64,000 nucleotides of DNA from Kappaphycus alvarezii (taxonomy: Eukaryota; Rhodophyta; Florideophyceae; Gigartinales; Solieriaceae). Every line of letters starts with the position of its first letter. Position 1 is the stretch's first letter. The notes beneath the pieces are model-generated. The model saw only the letters and a program-made list of their open reading frames with translations. It did no database searches and was not told the DNA's origin. This document shows positions 1 to 64,000 of the stretch, piece after piece. The DNA is taken from the NCBI GenBank assembly GCA_002205965.3, contig NADL03000473.1:62001-126000 (forward strand), read 5' to 3'. A program made the position numbers and the translations under genes.

Positions 1-1968
1 GGGTTGGGACGGCCAGAAAAGGCGTGTTTTGGCTGGGCTTGGAAAGAAGCCCTGGTCCGGTCCTTTGGAGCACAGTATCTCAACTGCCCTGTCTATCTCA
101 GTGTGGGTGCCCATTAGAGTGCATTCGTCGGCGTACCAGCGATGGAGGCTTAGCTGCGTGGTCTCTGCTATTGCTTTCGCCAAGGGGTGCACTACCAGGG
201 AAAACATAAGCATGCTAGTTGGGTCTCCTTGTTGCATTCCGGCGTGGCTGGGGATGTCCCGTGCAGACGCCGCCGGCAGGATCAGCGACGGCGTTTGACG
301 GGCGTAGACCATGTTCAAGAACCGACAGAGCGAGGGTACCTTGGAGGGCAGCAGCTCGATCATCTGTTGCCTCGAGAATCGGTTGAATGCGTTGTGCCCA
401 TTGACCGAGAGGAGCATGTAGGCGGCGTCCTCTCCTCGTCTACGGACTTGCCTCCGAGCATCGTGAACAATGGAGTCAAGGGTAGAGGGGATACCATTGG
501 CGAGTTGCAGCGGGGCGAGATAGTTTCGGGTGTCGCCCAGTGCTTGGGGCAAGAGAACTTTCGTCGCCAGGCGCCGTAACGCCGTCCCAATTGCGATAGG
601 GCAGATCTTATCTGGACGTGATTGGATCGGGAGAAGCATCGCAGAGGAGATGAGCCGGATTGTGGCGTCAGGGAGGTCCCCATTAGCTAGTCGCGGCACA
701 ACGTAAGTGAGCACGGAGATTCCCGTGAGCCCTGCATCTGGCGTCACCATGGTGTTCGCCAGGAGGTGTAGAAGCCGAGGGTACATGCGATCAGGCCCCG
801 GGGCGGAGTTCTGATTCAGCCGGCGGACAGCGCGAAGGACTGCAGCCTCAGTAATGTCATTCGGGAGTGGAAGGTCTGTCGCGTTGGGTGGTGGGACCGG
901 TGACGATGGGGATGGGTGCAGCGCACGCAAGCGTTCCTGAACTGTTGGGTCCCGAACATCTGCGATGTGAGACTAGTGCAACGTTCTCATTGAGCGTCCA
1001 TATTGTGCATCTTGGGCCAGACGTGCTGCTCGACGAAATTTTTGGTCCCGCCGAGGGTCACAGGGGGAAAGCGGTGAAGGACAGACCATTCTTCTAGGGT
1101 CCGATGAGCTTGAATTGCTTCTGTCCAGAGTTTGCCCCACTCGCCAGTGGTTGCTCGGCGAATGCGTTCACGAAGACCGTGGCTTTGGGCGGACTGAGAA
1201 CGCTACCCAGGTTCCCCCGTAGTGAGCGTCGCAGAGCTGTGGTGGGAAGCAGGTGGATGCGAAGAAACGCAGAATGAACAGCATCAGCATTCCGTCCGTG
1301 GAAGGCCACCCGGAAGAGCCGAATGATCAAGACAGCGAGGCTATGCGTACAGTTGGCCGGGATGCCGTCGAAGATGTCGGACGGGCGGAGCGGGCTGTGC
1401 AGTGCATTGTGGACCGACGGAAGGGGCAGGGGCGGCAAGGGATGGTGTTCTCCGGACTCCATGATGACAGCGGTCACGAAGAGTGGCCCGAAGCGGGGTC
1501 CGAAGCGGAGACCCTGGATTCAACGGCGTCATCGACCTGCATTTCTGCTTGACGGGACGGGGCGGACGAGTCTCCAGTAGGAGTGTCGACGGGGTGAGTC
1601 GGGGGCTTGGGCGGATTGTCCGACGGGGTGCCCTGAGCTGCTGCGTAGGGAGGTGGACACCACGAGGGCGGCAGAGGGGCGGGTAGACACCACGGGGGTG
1701 TCCGCACAATCCGCGACGGCGGCAATGGCCTCAGCAACGGCAGTCGCAGGCTGCGGCGCTTAGAGATGCGTTTGGCGGGGTGGCGGCGGCGGGCGGCGGG
1801 TGCGGCGGGGGTTGCCGCAGTGATGGCCGAGAGGAGGACGAGAGACGCGGTGGCATCCGGGGAACTTTCTTGGGAGGATTTTTTGTCACTACGACGGGCG
1901 CGAGGGCGGGGCGGAGCGGGCAGAGGCGTGAGAGAGGGCTTCAGTGGGGTATTATAAACGGGGGCCAA
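1..1968 (-). mobile_element. Decayed non-LTR retrotransposon (LINE), reverse transcriptase body
   Basis: Reverse transcriptase of a non-LTR element, running off the window start. A basic, Pro/Arg-rich leader lies at about 1968-1480. RT landmarks follow in order: SAPGPDRMYPRLLHLLA (about 800), RPDKICPIAIGTALRRL (about 590), LAPLQLANGIPS (about 500), a motif A region SVNGHNAFN (382-406), GMQQGDPTSMLMFSL (around 225), WYADECTLMG (around 130) and SPAKTRLFWPS (near 10). This is the family whose C-terminus carries a PD-(D/E)XK-like domain, and pieces of such C-termini lie elsewhere in the window. Related copies normally have an Asp in motif A (VDGxNAFN) and YADD/YLDD; here they read N and YADE. The open frame also changes near 1095 and around 960-1020. 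The copy is therefore dead. Family recognition is from memory of protein motifs. Confidence 0.82.
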
Positions 1969-2754
1969 GGAGGGGGTTTAGTGGGAGCGGCGGGGCGGCT
2001 GTTATCGGGCCGGCAGGGGCAGCTGTTGGGCCAGGTGTGGTGGGGCGAGATGTGGGCATCCCTCGCCCACACCAATTGGTCCACGTGTGCAGCTTCGGTG
2101 ATTTTTCGTAGCCTGCAACATGCAGATGTTTGCCTCCCCCTCCAAAGCTAGTCAATTTTAGTGCCCCTGCAAGTCGCACTTCCCTAGTCTATCGATAAAG
2201 CACGAAAACTTATCTTCTGGGATATCACGCCGAGACGAAACGATCTCGTTTGGAGGTGGAGGTAGAGCAGCGTGGCAGAGGTGTGGGAAGAGGGCGATCC
2301 GGATGAGGAATCTCTCGCGAACGCTAGCAAGGCTCCGATGAGGGGTGGATAGACAGCGCGATTGAGAATTTCCGTACCTCTGGAGGAGATGGAGGTGATG
2401 AGGGTGATGCGTGCCCAAAGGAATCGTTAGAAAGGAAACAAGACCCGAAAACCTCGACCCCGCTTCGCGGATTCTCGCTTTTCTATGCGAGAATAACGCT
2501 TCAGCGTGGAGTAAATATCAGCAGGAACTAAATTTTTTTACTTGTCTCTTCACGTCCAGTGCCACTCGTCCTGTTGGCATTTAACACCGCTGGTGCGCTC
2601 TCTGCGTGTTCTCGAGGAGTCATCGACGACGACGCTGAACGGATCTTTCGTTCCTTACTCCGTCGTCAAAACTCGACTATCGCAACGGATTGGTTTTGCG
2701 ATCTGGTTCAGTGTGGCCGCTGGCCTTATACGTAGCCCGCGTCTTGGCTTGCAT

Positions 2755-2851
2755 AGAGTACTGTACAGCACAGTACAGTACAGTACAGCACAGTACAGTA
2801 CAGCACAGTATACAGTACAGTACAGTGCTGCAATACAGTATGTACAGTAGA
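2755..2851. repeat. CAGTA/CAGCA simple repeat
   Basis: A run of about 95 bases made almost only of TACAG/CAGTA and CAGCA pentamers, ending around CAATACAGTATGTACAGTA. Any ORF across it is repeat translation (Tyr-Cys-Thr-Val runs) and not a gene. Its reverse-complement counterpart lies about 160 bp downstream. Confidence 0.9.
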
Positions 2852-3004
2852 ATACTGGCATGGACAGTCCTATATATGTCCTCAACTGGCACTGTACTTG
2901 ATTCACGTGCTGTCTTCGTGCTTTTGAACAAAGGGTGCATGCTTTGATGACATGATCGAAGCCTTTGGTGGATGCTGCGGTGACATACTGTACTAGAATC
3001 CTTC

Positions 3005-3055
3005 ATGTACGTAAAGTACGTACTGTACAGTACTGTACTGTACAGTACTGTATGT
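3005..3055. repeat. Palindromic GTACTGTACAGTAC repeat
   Basis: About 50 bases of overlapping GTAC, TACTG and CAGTA units containing perfect palindromes such as GTACTGTACAGTAC. It is the inverted counterpart of the CAGTA run at 2755-2851, so the two could pair around a loop of about 150 bp. Confidence 0.8.
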
Positions 3056-3130
3056 CCACCCCTACTACTGTAAAATAAAAGATTCTCAGCGTCAAATATG
3101 TCAGAATTCATTTCTTCATTTTTTACATCT

Positions 3131-3300
3131 TCATTCCTCTTCAATTTGACGTGGAATTGCTGTGGGCACGGGGACGAGTCTGCCTCGAGAGGAAGTAGCT
3201 ATGAAAGATTGGTACTTTCTGTGCTTCGCTGCTCGGGCTGCGTTAGGGGAGGTCAAGGGGTTGAACGTGTTGACTCTCCTGTCGATGGCGCGAGAGGATT
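3131..3300 (-). mobile_element. LINE C-terminal domain fragment
   Basis: Translation on the minus strand gives TFNPLTSPNAARAAKHRKY, then QSFIA and RLVPVP. The same block occurs at 39643-39860 (minus) and 55560-55700 (plus), so it is a repeated coding module. I place it at the C-terminus of the LINE family at 1-1968, because that family is known to end in a domain with K-x-x-K-Y and a T-x-G-x-W-H-P motif. It stops soon after RLVPVP and abuts the APE-type LINE at about 3300. Confidence 0.65.
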
Positions 3301-5045
3301 GACAAACGTGATGTCGAAGAAGTGAGTCCCCCCGCGGCTTCCCATCGCCCATTGCTCGAATATCCGGTCTCGTGCGGTGGAGGCCCTCTCGCGGCTGCTT
3401 CCGTGGCTGTGAGAGCGTGGAGGGGGCCTATTCTCCTTTGAAGCCAAATTGCATTGGGTGGAGGTCTGTGAGGTCGGCTAGGAAAGAGGCGAGACCTTCG
3501 ATGGCTTTCCGGCAGTGCGATAAGAGGTAAAGTGGGCGGTAATTCGCTGGTTGTTGGTCCCCGCGTTTGTGGACCGGGATCAGGGTGCCTGTGGGCCAGT
3601 TCTGGGGGTAGTGGAGTGTTCGGCCTATTGTCGTCCACCATGTGTACAGCAGAGTGGCGAAGAGAACGGGCTCTGTCTTCATCATCTCAATGTGTATCCC
3701 ATCATTGCCTACTGCTTTACCCCGTGGCGCGGTGCAAATGTAGTTGAGGATATGTTGGTCAAGCGCCGGTGGGGGAGTGAAGCTCTGTATTTGTATCGGG
3801 GGTTGTTCCTGATAATGGGCGGTGCCCATATAGGTAGTGAAGTCACGTGGGGAGAGCTGGCGTCCGTTGCGTTGCTGGTCCGCTTTCCTCCTGGCGGTCT
3901 GCCGTCGATCAGTTGCTACTGCCCTTGTAAATTGTTCGTTGGGGAGGTCTGTGAGGCGGTGCAGGGTTCGCTTTTGGAACCATCGTTTGTCTCTTCGGAG
4001 TTTTTGTCGGAAGATGGCCTGGAGTCTTTTGAACTCGAGGTAACCCGCATATATTCCAGTACGTTTTGCTTTCTTATATGCCTTGTTGCGTTTGGTTGCT
4101 ACCGCATCCAATGAGTGGGACCAGAACGGTTTGAATCGGCGCGGTCGGCGGTTTGCGATCTCTTGCCATGGTTCAGTGATGGCTCGTGTGACACGATCGT
4201 ACATGGCTGGGGCGGTTATCGCAGTGCAGTTGGAGAGCGCGTCTGTAAGTGGTGGCAGGGAGCGTTTGTAGGTTTCCGCTGCTTCCTGCTGGATCGTAGG
4301 GGTGGTGAGCATTGATTCCGTTATCCTCCTGGGGGTCGTCTTAGTATTGGTCAGGAAGGTGCGGCTGGACGTCGCTATTACAGGTTGGTGATCTGAGCAG
4401 CTGGTCCAGCTGTCTGTGTGGGTGGCGCAGTGTAGGTGGTCAAAGGAAACGAAGATATCTGGGTTGCTTGAGCCTATTGCCCCTCGTGGGTGGAATGAGG
4501 GTTGGGTAGACGCGAATATCTTGAATCGTGTGTCCTGGACTGCTCTCACAAGTGAGCGTCCCCTTGGGTTGGCTATTGTGTCCCAGAGGGGAGATCGTGC
4601 GTTCAGGTCTCGTGCTAGGATTGCGTGCGGTGGGGAATGGCGGAGGAAGTCGTTGAGTAATGCCCCGAACGATTGTGCTGGGAATTTCGGGCTGACGTAG
4701 GCTCCAGAGACATGGGTGGATGGGTTCAGTTTGAGTGTGAGGATTTGTGGGATTGAATTGGTAGGTGGATGGTAGGTGTTGCAGACATGGTGGGTGATAG
4801 CACGGAGCCCAGGCCTTACTGCGATTGCAACGCCGCCGCGGGGAGGAGCGTTTATGGTGGTGCGGCGTGGGGGGATCTGTGAGACGGTTGCCTGAGGCCA
4901 GACTCGGCACAACAGAGGCGCTGCGTCGGGACGGGTCTCCGTGACGTTTTGGATGTCTAGGTTGGTGGTGGCGAGGAGAGTGTGAATGGATTGTAGGGAG
5001 GTTGCGAGGCCGCAGGCATTCCATTGGGCTACCCTAATTTGTCAT
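3300..5045 (-). mobile_element. APE-type LINE (Jockey/Tad1-like), endonuclease and start of RT
   Basis: One long minus-strand open frame (about 5040-3428). It begins RVAQWNACGL, followed by DIQNVTET with the catalytic Glu of apurinic-type endonucleases. It continues with ARDLNARSPLWDT, a block NPDIFVSFDHLHC, and SDHQP, the catalytic Asp-His near the end of the APE domain. The RT begins with GNDGIHIEMMK, WPTGTLIPVHKRGDQQPANY and LHPMQFGFKGE. This order (APE, linker, RT) is that of Jockey/I/Tad1-type LINEs. The first in-frame ATG is at 4912, but the domain clearly begins upstream, so the 5' end is missing. At about 3430 the frame shifts (LHALTATEAAARG continues in another frame) and similarity ends near 3300, before the catalytic RT motifs. 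It is 5'- and 3'-truncated and inactive. Confidence 0.85.
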
Positions 5046-5163
5046 TTCGGGGGCCAACGAGTCCAGTGGGGGGGCGTCAGGTGGCGCTATGGCGCTGCAT
5101 TCAGAAATTAGGTACTGTAGCCTACTGCACTGAACAGTAAAGTCAGGCATACCTTAGAATCGT

Positions 5164-5437
5164 GGCCAATGGGCGCAGTGTTATTCCAGTTTGGCACCAG
5201 CCCATTGGCCCAAATCGGTAGCCTTACAGCCAACGAGAATAAAGTATAATAAATGGTTTAAGAGCCAATTGCAGCACAGTACACGCGTGCACTTGGTGCG
5301 CATTGGTCGAAAAAAATTAAAATTCGCTAATTTTGAAAATTCAGCAGCCAATGAGAATTAAGCTTTGCTGCTGCAGCTGCTGCTGCCGCTGCTGCCGCTG
5401 ATGATGATGATGATGATGCTGAATTTTTTCATTGGCT
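5164..5437. other. Cluster of CCAAT/ATTGG boxes with inverted repeats
   Basis: A perfect 11-bp inverted repeat, GGCCAATGGGC (5164-5174) and GCCCATTGGCC (5200-5210), is followed by further CCAAT-type boxes (AGCCAAT, GCATTGG, GCCAATGAG, CATTGGCTC). The last two form a second inverted pair around a triplet repeat. No ORF is supported here. It could be a divergent regulatory region or the end of an unrecognised element. Confidence 0.35.
5367..5420. repeat. (CTG)n-(ATG)n triplet microsatellite
   Basis: A run of imperfect GCTGCTGC/CCGCTG triplets passes directly into (ATG)n. It translates as poly-Leu/Met or poly-His/Gln in the various frames, so ORFs across it are artefacts. Confidence 0.9.
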
Positions 5438-5439
5438 CT

Positions 5440-6560
5440 CATTTTGTGGATTTTTTTACAGTTTTTTCGCAGGTCGTACTCAAAAGGGCTCAAAGTTGGC
5501 GGGAGTTGCGGGGCATAATACAGAATGTGCGATTTTGGGTATTTTTTCCTACATTTACTGCACACTGTAACCTACTTAATTTGGCGCGCTACCTGCGATT
5601 TTAACTACTTTTCAACATTTAACCTAATACAGCCCTCCTACTGCCCCTTTTAAAACTAATACCTGAACCAATCATTATTATAAGGAGAATATGTCATTGA
5701 GAATCGGTGGGGACCGCAAGGCGTGCCGATCGCACAAGGTCCGCGCCGTGGGCTAAGCCGTGAGCGCGGAGGCAGCTTAGGAGGGGAGAGGGAGAAGAGG
5801 GTGGAAAAAGGAGTAGAAGTTCATTGAGGGATGTCTAAAGGCAAATTGCCATGAGTTGGAGTTCGCATGCCGAGGTACACATTCGGTGGTGTCGGAATGA
5901 CTCAGTGATGAATCATCCAATTTCTAATACCGAGAACGGGAAAATGAACCTCAATAGGATAGACATATGCGTTTGTTATGTTTGTTTTATTTGACCGTGT
6001 CGAATTGCAAAGAGGCAACAAGCATCCGGTAAGGTAATTCGTTTATTTGTTTTTTATTCTTGTTTCATTTATCCGAACGGTATGTGGTTTGTGGTCTAGC
6101 CCTGTGATGACATCACTGCGTCAGCAGTAATTAGTCCGTGTGGATAGGGTAGAAGCTACTCTTGTGGGGCCTTTACTTTTCTCTAAGTAGTTACCGAGCA
6201 GGATAGTATTTGTTTAAGATCAGAGAGGTCAACTTTTTCCGACTCGGCCACCCCGAAGTGGTAAAACCTACTATTTTGTCCTCAATCGGTGGAGATGAAA
6301 AGGGATGCGGGCGTCCCCGATTCCGTCTACGAGGGAAAACGTGTGATATATGCTTGCAGCATTTCATCGAGGAAGCGCTACATGAACTGAAGTGATCCAA
6401 CTGGCGGTTGTTGAGGCCCTCTTTGGAGAATTTCTAGGAAGGGAGGCGGTAAACTAGCGATGTTATTCACGTGGATGGCTTGTGTAGTCAAAATAGGCAT
6501 CCATTGGGCAGGTTTAGGTAGAGAGTGTGGATAATGATTGGTAAAAATCGCCGAGGCTGA
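5440..6560. other. No gene seen
   Basis: Short unsupported ORFs only. A GC-richer patch at about 5700-5790 has no recognisable coding content. Nothing here can be annotated. Confidence 0.6.
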
Positions 6561-6564
6561 GAAT

Positions 6565-7120
6565 TTCACACATTATTATCCCCGAACGTAGCTATTCAAA
6601 GCGACAAGAGTTCCATTGAAGTACATTTATGGAACACAAACACATGGATACGAACAATGGGTCAAAAGGCGACAAGTGAGTGTAGGAGGAGCAGAGTCTA
6701 CCACCTATGCTCAAGTAGTAACTTAAAAGGAACGTTTCTTACGTCAAAAGTTGACTTTCAACCTCTTAACTATTTGGATCACCACTTGAAGTTGTCTGTC
6801 AACTTGCTTGCCTAGTGAGAGAGGTTTACTCAGCTTATATAGACTTTTCAGATAACCATAAATTCTCAAAATAAATATACATTGTGAAATATATTCAAGA
6901 GAATATAGTGGATGGGGAAGATCAACAGTAGATATTATCAGTATAAATATCTAGATCTACTCCTCACATTCTCCAAAATACCTTTACCTATAATGAAGTC
7001 ACTACAGATTCTGTTAAACAACCCTGGGTGATAAATAGTCTCCTGGAATATGTTGAGGTCCTCCAATCCCTCCTCAAACTTCAAACTCTGCTTCATCCCA
7101 AAAAGAGGAGTCCGAGACTA
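6565..7120 (-). mobile_element. LTR relic, family L
   Basis: Solitary, decayed long terminal repeat in minus orientation. It shares an ordered set of blocks with the complete copies at 35072-36589 and 55844-57309. These are GCGACAAGAGTTCC (around 6602, like GCGACAAAAGTGCTA elsewhere), a hairpin AAAGTTGACTTTCAACC, a second hairpin GAAGTTGTCTGTCAACTT, and the TATA block CAGCTTATATAGACTTTT (6832-6850). No internal coding region adjoins it. It is old and much diverged. Confidence 0.7.
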
Positions 7121-7173
7121 AACTTACACCCGTCAATGAATTTGGACTGCAAAAATGGACAAGAGAAGTAGCT

Positions 7174-7273
7174 CAGAACAATAGCACAGGAAAATAGCAC
7201 AGGACAGTAGAAAGGAACAATAGAACAGAACAAAAGAATAGAACAATAACACAGAACAATAGCACAAAACAAT
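7174..7273. repeat. ACAATAGCAC-type short tandem repeat
   Basis: About 100 bases of imperfect, roughly 10-bp units around ACAATAGCAC/AACAATAGAA. The minus-strand ORFs over it (runs of Cys-Tyr-Ser-Ile-Leu) come from the repeat and are not genes. Confidence 0.75.
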
Positions 7274-7299
7274 AGCCGTCTCCGTCCTTTTCTGTTTAT

Positions 7300-10200
7300 T
7301 TCTCCCGCAAGACGACCTTTGTATCGATTCAAGCACAAAATGCAACTAGAAGTTCCGCATTACAAAACAATATATTTATACATGTAACAGCATAGAGTGA
7401 TCGTAAAATTAAGTGGCAATACAAAATTGCAACGAATGGCCTTTTCGTGTCGCTTTCATATTCATCAAGATTCAGACCCTCACTCCTTCCTCCGTCCTCC
7501 ACAGAAGTTTACCCACAGTTTTACGGTAACTTCTGGCACTGATCCACCTAGTCCTCCCCATTTTCGGATCCACCTATATCCACTTCTGCCTCCTACGCTT
7601 CCTGTGCCTCCTCTAGTTTCTCCACAAATTGACGACGAACTCACTCCCGAACTTGTTTCGGGTCCATCTTCTTGATGCATTCGTTGTAGTAAGTTCGCCC
7701 ATTGACCATCAAAGCCAGTGTGTTGATGCGGCGCGGCGCTCCCTTTGTTTTTGCGCTGGTGAAAGATGGGAGGAGGTGGGTCATTTTGATGGAAAAATAA
7801 GGGATTGTGTCGGAAGAAATGAACTATTTTGAAACCCAGGGTGTTGGTACAGGATATTCTACAGTGGAACACAGACTCTAAGCTTAATGTGGAATTATAA
7901 TTTGCTGGCCAAGATGGTTCCTGGACACTACTTGAAGTATATGAATGGAAATACAGCCACCTTTGTGAAGACATCCCTCCCATGTACTGTTTCCCAGGAA
8001 AGACAACTGGCCGAGAAAGTTTACTTGGAGGTGATCCATCTCTAATGCAGATTACAGCAAGTCTCATTCGACACTCAGACTATCACACAACGTATAGGAA
8101 GGGCCAATCTCTCGTGGAAGTTTTGAAACGATATGCCTGGGCAAACACCATTCCGGCTTAGCGCGCGGAGACCATTGCTTTTGTGTTAGTGGGCGATTGT
8201 ATCTCGATAATCTGCCAAAGAGAGACGCTTCTCTCGGGTGGAAGGCCAAATTTGATTTTCAAAATCATTAGAAGTCTCGAGGGTATGCTTGGCATCGCGA
8301 GGTGTCAGAAATCTCACTTCTACACAAATTTCAATGGAGGAGTTAAGAAATAGAACTTAACCCTCAACCAGGTCCTATAATACTTGATGTCAACGTGATA
8401 GAGCTACTCTGATGAGAAAATTGCTCTCCCTTGCTTGCGTTCTAATATTAGATACTTGTTAGCTACAAGATTGACGCGTTTCAAGGCAATTTTCGGCAAA
8501 GAGGACTTCCAATCGTAGGATAAAGTGGATGCCACATGGTTTAAAGAAAATTTAGAAGATTTTTGACTCTTTCGGAGTCCTTGATCGTCAGCTATATGAC
8601 AGATGAAGCCATTTAAAGCTCAGACATACAAGGACTCCGATACGGAACTCAATCCAATCGAGCTCGAGGAAGGAAGCTGCTTACTTCTGTGGTATATGGA
8701 GCTGAGTAAAGACGAGGGTCGTTGCGCCTCTTATTGACCCTTAAAAGATCACTAACAAGCTCTGTAGATTTTGTTACCTCTTTGACTCTGAAGTAAGTAG
8801 AAAGGTAGCCCGATCACATAATAATAGGCTTCGTTAATTGGTGATACCATCGTTTGGACTGGGTATCATTCAAAAGGCGTGTTCTCAAATTACTTGCGAA
8901 TTTTTAGGAAGATATCCAACGTTGAGATGGGAAAAATCTAGTAAAAAGGGCCCTTTAATCGTATTAGGCATTTTGTGGCGCATATTTGAGGCAATAAGTC
9001 ACCCGTGTAGACCCCATATAGTGAGTTACACGAAACAGAGGTACGCCTAAATGATATAAATAAAGAACAGAAGCTAAAACAGGAGGATAATCAGCAATGA
9101 AAAGGAGCTTCATGCTCGGAAGGAAACGAAATTTGCCAGTCTTGGTCAACAAAAGGCTAGAGTTGGACTCCAGACCCCCGCAGAAAGTGTAGAGGGGACC
9201 TGATTTCATCAATAGTCGCATCCTACGCGTATCATGACTGGAAAGATATCCTCACATATTTGCGATCGGAGGAAGTACGATGCGGCCCTCGAGTCCATGA
9301 AAGTACAGTATTAGGTAAAAGAAAAGGTAGGAGAAATTGCTACACGACAAGAGGGAGGCAGGACTCAGTTCTATGCAAGGAAAAATTACCCCACGAAATA
9401 TGTTCTTGCGGAGATTATTGATGCCTGTAGTATATTGTCAGCGGTAAGGAGACAACTAATTTCACTAGTAAATTGGGGTAAATTCAGCATTTTGTCCTCC
9501 TAATTTTCATCCGACGGGATGTTGGGCCCATTGCGAAAGAATCTCGGCGAGTACATAACATCCTCCGGCAATATAGGCAGGGAGAATGGGAGCGATAATA
9601 CAGAAGATACAAGGATCAGTCGGAAAGAGGAGAGCTCTCCTTGCCTTGTCAATACCCCTACCAAATGTCCACTTATACTGTGTTCCCGGAGAGGGGTGTC
9701 TAAATGTCGAAATTTGCATCAATTTCCTTACTGATTCGATAAAAATGTCACACTTCCGAAGGTGTTCCGTCTCATAAGTCTTTCGGAAAGTTTACAACAA
9801 AATGAATAAAGAATACAACTCCTGGTATCCAGGACCCATAAGTTGACTACATCCTCATCGGAATTTGTATTTAAAGCAATGTTGTTGTTTTCCTCACACT
9901 GACCCCTCCGGGAATCTTCAAAAAAAATTTGTGAAATGTCGCGCTACAGGCCTGTTCACTACTTGCTAGAGAAGTTGTGCTGAGGGCCGAGCTTGAGGGT
10001 AACGATTTGGAACCAGAAATCGGGGAAAGAAGAGAGATGATATAACTGTAGGGCTATATTAAAGATTGAGGAGAAAAATGTCGAAAGCATATTATCAAGT
10101 GATAGTGGTGATAGTATTTCTCAAAAGAAGCAAATTGAAATGGTGGTGACAGACATGGGCACAGAACACGGCCAGGACAGGAGAAATGAGGTGAAATGTT

Positions 10201-11139
10201 GAGAGCCGCCTGGAAGGAGAAGCAGCCTCCCTGAAGGAGTTTGGTCCCCTTGAACGAAGAGATATTGGTGATTTTGTTGAAACGGCGAGCGGTTTTAGAA
10301 ATTTGTACGACGAGTTTGCTAACGGTTCAGTTCAGGAAGAAGTCCTTGCCATGTTTAAAGCAAAAGGGCAAAGGAAGAGTCATTCTTGGAAAATTTGTTT
10401 AAGCAGCATACATTTGTGACCTCTTCAGGCCCATTCATGACTACGCAAAGGAAAATTCCGAGGATTCTACAGATATAGCAGCAAGAGAAACGTGAAATTG
10501 TTCAGGTAGCTGTTTTGAATTAATAAAGGGTTGAAAAGGACGAAAAGGGGTAGGCAGGTATGTGCTACTTTTGGGAATTAATTCGGAAGAATTGGGTCTA
10601 GTTTTACATCTCAAGTTTTATAATGAGCCGAAAAGGTCGCCGGGGGTATTTGGTATCTAGAAGGGCGGCTCCAGTGCAATTGCGTGTGGATTAAAAGCAA
10701 CTAGTGATGTGGACTAGGATAGTGTTGGAAAGGGTGCTTAAATATGTCATTGGAGGAATCACATGAAAAACAAACGACTTAGAGAGAGTAGAGATCGCTG
10801 CCCGGGACGCTATGGCAGCAGCGGAAAGGGCTGCTTAGGAGACTCTGAGATTGGAAAGGGTTCTGATGGAGCGTTGGCAACGCTAATGAAAAGTAATAGG
10901 GTGGTGGAGGACAAGAAAGCGATAATGTTTATTATGGAAGTAAGGTGGAGACAATGGGGTTGGTTTGGAAGCTAGGTCGGAGTGGTTTAGCTACCGTCCT
11001 AAAATTTGGCCGTGAAAATCAGTGAAAGCAACAAGGCTGGCGAGGAGACGGGGAGTGACATCGATGAAGTTTGAAATATAAAGGAATTTTTCAAGATTTT
11101 AATTTTCTGTGTTTCATTTAAGGTCGATTTTTGTTTTGT
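7300..11139. other. No recognisable gene
   Basis: Several medium ORFs exist, the longest 195 codons on the minus strand at 7480-8067, but none shows a motif, family resemblance or repeat that supports coding. Around 10790-10880 one frame would give a helical Ala/Glu/Arg-rich stretch that soon meets stops, and 10265-10370 has a short open patch. Both could be remnants of old element coding sequence, but I cannot identify them. Confidence 0.5.
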
Positions 11140-11144
11140 ATTTA

Positions 11145-11670
11145 TGTGGAATTTTGGGCGCACAAGAGGTAATCGATCGCTGAACTGGCGCTTCAAGCTC
11201 CTTGTGATCAGAATAGTGCTTCTGACCATGGTTTATATAGAGAAGCATTCAACGAGAGTGACAACGAATGGTAAGCAAACAATACTAATTTCAAAGGTAT
11301 TCTAGAAGAACTGCCCTAGGGGCGTAATACTACAAGGTTCTTAGAGTTCATCTAGCATATTACGGTGAGATTGACGTTAATGCCCATCATGGCAGAGTTC
11401 CAATGATCCACTTGGCGAGATAGCAGAAGGCATTTGCTGATTGGTCTTGCCTGGAAAGTATCTAGGAGTTTGCCAGGTATCCATAATGGGTTCATCTGAT
11501 TTTCTCTGTGCTCTTTTGTTGCGTTGGTGCCAGATTACAGTACAATAGTTGCGCTGATTTCTCTTTACAGTACTTATGTTGCACAAATGCCTCTCTACAG
11601 TGCTCATGCCGTTTGAGGGCCACTGGCGGGATATTGTACAAAAAGAATACTGCTGGACATATTAGTCACA
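11145..11670 (-). repeat. Gypsy element LTR (downstream copy)
   Basis: A 526-bp direct repeat of 17474-17998, with TG...CA-type ends (TGTGGA...GTCACA in plus-strand reading). The outer flank is ATTTA. A TATA-like block GGTTTATATAGAG lies at about 11230. Confidence 0.95.
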
Positions 11671-14600
11671 TCAATTCCCCTAAAAAGAAGAATCGCCCCG
11701 ATTATTGTAGCTCTTTAATATTTCTTGGCAGTTTTGAACTTCTGTTTCCCATTACTAGGAGTTTTCGCGATCTGTGTACCATTTCCATTTGATGAGAGAT
11801 TTGTTTTTTCCGTTTTGCTTCTTGTGCGCTTATATGGATTCGATTTCGTACTCTATGTGTCCGTCCTTGGTTTTTATTGGTGGTGGCGGTGGTAGTTCTC
11901 GGTCAAACTCATCTCGGATATACGGCTTGAGGAGGCTTGCGTGGAAAGCATTGTGAACTCCCTTTTCAATCATTGGCTGGGAAAGAATTAAGCGGTATGT
12001 GACTCCGTGAATATCCTCCGATATATAAAAACGGCCACAATACTTGGGGTTCTGTTTACGAGATCCAGCGCCATCCTCCAGAGCTATATTTTTAGTTGAA
12101 AGCCAGACTTTATCACCAACTTTGTACGTTGAAGGACTCATACTTTTGTTGACATAAGATGCTGTGGCATTGTTCGAACTCTCGATTTGTTTTTGGGCCT
12201 CTTTCAGTGATTCTCGCATATCTTTGAGGAGGATTTTCGTGGCTGGATTTTCTGTGGCTATTATGTCTAAAGGATCAGTTTTCGGGTGAATTCCGAAATT
12301 GAGGAAGAATGGGGAGAATGTTGTGGTCGCGTTAATCGAAGAGTTGTAGGCAACTTCAAGGTCGACCATGTATTTTTCCTAGTCAGATTTGTCGAAACTA
12401 ACGAAGTAACGAACCATTTCCTCAATCTTTCGGGTCATCACTTCAGAATGTCCATCTTTCTGTGGGTAGTATGCAGAGGAAGGGGATATTTTGTTACCTA
12501 ATAGTTGGAATAGACTTTTCCAAAACTTGCTCGTGGAGATTTGATCTCTATCGCAGATAATATTTTCCGGGATTCCATGGTTTCTGTATGTGTGATCTTT
12601 GAAACGTCTGGCAGCTATTAGAGCATCTAATTTTGGCTTTGTCAGGATAATTCTTATCATTTTTGAAAGCCGGTCAACAACCGTTAGTACTCCACCATTT
12701 CCGTTCTTGTATTTGGGAAATGGTGTGATTAAATCCATGGTTATGTGCGTCCACTTTGTTTTCGGAGGATCAAGAGGTTGTAAAAATCTTGCAGGTTTCT
12801 GGTTGGCTTGCTTATCCTTCTGGCAATGACAAGAGCGGACGTACCGAAGTACATCAGCCCGTAGGTTTTTCCAGTAAAACTTCGGTGATATTCTATTGAT
12901 TGTTTTGGATATTACCAAGTGTCCAGTATTTGGAGTCGAATGGTAGCTATGCAATAAATTGGCTTCAGACGTTCCTTCTGGTATGCCAATTTTCCGTGTC
13001 TTAACAAAAGCGATCCCTTTCTTAAGAAAGGTGCCTTCGGATCTTTGTATTCGTCTTTGAGGCTTTCATATGGGTGGTAGTCTTCCAAAAACTCTTCGAG
13101 TTTGTATGATTCAAAAACGGTACAGAAATATTGTTTGATTCCGAAAATGTCTTCATTATTACTTCTTGGAGTAGTCCTTTGTTTCGATGGTGAGATAAGG
13201 GTGCATTATGGGGTTTTCTTGAGAGAGAATCGGCAAGCATATTTGATTTCCCGGAGATGGGTACAATCTTGAAATCAAAGTAAACTATTCTTTCCAACCA
13301 TCTAACCTGTCTCTGTGACAGATTATCTTGTGTCTCGAGGTATCTAAACGGGTTGTGGTCAGAATGAACAGTGAGGAAGTTCCCATACAAGTATGCTCTC
13401 CACCACTTCAGGCAGTCGACAATGGCAAATAGCTCTCTTTCGTGAGCTGCATAATTCTGCTCGGCCTTATTTCAATTTCTGGATGCGAAAGCGACTGGTT
13501 TTTGTTCTTCGCCGTTCATTGTTCCAATACAGCACCAATTGCGTATTAGGAAGGATCTGTAGTGACATAGATCGGTAGAACTGAATGGAAATTTCGAAGG
13601 ACTGGAGCGTTGCACAATATTTTCTTCAGGGCTTGAAATGGTTTGTCTTGAGTTTCTGTCCAATGAAAACAAAGTTTTTTGTCAACTCGGTGAGTGGTTT
13701 CGAAATGAAGGAACAACCCTTAATGAACCTTCTGTAATAGTTTATAAACCCCAAGAATGTCTGAAGATGTTGTTTGTTCCGAGGCGGCGACCATTCCATG
13801 ACGGCTTTAATCTTGTTGTGGTCCACATCAATTCCTTCCTGGCATATGATGTGCCCAAGATGCTCGACGTCTTTAACACCAAAGACACACTTTGACAATT
13901 TTGCGAATAATTTTTCCTTCCTAAGGATATCTAATACTTCAGCGATGTGTTTCAAGTGTTCTTCCCATGTCTTACTAAATATAAGAATGTCATCCAGATA
14001 TAAGATAACGAAAACGTCAAATACATCTTTGAAAATGTCGTTTATAAGACTCATGAAAGTCGCTGGGGCATTTATCGATCCAAATGGTAATACGAGAAAT
14101 TCAAAATGTCCATGTCGAGTTCTAAACGCCATGAGGGATATTGAAGATTCATGAAGTCTGATCTGATGATAACCTGACCTCAGATCTATTTTAGAGAACT
14201 ACTTTGATCCTTTGAGCTGATCAAAGATATAGTCTATGCGCGGCAGTAGATAACTGTTTGTTTACAGTAAGCAGATTGAATGCTCTGTAATCCACGCACA
14301 TCCTCAATGAGCTGTCAGTCTTCGTCACGAAAAGAATTTCAGCCCCCATCGGCTCTTGCTTAGCTCAATGAAATTACTCTCCAGCGGCTCATATAGCTGC
14401 TTGCGAAGCTCCCCCATTTATTTGTCCGAAAGACGGTAGAGACCCTTTCTCTGGGGCTTTGCTTCTTTTTATAATTCAATCTTGAAATCATATTTTCGCT
14501 TCGGAGGGAGGCCTTTTGGAAGTCTGTTTGAGAATAAATCCTCATACTCTGTAAGTATGTCTTGAATCTCTTCGGAATAGGTTTCCGTAGAATGGGAATT

Positions 14601-15453
14601 GGAATTAGGGGTCTCAAAAGTACTGCAAACGTCCCACAATTGTTTTCTACAGCAGTGACGATTGAATTTGCGGAGACGAAATAAAACGTAATTTTCATTC
14701 TTATAATAGAATGAAACTTGATTTTCGGCGCTGTCGATAATCGGCTGATGGGCTCCACACCATTCCTTCCGCAGGATTGCATCATATCTCTTCAGGGGAC
14801 TTATGGGAAAGTTCCAATGTCTGATATGTCCAATAAGATTTTGTTAATATCTTTATTAAATGTTGGAACTTCCTTGACTTGCTTCAAGCGAGGCAGTTTG
14901 TCTCGGGCGGTTTTCTCTTTGTTTATCGTCTCTAAACGATTGAGGAGAGCAGCCTCAAATTCCTTCCATGTTTGAATTTCCTTCCCCCCTGCACTCTTCG
15001 AATAGACCATCCACCAATTATGAGCATTTCCCGAGAGATGGCTCAGTGCAATGTTAATGGTAGCTTGCCCATCTCCTTCACTCAGGAAATTCTCCATCTG
15101 CACACACCAGCTTCCGATGGACCCTTTACTGCAGAAATATCTAGGTTTATTTTTATTAGGGGCGTCCTTGTTTTGATTTTGACTACTGGAGGTACCAGTA
15201 TTGATCCTGACAAGAGATTGCTCATTCTCGAGGGCTTCTAACTTCTGAGAAACATTATTGAGCTGATTCTGCTGCGCGGAGATCTGATTATGGGCATCCG
15301 ACAGCTGACGTTGAAGTTCGCTTGCAGCCTGTGCGAGAGCCTCTACCGTAATTCCAGAAGTTTCCATGTTCTTTTCCTATTAGTCGATAGAATAAGAAAG
15401 AAGTTTAATGTATTCAGTATCTACTGGAAACTGCGCACGTCCTAACTATACGG

Positions 15454-16305
15454 CTAAGGTCTAACCGGATGTACCTCGTCGTCCATGCGCATCTGGGCTC
15501 GGGACAGGATAGCTTGAGCAATGGATGAACAGAGAGTGCAACTAAGTCGCTGGTAGATATGGCGGCGGATAACACCAGGTGTCGAGTGACACTTGGACGC
15601 GATCCGCGGAACTAGCTCTTCGATAAACGCAATTGTACCAGGGGAAGGGGCACCCAGGGAATCAAACGTCAGAGGTCGAAACTTCAGTTTCGGCGTATAT
15701 TGCGCAGAAGATGGGCCATTTGAGGGAGCGGGAGGCGTCGGGCGAGTTTGCATTCCAGAGTTGTAACCTTGTCGCGGGCCGCCAATTCAGCAGTGCCAAC
15801 GGCAACCTGGGTCGCCTTGGTGCGAACTGCGGCCTTGAACGGTGAGACCACAGTGATGTCACACGCAATGAGGAGCAACGTTGTGATTTCCGGGGTTAGA
15901 AGGGTTGTACCAGGATATCGGCGGGCCGGAGCTCAGTGCCCGGGACGATAGACGTAACCTCGTGCCGGGTATGGAGACCCACGGCACCGGTAACGTGTGT
16001 CGCAAACGCATTACAGAGCGAGTTATGGCGGTGACGACGGCCGGAATCAGGGCAGCAAAGGTCGGCGGCGTGATCCCGAGGGTGTCTAAGAGGTGATAGC
16101 AGTTGAGGGCCATAGAGTCATCATACACTGGCGGCCCGAGGTGACGGCGGAGCATGGTCTGCCGGTGTGTGGTGTGTACCTTCGAAGCTGCCGTGGGGTG
16201 AGCGAAGAGAAACCCCGCAGCGGGGCTGCAGCGGAACGCTAAGCCACGGATGCGATGTCGAATGTCGGCGTCGCTATGGACGAAACGTTTATTGGCGAAA
16301 CACAC
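15454..16305 (-). mobile_element. LINE C-terminal fragment inside the gypsy element
   Basis: Minus-strand translations give LGPPVYDDSMALNCYHLLDTLG, split as LGPPVYDDSMALN and CYHLLDTLG, the Cys/His region typical of the C-terminal part of these RTs. Next comes ACDITVVSPFKAAV with AVGTAELAARDKV, a PD-(D/E)XK-like D...E/K arrangement. Last comes PLTFDSLGAPSPGTIAFIEEL and RHIYQRLSCTLCSSIAQAIL, the conserved tail. The fragment belongs to the same broad LINE class as 1-1968 but to a more distant subfamily than the copies at 3.2, 39.7 and 55.6 kb. The frame changes at least twice. It lies on the same strand as the surrounding gypsy gene order, upstream of gag. Confidence 0.7.
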
Positions 16306-16367
16306 GTGTGGTTTTGGATCTTTTTAAAATAGAAGTTTTCCAATCTGGCCAGAAAGAATCGGTATGC

Positions 16368-16440
16368 AATGTGGCCGAGTTGGCAAGACCAGCAAAACGC
16401 CAGTGAGAGGTGTCGAGTTCGAATCACAGTCGATAACTTC
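16368..16440 (+). other. tRNA-like / SINE-promoter-like patch
   Basis: TGGCCGAGTTGG matches the RNA polymerase III box A of tRNAs. About 40 bp later, GAGTTCGAATC matches box B/T-loop. The T-stem around TTCGAAT pairs poorly and I cannot fold a clean cloverleaf, so this is more likely a tRNA pseudogene or a tRNA-derived SINE head than a working tRNA. Confidence 0.4.
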
Positions 16441-16714
16441 GGAAACTTGAATTTCTCTGACGTCAGGGTTTGACATCGGTCACGTCGGGTGTGCATTAGT
16501 AGTTCTCCTTCCTATTCTTTACCAAACGGTTTTTGTCCTGTCTAGAACCTGGCGGCGATACGGACTTACAAGTCCTACTGCAAGAAACTGGGGAAAGCGA
16601 GTTTGTAATGTAGACACAGCAGGAGGGTGAACACAGCACAAATGAAGTCGGTTGAGAAAGCAACTTTTGGGTTTTTTTCGCTATTCAACAAGGATAGATT
16701 TATTCAAATACAAG

Positions 16715-17187
16715 CTACTCAGACCTACCAGCAGTCTCGCGGTGACGACGGCCAAGACGGTGGCCCTCAAGATCTTTCTCGCTCGGAATTTCTATTTTGC
16801 AAATATTGCATGTGTGCCTTCTCTTGTCAGCTCGGTGCTGATGCTTGCGGGAACGGAGGTGCTCGAAGTACTGCACGCGGCTTGTGCAGGTGACTTGACA
16901 GTGACGACAGTGTAACGGAAACCATCGAGGATTCATGGTCATTGGAGGCCTCCTGACAGACTTCCAGATACGGTGGCTGGCTGTCCTTTGGATAACGATG
17001 GAGGCGGCGTCAGGAAGAATAGGTAAGCCCGATTTGAAAATCGTAGGCCTGGTGGTCGGTTTGGCCTTTCGCGACTTGGCGAGCCTTGAGCGGGGTATAT
17101 CGGGAAGCGCTGGTATCGGTGGAATGGCCGACGGAAGTGCGAAAGCGGAGGCGTCGGGGTTCTCGGTTCCTCAATTTCAGTCCTCAT
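16715..17187 (-). CDS. Two-finger U1/matrin-type C2H2 zinc-finger protein (origin unclear)
   Basis: The minus-strand frame ending at 16715 contains two fingers of the form C-x2-C-x12-H-x5-H: CRHCQVTCTSRVQYFEHLR...KH and CNICKIEIPSEKDLEGHR...RH. This spacing (long inter-His loop, aromatic/Glu before the first His) is that of U1C/matrin/JAZ-type fingers, which bind RNA or double-stranded nucleic acid. The fingers' frame stays open upstream to a TGA near 17175 and encodes a Pro/Lys/Arg-rich stretch. An ATG at 17187 (MRTEIE) is in a different frame, and the first ATG in the finger frame is at 16942 (MTMNPRWF), giving a 75-residue product. It sits between the gypsy LTR and the LINE fragment. It may be captured host sequence, part of the LINE's ORF1 or N-terminal region, or an element accessory gene. 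I cannot choose between these. Confidence 0.5.
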
Positions 17188-17473
17188 CGGTGTCCTTGAT
17201 TCTTGACCTTAACAGAACTTGCCTACCTCTCGACAATTGTCCTCCAAAAATACATGTAAATGGTCCTTCTCGGTGTACTCTTCAAGCGACGAGGGGCGGT
17301 TCTTAGAAGTCTTTTTTTCGGCACTGGGCGTTATCCAGGAGGATCAGAGTAAAAACAAAAAATGTTAGTCTCCGCTTGCAATCGGGCAGAAAGGCAAATC
17401 CAATAGAGATTTTAAATTAATGTCGGATTGGAAGAACTCGCAGAACTGACAAACTTTTGGCGATGCTATGAGA

Positions 17474-17998
17474 TGTGGAGTTTTGGGCGCACAAGAGGTA
17501 GTCGATGGTTGAACTGATGGTTCAAGCTTCTGGTGAGCAGAATAGTGCTTCTGACCATGGTTTATATAGAGAAGCATTCAACGAGAGTGAAAACGAATGG
17601 TAAGCAAACAATACTGATTTCAAAGGTATTCTAGAAGAACTGCCCTAGGGGCGTAATACTACAAGGTTCTTAGAGTTCACCTAGCATATTACGGTGAGAC
17701 TGACATTACTGCCCATCATGGCAGAGTTCCAATGATTCACTTGGCGAGATAGCACAAGGCACTTGCTGATTGGTCTTGCCTGAAAAGTATCTAGGAGTAT
17801 GCTAGGTATCCATAATGGGTTCATCTGATTGTCTCTGTGCTCTTTTGTGGCGTTGGTGCCAGACAACAGACAATAGTTGCGCTGATTTCTCTTTACAGTA
17901 CTTATGTTGCACAAGTGCCTCTCTAAAGTGCTCATGCCGTTTGAGGGCTACTGGCGGGATATTGTACAAAAAGAATACTGTTGGACATATTCGTCACA
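17474..17998 (-). repeat. Gypsy element LTR (upstream copy)
   Basis: A 525-bp partner of 11145-11670 in the same orientation. The outer flank ATTTA (17999-18003) matches the flank of the other LTR, proving that the two delimit a single insertion. I do not see a standard TGG-type primer site right next to it. Confidence 0.95.
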
Positions 17999-18003
17999 AT
18001 TTA

Positions 18004-19788
18004 AATCTTTACTTGAATGCGAGAAGTTCAAAAGATACGAGCGTTACGGTTAAAGTAGTTCATGTCGTACACCTTTATTTTCAGAAATTTGCCATAAGAC
18101 GTGTACAGTAGCGTAGTTTCAGTTATTTACCAAATCTTTATTTTGTGCCCCGCCGCGGTATATGTAAAGTTCTTCTGACTTGGTCTTCAGTACCAGAGAG
18201 GCACTTTGATTGTATTAAAATCAGATTTTCCCGTATTTCGCAACCTCAACATCACTTTGTAACAGTAAAGTACCATACTGTAGCCGAAAAAATAAACATA
18301 TTATAACAAAGTAAAGAAATGCAATGGTTATGCCAAAAAATAATCGGCATTGCACAAAACCACTGTAATATCACAGGCCAAGAGATATGACAACTGAAGC
18401 AAGCAGAAAGTTTCGATCAAAATGCTTGACTTGCTAACCCTTCTTCACGAAACAACTTAGCCCACGGGGGCTAGTATAAAGAGTGTAGTACTACTTTAAT
18501 GCATTTCCGATGATAAGAGATGATGTTGATGATCTAGATGTTGTACACGGCTGTACGTACACCTTAATTACAACAACTGTACAAAAAATGTATGCTGCAG
18601 GGTGGGGCATAAATATTCAATTCCCAGGAGAGACAAATGCATATAGATGCAATGTGCTCTCCAGATTCAAGAATCTAGATAATTAATTTGAGTGCCGACA
18701 GTAGAAACCTCAACACTGTTGCTCATACAGATTAATTACATCGGCATCTGGATTCATATCGGATCCGGATTAGTATTTAAACAGAAAGTTTGGTGATGGA
18801 AGTCTAATTTAAGCTGTAAAAGGCGAGCTTACAATGTATTCCACACCTACGGACCGCAGTGCTTGACGGACTGCCTTCCTCCTATTTTAGAAAGGACAAG
18901 CGTCTACCTTTGTTTGAGAGTTGATTATTAATTAGGTGTTTTGGACTATTCGCTACTCGGTACGCAATCCCTAATTTATACACTTTTGCAGACCTAAATG
19001 TACTTTATATGCAACTACAGTACTTTACAGACCTGTACAACCTAGTATTTACAATGTATATGGAAGTATAATACAGTAAAGACTAGAATTTATTTACCAT
19101 AAAAATTGAATCTAGTGGTTACAGTAGCATTTGACACCTCATCAATATCATTTCAATATATGCTGAAGGCCAACAAATAGCTGCTGAGCTTTAATTGATA
19201 TATCTCTGTCACAGCGGGCGGTGTTGGCGACTCTGCTGCTTTTGTAGTTCCATATTGCATATCAATCACTGGTCTTTTAAGTTTGCAAAGGAAATATCGA
19301 CCAGCGGGCTAGAGCCAATACTGTCCAACAGCTTGATTTAAATGGCAGGGAGAGTTAGCAAGACTAAATTTGCAAATTCAGTACTGTAAATAGAGGCTAT
19401 TTCTAATGAGTTTTATGTTTTTGTGTATAAAACGTCTTCATGAAGCGTGAAGGCCTTGAAAATTCACTCAGACAAATAAAATGTCCGAAATGAAAAAACA
19501 TAACGTCAAGAAATCCGACAAAAACATGTTCAGGACCAGAACTAGACCCGAAATCCGCTAAATTATCCTTTTTGGGCTGCTAAACCATAACATTTTTCAA
19601 TTCCATGTAAAAAAGCAACTTGACTGGCCAATAGTTTCTTTTTTTTTCAATTATTTATCATGATTAGATATTTCATAGACAATATCTGCACGTATTTGAG
19701 CTTAAAGTTTTGATATTTACAAAGAAACATTTCGAAAAATGTTATTGGGTGTTTCATGATTGCAAGAGATATCGAGGAAATGATTTGA
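18004..19788. other. AT-rich intergenic DNA
   Basis: No ORF of note. TACTGTA/TACAGTA heptamers recur (for example near 18275, 19020 and 19380), as in the simple repeats at 2.8-3.05 kb. Nothing else can be supported. Confidence 0.6.
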
Positions 19789-21977
19789 ACTACACCAATC
19801 ACCGTAATTAACGTGTGCTAAAAATTAACGTGTGTGCAGATTTAATGTGTGGCACGTTAATTTATAAACGGGTTCTTCGAGAGTCGGTACAGACATTAAT
19901 TAATGAACGGATTTTTGGATACATGCCCCGAAAATTGCTTCTTTTCACGAGGCAGCATAAATTTTAGCGGTTCAAACAAACAAATTGCTCAGATACGCAA
20001 TCTGAATGGACATCTTTTCTATTCCCAGTGACAGTTCCGTTCAGATTGATTTCGTGAGCTGCAACATACATTTACTTACCAACACGAATGTACATAAACA
20101 CGAATGTGCAGATGGAAACGGGAACCATTACCCATCCGCCACTGTCTCAAACCCCCCATGCCTACTGACGGGCCCCTTGACGGCCTGTTTCGCGCGGCTG
20201 TGGCACGACAGGGTTCCAGCCATCCTTCGCCTGCCCCAAGCGCTCTTCCTTCTCCGCAACCACGTCGGGATGCAGGACACAGTGCCAACAACCCAGTAAC
20301 CACCACCCCCACGCGAACACGTCACCATATCAATAGTCTTTCCGAACGCCTTCGCGTTACCCAATGGACGGTATCTGAGGCAACCTTCAGTGGACCAACA
20401 AAAACTGTTTCAAAGGCTGTCAAACAGTTTCCGCGCTTATTCACTGGAATATCTGGCGCGAAGTTAGAGAAGGCCAGAAGATGGTGGAAGAATAGGGAGA
20501 AGACGCTGACTTTTGTGACAACAGGGCGCCGTGGAAAGCATTTAGTAGCGACAAAAGCCACTGGGATGCATAGCTTGAGTCGTAAGGCGGTTACTGGGAG
20601 AGGTAGGAAATCGGGTGAGTGGAGTGCAACACTGCAAGTAACCCTGCTCGGGGAATTTGAAAGGCTTGCCGCCGCGGGGATGAAGTTTTCCCCATCCATT
20701 TTGCAGCAACTGTCTCGAGACCTTATTGTCACGGCGCCCATTAGCTCCCCATTCCATGCTGGAGTGCTGTACAAAGGTATACTGATTACGCAAAAGGTAA
20801 ACATCCGACGGATTCAGCATTTTATGCTACGGAAAGGGATTGTACTGCGGGAACAAACTAGAAAGTTGCAAACGAGCCCTCAGAAAAAGTTATTCATAGA
20901 ACGAGAGGTCTCCTTTCATCTCTGTATGTTAGAAAGGGGGTTCTAGGGGGGGCCTTTTAGAGAGGTAGACATGGGAAATGCTGATGAGACGCATTTCGTT
21001 TTTAATTTGGACAACGGGAAGACACTGGGGCTGCGCGGTACGAATCAAGTCAAGTATGCGGATGTTGTTTTGGGAGGTGAAAATATCACCATGATGGTCC
21101 GGATCACTAGGGAACCGCAGGCAAGGGTCGAAGTGCCGTTTTTTGTGTTCAAAAATAAGAGCAGTTCATATCTTATCAGAGGTATTGAAGACAATGTGCC
21201 AGGCGTTTGCTACAGGTCGCAGCCGAAGGGATGGATGGATGCTGTGACGTTCTTGTCTTGGCTTAATAAGCCTCATGCCATGCCCCGAAAATGGGGTAGG
21301 AAGCGACACTTGTTTGTGGACAACTGTCGGGGACATAATACAAACGATGCTGTAGAGTTGAAGTTGCGGCAATTGAACACAAAGCTCTATAAGCTCCCCG
21401 CAAATGCGACGCACCTGGTACAGCCAGCCGATAGCTTTGTGATACAGAAGCTGAAGGAGCTGTGGAGGAGGCACTGGGAAGCTTACAAATCCAGATGCAT
21501 TCCGGCTAATGATTGGAGTAAGTCAAGTGGCTGCTTGCCGAATCCGGGGAAACGGTTTTACTTGGCACTTTGTGCTCGTATGGTTCGTGAATTTAATGCC
21601 ATGAAGGATCAAAACGGCGTTTCATATTCAAGGAAAGCTATGATTCGTACTGGAATGTCTCTCGATCTGGACGGTGTCTGGCGTAAGTCTCAGCTCAGTG
21701 GGGAGCTGCAAGAAATTATTGCCAAACACCGCGAGCAGTTTAATGGTGCAGTAGTGCATGGTAGGACGGCTTATATTGAAACGGAAACCGACGACGACTA
21801 AATAAACATTTCAATCCCTGCTTCTAAGTGTGGGGGAGATATGCACACGTTAACAATGCAGTGTCAAAATTAATGTGTGTGCGCAAATAACATGTGACAC
21901 GTTAATTTATAAACGCTGCGTCAAAATTTAACTTCACAATTAACGTGTGACACGTTAATTACGGTGATTAGTGCAGT
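19789..21977 (+). mobile_element. DDE DNA transposon (Tc1/mariner-pogo-like) with terminal inverted repeats
   Basis: A 2.19-kb element. The left end ACTACACCAATCACCG and the reverse complement of the right end ACTGCACTAATCACCG match, and both continue TAATTAACGTGT, giving inverted termini of about 27 bp. TA dinucleotides lie at both boundaries, as expected for a TA-targeting superfamily, but the exact target duplication is ambiguous by a few bases. Subterminal copies of TTAACGTGTG and GGCACGTTAATTTATAAACG-like blocks occur at both ends. They include an 11-bp-arm palindrome (AATTAACGTGT around a central G) at 21938-21960, plausible transposase-binding sites. The element carries one transposase gene. 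Confidence 0.88.
20104..21801 (+). pseudogene. DDE superfamily transposase with a single in-frame amber stop
   Basis: One frame runs from ATG 20104 to TAA 21801 (about 565 codons), interrupted only by TAG at 20944-20946. The N-terminal half is basic, with GRGRKSGEW and a helical region ending SPQKKLFIEREV. This resembles the HTH/CENP-B-like DNA-binding part of pogo/jerky-type transposases. The second half (from ATG 20971) has the catalytic triad: NADETHF (D5), HLFVDNC (D117) and LVQPADSFVIQK (D154), a DD36D spacing, with GGENITMMV, PGVCYRSQPKGWMD and LPANATHLVQPAD typical of the DDE_1 family. Transposase would bind the terminal repeats and cut and paste the element. Apart from the stop the copy looks complete, so it is probably young; read-through, strain variation or a sequencing error are possible alternatives. 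Confidence 0.88.
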
Positions 21978-24900
21978 AATGAATTAAGGGAGTGTATTAT
22001 GATCCCGTGTAGAGCTTTGTGGGATAAAAAAATACCGTTACTACACGTAAGGTTATCTTGGATCCGATTATAACCCCAAATAAATTGTTCAAAAAATTGC
22101 TGAGAACTTTAAAAGGCCCAATTGTCCTTCATTTTAAGAAAATGGATGTTTCAATTTATGAACTTGAGAGGTTTATGTGAATATAGGGCTGCTCTAAATA
22201 AGAGAGGTATATTCAATTCACTTACAGGGGCTAAATATAACTTCTCCCCTACTTCGTTTTCGAAAGTATTTTAGAGCTTAAAACATCTTTTAGGTACGTC
22301 AAATACGTAAGTCTAGGTTTAACTGAGACAGAGATATATGAATCTTGACCGAAAAAGATTATTTCACCATAACTGGAACTCTAGATCAAAACAGGAAAAA
22401 ACGTAAAGGGAGGCAGAACTGATGGTTTCTAGTTGATACTTTCATCGGAAAAGAGATCCTATCAGATGCGTGTACCGTCTATCAAATCAGTGTAAAGGCA
22501 GGGAAAAGCTCTCATATCTGGGTTTTTATTGTGCGACGAATCCTATTTTATAAAGAAATGGTTCGATTATAACGTATCTATTCGCTCGAATAACCTTAAA
22601 ATATCAAAATGGAACGCAAATGATGGGTTATACTCGGCGGCCTAAGCTAGAGGTATGGCTTCTGCCACATCCTTAGATATTTTTCACATAGGTACTTTTA
22701 GTAATACAACCATTGGAGGGCCTTTTGAGATAGGTAATGATTTCATACCTAATGATCCTAATGTTTAGTTTACACTATTTGCTAGTGACTTTGTGCTGTA
22801 TATTCAAGTTTAATTTACGCGTTGTTGGAGAAACCGAGATTACATGTGTACTTATCGGACCATTTAAGCGTTTGGTCTGAAATTATTAGGGATCTGTTAT
22901 GTAATGGAATAGGTATCCGCGCTCTCTTCAGTCAGAATATGGTTGCCGAAATCATCGAGTTAATAGATCCAATCGAATCTTCCCTTGATAATCGGACGAA
23001 AATTGCGGCTTTTGGTGACACTTTAAAGAGCCGAACCTTACGAATGAGGCGTTCTTATTGAAATAGAACCAAAAATATTATCATACAATGCATAATAAAT
23101 GGTTTTACATGAAAAACTTGACAAAATGAAATCTGAGTCCGGACTGCAATAGTATAGTTATGTAAACTAATCTGAAAAGGAGAATTGAAAATACGACAGA
23201 TGGATTTCAACTCTTTTTAGCGCACATATATTTATTCTTTTGGTGGCTCCAAACATCCAAAATTCAGCTGAAGCTGGAAAAAAACAAAACTTTAACGAAA
23301 TTAGTAGCCTTAACCGTGTCTTTTTCGCCCAATTCTTGGTCGACTCTAGTACTAAGTCCAAAGAAACAGCCCCTTCAATACTTGACTGGGACATGATCTT
23401 TTCTTTGCTAGAATTTTCTTCGAATCTAGCTCCCTTCTAAGTTCACATTCACTACCAGTCTCAAGATAAAATGCATGGATTCATACCTATATTTGAGGCG
23501 AGAATGGCCGCGAACGGCATTAAGATGATTCTTTCTTAATAGTTAAGACCAAAATTGTAATAGTTATGGCAAGAAAGCGCAACGGGATACACTAGCTTCA
23601 ACGTTTAGCTTTTTACCTCTAATGTGATCATATTTCAGTTCCTGCAAGAAAGATGGCATCATTACTGCACAACATTTCGACCGATTGATTACAAATTACC
23701 GAAAATTCATATTCTGGCGATCGCACACTGAGCCCTGTATTTTTCGATCTTTTGTACTGTGATCACACACTAATCAGGCATCAAAGTGTTATAATAATGC
23801 ATCCTTATATTCTCCTGCTATTCAGAACATCTGTCTCCGGCCACCCATTCCGTGGACATATTCAGCTCATTCTTTGTTTCATAAATATAATCTGCTAGAA
23901 AAGGAAGTACTTTGTGCCTATTACTACCATAAAAAAATAACCTTGAAAACAGAAATGGTGTCCGAGCTTATCCCTCATTTGTTTCTCCTCTATTTAAACT
24001 TATTCATTATTTAAAGCAACCAATCATTTTTTGGGTATCTCTAATTGATGATAGGCAGTTAAGCCCAGTTTCTGGTAGTTTTATTGTTGAACGACTAGTA
24101 TTCTTGAGGAAATCGTTTCTTATATTTCCATGAGTTCATTTTTTAAAACAAAGTAAATATTGTGACCAATTCCAAAAGAATTTTTGCTACGTCTCGAATA
24201 AATTCATAGCAGATTTTCTATTGAAATATATGTAATTTTGAAGCAAAAATATCTGATGAAGATTTCTGGATATTCAAGTTAGTAAGTTTATTTTGAAGCC
24301 TTGAAGCACCACGGACTGAAAATTGCTGAAATTTTAACAAGTTTTAGTGTACAGCAGGAGGTTTAAGGCGTAAATGTTCTTTTGTGAGCACAATTACGGT
24401 ATTTAAACGAATATTTACTCTCGAAAGGAAACCACTCATAGAAAAGGGTAACTATTATTGAACTTCTGTAAGTTTCTGTATGAACAGGTCTAATTATTTT
24501 GTTTAGCAGTGGTGTCGTAGTCATTCCATATGCTAAAAAGTATTGATACGAACTCAATGCTGCTCAATTGTGTCCTAAAGTATTTGGCAGGGACAAAAAA
24601 CGAATTCGTTCTCTACAAGTAAGGTATTTTCTTTGAGATAGAGACTTTTCATTATACAGATTTGATTTGAAGCAGAAATAACGAGATTAAACTACTACAT
24701 CCCAATTGCTGAACCATGAGAAGTGTTAGATAATCCATAACAAAATCTTCATTTATCGACACTAAACAGATAGCAATGTCAATATGCCCAAGAAATATGA
24801 GCTGGATTTGTAAAAAAAGGAATGTTGGGAAGAAAAAGTATGTATACGTCGATATATAGACTTCACATCCAAAAATAACAGGAGTCTGGGACGCTATATA

Positions 24901-25800
24901 GGTGCGCAATTTGCAACTCAAAGTCATATCGTGGTCAAAACCTTCATGTGGAAAGTATACAGTACGAAGCACCTTCGACAGAAACTGGGCAAAGTATTGC
25001 ACGGAATTTGTACACTGTACTGAATCTATAGTTAATATAAATTGACTGTTCCGGGGCATGAAATTCGTCAAAAATCTGTCAGAAATTTTCATCCGAAAAA
25101 TATTTGTTGGGCATTCTTGCTGCTGAACCTGCTCCAATACTCCTAGTAGAGCCAGATCAGCCACTCTTCTTACCTGCCATCATGAACGAATTCTCACCCG
25201 AGAAACCTCCAATTCTAGTACCTAACTGCATCATTAAAGCCCTGGTAGACCATCCTAAGAAACCAAACAAATCCAAAAAACCTCTTTTTCAGGCAACATA
25301 TCTTCGCTTTAAAAAATCCCTACGAATTCGAAAAAATTACAGGGACATGCTACACGGGTCACCCCTTAAAGGTTGTATCGTGTCGCGTCCCGCATCCCAC
25401 GCTGATAAAAACGACTGTATTCCATTTCTTTGGAATTTTTATTCTGCGAGCAGACCCAAGCACTTCGACATGCTTGTGAAACAAAATATACTGCAAATTT
25501 GAAAGACTATTTGCTGCTTTGCGCCTTTTTCACATATTCATTATGATCTAAAAAGCTCTCTATTCTCAATGTTTTCATAACTTTCTTTTAAATTTTACAT
25601 ATAAGACTATTATCGAGCTTTTTTAACGGAACACTGCATTTTTTCACGTCGCTCACTAGAAAGTAGCCCAGCAGATGTGCAACGACCCCCGGAAGATTAA
25701 AAAACGATGTGCAAACCATCACAAACATAATAGGCGATCTATCATCATCCAGCTGTCTAACACCCATCAAATTCTCTCAAAATACTAAAGCTAGTCACAT
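21978..25800. other. AT-rich DNA, no supported gene
   Basis: The only ORF worth naming starts at ATG 25182 and runs to 25502 (about 106 codons, plus strand, Lys/Pro-rich start). It has no recognisable domain and is within what chance allows. Everything else is short. Confidence 0.5.
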
Positions 25801-25803
25801 TTT

Positions 25804-26215
25804 GGGCACACTGCTGTTACTTAGTGGGCTCCGACTCAGCGATCATCGAAATGTACGGATCATTGTGCGCAAAAAAGGCAATCTATGGTTGAACGTTTAG
25901 TTTACGCTTCTGGTGAACAGGTTGGCGCATTGGATCAGGGCCTATCCGGAAAAATAATCAACGAGAGCAGAGATAGACTGTAAGCAGATAGCACTGATTT
26001 AGTTTAGAATCTATTCTCAAATGATCACTAAATCCAAGGGTATGAAGTATCCAATGGAACTAATCGGTGCAACAGACAACACTTAAGATCACGAAAAATT
26101 TCTATTGATCCAATTGGCGAGAGGTCATCAAGTAAATGCTGATTGTGGAGGGATGAAAATTTTCCTAAGCCAGGGGCCCTTAACAGAATGGCATCAGCTT
26201 ACTGGCTCGGTGCAA
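25804..26215 (-). mobile_element. Old solo LTR of the 11-18 kb gypsy family
   Basis: Collinear with the gypsy LTRs at 11145 and 17474: GTGCGCAAAAAAGGCAAT, ATGGTTGAACG, TTCTGGTGAACAG, CAACGAGAG, GTAAGCA, TTGATCCAATTGGCGAGA and AAATGCTGATTG recur in the same order, with many substitutions. No internal sequence adjoins it. It is far older than the 11-18 kb insertion. Confidence 0.65.
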
Positions 26216-29200
26216 ATGTTTTTGCTTTTATTTTTTTAACTATTGCCTCATTACAAAAAAGAATTTTTGAAGAACGTCAATGCATGGAAACTGTGTTCAA
26301 AAAGCGCATTTTTGGTGTCTGATTACACTGCAATCATTACAAAATGCTACAAAATGCCCCAATCACCTCTCCTCCCGTATTTGATTCGTGATGAAATGAA
26401 TTAGGAATCATTATCTAATTTCGCTGGCTTTCGGTCCCTCAGTACTCTTTGTGTCTTTTAGTATACTTTTGACAACATCTGATGGCACATTTATACATTT
26501 TAATTTCCTGGGAGGATTGAAGAATAAATATTGCGTCTTCTACTCCTTTCTGGCGGTGTTTAGCGTCTTTTCTACCGCCGATCCCTATATCCCCTACTAT
26601 GGTAGAGTCAGTGAATTCCCCCAGCTAATTTAGGACTTCAACAGCGTTTTGGTAACGTAAATTTCTGGTTTCATTACCGAGTACTCAGCCGAGACGAGTA
26701 TAAGCTCGATCGAAAGTTGTTTTTCGAATTCATTTTGCAGACTACGGAGCTGTTTAACTATTCTGTCCATAATATCAAGCGGCCTTGTATCATAACATGG
26801 CAGACTATCGTACCGTGTCGAAAGGAGCGCGAAAAGCTTGGAAGTAATGGAAACTTTGGAGCGTGATTACTTCTGTAGATCCAAGTTCTCTTACGTTTAA
26901 ACAGTTTTACAATAAATATATAATGACTCGAAGTATCTAGTCGCTCAAAGTGCTTAAAATCGGCCTGCTTCCCTAGCTTTTATCAAATGCGTTATCAGTT
27001 CCAATGGCAGCGTATGTCCAAACTTAGAAAGCAAATAATTCAAAAAGTTACTCTTCGATCGATACTATAGTACAAATCAAGAGAGTCTGCATCAATCGAC
27101 AGGAGGGAGAGCTCTCTTTCGGTGAAATATGAAAATGGGTCCAAAAGTGAAGATAAATTTCCGCTAGTGTTACTGTTGTAAATTCGGTCATTACAAGAAC
27201 GACTTAAAGCATCCGAATATATTTGAACTTTCAGAATTGTATACAAATAGAATACAGAAAAGGAAGTGTTATGGGAAGCCTTACAACTACTGCGAAGTCG
27301 AAAGGGGTTGAGAAAAGATTTCATCACTGTCTATTTTAGAGAAAATACACACAAAATGCACGGTCGCCAACTGCCTGTATTTATGAAGAGATGTGCTACG
27401 TTTGTAGATGGAAGGGAAATAAATAGAATGAAACACGGACACTTGTCCATTTCACCAGCTAAAGAGGGCGTGACTTCAATGTCACTGCAGCTAAGTTACA
27501 CTCTCTGTGTTCTATACCGATATTCTATTGCAAAAAATTATTTTCTGATCTATGCAAGGTACTTAAGGATTTGAGGTGTGCTTTTATGATTTGAAGCGTA
27601 ATAGTTCAAATCATTATATTCTAAAAAAGTGGCAGATATGTATCCTTTCAAAAAATATGGATTCTCAAGGTATTGGGTGGGAGATAGTTCCCCTTGTGCT
27701 CTTTAGTAGAATAATGTTCCTGATATAATTATTCAAACAGTTATGAATGCTGGCATTCTATTCTGTCACATTCTGGGATTTTCTTGCGTGTACCACAAAT
27801 TCTGAAGGCAGGAGGCGTCCGTACAGCTACATCATTGCTTAATCTAGCAGAGATCGATATGCATGATTTTAAGGCTACCGACGAGATTTTAATTGGTAAA
27901 AGACACAATGTCTGCGAACATTTTTGAGCTCATCATGTTTGATTGACGTTACAGATGTCCGTGTAAGGTGCAAAATCCTGGTAAGTGTTCTGTTACCCAT
28001 AACTATCAGATGTTTGAAATAGAAAAGAAGCTTACCAAACAATGCAGCAATGGGTAATGTGATGAAAATTTACTCTCTTCGAGGTTATGAGAAAGCATAT
28101 GCTCACCTTAAATAATTTATCCCATGACTAGGTGTCCCTTCCAGATGAAAGGCATCCAGAGGAAATCCGTAATTCATCTGGATCTGAAGATACGGACTAC
28201 TTTGATAGAGACGGTGATTGTTGATTTTCACAACAAAACCTCGCGTTTTTCAACTTTTCACGATTTCAGACACCTATAAATCGTAGCGAATGTCCAAATA
28301 CTATCCAGCAAATGATATTCAAGCTCTTGAATTAGAGATCGGTAGGAGTTCCCGTAGCGGAGATACAATACACTCCAGCATTACGGTAGCTATAAATTTA
28401 GAGTACAGTCATCCACGCAGTGACGCTATATTAAACTAACTTGACGGCTTGCAGGAAAGAGGAGCGAAAGAGGAGAATTGACCATTTACAAAGTGGAAGA
28501 AAGGTCTAATTGTTTGGAGTCAAAGATGGACCTTGAGGAAAATGTATAGTGGCTGATAAAATTGAAAAATATGAAGTTCTTCAACTAGTATATAGTTTTC
28601 AGAAGAGAGAGATCAAAAGTTTGTATACTCCTACGGTGAAAAAACGACAATTAGTTTTATAACAGCATCCGCCTTAAACGTTACAGTGATTAACCATCTT
28701 TAATTGAAAGTACAATATGTTGTGGCTATCTAGATTAATTTTTGATACATACGTTATGCTTTCAAAATTATTAGATCTATAAATAAAGTAAGACAATGAA
28801 CACAGACTTGTTAAGACTATTTATAGCCCTAAGAAAGCGATGGATATTAGCTGACAAACAGACATACGCTTTTATTAAATGGTCACTAAACCTATCTGGG
28901 TCACTCAGGAATCAGAACATGTGAGAGACAAAGCACAGCGAGATACGACATGGGCCGTCAACTGGAGAGTGAGGGAGGCGGGGGTGGTGACCAATCGGTG
29001 GTATTCATAGGATGGGTGTTTCCCGCGGCGGAGTGCGAAACAGGAGGCGACTTTGGCCAGGGCCTCACGAGCAGGTTTCTTTAAGAGGCTCTTTGGACAG
29101 GTATTAGCTGACAGAATAATTGCAAGCGCATTTCCGAATTTGATGTACGTTTTTTATTGGTATTTTATATATGTCCCTTAAACAAAAGAATATTAAAATC

Positions 29201-31560
29201 AGGTCCTTTTAGAACGATTACAGCTACAGAATCCTAGAGCTTTTGGGACAACCATAATACGTCCTCAAGCACATCTAATGATAATTCATGCGTCCTGAGC
29301 TACAATAGTTATAAAACTACAAGCAAGCAATGACAAGACTTTTTTCTCTTTAAGCACAAAAAATGACATTCTGGTTTTATATGACTTTGTTTGAAGTAAA
29401 TAATACAGTTATACGGGTTTACACGGGAGTGAGATTCTATGAAAAGTCTAGTACCTCAGTTCCACATTATGAATAGAGCTAAGCTTCACAGGTTCAGAGA
29501 AACAGGAATCAAATCTAATATTATTGGTTTCAGTTGTTCTTGTTTGGTTTGCTATTTAGGTTCCCTAACATTACTTACCGTAAATTTTTTATTTTTAAAT
29601 TCATTACAGCTGCCTGTAAGTCTAAGAGGAAATCTATTATGTTCTTTTGTCGTGCAAGGCAGGTGGTGTGGAAGAACTTCAAAAACGCATTAAGGTAATT
29701 AAATGGTTGAGGGTAAAGTTAACTTATCTTGATACAATGGGTAAGGGCGTCATAAGAATTATAGAGTTAATACAAAAAATGAAATTTACGAAGTCTGAGA
29801 GGATTTCTGACAATGTGAATGCATAGTAAACTTTAAAAGGGATCAATTGAAAGAATCAAGTTGAGGGATTGAATATTGCAGTGCTGAAAACATTCTTGCG
29901 GGTGTGAGGACTAAACAGATACCTCGGAGCCACCCGTAGATTTTACATCCTGACCGAATGATTTGTGTGTCCGAATTGATAGCTGCATTATAGATGCGAA
30001 TTGTTGCAATTAATATTTGTTAGACTTCCACTCACTCTATTTTCCAGAAATACAAAAGACTTGAAAGTATGATGAAGTAGTAATCTTTTAGAATGAGAAT
30101 GAGTTATTTTAATCATTACTAAGATATTTTGACCGATTATTTTGGAAAAAAAGTCTGTATCGTAAAATGTAATTTGAGATGTTTCGCTATAATTGTGATT
30201 ATAGTGTCCATAAATTTAACTGAGTAGATTGACATGGGTGTAAGATGAATTGATTTCTTTTTGGGATTACGGAATTTATTCTTTTTTCTACAGTAGATCC
30301 CTATGCTTGGAAGAGTAGATATTCAAAAGAGCTAATGTATTTGCTTGAAAAATCTATCTCACAACAATCAAGAATTACTTCTATAATAGGTTGCAAGAAA
30401 ATTACGGATAATTGAAACTCTGCTAGATGTAGTATGAACTATATTACTGAGTGGTAGTTTTGGATTCCTAATCAAGTTGTAATATTTAGTGGCTTAGTGC
30501 CTTAGGCACTGCTTGCTCGAGCCATTGCATCTTAGACACCTACTATTACATATATGTATAATAAGGGCTAAGATGTTGGAAATTACAGAAAGTACAGTAA
30601 AACCAAACTAGTCTGAAACCAAGTAACCGTCTTTAGACCGGACACACCTCTTCTGCAACATTGCCTATGAATAAACTATCTGCTTCCTACATGGTTGCAT
30701 CGCTACAGCTCAAGTCTTTCGCCGCTTGCATCACAATTCGTTACACTATTCTTGCTGCACTAATCTCGCATCCGTGTATATAATTGTAAGTCTTACTCTT
30801 GTCTGTCTGCTTGTCAATCCCGATCTGTTTTGTGATACACCTGTCTTATCGAGTGTTTCTAGCAGTTTCGTCGTCGTAATTTTTCCTGCTTTTAGGAATA
30901 ACATTTTATCTCATGCTAAAGTCTGATTTGGTGCTGCTATATGTTCCATTCATCGACTTTCCTCTATTGTGGTTAAAGAAAGGCCCTTAACGGCGCCAGA
31001 TGATTAGAAAACTTAAAATTCTGTCGACTTTTTGATACCATTTCCACCTGGATAACAGTTGTCCCCATAGAAGAGATGTGTCGTCCGCTCTGAATTTCTA
31101 CCTCTTAGCAAGAATTTACAGAGACCTTGATAAAATATTTAGGAAATGCTACACGACTAGTCTAGGAAGAATTGAAGATGAAAATGAAGAATAAAAAACG
31201 AATTTGACACACAGCATACAAAACACAACACAGTTTTTGTTGCAACCACAGCCTTGTCACTCGCCCTGGATGACATTTTACCGATGCGCGTTGATGACTG
31301 TGTAGGTCTACGGAGGCGATTATCCGCGTGATTCCTAGTCCGATTCCTGTGCGCCAAAAATATATGCTAAGTGCAGGTAATAGACTTCACAACAATGAGG
31401 AGTACCATTTGGGTGTAGCAAAACGTGAGGGAAGTAAGAGACAACGGAAAAGAACATTACAAGCGCTCGTTCCGCCGCCATGCAAGGTATTCTGAAGGCC
31501 TCTATGACTCGTAAGAAGTATTCAGGATTGTGGAATGAAGATCTTTTAAATTTCATTTAT
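26216..31560. other. AT-rich DNA, no supported gene
   Basis: No ORF above about 100 codons and no recognised motif. A short GC-richer island at about 28940-29060 stands out in base composition but encodes nothing I recognise. Confidence 0.55.
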
Positions 31561-34500
31561 TTGTTTTAACTATCAGTCGAAATGTGCTTTTTTCAGTGCG
31601 AAAGCTTTGAAGGGCATACCAATTATGCTCGATGGGGACACGCCTTCATAAGACCTGTACAATTTTAAGGGGGATTCCTCGAAGTATCGCAATGCAATCA
31701 ATCTGCGGTTACAATGGATCACGTTGGACGCTCAGGGAGCCATAATGCTGCAAGAATGGTACAAATAGATCTCGCAGCATGCTTCAGAAGGACCCCAGAA
31801 AAGTATCAGCTTTCTGTTTTTCGCTTCTTGTCAGCCCGACTGAGTATAAGATAGCATCAGTTCGATCCTTGTTCCGAAAATGCATTTTTTTTCGTGATTA
31901 ATTGCTGAGTGCAGTATATATGCCAAGTATTGAGCGCGCTTTTAAGTTGTAGCCACCTTGCATCAGCTCACGATGTGAATCAGAAATTGCGTTTTTCCTG
32001 TCCGCTGAACTAAGGTCAGCTGGTGACTACCATGGCGATGATGGCGAGGCCAACTTCTCCCTTGGGCAGCAATATATGGGCTTTACTGAGAGGGATATCA
32101 ATCGTCCTTAAGGGACGCTCTCTTCACGCAGCTATGTAGAAAGGCACTTGGCGAGAGTAAAAGGGTGTTTGGTATGTGAGCAGCAGCACTTGGCGCCAAA
32201 TTATCATCCTATGCATGATGTGTAAATGACTTTAAAGAAGCTGAAGGGAGATGGCGCATATGTTCTCGCCGAATATGGTATGAGGTTTTCCTAGCAGATA
32301 ACACTCAAAGATGCGAAGATCACTGGTTATCTGAAGAACTAGAAGAAGAGGAGGACTTCAGTATGCTTTTTGACGAAGTCGTTGAGCTTAACGAGTCTGT
32401 TGAGGGACTTTTGTCCAACCTAACGTATGGAAATAGCTGTAGCTTTAATTCACAGCGTAAATGCTGGAACCAAATAGGGGCATCCTTAGTTGCTTTGATA
32501 TCTCCCAGGAAGAAATAGAGAGTTACGAGCCGTTCCTAAATATTTGTAGGGACTGCTTAGGCAGCATGTATATATTGGAGGAGTTGCTTGGGTCTCATCT
32601 AGAGAATAGGAAATAAGAGGACCAGATCGATTGTTCATTTCTTAAGTATCTTTTGTTTAGAGTATTTCATCCACACAAAGTGTTTTTTTGCATTTCGTGG
32701 TATCTTTTGTAGTTTTGGTCGGACTTTAGGGGTATCCAAAAGACTATATAAGCTTAGTAAACTGCTTCCTCTTGGAGAGGTCAAGCAAGTTCGCAGAAAA
32801 CTTCAAGTAAAGTCCCAAGTAGTAGGAAGGTGACAGTCAACTTTGGACACAAGAAAAAAGTTTTCCTACGCTGGTCGCAGAGCTTCAGTGTTAGAACCTG
32901 CCCCTTCTATACTTGCATGTAGCCCTTTCAACTTTCCTCCTTATCCACTCCTTTTTGTTAGTTCAAATATACAACGGTAGCACTTTTGTAGCTTACAACG
33001 CCTCCTACTTGGGTAATTGGTTCCGAGTATCTCTTCTCCCGGCGATTTATCCCTATCACGGGGCTAATCGCAGAACTGTCATGAGCCTCAAGCAGTATCT
33101 TGATTACTGTTAGGAGTGCTGTGTTTCAGCATCCATCACTGAGGATCATATCCTCGAAATGAGAATTAATCATTGCACCATAGGCACCGCTGTGATATCT
33201 ATTCCTTTCCCAAACCGCGGTCTGGTTTTTGATGTTATTTTACACTTCATGAATGAGAATTTTCGATTCTAATTGGGACGGAAAGATCTCAAGGAGACGA
33301 GAATATACCTGGGAGTACAGTGGTATTGCTTGCATTTTATGGGGCGCAGTCAGAAACTTGCCATTGAAAATGATTTCTTGGTCTACAAATGATTTTCGTA
33401 TAATTTGCTCTTCACATACAGTGAGCTCAATAAGTTTTAAAGCTCGTTTTGTCATCACTCAGTCACTGCCCTCAACAAATTCATAAAAAGCGCAAGACCG
33501 AAGGAGTTCTCAAAGGACGTTGCACAGGCCGTTAAAGAACTCACAGAGCGATGTCAGATTTTTGTCTAGAGGGGACTTAAAACAAGGATATTCAAACTCA
33601 TGCTGGGTTCTGAATATGGTAGGATCAAAAAACATGTGGCTGCTCACATCATGTACTTTAGGTAACACGGGCATAAAAAACAACTCCTTAATTTCGTCGA
33701 TGAGTCCACCCATTTTGCAGCGGCTATGTTCCCTCGCAATGTATCATCCAGGGAAGTTTGGAGAACAATTTCCCGATGCTTGTCACATTTTTATCTCGAC
33801 CACCTGATTACTTGAGACTCGACCAAGGATCTCATTTTACGTCGGAATAGTTTATTAGTGCAGCACAGTCGACAGGTATAAGGTGGTCCATGCACCAGTA
33901 GAAATTCCAGCATCAATGTCACATGGAAATAAATCACACTCTCCTGTGATCTGCGTATGATAAGCTGGCTAGGGAATCACCGGACTAAAACTTCATTATA
34001 TCCTTCAGATAGCATTACATTATGTCAATAGTACTGTTGGTCCGGAGGTACTTTGCCCTAGGCTTTACATTTTTGGTCCGAGATTGGCCCTTCCGAGACC
34101 TGCAAGAAGTATACCGACACCAACCAAGTGAGGCGTTCCAAAGCAATTGATGATTCAATTGAAGACGTATCCAGAGAACAAGAAATACGGAATTTCTCGT
34201 TTGCTTTTAAGTATCGCGGTCCATTCGGCGGAAAGCGAGGTGATCTGGATAGCCTACTTTTCGGTGATCCTCTTCGTATTTACAGAGACTCTTCAACGCT
34301 CTGGTAGGGCCCATTCAGCTTCTTCTCGAAGGAAAGAGAAAAGTCTTGGGTGAAATTACCTCATGGACGGAAAATTTTCCGGTCCCATGTAGTAAAGCAA
34401 GATAGCTGTGCAAAGTATAGAAGAAATGTAAATTCAACCTCGCATTATAATGAATCGGCAAAGTTTTCCGACAAAGTATTGCTAGCTATGACTGGAAAAA

Positions 34501-35071
34501 CGACTAAGTACATGTTTTATAGGATTCCGCGGCAGAATATCATGAATCACGGGAAGCTGAATACAGGATTTGCTTGGTGGCCGAATCTTTAAAATTGTTT
34601 GCAGGAATTAATTGTTGAATATAATGCCTGTCTGCGGCACTAGGTGTGTTGATCTTGTTAGAGAACAGATTAAGGGGTCAGTTTCAAGAAATAATCCCTG
34701 GTTTCCCATATTGACCAAGACTATGGTTTAAGAAACGTGCCTATGAGTCACTAATAACATCAAAGTTATTGCAACCCTTGGTGATGTGCATCGCGGCGAT
34801 GCAAGCAGAAAATTATGCTTACAATAATGACATTACCCAGGCCTACCCGCAAAGCCAGAGTATCCTTGGGCGACCCGTTTATCCCTGTCCGCCGATAGAA
34901 ACGAAAATTCCTCGTGACAGGCTCTTTCTCGCGTTTAAACCGCTGTACGGAATCCCCAAGTCATTTTTACACTGGTTTGTGACATAATCTAGCCATTACC
35001 GTTCCGAACATGGAATTAGAGCATGCAGCCCCGACAGTTGCATCCTGTACCGACAAAAGCATGATAGGAAG
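31561..35071 (+). mobile_element. Decayed Ty1/copia element body
   Basis: Fragments of a copia polyprotein lie in the right order on the plus strand. A gag-type Cys/His block (HLARVKGCLVCEQQHLA, about 32130-32200) comes first. Integrase follows (VDESTHFAAAMFPR near 33700, TVGPEVLCPRLYIFG near 34040, then a C-terminal block LPHGRKIFRSHVVKQ near 34350). The start of RT follows (DITQAYPQSQSILGRPVYPC and LAFKPLYGIPKSFLHW, 34830-34985). Integrases of this kind I associate with algal and oomycete copia elements. A partial LTR of another family lies between the gag and integrase parts, and the body is cut off at 35071 by the LTR starting at 35072. It is heavily broken and old. Confidence 0.75.
32480..33058 (+). 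mobile_element. Partial LTR, family L, inside the copia remnant
   Basis: Matches the 3' 600 bp of the complete LTR at 35072-36589: the GATATCTCCCAGGAAGAAAT and GAGGAGTTGCTTGGGTCTCA blocks, the TATA block ACTATATAAGCTTAGTAAAC, the GGTAGCACTTTTGTAGC block, and the end CGATTTATCCCTATCA (to 33058). Its 5' part is missing or too diverged. It could be a solo insertion or the upstream partner of 35072-36589. Confidence 0.75.
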
Positions 35072-36589
35072 TGTTAGGCGCAGATTTTTTTTGTCGCCGT
35101 CATCTACAGGCCTATAGTTTACTGTACTACCTCTCCTTGTCCAAATTTGCTTATAGTTCCGGTCCTTCCTCGTCCTCCCTGAACCTCGCTTATCATTACC
35201 GCGGTCCTCCCAAATTTACTTCCATTTTATCTAGATATTTTTATACTGTATCTACCCCTCTGATCGATCCCGAATCAAGTTCTTTTTCCCTTTTTGCTTA
35301 CCTCCTCCTCCAAATTCGTTTTTTTTGAGAAAAAGGGCGCAAATGCAATACTACAAAATCCCTTGCAGATTTATTTTACCTATTCCTAATCTATAGAACC
35401 TGCCCGGGAGCCTATTTAAACCCCTTTATTCTAAGTTCCAAATGCCCCGATCATTTTACTCATCACCCTCTCCCCCACACACCCAAAACACCCTACATTG
35501 CCTCCCGTTCCCCGACGTCTATCAAAATGAACAACCTTCGCCCCTCTGTCCCTATTTCCAAAAACCGCCCTTCCCGTCCCATCAATGGCCTTCGTCTCGC
35601 CGCCTACGGGCCAACCGATGCCGACGACTACATCCGGCGGCAAACAAAGAAGCAAATCATCGAGTTCGTTCGCCGCCTCTTCATAGAAGAAGAAGCGAGG
35701 GAGGTAAGTGAGAGGAGGCTGAGAAGGTCGAGGAGGAGAGCGGGGAGTCCTTCGAGGAATGGTTAGCCCCTGAGCTAGTGCACGAGGCTCGGGAGAAGGA
35801 GAGGAGGATGAGGAGGATGAGGAGAATGAGGAGGATGAGGAAGAGGATGAGCAGGATGAGGGATGAGGAAGAGGATGAGGAGGAGATGGGAGGAGGAGGA
35901 GGAGGAGGAGGAGGAGGAGGATGAGGGAACAGGGGGAATGGAAAGTGTTGGACTGGTGGGGCCTGGAATGGAGAGTATGGATCAAGTTGTGCCCACGATG
36001 GAACCGGATGGAGATATATTTAGTAATCTAGATATCTCCCAGGGGGAATAGAGAGCTGTGAGCCATTCGCAGATATTTGTGGGGACTGCTTGGACAGCAT
36101 GGATATTTTAGAGGAGTTGTTTGGATCTGATTTAGAGAATGGGAAATAAGAGGACCAAATTAATTGTTAGTTTCTTAAGTATCTTTTGCTTAGAGCATAT
36201 TGTCCACACAAAGTATTTTTATGCATTTCTTGGTATCTTCTGTAGTTTTGTTCGGACTTTACAGGTAGCCAAAAGTCTATATAAGCTGAGTAAACTGCTT
36301 CCTCATGGAGAGGTCAAGCAAGTTGGCAGACAACTTCAGGTCAAGCTCCGAGTAGTAGGAAGTTGAGAGTCAACTTCAAACCCAAGAAAACTTTTTCCTA
36401 AGCAAGTCGCAGAGAATCAGTGGTAGACGCTGCCCCTTTTATACTTGCTTGTAGCCCTCTCAACTCTCTCCCATATACACTGCTTTTTATTTGTTCAACT
36501 ATACCACGGTAGCACTTTTGTCGCTCGCAACACCTCCGTCTTGGGTAGTTGGTTCTAAGTATCTCTTCTCCGACGATTTACCCCTATCA
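35072..36589 (+). mobile_element. Complete 1.5-kb LTR, family L, carrying its own small ORF
   Basis: Begins TGTTAG and ends CTATCA, giving TG...CA ends with imperfect inverted hexamers. It is collinear over its whole length with 55844-57309 on the opposite strand. Parts: a CTATTTAAA box (35412-35420); a small ORF from 35527; a GAGGAT/GAGGAG-rich stretch (about 35790-35925); a second conserved stretch to about 36150; a TATA block GTCTATATAAGCTGAG (36272); two hairpins GAAGTTG/CAACTTC (36320-36370); and the terminal block GTAGCACTTTTGTCGCTCGC (36510). No target duplication is visible. It lies immediately after the cut-off copia RT and immediately before a LINE tail. Confidence 0.82.
35527..35766 (+). 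CDS. Small basic ORF inside the family L LTR
   Basis: Starts ATCAAAATG about 110 bp after a CTATTTAAA box. The conserved core reads ISKNRPSRPINGL, then YGPTDADDYIRRQTKKQIIE and VRRLF, followed by Glu/Arg-rich sequence. The corresponding minus-strand ORF at 56836-56636 reads ISKNRHPRPL, FGPTDRNDHLRRQTKNKVIE, VRRLF. Conservation of the protein core and of the box-to-ATG distance in two separate LTRs suggests it was once translated. I do not recognise the family; a role in element expression or packaging would be a guess. This is part of a fossil element. Confidence 0.55.
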   Translation: MNNLRPSVPISKNRPSRPINGLRLAAYGPTDADDYIRRQTKKQIIEFVRRLFIEEEAREVSERRLRRSRRRAGSPSRNG

Positions 36590-36599
36590 CAGGTTCAAG

Positions 36600-36700
36600 A
36601 TCGCTAGAAGGCTGGCTCGAGGCCAGCTAGCAGGCTGACCAGTAGTACCTCTTAATTTTCCCTAAAAGCCGGCTCAAGGCCGCGGATAAAGTGCCCCACA
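36600..36700 (-). mobile_element. LINE 3' tail, partly duplicated
   Basis: Minus-strand translation gives SLLAGLEPAF followed by a stop, matching the LINE tail at 57310-57345 (FLLAGFQPVF-stop). The nucleotide block GGCCTCGAGCCAGCCTTCTAG is repeated in modified form (GGCCTTGAGCCGGCTTTTAG) about 50 bp away. The segment includes a GCTGGC/GCCAGC palindrome and directly follows the LTR end at 36589. Confidence 0.5.
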
Positions 36701-36710
36701 CTTGCTTTTT

Positions 36711-37140
36711 AGCGACGTGGTAAGTTGTACGAGTTGACGGTTCGAACCTCGCAGCCAGAGGTAGCCGAGAGCTGTAATTGCGTCCCGATAATGGTTGAAG
36801 ATTCCTTTGACATGAAGATTTGGATATGACGTGATGATTTAGCGCTACTTACAAGTAGTCCTACGGTATATACATGTATGTATATATGTACTACTGTCAC
36901 CCTATTTCACCCTATGTTCCACTCGCAGTAAATAAGGACGGGAAATCTGTAGGAGTTCCTAGGCATCAAAGTGTGCGGAGAGTATTCAGAGCGCAGCTAC
37001 GCAGAAAGGCGGCAACCTGTCGCGTCAGCATCACTGTAGAGAGCCGTAGAGAAAGCATTGGGCAATATGATACTCCAAGATTCATGATATCTACGATACG
37101 TCAAACAACGCATCTCAATAGGGCAGGGCTGACAGACGTG
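36711..37140. other. Intergenic, weak tRNA-like motif
   Basis: GGTTCGAACCT at about 36740 resembles a box B, and TAGCGACGTGGTAAG 25-30 bp upstream resembles a D-loop, but the spacing is too short for a tRNA. No gene is supported in the rest. Confidence 0.3.
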
Positions 37141-37380
37141 ACCAAGCACATCGCCGGGGAACCATGGAGACCTTCGGGCAGGTGCGATCCGTGCTCATGC
37201 AAGGACACGCTGCGGTGACGGTTTCGTCAAACGCGGCATGTCTTACGGCTGGTCTTACACCAACCTCGTGAGCTCGCCCCGCCTGACTTTATATCCTTTT
37301 CAGACCCTCCAACATACAGAACTGCTCCCCCATCCCAGGAGATAGCCATCGTTTCTGTCTAACTCTCTCTTCCTTCCTTA
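37141..37380 (+). mobile_element. LINE C-terminal tail and 3' UTR
   Basis: The plus-strand frame METFGQVRSVLMQGHAA, then TVSSNAACLTAGLTPTS-stop, matches the tail at 45.8-45.95 kb (GRVLFLLMQRHAA, TVSSNAAFLTAGLTPAL-stop). The UTR following the stop is also shared (CGCCCCGCCTGACT, CAGACCCTCCAA, ACAGAACTGCTCC). It is a 5'-truncated insertion. The next 700 bp to the cysteine-rich gene hold no other gene I can see. Confidence 0.7.
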
Positions 37381-38021
37381 ATAGTGGGCATAGCGTACTG
37401 GAGTCTGTAAGCAGAACTCCTTTGCACAGGACACAGGTGAACTATTTTGCCTCTCAATGCATTTAAATCAACATGAACAGGCAGAAGTAACAATGTTCCC
37501 GTTTACCGATCTCTTAATTTCGTCGGAGTGAACATGTCTTCTCAACGGCGGAGGCACGTTTAGCCGCGGCTTTTCTATTATACTGAAGCCAAATTAAACT
37601 TGGGCATTCTTCAGAGTGTCCAGATCAACACTGCACGTCATGATATCGGTATGTCTCTCGTAGAGTTAGGCCGGATAGCAAAATCCGCAAAATCATCTCA
37701 TGTATAATATTACTAATCCACACATGCGTGACTTATATTTTGTAAGGTTCCGGCTGTCGATAAAATCGATACCATTTGAGATTGCTTTGCTCACTTACGT
37801 ATCTCATTGACTATAATACATGTTGGTACTAGATCAAATATATCTTCCAACAATAAAATCACCCAAAACTTCCCCCTTTTGATATTATGTGTGATGCAGA
37901 ATCTGATTTCTTCGACAATATTCGCATTACTGGTAGATTCCCAAAAGAAATCATCAATTTTCCTCCCACCCGCACCGATTTAAGCTTATACATTCCGTTC
38001 TCACCCCCTGTCGATGATCGG

Positions 38022-38029
38022 CATATAAG
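38022..38029 (+). promoter_or_regulatory. TATA-like box of the cysteine-rich gene
   Basis: CATATAAG lies about 126 bp before the ATG at 38155. The sequence between is C/A-rich and pyrimidine-rich, as expected of a leader. The paralogue has a TATATAAA box nearer to its ATG. Confidence 0.4.
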
Positions 38030-38154
38030 CAAAAACTGCCCCACCAAAAATCATTCTAGACCATAGCATAGGAGATCAACTCACAGCCACCACCTCGCTA
38101 TTAACTCGTTAGCTCTCTCCACGAACAACTGCACTATCTGCCACCAAACCAACC

Positions 38155-38774
38155 ATGTATTCTCCTGTCGTCATCCTCCTAGTGCTCTCCTCGCATCAGT
38201 TTCTGTGGCATCCACATGCCCTTGTATCTGCCGTGCGGGTAGCAATGCCATGGTGGCTACTGAGAATGAATGCCGTCGCTCTATTTTCGTGGACAGTTGC
38301 GCAGTCGACAGTTGCACCAGGCGCACTGGCGCGTCAGGTTTCTTCTGCTGTGACCCATCTCCTAGTCCCACTCCGTCTGGTACCCCTTCCATCTCGGTCT
38401 CCCCTTCTCCAAGTCCTTCCACCTCCCCGCCTCCGTTCTGTCCTTGCGTCTGCCGTACCGGGTTCTTCCAAGTGACAAACGCTGAGGCTGAATGTACAAC
38501 CTTTGGATGCGGTGTTATTTCCTGTATGAGAGGCAGGACCATAGGAACTCAGTGCTGTAACGTGGCCACTCCGTCGCCATCGCCAACTCCCAGTACTTCT
38601 ATCCTCCCGTGTCCGTGTGTCTGTCGCACTGGTATGAACCAGTTCGCATCTGCAGAGGCAGAGTGCGAACTCCCAGGGACGCCATCGAGGTGCATGGTTG
38701 GTGTTTGTATTCGAGTGAACGGCGCCTTTGGAACCTCTTGCTGTGACCATAACTCCCATGGTGCCCTTGCGTAG
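38155..38774 (+). CDS. Secreted three-module 8-cysteine protein (paralogue A)
   Basis: ATG 38155 in the context AACCAACCATG opens a hydrophobic signal-like segment (MYSPVVILLVLSS). The mature part lies in another frame from about 38205 to the stop at 38774, so the gene changes frame within a TTT run near 38201. The mature protein has three modules. Each reads C-P-C-x-C-R-x-G-x10-E-C, then C, x4, C, x9-10, C-C (8 Cys), at about residues 5-49, 79-118 and 136-180 of that frame. Linkers are SPSPTPS-type Ser/Pro runs like those of O-glycosylated extracellular proteins. An intron cannot fit between signal and first module. The gene could be a recent pseudogene or carry a one-base sequence error. 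I know no named family with this pattern; export and disulfide bonding are inferred, and the molecular role is unknown. Confidence 0.75.
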
Positions 38775-39360
38775 GATCACGTGATTGAGAGTACCCGCTT
38801 CGATCTGCTCGAAACTTCTTTTAAGATCAAGCTGGCCCATAGCAAACCTTCGTGAACGAAATTAGAATTCCTGCCTTTTCTTCTCTTATCGACCCTGAAA
38901 TAGGTGATAAAATCTGCTGATGCATTGGTATATCCATAGTTGAACTCATCTCGCTTCCAGTTTATAGCGTCAACCGTATTCAAGAAAGCCATCTTGAGTA
39001 CCCCAACTGCGATTGAAATTTCCAGTTACTGAGAATGGAGGAGCAACACAAAACTCGAAGAAACATACTGAATCCTGCAATGCCTCGACGAAATCACCCC
39101 ACTTTTTTGTTGCGTATTCAATTCTGACACATTCTGACAGTTTAACAGTAGCCTAAGATCTATATTCCATCTGCCAAAGTCACGGTTTTGTCATGAATAT
39201 TACAAACAATCTCTAGATAGAACTTCATGGCGTCATACCCTCCATAATGCAGCATCTAAGCACGATTCAGAGATCAATCTTAAAAGAAACGATGGGTTCC
39301 TATTAAGAAATTATGAATGAAAGGGGGAAACTCGACAGGATCACTGGGGAAAAAAGGGGT
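38775..39360. other. Intergenic, no supported gene
   Basis: A minus-strand ORF at 38992-38777 has no recognisable domain. Nothing else is visible. Confidence 0.45.
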
Positions 39361-39363
39361 GTC

Positions 39364-39442
39364 TTTATTGAGATATATGGATTGGCTGGGACTCAATTGA
39401 AGTTGCAAATCTGCATGTCATACTAAATACATGTACGAAAGC
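39364..39442 (+). repeat. Dispersed repeat shared with 45598-45668
   Basis: TTATTGAGATATATGGATTG, then GCAAATCTGCATGTCATACT, TAAATACATGTA, recurs with few changes at 45598-45668. In both places it lies next to LINE tails. It may be part of the LINE 3' UTR or of its insertion sites. Confidence 0.6.
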
Positions 39443-39559
39443 ATCACCTTTAATGATCAATACTCAGGAGACCGCTAGCGCCATCCAGCGCAAGGCTTGG
39501 GGACTACATACATGTACCGATGGTCGAAGCAACGTACAAATCATTGTTGTCGAATGCTA

Positions 39560-39898
39560 GCACCAGCAACAGTCTACCAGAAAGTCGATAGGATGCCAGC
39601 CAGCAGACAAGCAGCGTTAGAAGTTACTGCCAACGCCGAGTGTCATTGTAGAAGTATGCCTCGAACCTTAGAAAACCGTTCCATTGCGCGGCTGGCGACG
39701 GTTCTTGCAAGCTCCGTGACCACTGAAAAGGCCTCTAGATGCCATCCGCCAAGAGTAGATATTTGAGAAGGAACCAGCCTGCTTCTCTCAGGTAATTCCG
39801 CAAGAAAACCTTGGTACTTTCGCCGCTTTTCCGCGCTCGCTGCATTGAGACTGGTCATCGGGTTAAAAGTCCGGACTCTGGAATGGGAGGGAGCGAGA
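39560..39898 (-). mobile_element. LINE C-terminal domain and tail
   Basis: Minus-strand blocks are VRTFNPMTSLNAASAEKRRKY, split as VRTFNPMTSLNAAS and AEKRRKY, then RLVPSQISTLGGWHLEAF, LARTVASRAMERFSKVR and, after a frame change, HSALAVTSNAACLLAG. This is the most complete copy of the C-terminal module: a K-x(2-3)-K-Y helix, a strand with STLGGWH, a helical region and the SNAAC tail. The layout is consistent with a PD-(D/E)XK-like endonuclease end, but only by resemblance. It abuts the gypsy LTR at 39899. Confidence 0.7.
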
Positions 39899-40125
39899 GG
39901 TTAGTTGGCAGACAATCGGCGTAAGAGAGATATCCGACGCCCACTATCCAAAAACGGAGGTGTTGCGAGCGACAAAAGTGCTATGGTAAGGTAGTTTTGG
40001 GAACAAAATGTGCTATATACGGACGAAGTACCTAATGCAACCGACTTTGTCCGAAAGTGGCACACTGTACCTTTGTCTTGGGAACAACAGATCTGCTTCT
40101 GTGTACGTTGCAAGGAAAATGCAAT
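39899..40125 (-). repeat. Gypsy-2 LTR fragment (downstream copy)
   Basis: Direct repeat of 44646-44869. It includes GATATCCGACGCCCACTATC, GGAGGTGTTGCGAGCGACAA and CCGACTTTGTCCGAAAGTGG. It ends abruptly at the junction with copia sequence. Confidence 0.9.
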
Positions 40126-40560
40126 GAACTTCTGCAGGTAATTCGACCTTTATATGGATTAACAGATAGTGGCGACTACTGGTGCGAGACCAACACAAAA
40201 TTTCACACTGATAAGCTACGTATGCAGCAAAGCACAGGTGATTTTGCCCTGATCTTCAAGCGAGTGTTCAATCGTCTCGTAGCGCTATCTGGATCTCATG
40301 TCAACGATATTGTACAAGCCGGAACTGCTGATCAGAAGAATCGCTTAAAAGATATCTTTGCAAAGGAATTTGATGTTAAGCTATCTGAATCACAAAAATT
40401 CACTTACTTAGGCATGGATTGCAATGTTTGTGACAAGGATGAACGTCGGCTTTACCAAACACAGTACATCAAAAATCTACGTTTCTTACCTAGAGATGCC
40501 TCCTTTACAGCATTTAGATCAGTTCGAGGCAAGCTCGCATGGGTGGTCGACTTGTACTTT
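40126..40560 (+). mobile_element. Copia reverse transcriptase fragment
   Basis: Plus-strand blocks RPLYGLTDSGDYW, LVALSGSHVNDI, AGTADQKNRLKDIFAKEFDV and KFTYLGMDCNVCDKDERRLY correspond to the C-terminal half of copia RT. It is wedged between the gypsy-2 LTR fragment and the gypsy-2 integrase, on the opposite strand, and is related to the 31.6-35.1 kb copia type. It is a fossil fragment only. Confidence 0.8.
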
Positions 40561-43500
40561 CGTATGGGCGTGAACTTTTGGCAACCATCACAACTCTTCA
40601 CAAATTCGAAGGCGTCCTTATGCAGGCCAGGCCACCAAAATCTGTCCGTGATGAACTGCTTCGTCGTATTCAAGTCCCAGTGACCGGTTCCATCGTGGAG
40701 GGTCCTTAGAGTCTTACTGCGCTCCTCTAGCGGTGGCACTAGTCGGAGGCCTGATTTGGTCCGTCGGAACAATCCCCCTTCCCAAAATAAAAATGCCTTT
40801 TGGTTCTTCCGAACCTAATCCTTATTTTTTGGGTCTACTTTTCTTATCTCCAGACCGTTAGGAAATTTAGTTAGGGCCGTAAGTTCGGCCTCATTGCTGT
40901 CTAGCTCTGTCTTATCTATTTCGATCGTACCTAAGACATCTTCATCGAGGCTATTTTCCGGTTTCCGGTCTTCTCCCAAACGAGAAAGAAAGTCGGCAGG
41001 TTGATTCTGACGTCCTGGTCGATATGTTACCTCAAACCTGTGCTTCGCGAAAAGAACAAGCCACCTGGCCAACCGGTGGTGCACGTCCTTCTTTTGAAAT
41101 GCTGTCTTGAGCGCCTGGTGGTCAGTCACTAAAGTAAAACTTTTCGAGCGACAAAAGGTATACCCTAAATTTCTTCAATGCGAAAACTACCGCAAGCGCC
41201 TCCTCTTCGCACACAAAATATCTTCTCTCCGCTTCGTTGAAAGTTCTACTTGCAAACTGGACTGGGTGTAATCTACCTCTTTCATCCTTTTCGGACAAAA
41301 CGGCCCCAACAGCATGGTCTGAAGCATCAGTTTCTACTATAAAAGAAACCTTGAAATCAGGATAAATGAGAACCGGATGGGCGCAAAGTTTTCCTTTAAG
41401 ATCCTCAAAGGCCTTTTGCATGTCTTGGTTCCACCTGAATTTTTCACTTTTTTGACGTTCCAGAATGAAGAGGGGCCTCTATTTTAATAAAATTCTTAAT
41501 GAACCTCCTGTAGTATGAGGCAAGGCCAAAGAAACTTCTTATACATGTATTGGAAGTTGGCAGGGGTGCCATACTGATTTTCGAGACCTTGTTCGGGTCT
41601 ACTTTTATCCCCACTCGGTCTACTATATGGCCCAGTAGTTTTACAGAAGTCTGTACGATGAGACATTTGCTCAGCTTAATCTTCAGACTGTAATTAGATA
41701 TCCCTCTAACCACTTCTTTGATATGAGTCACGTGTTCCTCCAGCGTTTTTCAAAAGGTCACCACATCGTCTATGTACACCCTTGTAAAGGGCGGTCCCTT
41801 CAAGACGTCCTTCATCATTATTTGGAAGGTTGCCGGTGCGTTCATGAGACCAGAAGGCATCACTTCGAACCTGAAAGCTCTCATTTTACACGTGAAGGTC
41901 GTCATTTCTCTGCATTTTCCTCCAAAAGAATTTGCCAGTAGCCAGTATAAAGGTCGATCGTTGCAAAATATTTCCCATCTTTAACGTCCTCGAGAATTTC
42001 CTTCATGTTTGGAATTGGGAACCGATCAGGTACTATTTTCCCGTTCAACAACCTGTAATCGGCGCAGAATCTGGGTCTTTTATCCTTCTTGGTCGCGATG
42101 ACAACTGGGAAAGACCATGAAAAGGAACTGGGGGCTATTATACCATTTCTTAGCATCTCGTTGACGTTCTCCTCTGTCATCTGATCCCACTTTGGTGGTT
42201 GGCTACGCGGTTTATGGTATATTGGTTTCAGGTCTTCCAGCTCAAACGTATGCTTCACAGGCACATCTGCTTGCCGCAAGTCTGAAACCTCACACGAGAT
42301 TACCCCTGATGATACGAGTGTCTCAGAAAATTGCTTCGCTGCTGGAGAAGGGAAGTGACGAACCGCTTTTTCGATTTCTCCCACTCCTTTTTCTATTTCT
42401 GCTGGGTTTTGCTCGCAGAGTCCGCCTCTCCCTGCTCCTCTGAGGCTGATATCTTCTTTTAAGCACCCATTTCTTATATTTTCCCTTTTTTTTTAAACTC
42501 TTATTGCGTTCAAAGCGCGACGCACTCCGGTTTTGTGTCGTCCCCGTAGCCCCTGTCGTCATCCGTTTCAAATCCAGAGTCTGAACTGTCCCAAGCGAAG
42601 TTCTGGATACCTTCCTCCGAGTCATTCAAGTGGTCATTTTGATCCTCACTCCCCGAATCCTCACTTCCATAAATGGAGGTGAAATCTTCGCTGCTCGTTC
42701 CATTTAAATTTCGCAAACCACCACTCCTATCGTAGTCGAGGTGCATCCGAACTTCCGTTCCATCGACCCTAATTGACACGCTTTGATTGCCTATATCGAT
42801 GCAAGTTTCCAATTCTTCCATCGTTGGGCAGCCAATGATTAAATCAAATGGGAGGTCAGGCATGACTAAGAAATTTAAATTGACTTTTAGGTCCGCGAGG
42901 AACACTGCGACCTGTTCAACCGCGCCCATACATTCAGAGACGGTATCATCAGCGACCGTTATCTTCTTCATTGTAGGAATAGGGTTAAGGCCAAGATGAA
43001 TCTCCAAACTCTCCGAGATTAAATTAGGAACATCCCCTGAATCGAATAAAGCCTGGGTTCAGGTTCCTAGAACCTTGATCGGTACCAGTTTGAGACGCCT
43101 CTGAGTGGTGGAGGCTAAATTGAGCATAGGCCTCTTGCTGTCGGTCTTAATAATTTTCTTCAGTTTTTTCCGGGCGTCATCCGCATATCCTCTTAGTAGT
43201 TGTCCAAACGTCATCCCGGTTGGAGCCGCCGCCAGCTCGGCCACTAAGCTGTATTTCTTTACGTAACCTAGTACATCCCTTGAGATACCCTTACTTTTTC
43301 CTTGTTTTCTCGTTTTTCTGGATTTTACGGCCTCCATCCCTGGAATAATTGGATGAAACCTCTTTGTAAGTGGTGCTAGAGGGGCGGGATATGCTCCAAA
43401 ATATTTTCCCCCAATCTTTGTTTCTTTGCCAAAACGTTGCCTTCCGCATCCCTTTTTGTCGTGTTTACCTGGCTATGTTCTTCGGCAATCGAGACGTTTC

Positions 43501-43666
43501 CGGCATTTCCCATGTTTTGCTACGATTTTTTTTAAGTAGTTACAGCTCCGGACATGATTCACTTCGTGCCCTTTGGATAATTGCCCGAGGTCCATCTGTA
43601 GACCAGCAGTTGCTCTCATGGTGACCATATCGACCACAGCGTCATCATCGAGTATCCCTGTGTGGA

Positions 43667-43818
43667 TTACCTGGGCATCTATTAGCGAAGTGTCCCGGCT
43701 TATGACAGTAAGAGAAAACTTCGGGTGCCCTAGTACTCCCAGTTACCTGGGCATCTATTAGCGAAGTGTCCCGGCTTATGACAGTAAGAGAAAACTTCGG
43801 GTGCCCTAGTACTCCCAG
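43667..43818. repeat. 76-bp perfect tandem duplication
   Basis: Two adjacent copies (43667-43742 and 43743-43818) beginning TTACCTGGGCATCTATTAGC and ending AGTACTCCCAGT. It lies within the gag end of gypsy-2. The copies look identical, so the duplication is recent or an assembly artefact. Confidence 0.9.
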
Positions 43819-44645
43819 TTTGGTTTTTTTTTATGGTTAGGGTCAAGCTCTCCAACTGCGAAGTTATCATTTCCAAACGATTATCAAAGCGAGTCTCCAT
43901 CCTTTGCTCCATATCTTTGACATCGCCTCGATCAGCTTCTAGGGCTGTCGAGCTTGTCGCTGGCCTCGGATAGTTCTTTTTCGGATTGACGAAGACCCCA
44001 TGCATAGGTACGCCTTTCTCCATTGACCCCAGTGCTTGAGAGGTCTAAGAATTTTACACAAACTGAACTATGGTACCCTTTAACTCGCTAAAAGCTAGCG
44101 GACCTTTTATAAGGAGGAAATCCTAAAGGCGTTTATCCTCCATAGCTGCTTTGCGCCACATCCCATACTTCGCTTGATCATTAAAACCTGCTTTGTAGTA
44201 TAAGCCACAAATAGAAATTACCGAACTTAGCAAATCGCGAAAGTCTAGACGGGCTTCGATAGCAATACGAATCATCTCATCAGGCTCTACCTCCTTAGCA
44301 TACTCATTAATAAGCCACCTGCAGACCTCATCGAAGTTACGACCATTGTCGTTGAGCGACCCCCCCTCGATAAACTTTGCCTTTTATTTTGCCTTTGCAT
44401 CACCGGAAAGGTAGGCAGAAAGGCTGGTAGCCTTTTCCTCATTGGTCTTTTCACGCATTACAACGTTGACGAATGCGTAAAGAAACTCTTCAACATCTTC
44501 CTTTTTGATGCCTCAAAACATCAAGCAGGCAGTGTTATTATTCATTTTATCCACTAATTTACCTCCAAATATAGACTAAAGACCCCTTATACGGCAAATT
44601 AACCAGCTACTACCGGTGCAACAGCCCTCCAAAAGAGTACCAAAA

Positions 44646-45250
44646 TGTTAGCAGAAAATCGGCGTAAGAGAGATATCCGACGCCCACTATCCAAAAACGG
44701 AGGTGTTGCGAGCGACAAAAGTGCTATGGTAAGGTAGTTTCGGGAACAAAATGTGCTATATACGGACGAAGTACCTAGTGCAACCGACTTTGTCCGAAAG
44801 TGGCAGACTGTACCTTCGTCTTGCGAACAACAGATCTGCTTCCGTGTACGTTGCAAGGCAAATTCAATGGCTTGAAATGGAAGAGGGCTCGGTGGATCCC
44901 CAACAATCCTAAGGTGGCAGGCTCTTCCATCTAGTTTCGAGGCTTGAGAGCCGTTTATAAATTTTGGGCCCGAGGATGACTACCAACTTCGTTACTACTG
45001 GATCTCTTTTGAAGTTGTCTGTCAACTTCCTTTACACTCTGTGTTGTGAGCGACTTAGTTTGGTGAGCGTCCCCCTAGGGCTTTCTGCCCATCCCAAATA
45101 CTTCTATCATTTCATGCAAACAGCCCCTTATATAGAGTTTTCAACCCTCACAATTGGTAGCACCTATACAATCCCTATGTACCTTATCGGCACCGCCACA
45201 GTACGGTGCAAAGCATCCCTCCAAAATTAATTGAAAATAAAATTGTAATT
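44646..45250 (-). repeat. Gypsy-2 LTR (upstream copy) with primer-site region
   Basis: Begins (plus-strand reading) TGTTAG at 44646. The element side carries AGAGTACCAAAA, i.e. TTTTGGTACTCTTTTGGAGG after CTAACA, the expected place and TGG start of a tRNA primer site. Family features are the GAGGTGTTGCGAGCGACAAA block, a perfect hairpin GAAGTTGTCTGTCAACTTC near 45010, and a TATA block CTATATAAGG. The high boundary is not sharp. Confidence 0.75.
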
Positions 45251-45389
45251 ACAGTGACAGCGCAGCCAGCGCAGCATGCCCAAATTTTCATTTACAACAA
45301 GGTTCATTTGTATTTTAAAAGATATGGGGCTTATGAACTGTCGACTTGTAAGGGAAAAAGGATTTTGTGCTTTTATTATTTGGAAAGGG

Positions 45390-46050
45390 GTGGAAATTGG
45401 GGTGCTTTACTGATTCGAGATGTTGGACGGCTATTTTCCGAGACTAAGGGGGCTGGTCTGTGTATTGGATAGTCTGAAGAGGAGGCAGAGTCAGGCCGGA
45501 CGATTTCACAAGGCTTATGTGAGGCCAGCGATAAGGCGTGTTGCGTTGGGCGAAACCGTCGCCGCAGCTTATTTGGAAAGAGGAAACGGGGGGGGGTTAT
45601 TGAGATGTATGGATTGGTTGGAACCCATTTCGAATTGTAAATTTGTATGTCATATTAAATAAATGTAGCGATGGTCGAAGTAATGTTATTTCAGGAAAAG
45701 GGAGAAAGTTTGGGTTTTTTTTAATGTATGAAAGATGTGCTCGGTTGTGTCCACGCGACCGGGAGTGCGTCGTGCATATATGCATATTTTCGGAAAATAC
45801 GGCGACAGGAGCAGATGTCGCTCCACTCTCCCGCCAAGACGTGGTCATGGAGGACTTCGGACGGGTGTTATTCCTGCTTATGCAAAGACACGCTGCGGCG
45901 ACAGTTTCGTCCAACGCAGCATTCCTTACGGCTGGCCTCACTCCAGCCCTGTGAAATCGTCCCGCCTGACTCTGCCTCTTCTTCAGACTATCCAATACAC
46001 AGACCAGCCCCCTTAGTCTCGGAAAATAGCCGTCCCACATCTCTAATCAG
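45390..46050. repeat. Inverted pair of LINE tails
   Basis: 45390-45560 (minus) and 45880-46050 (plus) are inverted copies of the same LINE tail and UTR. Both share GCGGCGAC(A/G)GTTTCG, CGGCCTGACTCTGCCTC/CGCCTGACTCTGCCTC, CAGACTATCCAATACACAGA and CCCCCTTAGTCTCGG. The plus copy reads GRVLFLLMQRHAA, TVSSNAAFLTAGLTPAL-stop. The spacer (45600-45700) carries the repeat also found at 39364-39442. Two opposite insertions, or one folded-back copy, would both explain it. Confidence 0.75.
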
Positions 46051-46575
46051 TAATGCACCTAAAATCCCCCACTGTACCACCAAGCGGCGAAGAATATGCA
46101 CCCCGACTTGTGTTGTTATAAAAACGGTTCTTTCTGTAGGAAAGCGGTCCCTACCACAAACCTCCGTTTTTGTCATCCTTAACCTCCGATTTTTCAAAAG
46201 AACTCTTCTCAAACCTTTTCTTTACGAGCAAAATCATGAAAAAAAATCCCCCATGAATCCAAATTCATTGTAAATCTCCATTTCCATTTCATTTCTGAGG
46301 ATTTTGGTCCTCCTTTTTCAAAAAGAAATCTTTTGACTCGTAATCCGCCTTGTCTTCCAAATTCAGTTCCAGTATTTTATCAAGCAGACTTTTAGTTATT
46401 GCTCTGATTGCATGCAAGTTCAAACCTGCGACATTTCCTGACATTTTTTATTTTGTCCAATGCCCTGAAACTTTTCGAAGGCGTCCCCCTATTTAAAGTT
46501 CGATATCGACGTCGTTGTGGCAAAACTCCCGCCATCAACTATCCCATATACCCACCATTTTTTTACCCTCAAAAT
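46051..46575 (+). mobile_element. Upstream half of an LTR L-like unit, split by the copia insertion
   Basis: Contains CCCTATTTAAAG (46488-46497), matching the box 107-114 bp ahead of the ORFs in the two complete family L LTRs. The sequence then runs ACCCTCAAAAT to the copia boundary, and the ATG of the related ORF follows on the other side at 51295. Upstream sequence is pyrimidine-rich like the family L LTR but too diverged to align confidently by eye. Confidence 0.45.
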
Positions 46576-49500
46576 TTTTACCGTACAAAGGTAATACTAA
46601 ATCAACATGCGGTTATACTCTATATGCTGTAATAAAATACAGCACTATGCATTTATATTTTAATGCGTTAGAAGAGTTGTTCTTTGGATCAAACTGTGTT
46701 AGGATACTTTTATCTATCTTGTATATAATGATCTGCGATTGATAAGACCTTGGTGATAAAGAGGAAAAACCTACGGACGATTTCCATAATTACTATGCAA
46801 CAGGTTATGGGCCCAGAAACAATTTAACGATTTTTGACTCAATTTATGTTTGTCAAACATCGAACTACGTTCAAGTGTCATTTACTACGACAATTTTCCT
46901 TGTTCTCTCGAAAAGTAAGTTCGAAGAATGTCTGATGACAAAGTTGGCATTACGAGTTTGGGTATGGAACCGCTAAGTGACAATAACTACTACCTATGGG
47001 CCGACTAAGTGGAAATATTGCTCCGAGGAAAAGGACTATGGAAGTACGCTGTGGATTCTTCAAACGATTCAACGTCCGCTTACTTAGGCCAGGGTCCCGA
47101 AATACAAAGAAGGAAAGGGATTAGGCTTTTTTATATATAATTATGTCCATTAGTTCGTCATGTAAGGCATCTGTGCTAAGATTTCGAGATCCAAAATTAA
47201 TTTGGGAGACTCTTCGTAAGACCTATCAAATGGTGTCGGAAGCCTCTATCGATGCTAAGCTATCAGCACTACAAGGTGCATCGATGGATTCGTCTGAGTC
47301 AATTATTGAATATGCCAATAGAATTGAGACCCTAATGAATAAACTGAGAGCAATTGACCACAGTTTATCCCTAATTGAGAAGAAAAGACCACAGTTTCGT
47401 GGAGTTACATCGGGTTTTTCTGTCACAGCTCAAGGGATTAGAGTGACCCGAAAGACGCACGAGCAGGCAGTGGCAGAACTAATAGTGGCTGATTCTGCAA
47501 TGTGCAAAATTCCATGTAATCAAGCCCTAACGACAAGGCCGAAAGGTCCAGAACGGGGTCCTGTTTTATGTTCACACTGCGGAAGACGTGGTCAAATTGC
47601 AGATAAGTGCTATCATAATCCGACCGGGTCTTAGAAACGATGGTCTAAAAAGTCTTCAAGCAACAATCAATATAGGGGCTCAAAACATGGAAAGAAAGCA
47701 GAGGCCAAAGTAGCAATTCTTACTTTATTTGATTCTACTGTCGGTAATACTACGAACTCAATGGTAATGCGGGAGGATATGGATAAATAATGTAAATGGA
47801 CGATGGACGCAGGGTGCATTTCTTATATCACCAATAATATGTCTAATTTTACATCCTTCAAAAGAAAGATAGGATTCATACAATTGGGTAATAAGGAAAC
47901 ACTAAGGACAAAAAGAGTGGGTACTGTTAACGTATCAGCTACCATAGGAAGTCGTCCCGTGCAAATTGTTTTCAATGATGTTACATATGCTCCTCAGATT
48001 TTGTATAACCTACTCTCAGTATCAAAAATACGTAAGAAGGGATTAAAAATTACTCTCGAAAGTGATGAGGAAAGTTAAATCGAAGGCGTGCGCACTGTAC
48101 AGGACAAGTCATCAAATGAGCCAAAGTTGGTTGCTAAGGAGAACAGTAATGGACTCTATGAAGCGATAATATCTGTTGACAAGAAGGCCGACTTTGAAGC
48201 CCATGTAGTCAAAGGAGTTTCTGAGTACCAAGAAATATGGAATAGAAGACTTGGTCATGCTCGCGATAATAATATCGAGCGATCAATTCCACTGTCAAAC
48301 GGAATTGATTTTGAAAAATGGCCTTGTTTAGAAGGTGTATGTGATGCATGTAAGGTCGCTAAATCCGTACGGCATCCTTGAAAATCTGTTCCATATTTTC
48401 AAGAAGTATCAAATTCAGTATATCGAGTTCACTGAGACGTGGTTAGACTTGTCCGAGTAAGATTGTTATCAAACTTCCAATATTTTGTCACTATAATTGA
48501 TGATTACAGCTCATTTTATATGGTAAGATTTATGGAAAGGAAGAACAAAGTGGCTCACTTACTGAAAGGAAGAATTATCGAATTGGGCTATCTTTTCAAC
48601 AGTAGGGTGAAATCAATAACAGTGCTGAACCGCAAGGAATTCAAGTAGTTCCGTTCAGACGGTGGGGATGAATACATCTGTACTGTTCTAAAATCGTGGT
48701 TACAAAATCGGGGAATAATACATGAGCTATCGACACTCTACTCCGCGGAGTCTAATGGTCGTGCCGAACTTTTAAATCGCACTCTACTTGATATGGCTCG
48801 AACTATGATAATGAACGTATTTGAGAAACCGTTTATATACGTACAGTAGTGTAGGTTATGCCACCCCCTATGAAATATTTTATGGACATCCGCCGGGCCT
48901 TCGAGAACTTAAGGTGTTTGGTTCTAGGGCCTCTTTACATATTCTCAAATCGAAACGAGAAGGCAAGTTTTTTCCCCGAGCTGAAGAAGGAGTTTTGGTC
49001 GGATTCGAACGAGGGAACGCCTACAGAATAATGAACCTTAAAACTGGAATGGTCAAAATATCTAAAGATGTTGAATTTAATGAGATTTTAATAGTCTAGA
49101 TGCCTGTCGACTGCGGGTCCAATAGGACTGGTAGCGTTTCGGTATTACGTATTACACTGGAAGATGTCGATCTTAAATTTGAAGCTGAATTACCTACTTC
49201 TCAAGAAGCGTCAAGTGATTTCAACAAGGGGTCAAATGGTCATCTTATTCAAGAGGATGATACTGTACAAAATGATTTTGGAATAACTTCAGATGAAGAA
49301 AATCAAGTTCAGATCTCAGAGCTAGATAGAACTATTTCCGAGGATATGCTAGAGCACGTTCCTATAATTAGGAATCAAACCGCCCTAAGTTTTGTGTACC
49401 GCCGTCTAGATTAGGATTTGAAGGTGCCTGTCTCGTGACAGATTCATTCCTCGACGCACATTCAGAAAGCTTACCGTTCACTTATAAAGAAACAACAAGT

Positions 49501-51291
49501 GGTCATAATGTAAGCAATAGATAAATGCAATGAAGGAGGAAATATCTCTTCTGAATGAACATTGGACTTGGAAATTGGTGAAGTTACCGAAAGACCGCAA
49601 ATTTGTTCGAACTAGATGGGATTTCGACCTTAAAACAAATTCTGGATGTCAGCTAGAAAGATATCGTGCACATCTAGTTGCTATGGGATTTACGCAAAAA
49701 CAAGGTATTGATTACTTTGAAGTATTTTCGCCCGTTGTGCGATACTCATCCTTCCGGTTACTAATAGCCATCTCAACCAAAAATGGATTGAAACTCACTA
49801 TCTTCGATGTTAAAAAGGCATTTCTAAATGCAGAACTTGCCGAAGAAATTTACGTTGCCCATACAGAAGCTTTCGTTAAGATCGGACAGGACGATCATCT
49901 CTATTTACTACACAAGGCACTGTACGGCTTAAACCAAGCATCAAGAGCTTGGCTTGAATTATTCAATTCATTTTTATTGGAATTAGGTTTCCATCCATTA
50001 CTTGGAGATGTTAGTATATAATATCGCAAAAGGGGTGGCTCGTTTATACTTCTTCTTCTATACTTTGATGATATCATAATATCTGGTAACGATGACTCTG
50101 AAATTTCAAATACGGTCAAGTTGATTAGTCAAATATTTACTGTCCGCACCGTAGACAAGAGTTCTATGTTTTTGGGGATCTCTATTGAAACTGTCCCAGG
50201 GTACATAAAACTACACCATGAACTACTTATTGATCGAATGTTACGATACTTCAGTATGTCAGATTGTATTGTATCAGCAGTCCCACTCTCTCCCGGAACT
50301 GATTTAAGCATATAAGGACATGCTTGTGAGGGGGAGAGCCGAAACGAAGTGCAGAAGACTCCGTTTCATCAATCGGTTGGGTGTCTTCTACATCTTTCTA
50401 ACACGAATCGCCCGGATATTGCCTACGCTAAGGGCTTTTTATCTCGTTTTATGCAAAAACCTGACGATAAACTATGAAAGGCAGCTAAACAAGTCCTTCG
50501 CTACCTGAAATGTTCTAAGAATCTTGAAATTGTGTACTACTAGAATATGGAACAACCTGAAGAAAATTACAGCATAGTTGGATACAATGACTCAGACTGG
50601 GCGCAAGAGAAACCCGAGCGCAAATCTATAGGTAGATATTTATTTAAGGTGTCTGGTGGCCTTATCAGCTGGTATAGCAAGAAGGAGAGCTGCGTTTCAC
50701 AGAGTTCTGTTGAAGCAGAATGTATTTATCTATCCTTTGCCATAAAAGAAGTTCTTTGGCTTGGGAAATTTTATCCTATTCTAAAGGCTACTGGAATATC
50801 TACAAAGATAATAATTAAGAAAGACAGCCAAGGATGTATCAAGCTTACAGAGGATGGAGCCGTCAATGACAGGACTAAACATATTGATGCCAGATATCAG
50901 ATAATTATTGAAAATGTAAGGAAAGGTGTAACCGAACTGAAGTACTTCCGTAGCTCAGAAATGCTCGCGGATATTTTGACAAAAGCGTTACCAAGAGCGA
51001 AGTTTGAAAACCTGGTTATGGAGATGGGAATGAAGTAATGAAGGTATAACCTTTGAGGGGCATTTTAACAGTACAAGGGTAATACTAAATGAACGTGCGG
51101 TTGTACTCTATGTGCTGTAACAAAATACAGCACTATGCATTTTATATTTTAATGCGTTCGCTGAGTTTGTCTTTGGATCAGACTTTGTTAGGACACTCTT
51201 ATCAATCTTGTATATAATGGTATGCAGTAGCTAAGACCTTGGTGATAAAGAGTAACAACCTACGGACGATTACAATAACCACTGTGCAACA
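46576..51291 (+). mobile_element. Ty1/copia retrotransposon with both LTRs and half-tRNA primer site
   Basis: A 4.7-kb element with LTRs of about 228 bp (46576-46802 and 51063-51291), roughly 89% alike by eye, ending GCAACA. Parts in order: gag from 46931 (LGMEPLSDNNYYLW start; zinc knuckle CSHCGRRGQIADKCYH near 47570); protease (DAGCISYITNN, 47808); integrase (WNRRLGHARDN and ACKVAKSVRHP, then IIDDYSSFY, 48240-48950); RT (about 49530-50300, with RYRAHLVAMGFTQKQGIDY and LYGLNQASRAW); and RNase H (50547-51038, GYNDSDWAQEKPERKSIGRY through KHIDARYQIIIENV). The layout looks whole but it is broken, with roughly eight to ten interruptions. Flanks AAAAT and AACAT suggest a decayed 5-bp duplication. 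Confidence 0.9.
46803..46816 (+). promoter_or_regulatory. Primer-binding site complementary to the initiator tRNA-Met anticodon arm
   Basis: GGTTATGGGCCCAG starts right after the LTR end (CA at 46801-46802). Its complement, CTGGGCCCATAACC, is the anticodon stem-loop of eukaryotic initiator tRNA-Met. Drosophila copia is known to use such an internal, cleaved half-tRNA primer. Confidence 0.85.
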
Positions 51292-51294
51292 AAC

Positions 51295-51513
51295 ATGACC
51301 ACCCTCTGCACCGTCCCTCATCATCTCCAAGCCATCCCGAGGCCGCCGTCCCTCGACGTTTTAGCCTCGATGGCCAATGGACCAACCCACTATGATGATT
51401 ATTGTAGAAGAATGAACCGGGGACGCGTTCGGGAGGGGTCCGCCGGCACTGCCTCGAAAAGGCAGGAGAGGCAGAGGAGAAGGTATTGGATGAGGAGGCA
51501 GAAGAATAGGTAG
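51295..51513 (+). CDS. Small basic ORF related to the LTR-borne ORFs
   Basis: Starts ATGACC (MTTLCTVPHHLQAIPRP) and contains NGPTHYDDYCRRMNRGRVRE. This aligns with YGPTDADDYIRRQTKKQIIE at 35.6 kb and FGPTDRNDHLRRQTKNKVIE at 56.7 kb. The C-terminus is Arg/Gln-rich. The copia element ends three bases before the ATG; its promoter-like CTATTTAAA lies beyond the copia at 46489. Unknown function; probably part of a diverged mobile element. Confidence 0.45.
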   Translation: MTTLCTVPHHLQAIPRPPSLDVLASMANGPTHYDDYCRRMNRGRVREGSAGTASKRQERQRRRYWMRRQKNR

Positions 51514-53398
51514 AAGAGGGGGTGTCTGGGGCTGAGGTGGGAAGATGCTTGTACTGAATGAAAAATACATGCTGAACTTATACGCATAATCTTTATGAGC
51601 TTGTAGTGATGTTGCACTTCTGCTTGCTTTACATTATTGATTTTCATGTAGGAGTTTGTGCAACTTTCACACAAAGATATGAACAGGGCATTTAAGGTTC
51701 CAAAACAAGTAAGGATGTAGAACGGTTGCATAAAGATGCAGTAAGGGTCAGTTCTGTGTATTGGAGAAGAAGCCAGACAGAAAACCTTGCAGAAATGGCA
51801 TAAGGCCAGCAAAAATAAATGTGTGTGTGACAGAACTGCTACCGCAGCTTTTCTTTGCAAATAAAAGCTGGGGTGATGGTTGGAAACTTGAAAGCTGCAA
51901 GTTAGCAAAATTCAACGCTTTTGTATGTCATTTTACTGATTCAAAAACATAGCCGTACAGACAGAGTGTGGGATGTTTAGCGCACAGAATGTAACCGATG
52001 GTTGAACTGCTGGTTGATGGCCAATGTCAATATACCCTGTAGGCCATGAAGAATTTTAGCAGTCCTATGGCCAATATCGTCTAGATGGTCAATTTACTGT
52101 TCGATTTTTTCGTCGAAAATGTCTTGTTCGGACTCAGACGGAGCTAGAGATGATGTTGGAGTCTTTTGAAGATTAAAAGAGTGAGCATTGCGAGACTTTG
52201 AAGGAGGATTGATTCTGCTTATTGACCTCATCGAAATACCGGGAGATGTGTATTGCGCGGGTATATGGCTTGGAGATATGTCATTACTGCAATATGAGCG
52301 CAAAGCCGGGGAGTGTAGATTAACCATACCTTTCAATCTTACGAATTGAGAGAAAGGGAGGCCTCCAACCATGGTGAGATTCTCTGGGAGAGTGGCGAAT
52401 GTACTTGAGGAGGCTCAATATTGTTCCAGAATTCGTATGTAAATCAGGGCACAGTTGTTTTCAGGAATCGATCTATTCTTTAATAGGGGCTTCGAGCTCT
52501 GCTCGAAAATAAGGGCAAAGGAAGCGATTCATTACTCAAAGTATCTTTTCGCTAGGTAAAAGTCGAGGGACCGTTATATTAGTACCTCAAAGGTTTCGGT
52601 AAATGAACCCATGCATGATATCATGGTAAGATCCGTTCTGCCAGCCTTGACTGACGCTATTGCAGATTTTAGTGATTGTGAAACCTGGGAATATAGTAAA
52701 AGTACTGCCGAATATTCTCTAGCTCGCTTACGTTGATGTCAGTGCAATATATTTGAAGAATATCTGACTCTTTGAAACAGCTTAACATCACCCGCCTGAT
52801 CACTAATGACTCTGTAGCATATTTTTTCTTTGAGATAAAGCTGAATCTATCACCACACAAAATCATGACGATTCTCACCTGAGCCGGCGCCCTGGTTTGA
52901 TCAGCAGTGTCGGTGTCCATGACTTAGCTAGAATTATGCGTATGTGAAGATATCAAGAGGTAAAATGCTTCAAAAAAGGTATTTGATGGGTATTGCGGAA
53001 GAAAAGGTGTAAATGATCGCTCAAAATTCGAGATCATATACGAAGAAACTTCAAAGACTCCACAAATAGATGCTATGGAAAATAAATTCTTTGAAGAAAG
53101 TTGGAAGGTCGAGTTATGGGCCGCAGAAAATTGGAGAGCACACCAAGCGTTATGAAGATAGAAAAGAAAGTGCGAATCATCAAGTTTAACCCTTTCCAGT
53201 CGATTGCGGAGTCTTTGTAATAGATATAAAAGCTATGAAAAAGGCTATGAAGTGACCAGCATTTTAATAAGAGTACTCTATCCCTTGCACCATCACTGGA
53301 GAGGCAATAGCATTACTGGCTCTGTTAAAGCTAAAAAAAGAGATCGAGAAGGGCCATTTCCGCACAATGTAACCCCACCTCTCCACAAGAGTACCAAA
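51514..53398. other. Mostly unassigned; small relic of the gypsy-1 LTR
   Basis: 51965-52040 (GCGCACAGAATGTAACCGATGG, in part, then TTGAACTGCTGGTTGATGG) resembles the start of the gypsy LTR at 11145. A minus-strand ORF at 52372-52094 (92 codons, Ser-rich, acidic end) has no recognised domain. The rest shows nothing. Confidence 0.4.
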
Positions 53399-53900
53399 TG
53401 TTAGAGATAAATCTCCATGGGATGATATTATCAGAGCCAATTATCCAAAGACGGAGGCATTGCAATCGACAAGAGTGCTACTAAAATACGGTTTGGGAAC
53501 GAAAACACGTAAATAAAGACAGGAGTACAAGGGGCTACAAGTAAGTAAACAAGGGGCAGGGATATAACTTACGCTCAGGTTCTGGCGATAAAAATTGATT
53601 TAAGAGGTTGATTTCAACTTCTAGACTACTTAGGTCTGCACTTGAAATTGTATCCCCTGTCTTGCCAGCAACATGACCAACTCTCGGAGCAGTTCTCTGC
53701 AATGAACCCTCAAATGTTGTCTGAATTGTCATTGCTGTAGCTTTTGAAGGTCAAATCAAGAGAATTGGTGATATGGATACTATTTCCTAAGGTGTATTGT
53801 CCTGTGCTTCGCTGCTTCCTTCCGACAAAAAGGGTGGCTCTGAATTTGGCAACCCAGCAGTGTATCTGAATCATCTTAAGTGATACCTGCAAGAATAAAT
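53399..53900 (-). mobile_element. LTR relic with primer-site remnant, gypsy-2 type
   Basis: Begins TGTTAG (plus reading) directly after AGAGTACCAAA, the same junction as at 44646, so it is the downstream end of a minus-oriented LTR followed by a primer site. The blocks CCAAAGACGGAGGCATTGCA, TCGACAAGAGTGCTAC and GGTTGATTTCAACTTC follow in the family order. Internal sequence is lost. Confidence 0.65.
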
Positions 53901-54399
53901 ACTGATAAGAAAAAAATCAAAGGAAGCTAAAATTTCAAAAGGGAAGAGTAAAAGAAGATGAGGGCAGAGTTCCGCCAAAAGACAGATGTTTTCATTAAGT
54001 TCAGAAATGATGTGTTTGTTTGGAAATATTTAAGAGTATGAAACAAAGCACTCAGACGTGCGGAACTCCCTGAAAAAACTACTCAAGCAGACGTCGTCTG
54101 CTTAACTGGTTGGCTTGCATCATGATATGCACTAAACTTGCACCCGAAAAAAAATATAGAAGGGAAACAACTTCGGATACAGTATCGGAATTCGCAAGAT
54201 ATTTTTACAATATTTGAAAATGATAGATATTTTTAATATGGGTGAGAGTGGTAAATTCACAGGTTGATTTTTTAATTTTACGACACGCTGTCATTAATGG
54301 ATGTCAGTACATGTCCAGATTCTGGATGATACTAAGAGTGAATCTGAGAGGCCTATATAATGCTCGCATCAATTCCCACTCCTGGCCGATGGGTGGCGG

Positions 54400-54847
54400 G
54401 CATGGGTCTGGCACTTCGATATTTACCTTGAATAAATATCTTCTATTAGTGTCTCTCGTCCATACGATCCCTTTATTGCATTTCATGGTACTGACTATGT
54501 TTCTTTGAGACACTAGGGTTATCCGAAAAGTCTATATAAGCTGAGTAAACTGCTTCCTCTTGGAGATTTCAAGGAAGTTGGCAGACAACTTCAAGTCAAG
54601 TCCCAAGCAGTTAGGAAAATAGGAGCCAGCTTCAGACCCAAGGAAAGTGTTTCTTACGCTAGTAGCAGATCATAAGAAGTATACCCTGCCCCTTTTATAC
54701 CCGCTTGTAGCCTTCTCAACTTTCGTCCTTACCCACCTCTTTCTGTTCGCTCGACTATCCCATGGCAGCACTTTTGTCGCTTGCAACACCTCCTTCTTGG
54801 GGTAGTTGGTTCTATTTATCTCATCCCACGACAATTTACAGCTATCA
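54400..54847 (+). mobile_element. Partial LTR, family L
   Basis: The 3' 400-450 bp of the LTR: the TATA block GTCTATATAAGCTGAGTAAA (54529), a perfect hairpin GAAGTTGGCAGACAACTTC (54572), GCAGCACTTTTGTCGCTTGC (54765), and the end CAATTTACAGCTATCA (54847). It is one of the better-preserved copies, with no adjoining internal region. Confidence 0.78.
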
Positions 54848-55420
54848 AGTCCCTTAAAGACAGAATAAAAAACGAGTAACGAAATCCCGCAACTCAAGCG
54901 TGGCGGAGGAATGCCGGCGGCTAGAAGCGAAAGAAGCGAGGAGGCGGAAAACTTTAGAACCAATATCCTCTAACGCACCATAGGTATAGATGCTGAAGGG
55001 CACCAGTAAGATATCATTGGGGTCACAGTAGTCGCCGTACCGCGAGAAATTTGTGTGCTCGGTGAGAGAGGTAGCAGCGCCGGGAGACGAGGCGCTGTGC
55101 GGAAGGCGCTAGTCGAAGTTAGAGTGGGTCACTGTAAAATCCAATACTATATCCTTGGCGCCCAGACCGTAGACAGAAATGACAGGAATTACTCATCTGC
55201 GCAAATATAAGTAGTGGTATATTTCTACTAGTTGTACTGAACGCTATGGCGCATAAGCTTGCAGAGGGTATTCAGAAATAAACTACGTACATAGAAGAAC
55301 ATGAAAAAGGCGGTTGAGGATTCTGATAGCATCCGATACCGTAAAAACATTTTTGGGTGCTCAAAATTAGACCCTATTTACTATTTTTGAATTCTTTTCT
55401 TCGTCTTCACTTTCAATTTA

Positions 55421-55843
55421 TTGGCGAAAGATTTCTGGAAAGCTGCGCGACATCCAGTCGTCGAGCTGCGGAAGGGCTCCACCGCACCAGACCTGATATT
55501 AGCGCAACGGGACGCGCTAGCGGAACAGACTTCCTCGATTCACCTTCGTCAACCCGTAGCGCCCTCGAACGGGAGAGTACGGAATTTCAACCAGCTTACC
55601 TCGCTCAACGCAGCAAGAACGTCGAAACACAGAAGATACGAGTCCTTCATCGCATCTTCCTCCAGAAGTAGGCTTGTCCCTGTCCCCATCTCTACCCTCG
55701 GAAGATGGCACCCGGGCGCTCACGCGTTGCTAACCGACGTCGCACTCACCATAGCTACGAGGGCAAGGGAGACCTACGCGAAGCTAAAACAAGTATTTGC
55801 AACAACTTCATGCCGCAGCGGCAGCGATGTCCAATGCGGCGTG
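55421..55843 (+). mobile_element. LINE C-terminal domain, interrupted by a solo LTR
   Basis: Plus-strand frame: APDLILAQRDALAEQ, VRNFNQLTSLNAARTSKHRR, RLVPVPISTLGRWHPGAH, LTIATRARETYAKLKQ, then in a shifted frame HAAAAAMSNAAC. PDLIL followed by E and K-x-x-x-Y would fit a PD-(D/E)XK-like nuclease fold. The LTR 55844-57309 begins inside the SNAAC tail. The tail sequence FLLAGFQPVF-stop is found just beyond it at 57310-57345, showing that the LINE was there first. Confidence 0.7.
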
Positions 55844-57309
55844 TGATAGGGGTAAATCGTCGTGAGAAGAGATACTTACAACCAAACCCCAAGAAAGAGG
55901 TGTTGCAAGTGACAAAAGTGCTACTGTGGTATAGTTGAAGGAACAAAAAAGGTTGGGTAAAGACGACAGTTGAGAGGGCTACAAGCAAGTATGGAAGGGG
56001 CAGGGTCTACCACTGATGCTCTGGGACCAGAGTAGGAAAACTTTTTCTTGGGTCTGAAGTTGACTCTCAACTTCTTACTACTCGGGACTTGACTTGAATT
56101 TTCTGCCAACTTGCTTGAACTCTCCATGAGGGAGCAGTTTACTCAGCTTATATAGACTTTTGGCTACCCCTAAAGTCCGAACAAAACTACAGAAGATACC
56201 AGGAAATGCATAAAAATACTTTGCGTAGATGATTTACTCTAAAAAAAGATACTTAAGAAACGAACAAGCGATCTGGTCCTTTTATTTCCCATTCTTTAGA
56301 TCAGACCCAAATAACTTGTCCAAAATATTCATGCTGCCCAAGTTAACTAAACAAATATCCGTGAGCGGCTCATAACTCTCTATTTCCTCCTGTGAGATAC
56401 CGAAACCACTAAAGATGCCCTCATCCGGTTCCAGCGTCGGGACCTCTTGGTCCATACTGTCCAGCCCCGGCCCCACCATTCCAAAACTTTCCACGTCTCC
56501 CTCCCCCTCATCCCCCTCGTCCTCATCCTCATCCTCCTCGTCATCCTCCTCGTCATCCTCTTAGTCAATCTCATTCTCGTAGACCAATTCCAGGACTGCC
56601 CACTCCTCGAAGGTCTCCCCAGCTCCCTCCTCGACTTACAACTCCTGCCCCTCACCAACCTCCTCCGCCTCATCCCCGACGAACAAACGACGCACGATTT
56701 CGATCACCTTGTTCTTAGTCTGTCGGCGTAGATGGTCATTACGGTCAGTAGGTCCGAAAGGGAGTAGGGGAATGAAGTTAAGGGGGCGGGGGTGGCGATT
56801 TTTGGAAATGACTTTGAAGGGGCATAGGTTGTCCATTTTGGTGGGCTTTGGGGAGTGGTAGGCAATTGAGGGTGTCTTGAATTGGTAGGTGGAGAGGGGT
56901 GGTGAGTAAAATGATCGGGGACGTTTGAAACTTGGAATAAAGGGGTTTAAATAGACTCCCTAGGACGCATTTTATAGATTTGGAATAGGTAAAATAAACC
57001 TGCAAGGGAATTTGTAGTAGTGAATTTGCGCCCTTTTTCTCAACTTGAATTTTTAGATGGGTAGAGGTAAGCGAAAAGGGAAAATGACTTGATTGGGGAT
57101 CGATTTAGAGGGGTAGATACAGTATAAAACTATCTAGATAAAATGGAAGTGAATTTAGAGAGGGCCGCGGTAAGGATTAGCAAGGGTCAGGGAGGGCGGG
57201 GAAGGACGAGAACTACAAGCAATTTTGGACAAGGGGAGGTAGTATAGAAATTAAAAGTCGGTAGATGACTGTGACAAAAAAATCCGTTCCGGTCCGCGCG
57301 CTTCTAACA
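55844..57309 (-). mobile_element. Complete solo LTR, family L, with small ORF
   Basis: A 1466-bp minus-oriented repeat, TGTTAG...CTATCA in its own sense, collinear with 35072-36589. In its sense it contains CTATTTAAA (around 56950), the small ORF starting at 56836, a GAGGA-rich stretch (about 56570-56500), the TATA block CTATATAAGCTGAGTAAAC (around 56150), a perfect hairpin GAAGTTGAGAGTCAACTTC (around 56070), and GTAGCACTTTTGTCACTTGC (around 55915). It sits inside a LINE tail. GTG abuts both ends; a proper 5-bp duplication is not clear. Confidence 0.85.
56636..56836 (-). CDS. Small ORF inside the solo LTR
   Basis: Starts MDNLCPFKVISKNRHPRPL, with FGPTDRNDHLRRQTKNKVIE and VRRLF, and lies about 110 bp behind the CTATTTAAA box. 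It is the counterpart of the ORF at 35527. It belongs to a fossil repeat and its function is unknown. Confidence 0.55.
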   Translation of the reverse strand: MDNLCPFKVISKNRHPRPLNFIPLLPFGPTDRNDHLRRQTKNKVIEIVRRLFVGDEAEEVGEGQEL

Positions 57310-58600
57310 GTGTTCCTGTTGGCTGGCTTCCAGCCAGTTTTCTAGCGTTTTGACGGCTTCCAGCCATTCCTTTACATTGTTTGTGGAAATCTTTTACAAG
57401 AAACGAAAGCCTCTAAAGCAAGTGTCAGGAGGAAGACCAATAATTACTATTCAGGCAAGCGGCGGGTATTGAAAAGCGGGTATATAAGTCCACATCAAGA
57501 CATCCCTCAGAGAATAGCTGGCATCATTTTTCTGGGATTAAAAACACCCCAAATTCCCCCCCCTCTTAGTCCTCTGTGAATTTTATTGCAATACACTATA
57601 TTATTTTTCGTATGGTGATCCGCAACCTGTTAACGCTTTCTTCCGGCATACTTTAAAACCAATGCACTGGAAGTTGAGTTTTGGTCATTTTTTTTCAAAT
57701 ACGCTCCAAAGTAGCTCTTCAGGGAAGTGCAGTGCTTATAAATAGGGAGTGTAAGAAGGAAGAACCGCTCTAACTGATAGATGAGTCATACAAGTGTATG
57801 TGATTATCAGATTAAGTGTAGAGGTGTACAAGCAATGCATCATTGTATATTTACTGTGTGAGTTGTACGTGATCTACTGAGTCGGATGACATCAACATTA
57901 GTTGTTACGAATTGTATATAAGCTAATACTAGACTAAGAACCAACAACAAAAAAAAAAAAGGGAAGTTATAATCTAATACTAACCACATGCCGATTACCT
58001 CGTAAAGAATTTTTTAAAAAGAAATCCGGATATTAAACTAGGACATCATGAAAGGCATAAATTTCCATGTGTAGCGGTTTCCCCTAGTCATCTCTCGCAG
58101 TGCGGCGAAGATTTTCGCAAATTGAGAAGAAAATCAAGTCGATTCGGGAAGGAAGCAGTCATAGAGATCTACGAACCTGGTAGATACGACAACTGCAGAG
58201 CTCAAGCGGCTCAGATCGTAGGGGGTGAGCAGCGAGCAAGTGGCAAAAAGTGGCAAAGAGTAAGCCATTTCCAGGAAATACCGGAAAATCTTGCTCAGGG
58301 GATACTAAAACTGTTCACCACCTCGATGTGTTTGAGGAACAAGGTAGGAATTCAGGACACCGCAACCGGGCATGTAGATTATGCATAACACATATGTTGC
58401 TTTCCTGACTGGCTCGGCTGTTTCTGTTTTCCCTCAACTTGATGGAAAGCATTCATAGATGCACAAACTGTACAGTACCCCTTCTTCATTTACAGAAACA
58501 GGCTGTAAATAGCATGAAACATCAAATAAATTACCTGCTGGCACCGCATAAGACCAACCTTGAACCATCGACTCAATATCATAAAAGCCATCCCCCGACG
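57310..58600. other. LINE tail, then gene-free DNA with an A12 tract
   Basis: 57310-57345 is the end of the LINE tail, with a GGCTGG/CCAGCC hairpin repeated in part 30 bp on. No further ORF is supported; 58122-58388 lacks any known motif and does not start convincingly. A12 at 57949-57960 could mark the LINE poly(A) end. Confidence 0.45.
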
Positions 58601-58650
58601 GCCCACACTACAACCCACCACCAGCCGCCGCATCCCACATAACCCCTCCC

Positions 58651-59199
58651 CTAAACCTCACAACAAGCAGTACCAAGCGCACCATTTGGCCTAACACACT
58701 CCACGACCGCACACCCACGCCCCCGCACCTTCCTACACTCCCTCCTCGCGGATCCAAACTGCCGAACCCCCGTCCGACACGTACAAGGACACCTCCCTCC
58801 CCCACTTCCTCCAACCTCCGGCTGCACACTAGGCGAAATGCAACACCAAGTACCACCAGATCTTCCCCTATTACACCGACCCACCGCACACTGTGCAACT
58901 GTGCATTCGGCATCGGCGCTGTCTTGTTGGAAGAAACCTGTGCGACACACGCATGGACAAGGGAGGGATGAAGGTGTTGGAAAGGGGGTGGCGTTGCAGC
59001 AGAAGAAGCCGCTTTGGTTTACAGGGCGGTTGCAGGGGAGGGTGGTGCAGTGGGGGGTGAAGATTTGGCGTCGACATTCGTTGTTAGTGGATTCAAGGGA
59101 TACAGGGCCTACGCGGCAGATGCAGGGGCATTGGATGGAGTGGGTGAGGGTGATGAGGGAGAGGGAGAGGGAGAGGAGGAGGGGGAGAGGGGAAGACAT
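58651..59199 (-). CDS. Secreted three-module 8-cysteine protein (paralogue B)
   Basis: 182 residues from ATG 59199. I choose this start because a TATATAAA box lies only about 58 bp upstream and would overlap a longer ORF reading from 59304, and because MSSPLPLLLSLSLSLITLTHS is a clean signal peptide. Three modules follow at about residues 23-67, 79-118 and 136-179, each C-P-C-x-C-R-x-G-x10-E-C-x(4-8)-C-x4-C-x(9-10)-C-C. The linkers are Pro/Thr/Ser- and Gly-rich. Module-by-module spacing equals that of paralogue A: 13-8-4-10 for module 1, 13-4-4-9 for module 2 and 13-7/8-4-10 for module 3. The gene is intact, intronless and more GC-rich than its surroundings. The likely site of action is outside the cell or in the wall; the role is unknown. 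Confidence 0.85.
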   Translation of the reverse strand: MSSPLPLLLSLSLSLITLTHSIQCPCICRVGPVSLESTNNECRRQIFTPHCTTLPCNRPVNQSGFFCCNATPFPTPSSLPCPCVCRTGFFQQDSADAECTVAQCAVGRCNRGRSGGTWCCISPSVQPEVGGSGGGRCPCTCRTGVRQFGSARRECRKVRGRGCAVVECVRPNGALGTACCEV

Positions 59200-59256
59200 A
59201 TTTTTGGGCGGGTTGGAGTGGAAGTTGTGTGGAGGGTTTGGGGTGGGGATATGGGG

Positions 59257-59264
59257 TTTATATA
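59257..59264 (-). promoter_or_regulatory. TATA box of paralogue B
   Basis: TATATAAA in the gene's sense, about 58 bp before the ATG, followed by a short C/A-rich leader. It helps decide the start codon. Confidence 0.65.
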
Positions 59265-59388
59265 GGCGATTTTGTTTGGGAGGGGGAAAGTGGAGGTTGC
59301 ACATGAGATGGGGGTTTGTGAAGAGGAGGAAAACGGTGCAGGGTGATTGCGTGCTTGGGATGGAGACTGGGGTTAATTTTGAATTTTG

Positions 59389-59444
59389 TGAGTGCGGTGG
59401 TGTCGTGAGTGCGGTGGTGTCGTGAGTGCGGTGGAGTCGTGAGA
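59389..59444. repeat. 17-bp tandem repeat upstream of paralogue B
   Basis: Three units of GTGAGTGCGGTGGTGTC, the third with one change, followed by GTGAG. It lies about 130 bp upstream of the TATA box, a possible regulatory minisatellite. Confidence 0.85.
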
Positions 59445-61692
59445 GGGGGAAAGGATGTCAACGTCAAGTAGAGTAGTCTTGTTGAAACGTGATTGAGTTG
59501 GAGGCGTCGTTTTTGATGCGTTCATTGTGTTATGTTGGGCTCGGTTGGGTGGACAGGGTGGTGGTGGTGAGGTTGCAGTTGGTGTTTATCGACATGGGAG
59601 AGTGTGGCGAGTGGGCATGGACTGTACCTCGACTTGTATCGAGATTGGAGGGCTCTAAAACTATACATTATGATTTGTAGTGTTGTTGGAGAGGAAGGGG
59701 TGAAAAAATGGGCCAAGATGATTGGATGGGAAAGTTGCCTTGGCGTGTATGTTTGTAGTCTTGCTTGGTGCCAAAATGGCGTGATATTTCTTGCTGCATT
59801 TTCAATTGTTTAGATCCTTCAGCAGATACAGTGTAACCTTATCGGACCCTTTGAGGGAAGGCAACCTCGTAGAGTATGTAGGCCTGGCCCACAGTTTCAC
59901 GTGCTCGAAACTGTTTACAGCTGCGGACAGTCCGAAGGAATCATAAAAAACCATCACCATCCTTTACTATTCATGCCAAGGGCACCCTCCATGACGGAAC
60001 AAAGCGATTAACGCGAGCACTAAACCGCCGATATACGTACTTGGGCCCTCTTTAAATATCCATGTCTGACATGTCAATGAGTGAAGCACCACCCACCCTT
60101 TGGGTACTTATTCTTTGAAAAAAATATTCCCGCCGCAACCCTCTATACAGTACAGAACACAGACAGAAGCTGTCTCAGAGCTCATGTCGTTGCAGTTTTC
60201 TCCCATTTGTCACGTATTTATCGCGAATCGATTAAAAGCAAATTAACATACGCTACATTCCCTGAAAAGACAGTCCCGACTAGGCCCGACCCATACAGCA
60301 GCCAGGCTGCTGTCACCATTTCCCCCGCTGCAGCACAGTATTCCATCAATGTCGCTTTTCTTTCCGTGTTTTGGTGTTTCAAGTGTTTTTGTTCTTTCTC
60401 GAAAATCAATTACCAAGGCACGTAGAAGGGTGGCAAGTGCAGTGATCTCTGTCCCCATACTGTATGTACCCAAAAAGCTTTGCGAATTTATTACAAGCAC
60501 TATTCCTTCGAACACGTTTAGCATACACCGGGGAAAGCCGAACCGCACCTTACAAATACTAAACAACAAAATCAAGATTGTTGGATTTCCGTCGATGTAG
60601 CTCAAATTTTACCCTTCCAGACTCCCTAGTCCGCCCTTCATGCTTAGGTTTGCCTCTTTCGGATAATAACCGCCACTGCCTCTAAATTTGTAAAGCACCG
60701 AAGCTTTTCCCCTAACAGAACTTCACCACATTGTATACGTGCAGCTAACCGGCAAAACATGTGTACAAATTAGCACATGATAACTTCGACATTCTGTACA
60801 AAGCATGTACGGTGACCCTGTCTTTAGGAAACCCTCTGTAAATGCATTCTCTCTGTACTGCAACTTGGAGAGGAATTGTGTACTTCACGACTTACTCCCG
60901 ACTTAGTTGCTTATCATTTCGCCAAAAATTACCCCTCCGCATGTAACAGAAAATAAACAGAAAATCAACTTGCATTCACATAGAACCAAGTTGTTTCCTC
61001 GTCGGAAAGTTTTGCAGCCAAAACATGCAAGCTCCGATTTGTACCACTGAAACGAGTAATGGAATTCCATACAGGACAGACCAGAGAGAACAGCAAACAA
61101 AACGACGACCAGTGCGACGAGTCCAGATTCCGGGACGTATTGGCGATATTAGAGTGACAGAGTCCAAGCTGAGGCTAGGGTCATTTGCAGTAGCAAGGGC
61201 GACTCGCTAGTCGAGAGGCACTGGTCACTCTAGGCTTTTGCTTGCAGGTCAGCCTGCAAACATGTCTGACGATGATAATCAATTTATGCACGGCTTCCTG
61301 GACGGGGGTAAAACAGGGTTGCTTTACTGAGAGTAGAGCAAAGGGTCGGAATCCTACGAACATGCATGTTCCCTGAAGCTTTTCCCTGAAGCATGCAAGT
61401 TTGCAGGACTCTGAACCCTTTCTCTACTTTATCGAAGAGTCAAATTTTGCAATTTATTGGTACCAACGAGATCGAGTTAAAAATTGAAAAGAGATGGTTT
61501 GTTCGTCGTTTTATTGATTATTCTTTGGATGGTTTTGCTTAGCATTAACGCAACAATCCGTCGTGACCAATGTCATTATGTAAACAGGAACGTTCTCGAC
61601 GATCAAGGAGACATACAGCGCAATTTTTGCAAAAAAGTGCTAGGATGGACTAACCGGTACACTACCGTAGTGAAGATATTTGGCCGAAAATT
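59445..61692. other. No supported gene
   Basis: ORFs at 60081-60605 (both strands) and 61025-61210 lack motifs. An ORF at 61484 with a hydrophobic start has no ATG at its head. Nothing is annotated. Confidence 0.5.
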
Positions 61693-62260
61693 GCGATAGG
61701 GTAAAAATGGCGCAAACGGAAATGGTAACCACTAACTCCCCGAGGTGAGAGCCGTTGCAAGCGACAAAACTGCTACATTAGACGTTGACGGGCGATGGGG
61801 AGGAGTGGGAGTGAAAACTGAGTGACCTTTCTAGTAACCAACTCTAAAAGGGCCGACTCTGCAATCTCGCTTACAGGCTGAGGAACCGATTGAAGGTTTC
61901 GGTTTGAAGTTGACTCCCAACTTCCTTCAGAGCTCTGATTCTCTTGATTAGAACTATCTGGGTGGATCTCCTCTGAAGAAAACTTAACAGTATTAAATAA
62001 ACAGTGCTTCTATCTCCTCAATAACAGTAAAATTACCCTTTCCTGCACTACCAAATTTTCGAACTTGAGTCTGCGTCAAAAAGGGCTCAATGACTGGGTG
62101 GGAGTCATCGTTTGGACGGCATTTCATTGCGAAGGGAGATATTCTTGAATTGATTCTTTTTCTCTTAGGGCCCTTCATCTTTTCTCCATTCGAACCAAGT
62201 AGGAGAGATTTGCTATCTTATATACTCTTTTAAAAGCCTGGTTTTGGAAGAATATACGAA
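61693..62260 (-). mobile_element. LTR relic, family L-like
   Basis: The low end TGCGATAGGGTAAAAATGG resembles TGATAGGGGTAAATCG of the complete copy. Then come GTTGCAAGCGACAAAACTGC, a hairpin GAAGTTGACTCCCAACTTCC, and a TATA block near 62220. A 61-codon ORF (62178-61993) starts about 45 bp after that TATA; it is Lys/Arg-rich and unlike the other LTR ORFs. Confidence 0.55.
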
Positions 62261-63724
62261 GTGCTATACTTTCGGTGCTATCTGTGAAGAAACTGCACTA
62301 ACAGCTCAGCAGTCACAATTTGTTGTGGGCATCGCAACACCGAAAATAACACACGCAACATTTTGAAGCTTCGGTCTAAAACCAATAGCCATGAATGACA
62401 AGATGTATGACTGCAGTAAGATAGCATAAGTATGCAATATTGTGCTTCTCACGTAAATAAAAGGAAAGCCAGAAGTGCTAATAGTCACTACCGTACGGGT
62501 TGACTGGGTAAAACCCAGCTTATCCATTAAAATAAATGAACCTTCCATTTTCCTCCCTATATGCACAGTACTGAATTGCATGTTTACTATGTACATGTTC
62601 TTTACTTTACTCTGCCAGCGTGTTGTGGTACTGTACTCTGCAGTCGAAACGTTGACACCGTCCGTTTCAGTTCGAGAGAGTGCCCATTATGCCCCCTTTT
62701 ATACAGATTTTAGGAAAAAACTCAGCTGTTGCTCTCAGCTATACCAAAAAATAATTGAAACGTACACATCGTTAATTGACCTAGCCACCCAATCAAAAAT
62801 TTGTGGATAGAAAACGTTAGTATTTCCTCAGATAAAATTTTTCTAGGCAGCCGGAGTCGGCGTCCAATATGAGGATAAAAACTAACTTCCCGGACTGAAT
62901 TCACGGCCTGCTGACATATTAGTTTACCCGAAGTCAGACGCCATCAACACCTCGCCGCCTCTCCCGGTGACGCACGGCGTCACTAAATCATTGCCATTCC
63001 AATAACGGTTCATGTCTATTGGAGCGAACGAAGCTCTCCGTTGAAAATGCGGAAAGACGAAAGAATAAGGAGTTTACCAGCAAACAAACAGCCATCCTCA
63101 GTGAAACCTTCCAGGAAGAGCAAAATTGGGATCAAAGTTTGTGCTCTTAGCCTTCCATTTGCTTGGATCATTGTCTCTGACGACGTCAAAGATAACCGAC
63201 GAGTACCCTGCCGCTGTCGCAACCCACAGTGGATCTTCGACGGGAGGGGTGAAGAATAGGCTTTACCACGAGCTTAATCATCTAATTTGGTCCTCTTATG
63301 CCGCGTCTGTAATATGTCGCGCCCAAAAAGAAGGAGAGTTTAGCCACTCTACTCAAACCTAGTTTTCTTAGGGTTTTTAAGGTAGTATATTCAGGACTTT
63401 GTATGTTGCACCTCCATACTACCTTTGATGAAGTAAAAAAAAAAGTATTATACGTTATTGATGGGAGAAACATTGAAATTGGCGATTTTGTGGCGAAATT
63501 CTGTGGATTATAAAACTAAAATTACAGGTTTGTGAAATCAATGAAAGAACAGGGAATAAAATATGTCAAACATGCAAACAACTTGAGTCAAATATAAAGC
63601 TACACACGGTTAAAAGAAACTGATAGGACTAAGTAGGTGGGGACAGAGATCTCAGGACTAAGTATCACAGAATAGAGTTTTTAATAGCCAAAAACATGCT
63701 ACCATAGTTACCATATGGTAATAA
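62261..63724. other. No supported gene
   Basis: Several ORFs of 60-110 codons without motifs. The longest (62475-62810, plus) begins without a convincing start and looks like chance. Confidence 0.5.
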
Positions 63725-64000
63725 TAAATCGACAAGGATCAAATTATCGAAAACGATTGTCCTAAGATGGAGGTGCTACAAAGGACAAAAGTTTTTCCGT
63801 ATTTTCCTTGTGGGAACAGAAAAAAGTGGGTAAAAAGGGGTGGTGCCGCTTAAAGTTAGTATAGAAGGGACTGAGTCTACCTTCTATGCTCAGTGACTAT
63901 CGTAAACGAAACTATTCGTAGGTCAAAAGTTTAATATCAAGTTTGCAATAATCTGGGTCTGCACTTGAATTTGTTTGCCATTTTGCCTGACCTTTCCTAG
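63725..64000 (-). mobile_element. LTR relic, family L-like, cut by the window end
   Basis: GGAGGTGCTACAAAGGACAA (63770), GAAGGGACTGAGTCTACC and TCTGCACTTGAATTTGTTTG follow the order seen in the relics at 6.6 and 53.4 kb. It runs beyond the window. Old and diverged. Confidence 0.55.

Follow-up and report, generated by a model that had tools for sequence, protein, structure and literature searches.

The red alga Kappaphycus alvarezii carries a family of genes for proteins built from a recurrent eight-cysteine module, the CPCxCR module, two of which, genes A and B, lie in one stretch of 64,000 nucleotides (contig NADL03000473.1, positions 62,001 to 126,000; hereafter the window). The module itself, the gene family, the constraint on its cysteines and the domains that accompany it are established here. 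As for function, the explanation that we prefer, albeit with slightly less than even confidence, is that, judging from their sequences, the members of the family would be multivalent secreted proteins of red algae that bind the cell wall or the cell surface. Little has been described, to our knowledge, of the non-enzyme proteins in red-algal cell walls. A secreted family without a named relative, together with the clue of a lectin fusion, would hence offer concrete genes for wall assembly, defence and recognition in a farmed carrageenan seaweed, and the CPCxCR module could be proposed as a new Pfam domain.

Two genes with three modules each

A sequence-only reading of the window had described A and B as two paralogous genes, each encoding a signal peptide and three eight-cysteine modules of fixed spacing (Table 1). 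All six modules were recovered at A and B with the spacings that it gave. The gene structure applies to B, which is open in one frame, but not to A as it stands in this assembly, where the gene measures 620 bases, which is no multiple of 3, and the signal-peptide-like start and all three modules lie in different frames. The copy of A on contig C84, which is 93% identical across the 620 bases, forms a single open frame of 213 codons. Hydrophobic starts, judged by eye from the translations, precede the first module in the family proteins, and the linkers of A and B are in general rich in Ser and Pro as described, with the exception of the second linker of B, which is composed of Gly, Ser, Pro, Val and Glu.

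Table 1. Positions of genes A and B, their modules and a candidate promoter element in the window
Feature	Positions	Strand	Description
Gene A	38155..38774	+	Signal-peptide-like start and three eight-cysteine modules in different frames (translation)
A module 1	38217..38351	+	Spacing 13-8-4-10
A module 2	38439..38558	+	Spacing 13-4-4-9
A module 3	38610..38744	+	Spacing 13-8-4-10
Gene B	58651..59199	-	Single open frame of 182 amino acids; signal-peptide-like start and three eight-cysteine modules
B module 1	58996..59130	-	Spacing 13-8-4-10
B module 2	58840..58959	-	Spacing 13-4-4-9
B module 3	58660..58791	-	Spacing 13-7-4-10
TATATAAA, candidate TATA box	59257..59264	-	About 60 bases 5' of the B ATG; consensus match only

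The module can be written as C-P-C-x-C-R ... C ... C-x4-C ... CC within 40-48 residues, an expression that fits all six modules of the window. Searched in the six-frame translation of the window, this expression, which was written after the modules had been seen, gave 6 matches compared with 0 in 100 dinucleotide shuffles. Across the genome the shorter motif CPCxCRxG gave 52 matches versus 14 with a reversed control, and 42 of the 52 fall in family loci, some of which were found through the motif itself; inspection of the other ten (on C80, C105, C455, C484, C508, C585, C653, C655, C678 and C827) revealed no eight-cysteine module. A chance pattern can be ruled out on the basis of the two comparisons with shuffled and reversed controls.

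Among 41 distinct modules from the whole family, in which the cysteines are invariant by construction of the search expression, Pro2 is present in all 41, Arg6 in 38 and a late Gly in 39, while segments between the cysteines, such as the stretches after C4 and C6, are variable. The net charge of a module ranges from 0 to +9, with only +1, +1 and 0 for the modules of A. Arginine occurs 271 times compared with 259 expected from base composition, and lysine 4 times compared with 22. Since the arginine count is near composition, binding to sulfated galactan by charge is not specially supported, and strong positive charge as the mechanism is weakened as a candidate.

Divergence of A and B

When the modules of A and B are paired in the order 1-2-3, the alignment scores 431, whereas the best alternative pairing reaches 369. 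Synonymous change between the two genes is saturated (pS 0.86) and non-synonymous change is not (pN 0.32). All 24 cysteines are kept, compared with 51 identical residues among the remaining 104 aligned positions (nominal P 4e-7), although 11 of the 24 cysteine codons differ silently. From this module-by-module match, the saturated synonymous change and the retention of every cysteine we infer that the triplication of the module is older than the duplication that gave rise to A and B, in agreement with the sequence-only reading, whose claim of constraint is likewise borne out for the cysteines of this pair. The outcome that it had named as refuting, a dN/dS near 1 with cysteines no better conserved than the rest, is not what the comparison of A with B gave.

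A gene family across the genome

The idea of a lone pair of paralogues proved to be an underestimate. In the genome searched (336.0 Mb in 884 contigs) the family numbers at least 21 gene copies, spread over 19 contigs as ten near-identical locus pairs and B; the copies outside the window are named here after their contigs. A protein search of the genome with B returned 23 matches at E ≤ 0.001 and no partner locus for B itself, and a search with the C805 protein returned 31 matches at E ≤ 1. The module expression identifies 45 intact modules, 41 of them distinct, in 20 of the 21 copies, and none in C62. Nine copies have all their modules in a single open frame (C84, B, C848, C791, C805, C60, C575, C511 and one gene on C519), whereas the other twelve, A included, are frame-broken.

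The ten locus pairs are duplicated, homeologous or haplotype segments: in each of them the similarity runs past the gene into the flanks, with the largest aligned piece 86-96% identical. Near-identical pairs with similar flanks are what would be expected for a duplicated, hybrid or haplotype-split genome. Identity is higher in the module region than in the flanks in eight pairs, equal in C511/C719 and lower in C547/C453. One-base gaps fall within runs of at least three bases in 13 of 18 cases in the module regions versus 44 of 99 in the flanks. As a control, an HSP70 search of the same genome gave 29 matches at 15 places, four of which were full length in a single frame and five of which (C1, C27, C556, C679 and C748) were broken up into pieces that overlap or adjoin and differ in frame. 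Frame breaks therefore occur commonly in this assembly, a conserved family being no exception, and the assembly itself may cause them.

Pooled over nine recent pairs, counting only intact shared modules, of which four pairs contribute one each, pS was 0.099 and pN 0.031 (P 7.5e-9); the C519/C62 pair was omitted because C62 has no intact module. Two pairs stand out, namely A/C84, with a dN/dS of 1.04 in the modules (14 non-synonymous and 4 synonymous changes), and C60/C575, with 1.37, and both may be relaxed or fast-evolving. The excess of synonymous change expected of a real family is seen between A and B but not in the recent A/C84 comparison, which leaves present-day selection on A without support.

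Search for known relatives and predicted fold

The sequence-only reading knew of no named domain with this pattern, and Pfam supports this view: B, the module part of A and 24 module sequences, including a truncated one, matched 0 families at E ≤ 10. A sequence search of the PDB with B gave one match that is not credible (a superoxide dismutase, E 0.9), and a search with a module profile gave 0 matches at E ≤ 10. In scans with single proteins, which reach close relatives only, the C519a protein matched 10 stretches of a genome contig collection and B matched 8 of a viral contig collection, none of which was confirmed, and the C519a protein found no match among phages. Among the titles listed from the literature searched, in which subscription papers and preprints are few, none describes a CPCxCR module.

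From an alignment of the six window modules, AlphaFold2 predicted a weakly supported strand-helix-strand-strand order, the first strand being two residues long, with a mean pLDDT of 83 in one of five models and 50-55 in the other four. The predicted helix spans residues 12-22 and contains one cysteine. The model of full-length B is poor (pLDDT 48.6) but has helix-strand-strand in each module. Foldseek against the PDB returned 314 matches at E ≤ 10, the best at 1.4 and none at E ≤ 0.001.

In CS-alpha-beta defensins a CxxxC on the helix pairs with a CxC on the last strand, a signature that the spacing of the module and its single helical cysteine do not match. Plant nsLTPs have the eight-cysteine order C-C-CC-CxC-C-C, whereas the module reads CxCxC-C-C-C-CC. 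More generally, the module has small size and eight cysteines in common with known small secreted proteins but differs from their motifs in having CxCxC first and CC last.

Partner domains in relatives

Several family members outside the window combine the modules with other domains. The C511 gene encodes 319 amino acids from its ATG, with a signal-peptide-like start, two modules and then a jacalin-type lectin domain (PF01419; 26.2 bits at a cut-off of 22, E 1.2e-5, profile positions 6-136 of 136), and C719 is its frame-broken twin. The best PDB sequence match of the lectin part is the jacalin lectin horcolin, which at E 0.49 is not significant. Jacalin-related lectins have a red-algal example in griffithsin. 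The likeness to them is confined to the C511 relative; the Pfam scan of B and of the module part of A detected no PF01419 domain. A genome-wide PF01419 search returned nothing, with the known C511 domain missed as well and the control genomes silent. In the available text of PMC11766507, Gracilariaceae are the sole group with jacalin-type lectins in the annotated genomes of red algae that were surveyed, and cysteine modules are not reported with its lectins.

On C684 (1107-3212 of the stretch read) and C550 the module gene extends into a long tail, which consists of acidic repeats of 33 residues. In C805, C630, C60 and C575 a different cysteine-rich domain, ending in VCC, lies N-terminal to the modules. 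It recalls the cysteine order C..GxC..C..C..CC of clip domains, which are cysteine-rich, protease-associated domains of arthropods. The likeness is restricted to these four proteins, the clip-like domain being absent from A and B, and Pfam gave no clip match at E ≤ 10 and nothing better than E 3 for the C805 and C575 proteins. The VCC-ending domain was also observed at C575:685516-685806, where the sequence read holds no module.

Possible function

In the explanation that we prefer, the signal peptide would direct the secretion of the proteins, which would probably reach the carrageenan-rich cell wall or the cell surface. A module, about 45 residues long, probably forms a compact domain with four disulfides, and the modules would be strung on flexible, mostly Ser/Pro-rich linkers, which are perhaps glycosylated. 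The repeated modules could then serve as binding heads, the number of which would give avidity for a wall polysaccharide or glycoprotein. The hydrophobic starts, the cysteines kept despite change in the DNA, the mostly Ser/Pro-rich linkers, the C511 lectin, the acidic tails and the OAA-type lectin arrays found elsewhere in the genome all argue for a secreted binding protein. Against a role in wall binding we count that the lectin link consists of one gene and its broken twin, that arginine is near composition, that dN/dS is 1.04 and 1.37 in two pairs and that 12 of the 21 copies are broken. One could further propose, with confidence somewhat below even, that CPCxCR represents an extracellular red-algal domain new to description, which has a disulfide-bonded strand-helix-strand-strand fold of its own and is used in a mosaic toolkit for the assembly of the carrageenan wall or for surface recognition; the partners in this mosaic would be the jacalin-type lectin, the acidic repeats and the other cysteine-rich domain, and the toolkit, known here from one genome, would be lineage-specific.

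It is also conceivable, although from our point of view fairly unlikely, that the modules serve a secreted defence as cationic antimicrobial units of a defensin-like kind, either released singly or displayed in rows. Their charge of up to +9, carried by common arginine with lysine nearly absent, a dN/dS of at least 1 in two recent pairs and the predicted order of strands and helix, which recalls cysteine-stabilised alpha-beta peptides, would fit such a role. The modules of A are, however, near neutral, the combination of CxxxC and CxC known from defensins is absent from the spacing, the linkers are unlike processing sites, and no small disulfide-rich antimicrobial fold appeared near the top of the Foldseek matches, none of which reached E ≤ 0.001. 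By analogy, strings of small eight-cysteine modules whose inter-cysteine segments vary are also reminiscent of multi-headed protease inhibitors, in which one variable loop per module would meet a protease as in Kazal and other inhibitor strings, but since neither Pfam at E ≤ 10 nor the PDB sequences yielded an inhibitor family, we regard this role as decidedly unlikely.

A role in gamete or cell-cell recognition during red-algal reproduction appears very unlikely to us. According to the available text of PMC4413206, lectin-carbohydrate pairs serve gamete binding in red algae, and rhodobindin, the gamete-binding lectin of Aglaothamnion, is, like the proteins described here, a red-algal protein of tandem repeats; one of our relatives (C511) carries a lectin domain, and in some pairs the proteins evolve fast. 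The repeat motif of rhodobindin, going by its description, is nevertheless unlike the CPCxCR module, and the word cysteine is absent from the text available of that paper (PMC4413206). Finally, A, and possibly a large part of the family with it, could be decaying, dead copies kept by chance in transposon-rich DNA, as the broken frame of A, the 12 broken copies among 21 and the A/C84 ratio of 1.04 might suggest. We hold this to be most improbable, given that nine copies are intact in one frame, that the pooled recent pairs have a strong synonymous excess, that identity is higher in coding than in flanking DNA in eight of ten pairs, and that HSP70 is likewise split at 5 of 15 places, so that the assembly may break frames.

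Genomic context

A and B had been described as the only host-like genes that could be supported in the window, a view with which a Pfam scan of 30 further open reading frames is consistent without proving it. The window holds 57 open reading frames of at least 100 amino acids, of which seven overlap A or B, 30 were scanned and the remaining 20 lay outside the scan. Matches at E ≤ 0.01 were obtained for 11 of the 30, with a transposon family on top in each and 8 of the 11 above the Pfam cut-off. Broken transposons lie at 3428-4912, 11830-15367, 20971-21801, 40057-42384 and 47143-50021, and the transposon parts in the window comprise endonuclease/reverse transcriptase, Gypsy-type gag, integrase with SH3, pogo-type DDE, and Copia-type gag with reverse transcriptase.

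Elsewhere in the genome, 36 OAA-type lectin sugar-binding domains (PF17882) stand in rows at C786:258558-404561 and C625:479872-619450. These rows form an expanded lectin cluster, in which some copies have internal stops. The OAA-type domain is known from Kappaphycus, Eucheuma and Solieria, as given in the available text of PMC11766507. Together with phycobilisome-domain genes, the rows indicate a carrageenan-making red alga of the Kappaphycus/Eucheuma group (Solieriaceae). Three matches to the phycobilisome domain, two of them near-copies, were found on the apparently nuclear contigs C74, C669 and C837.
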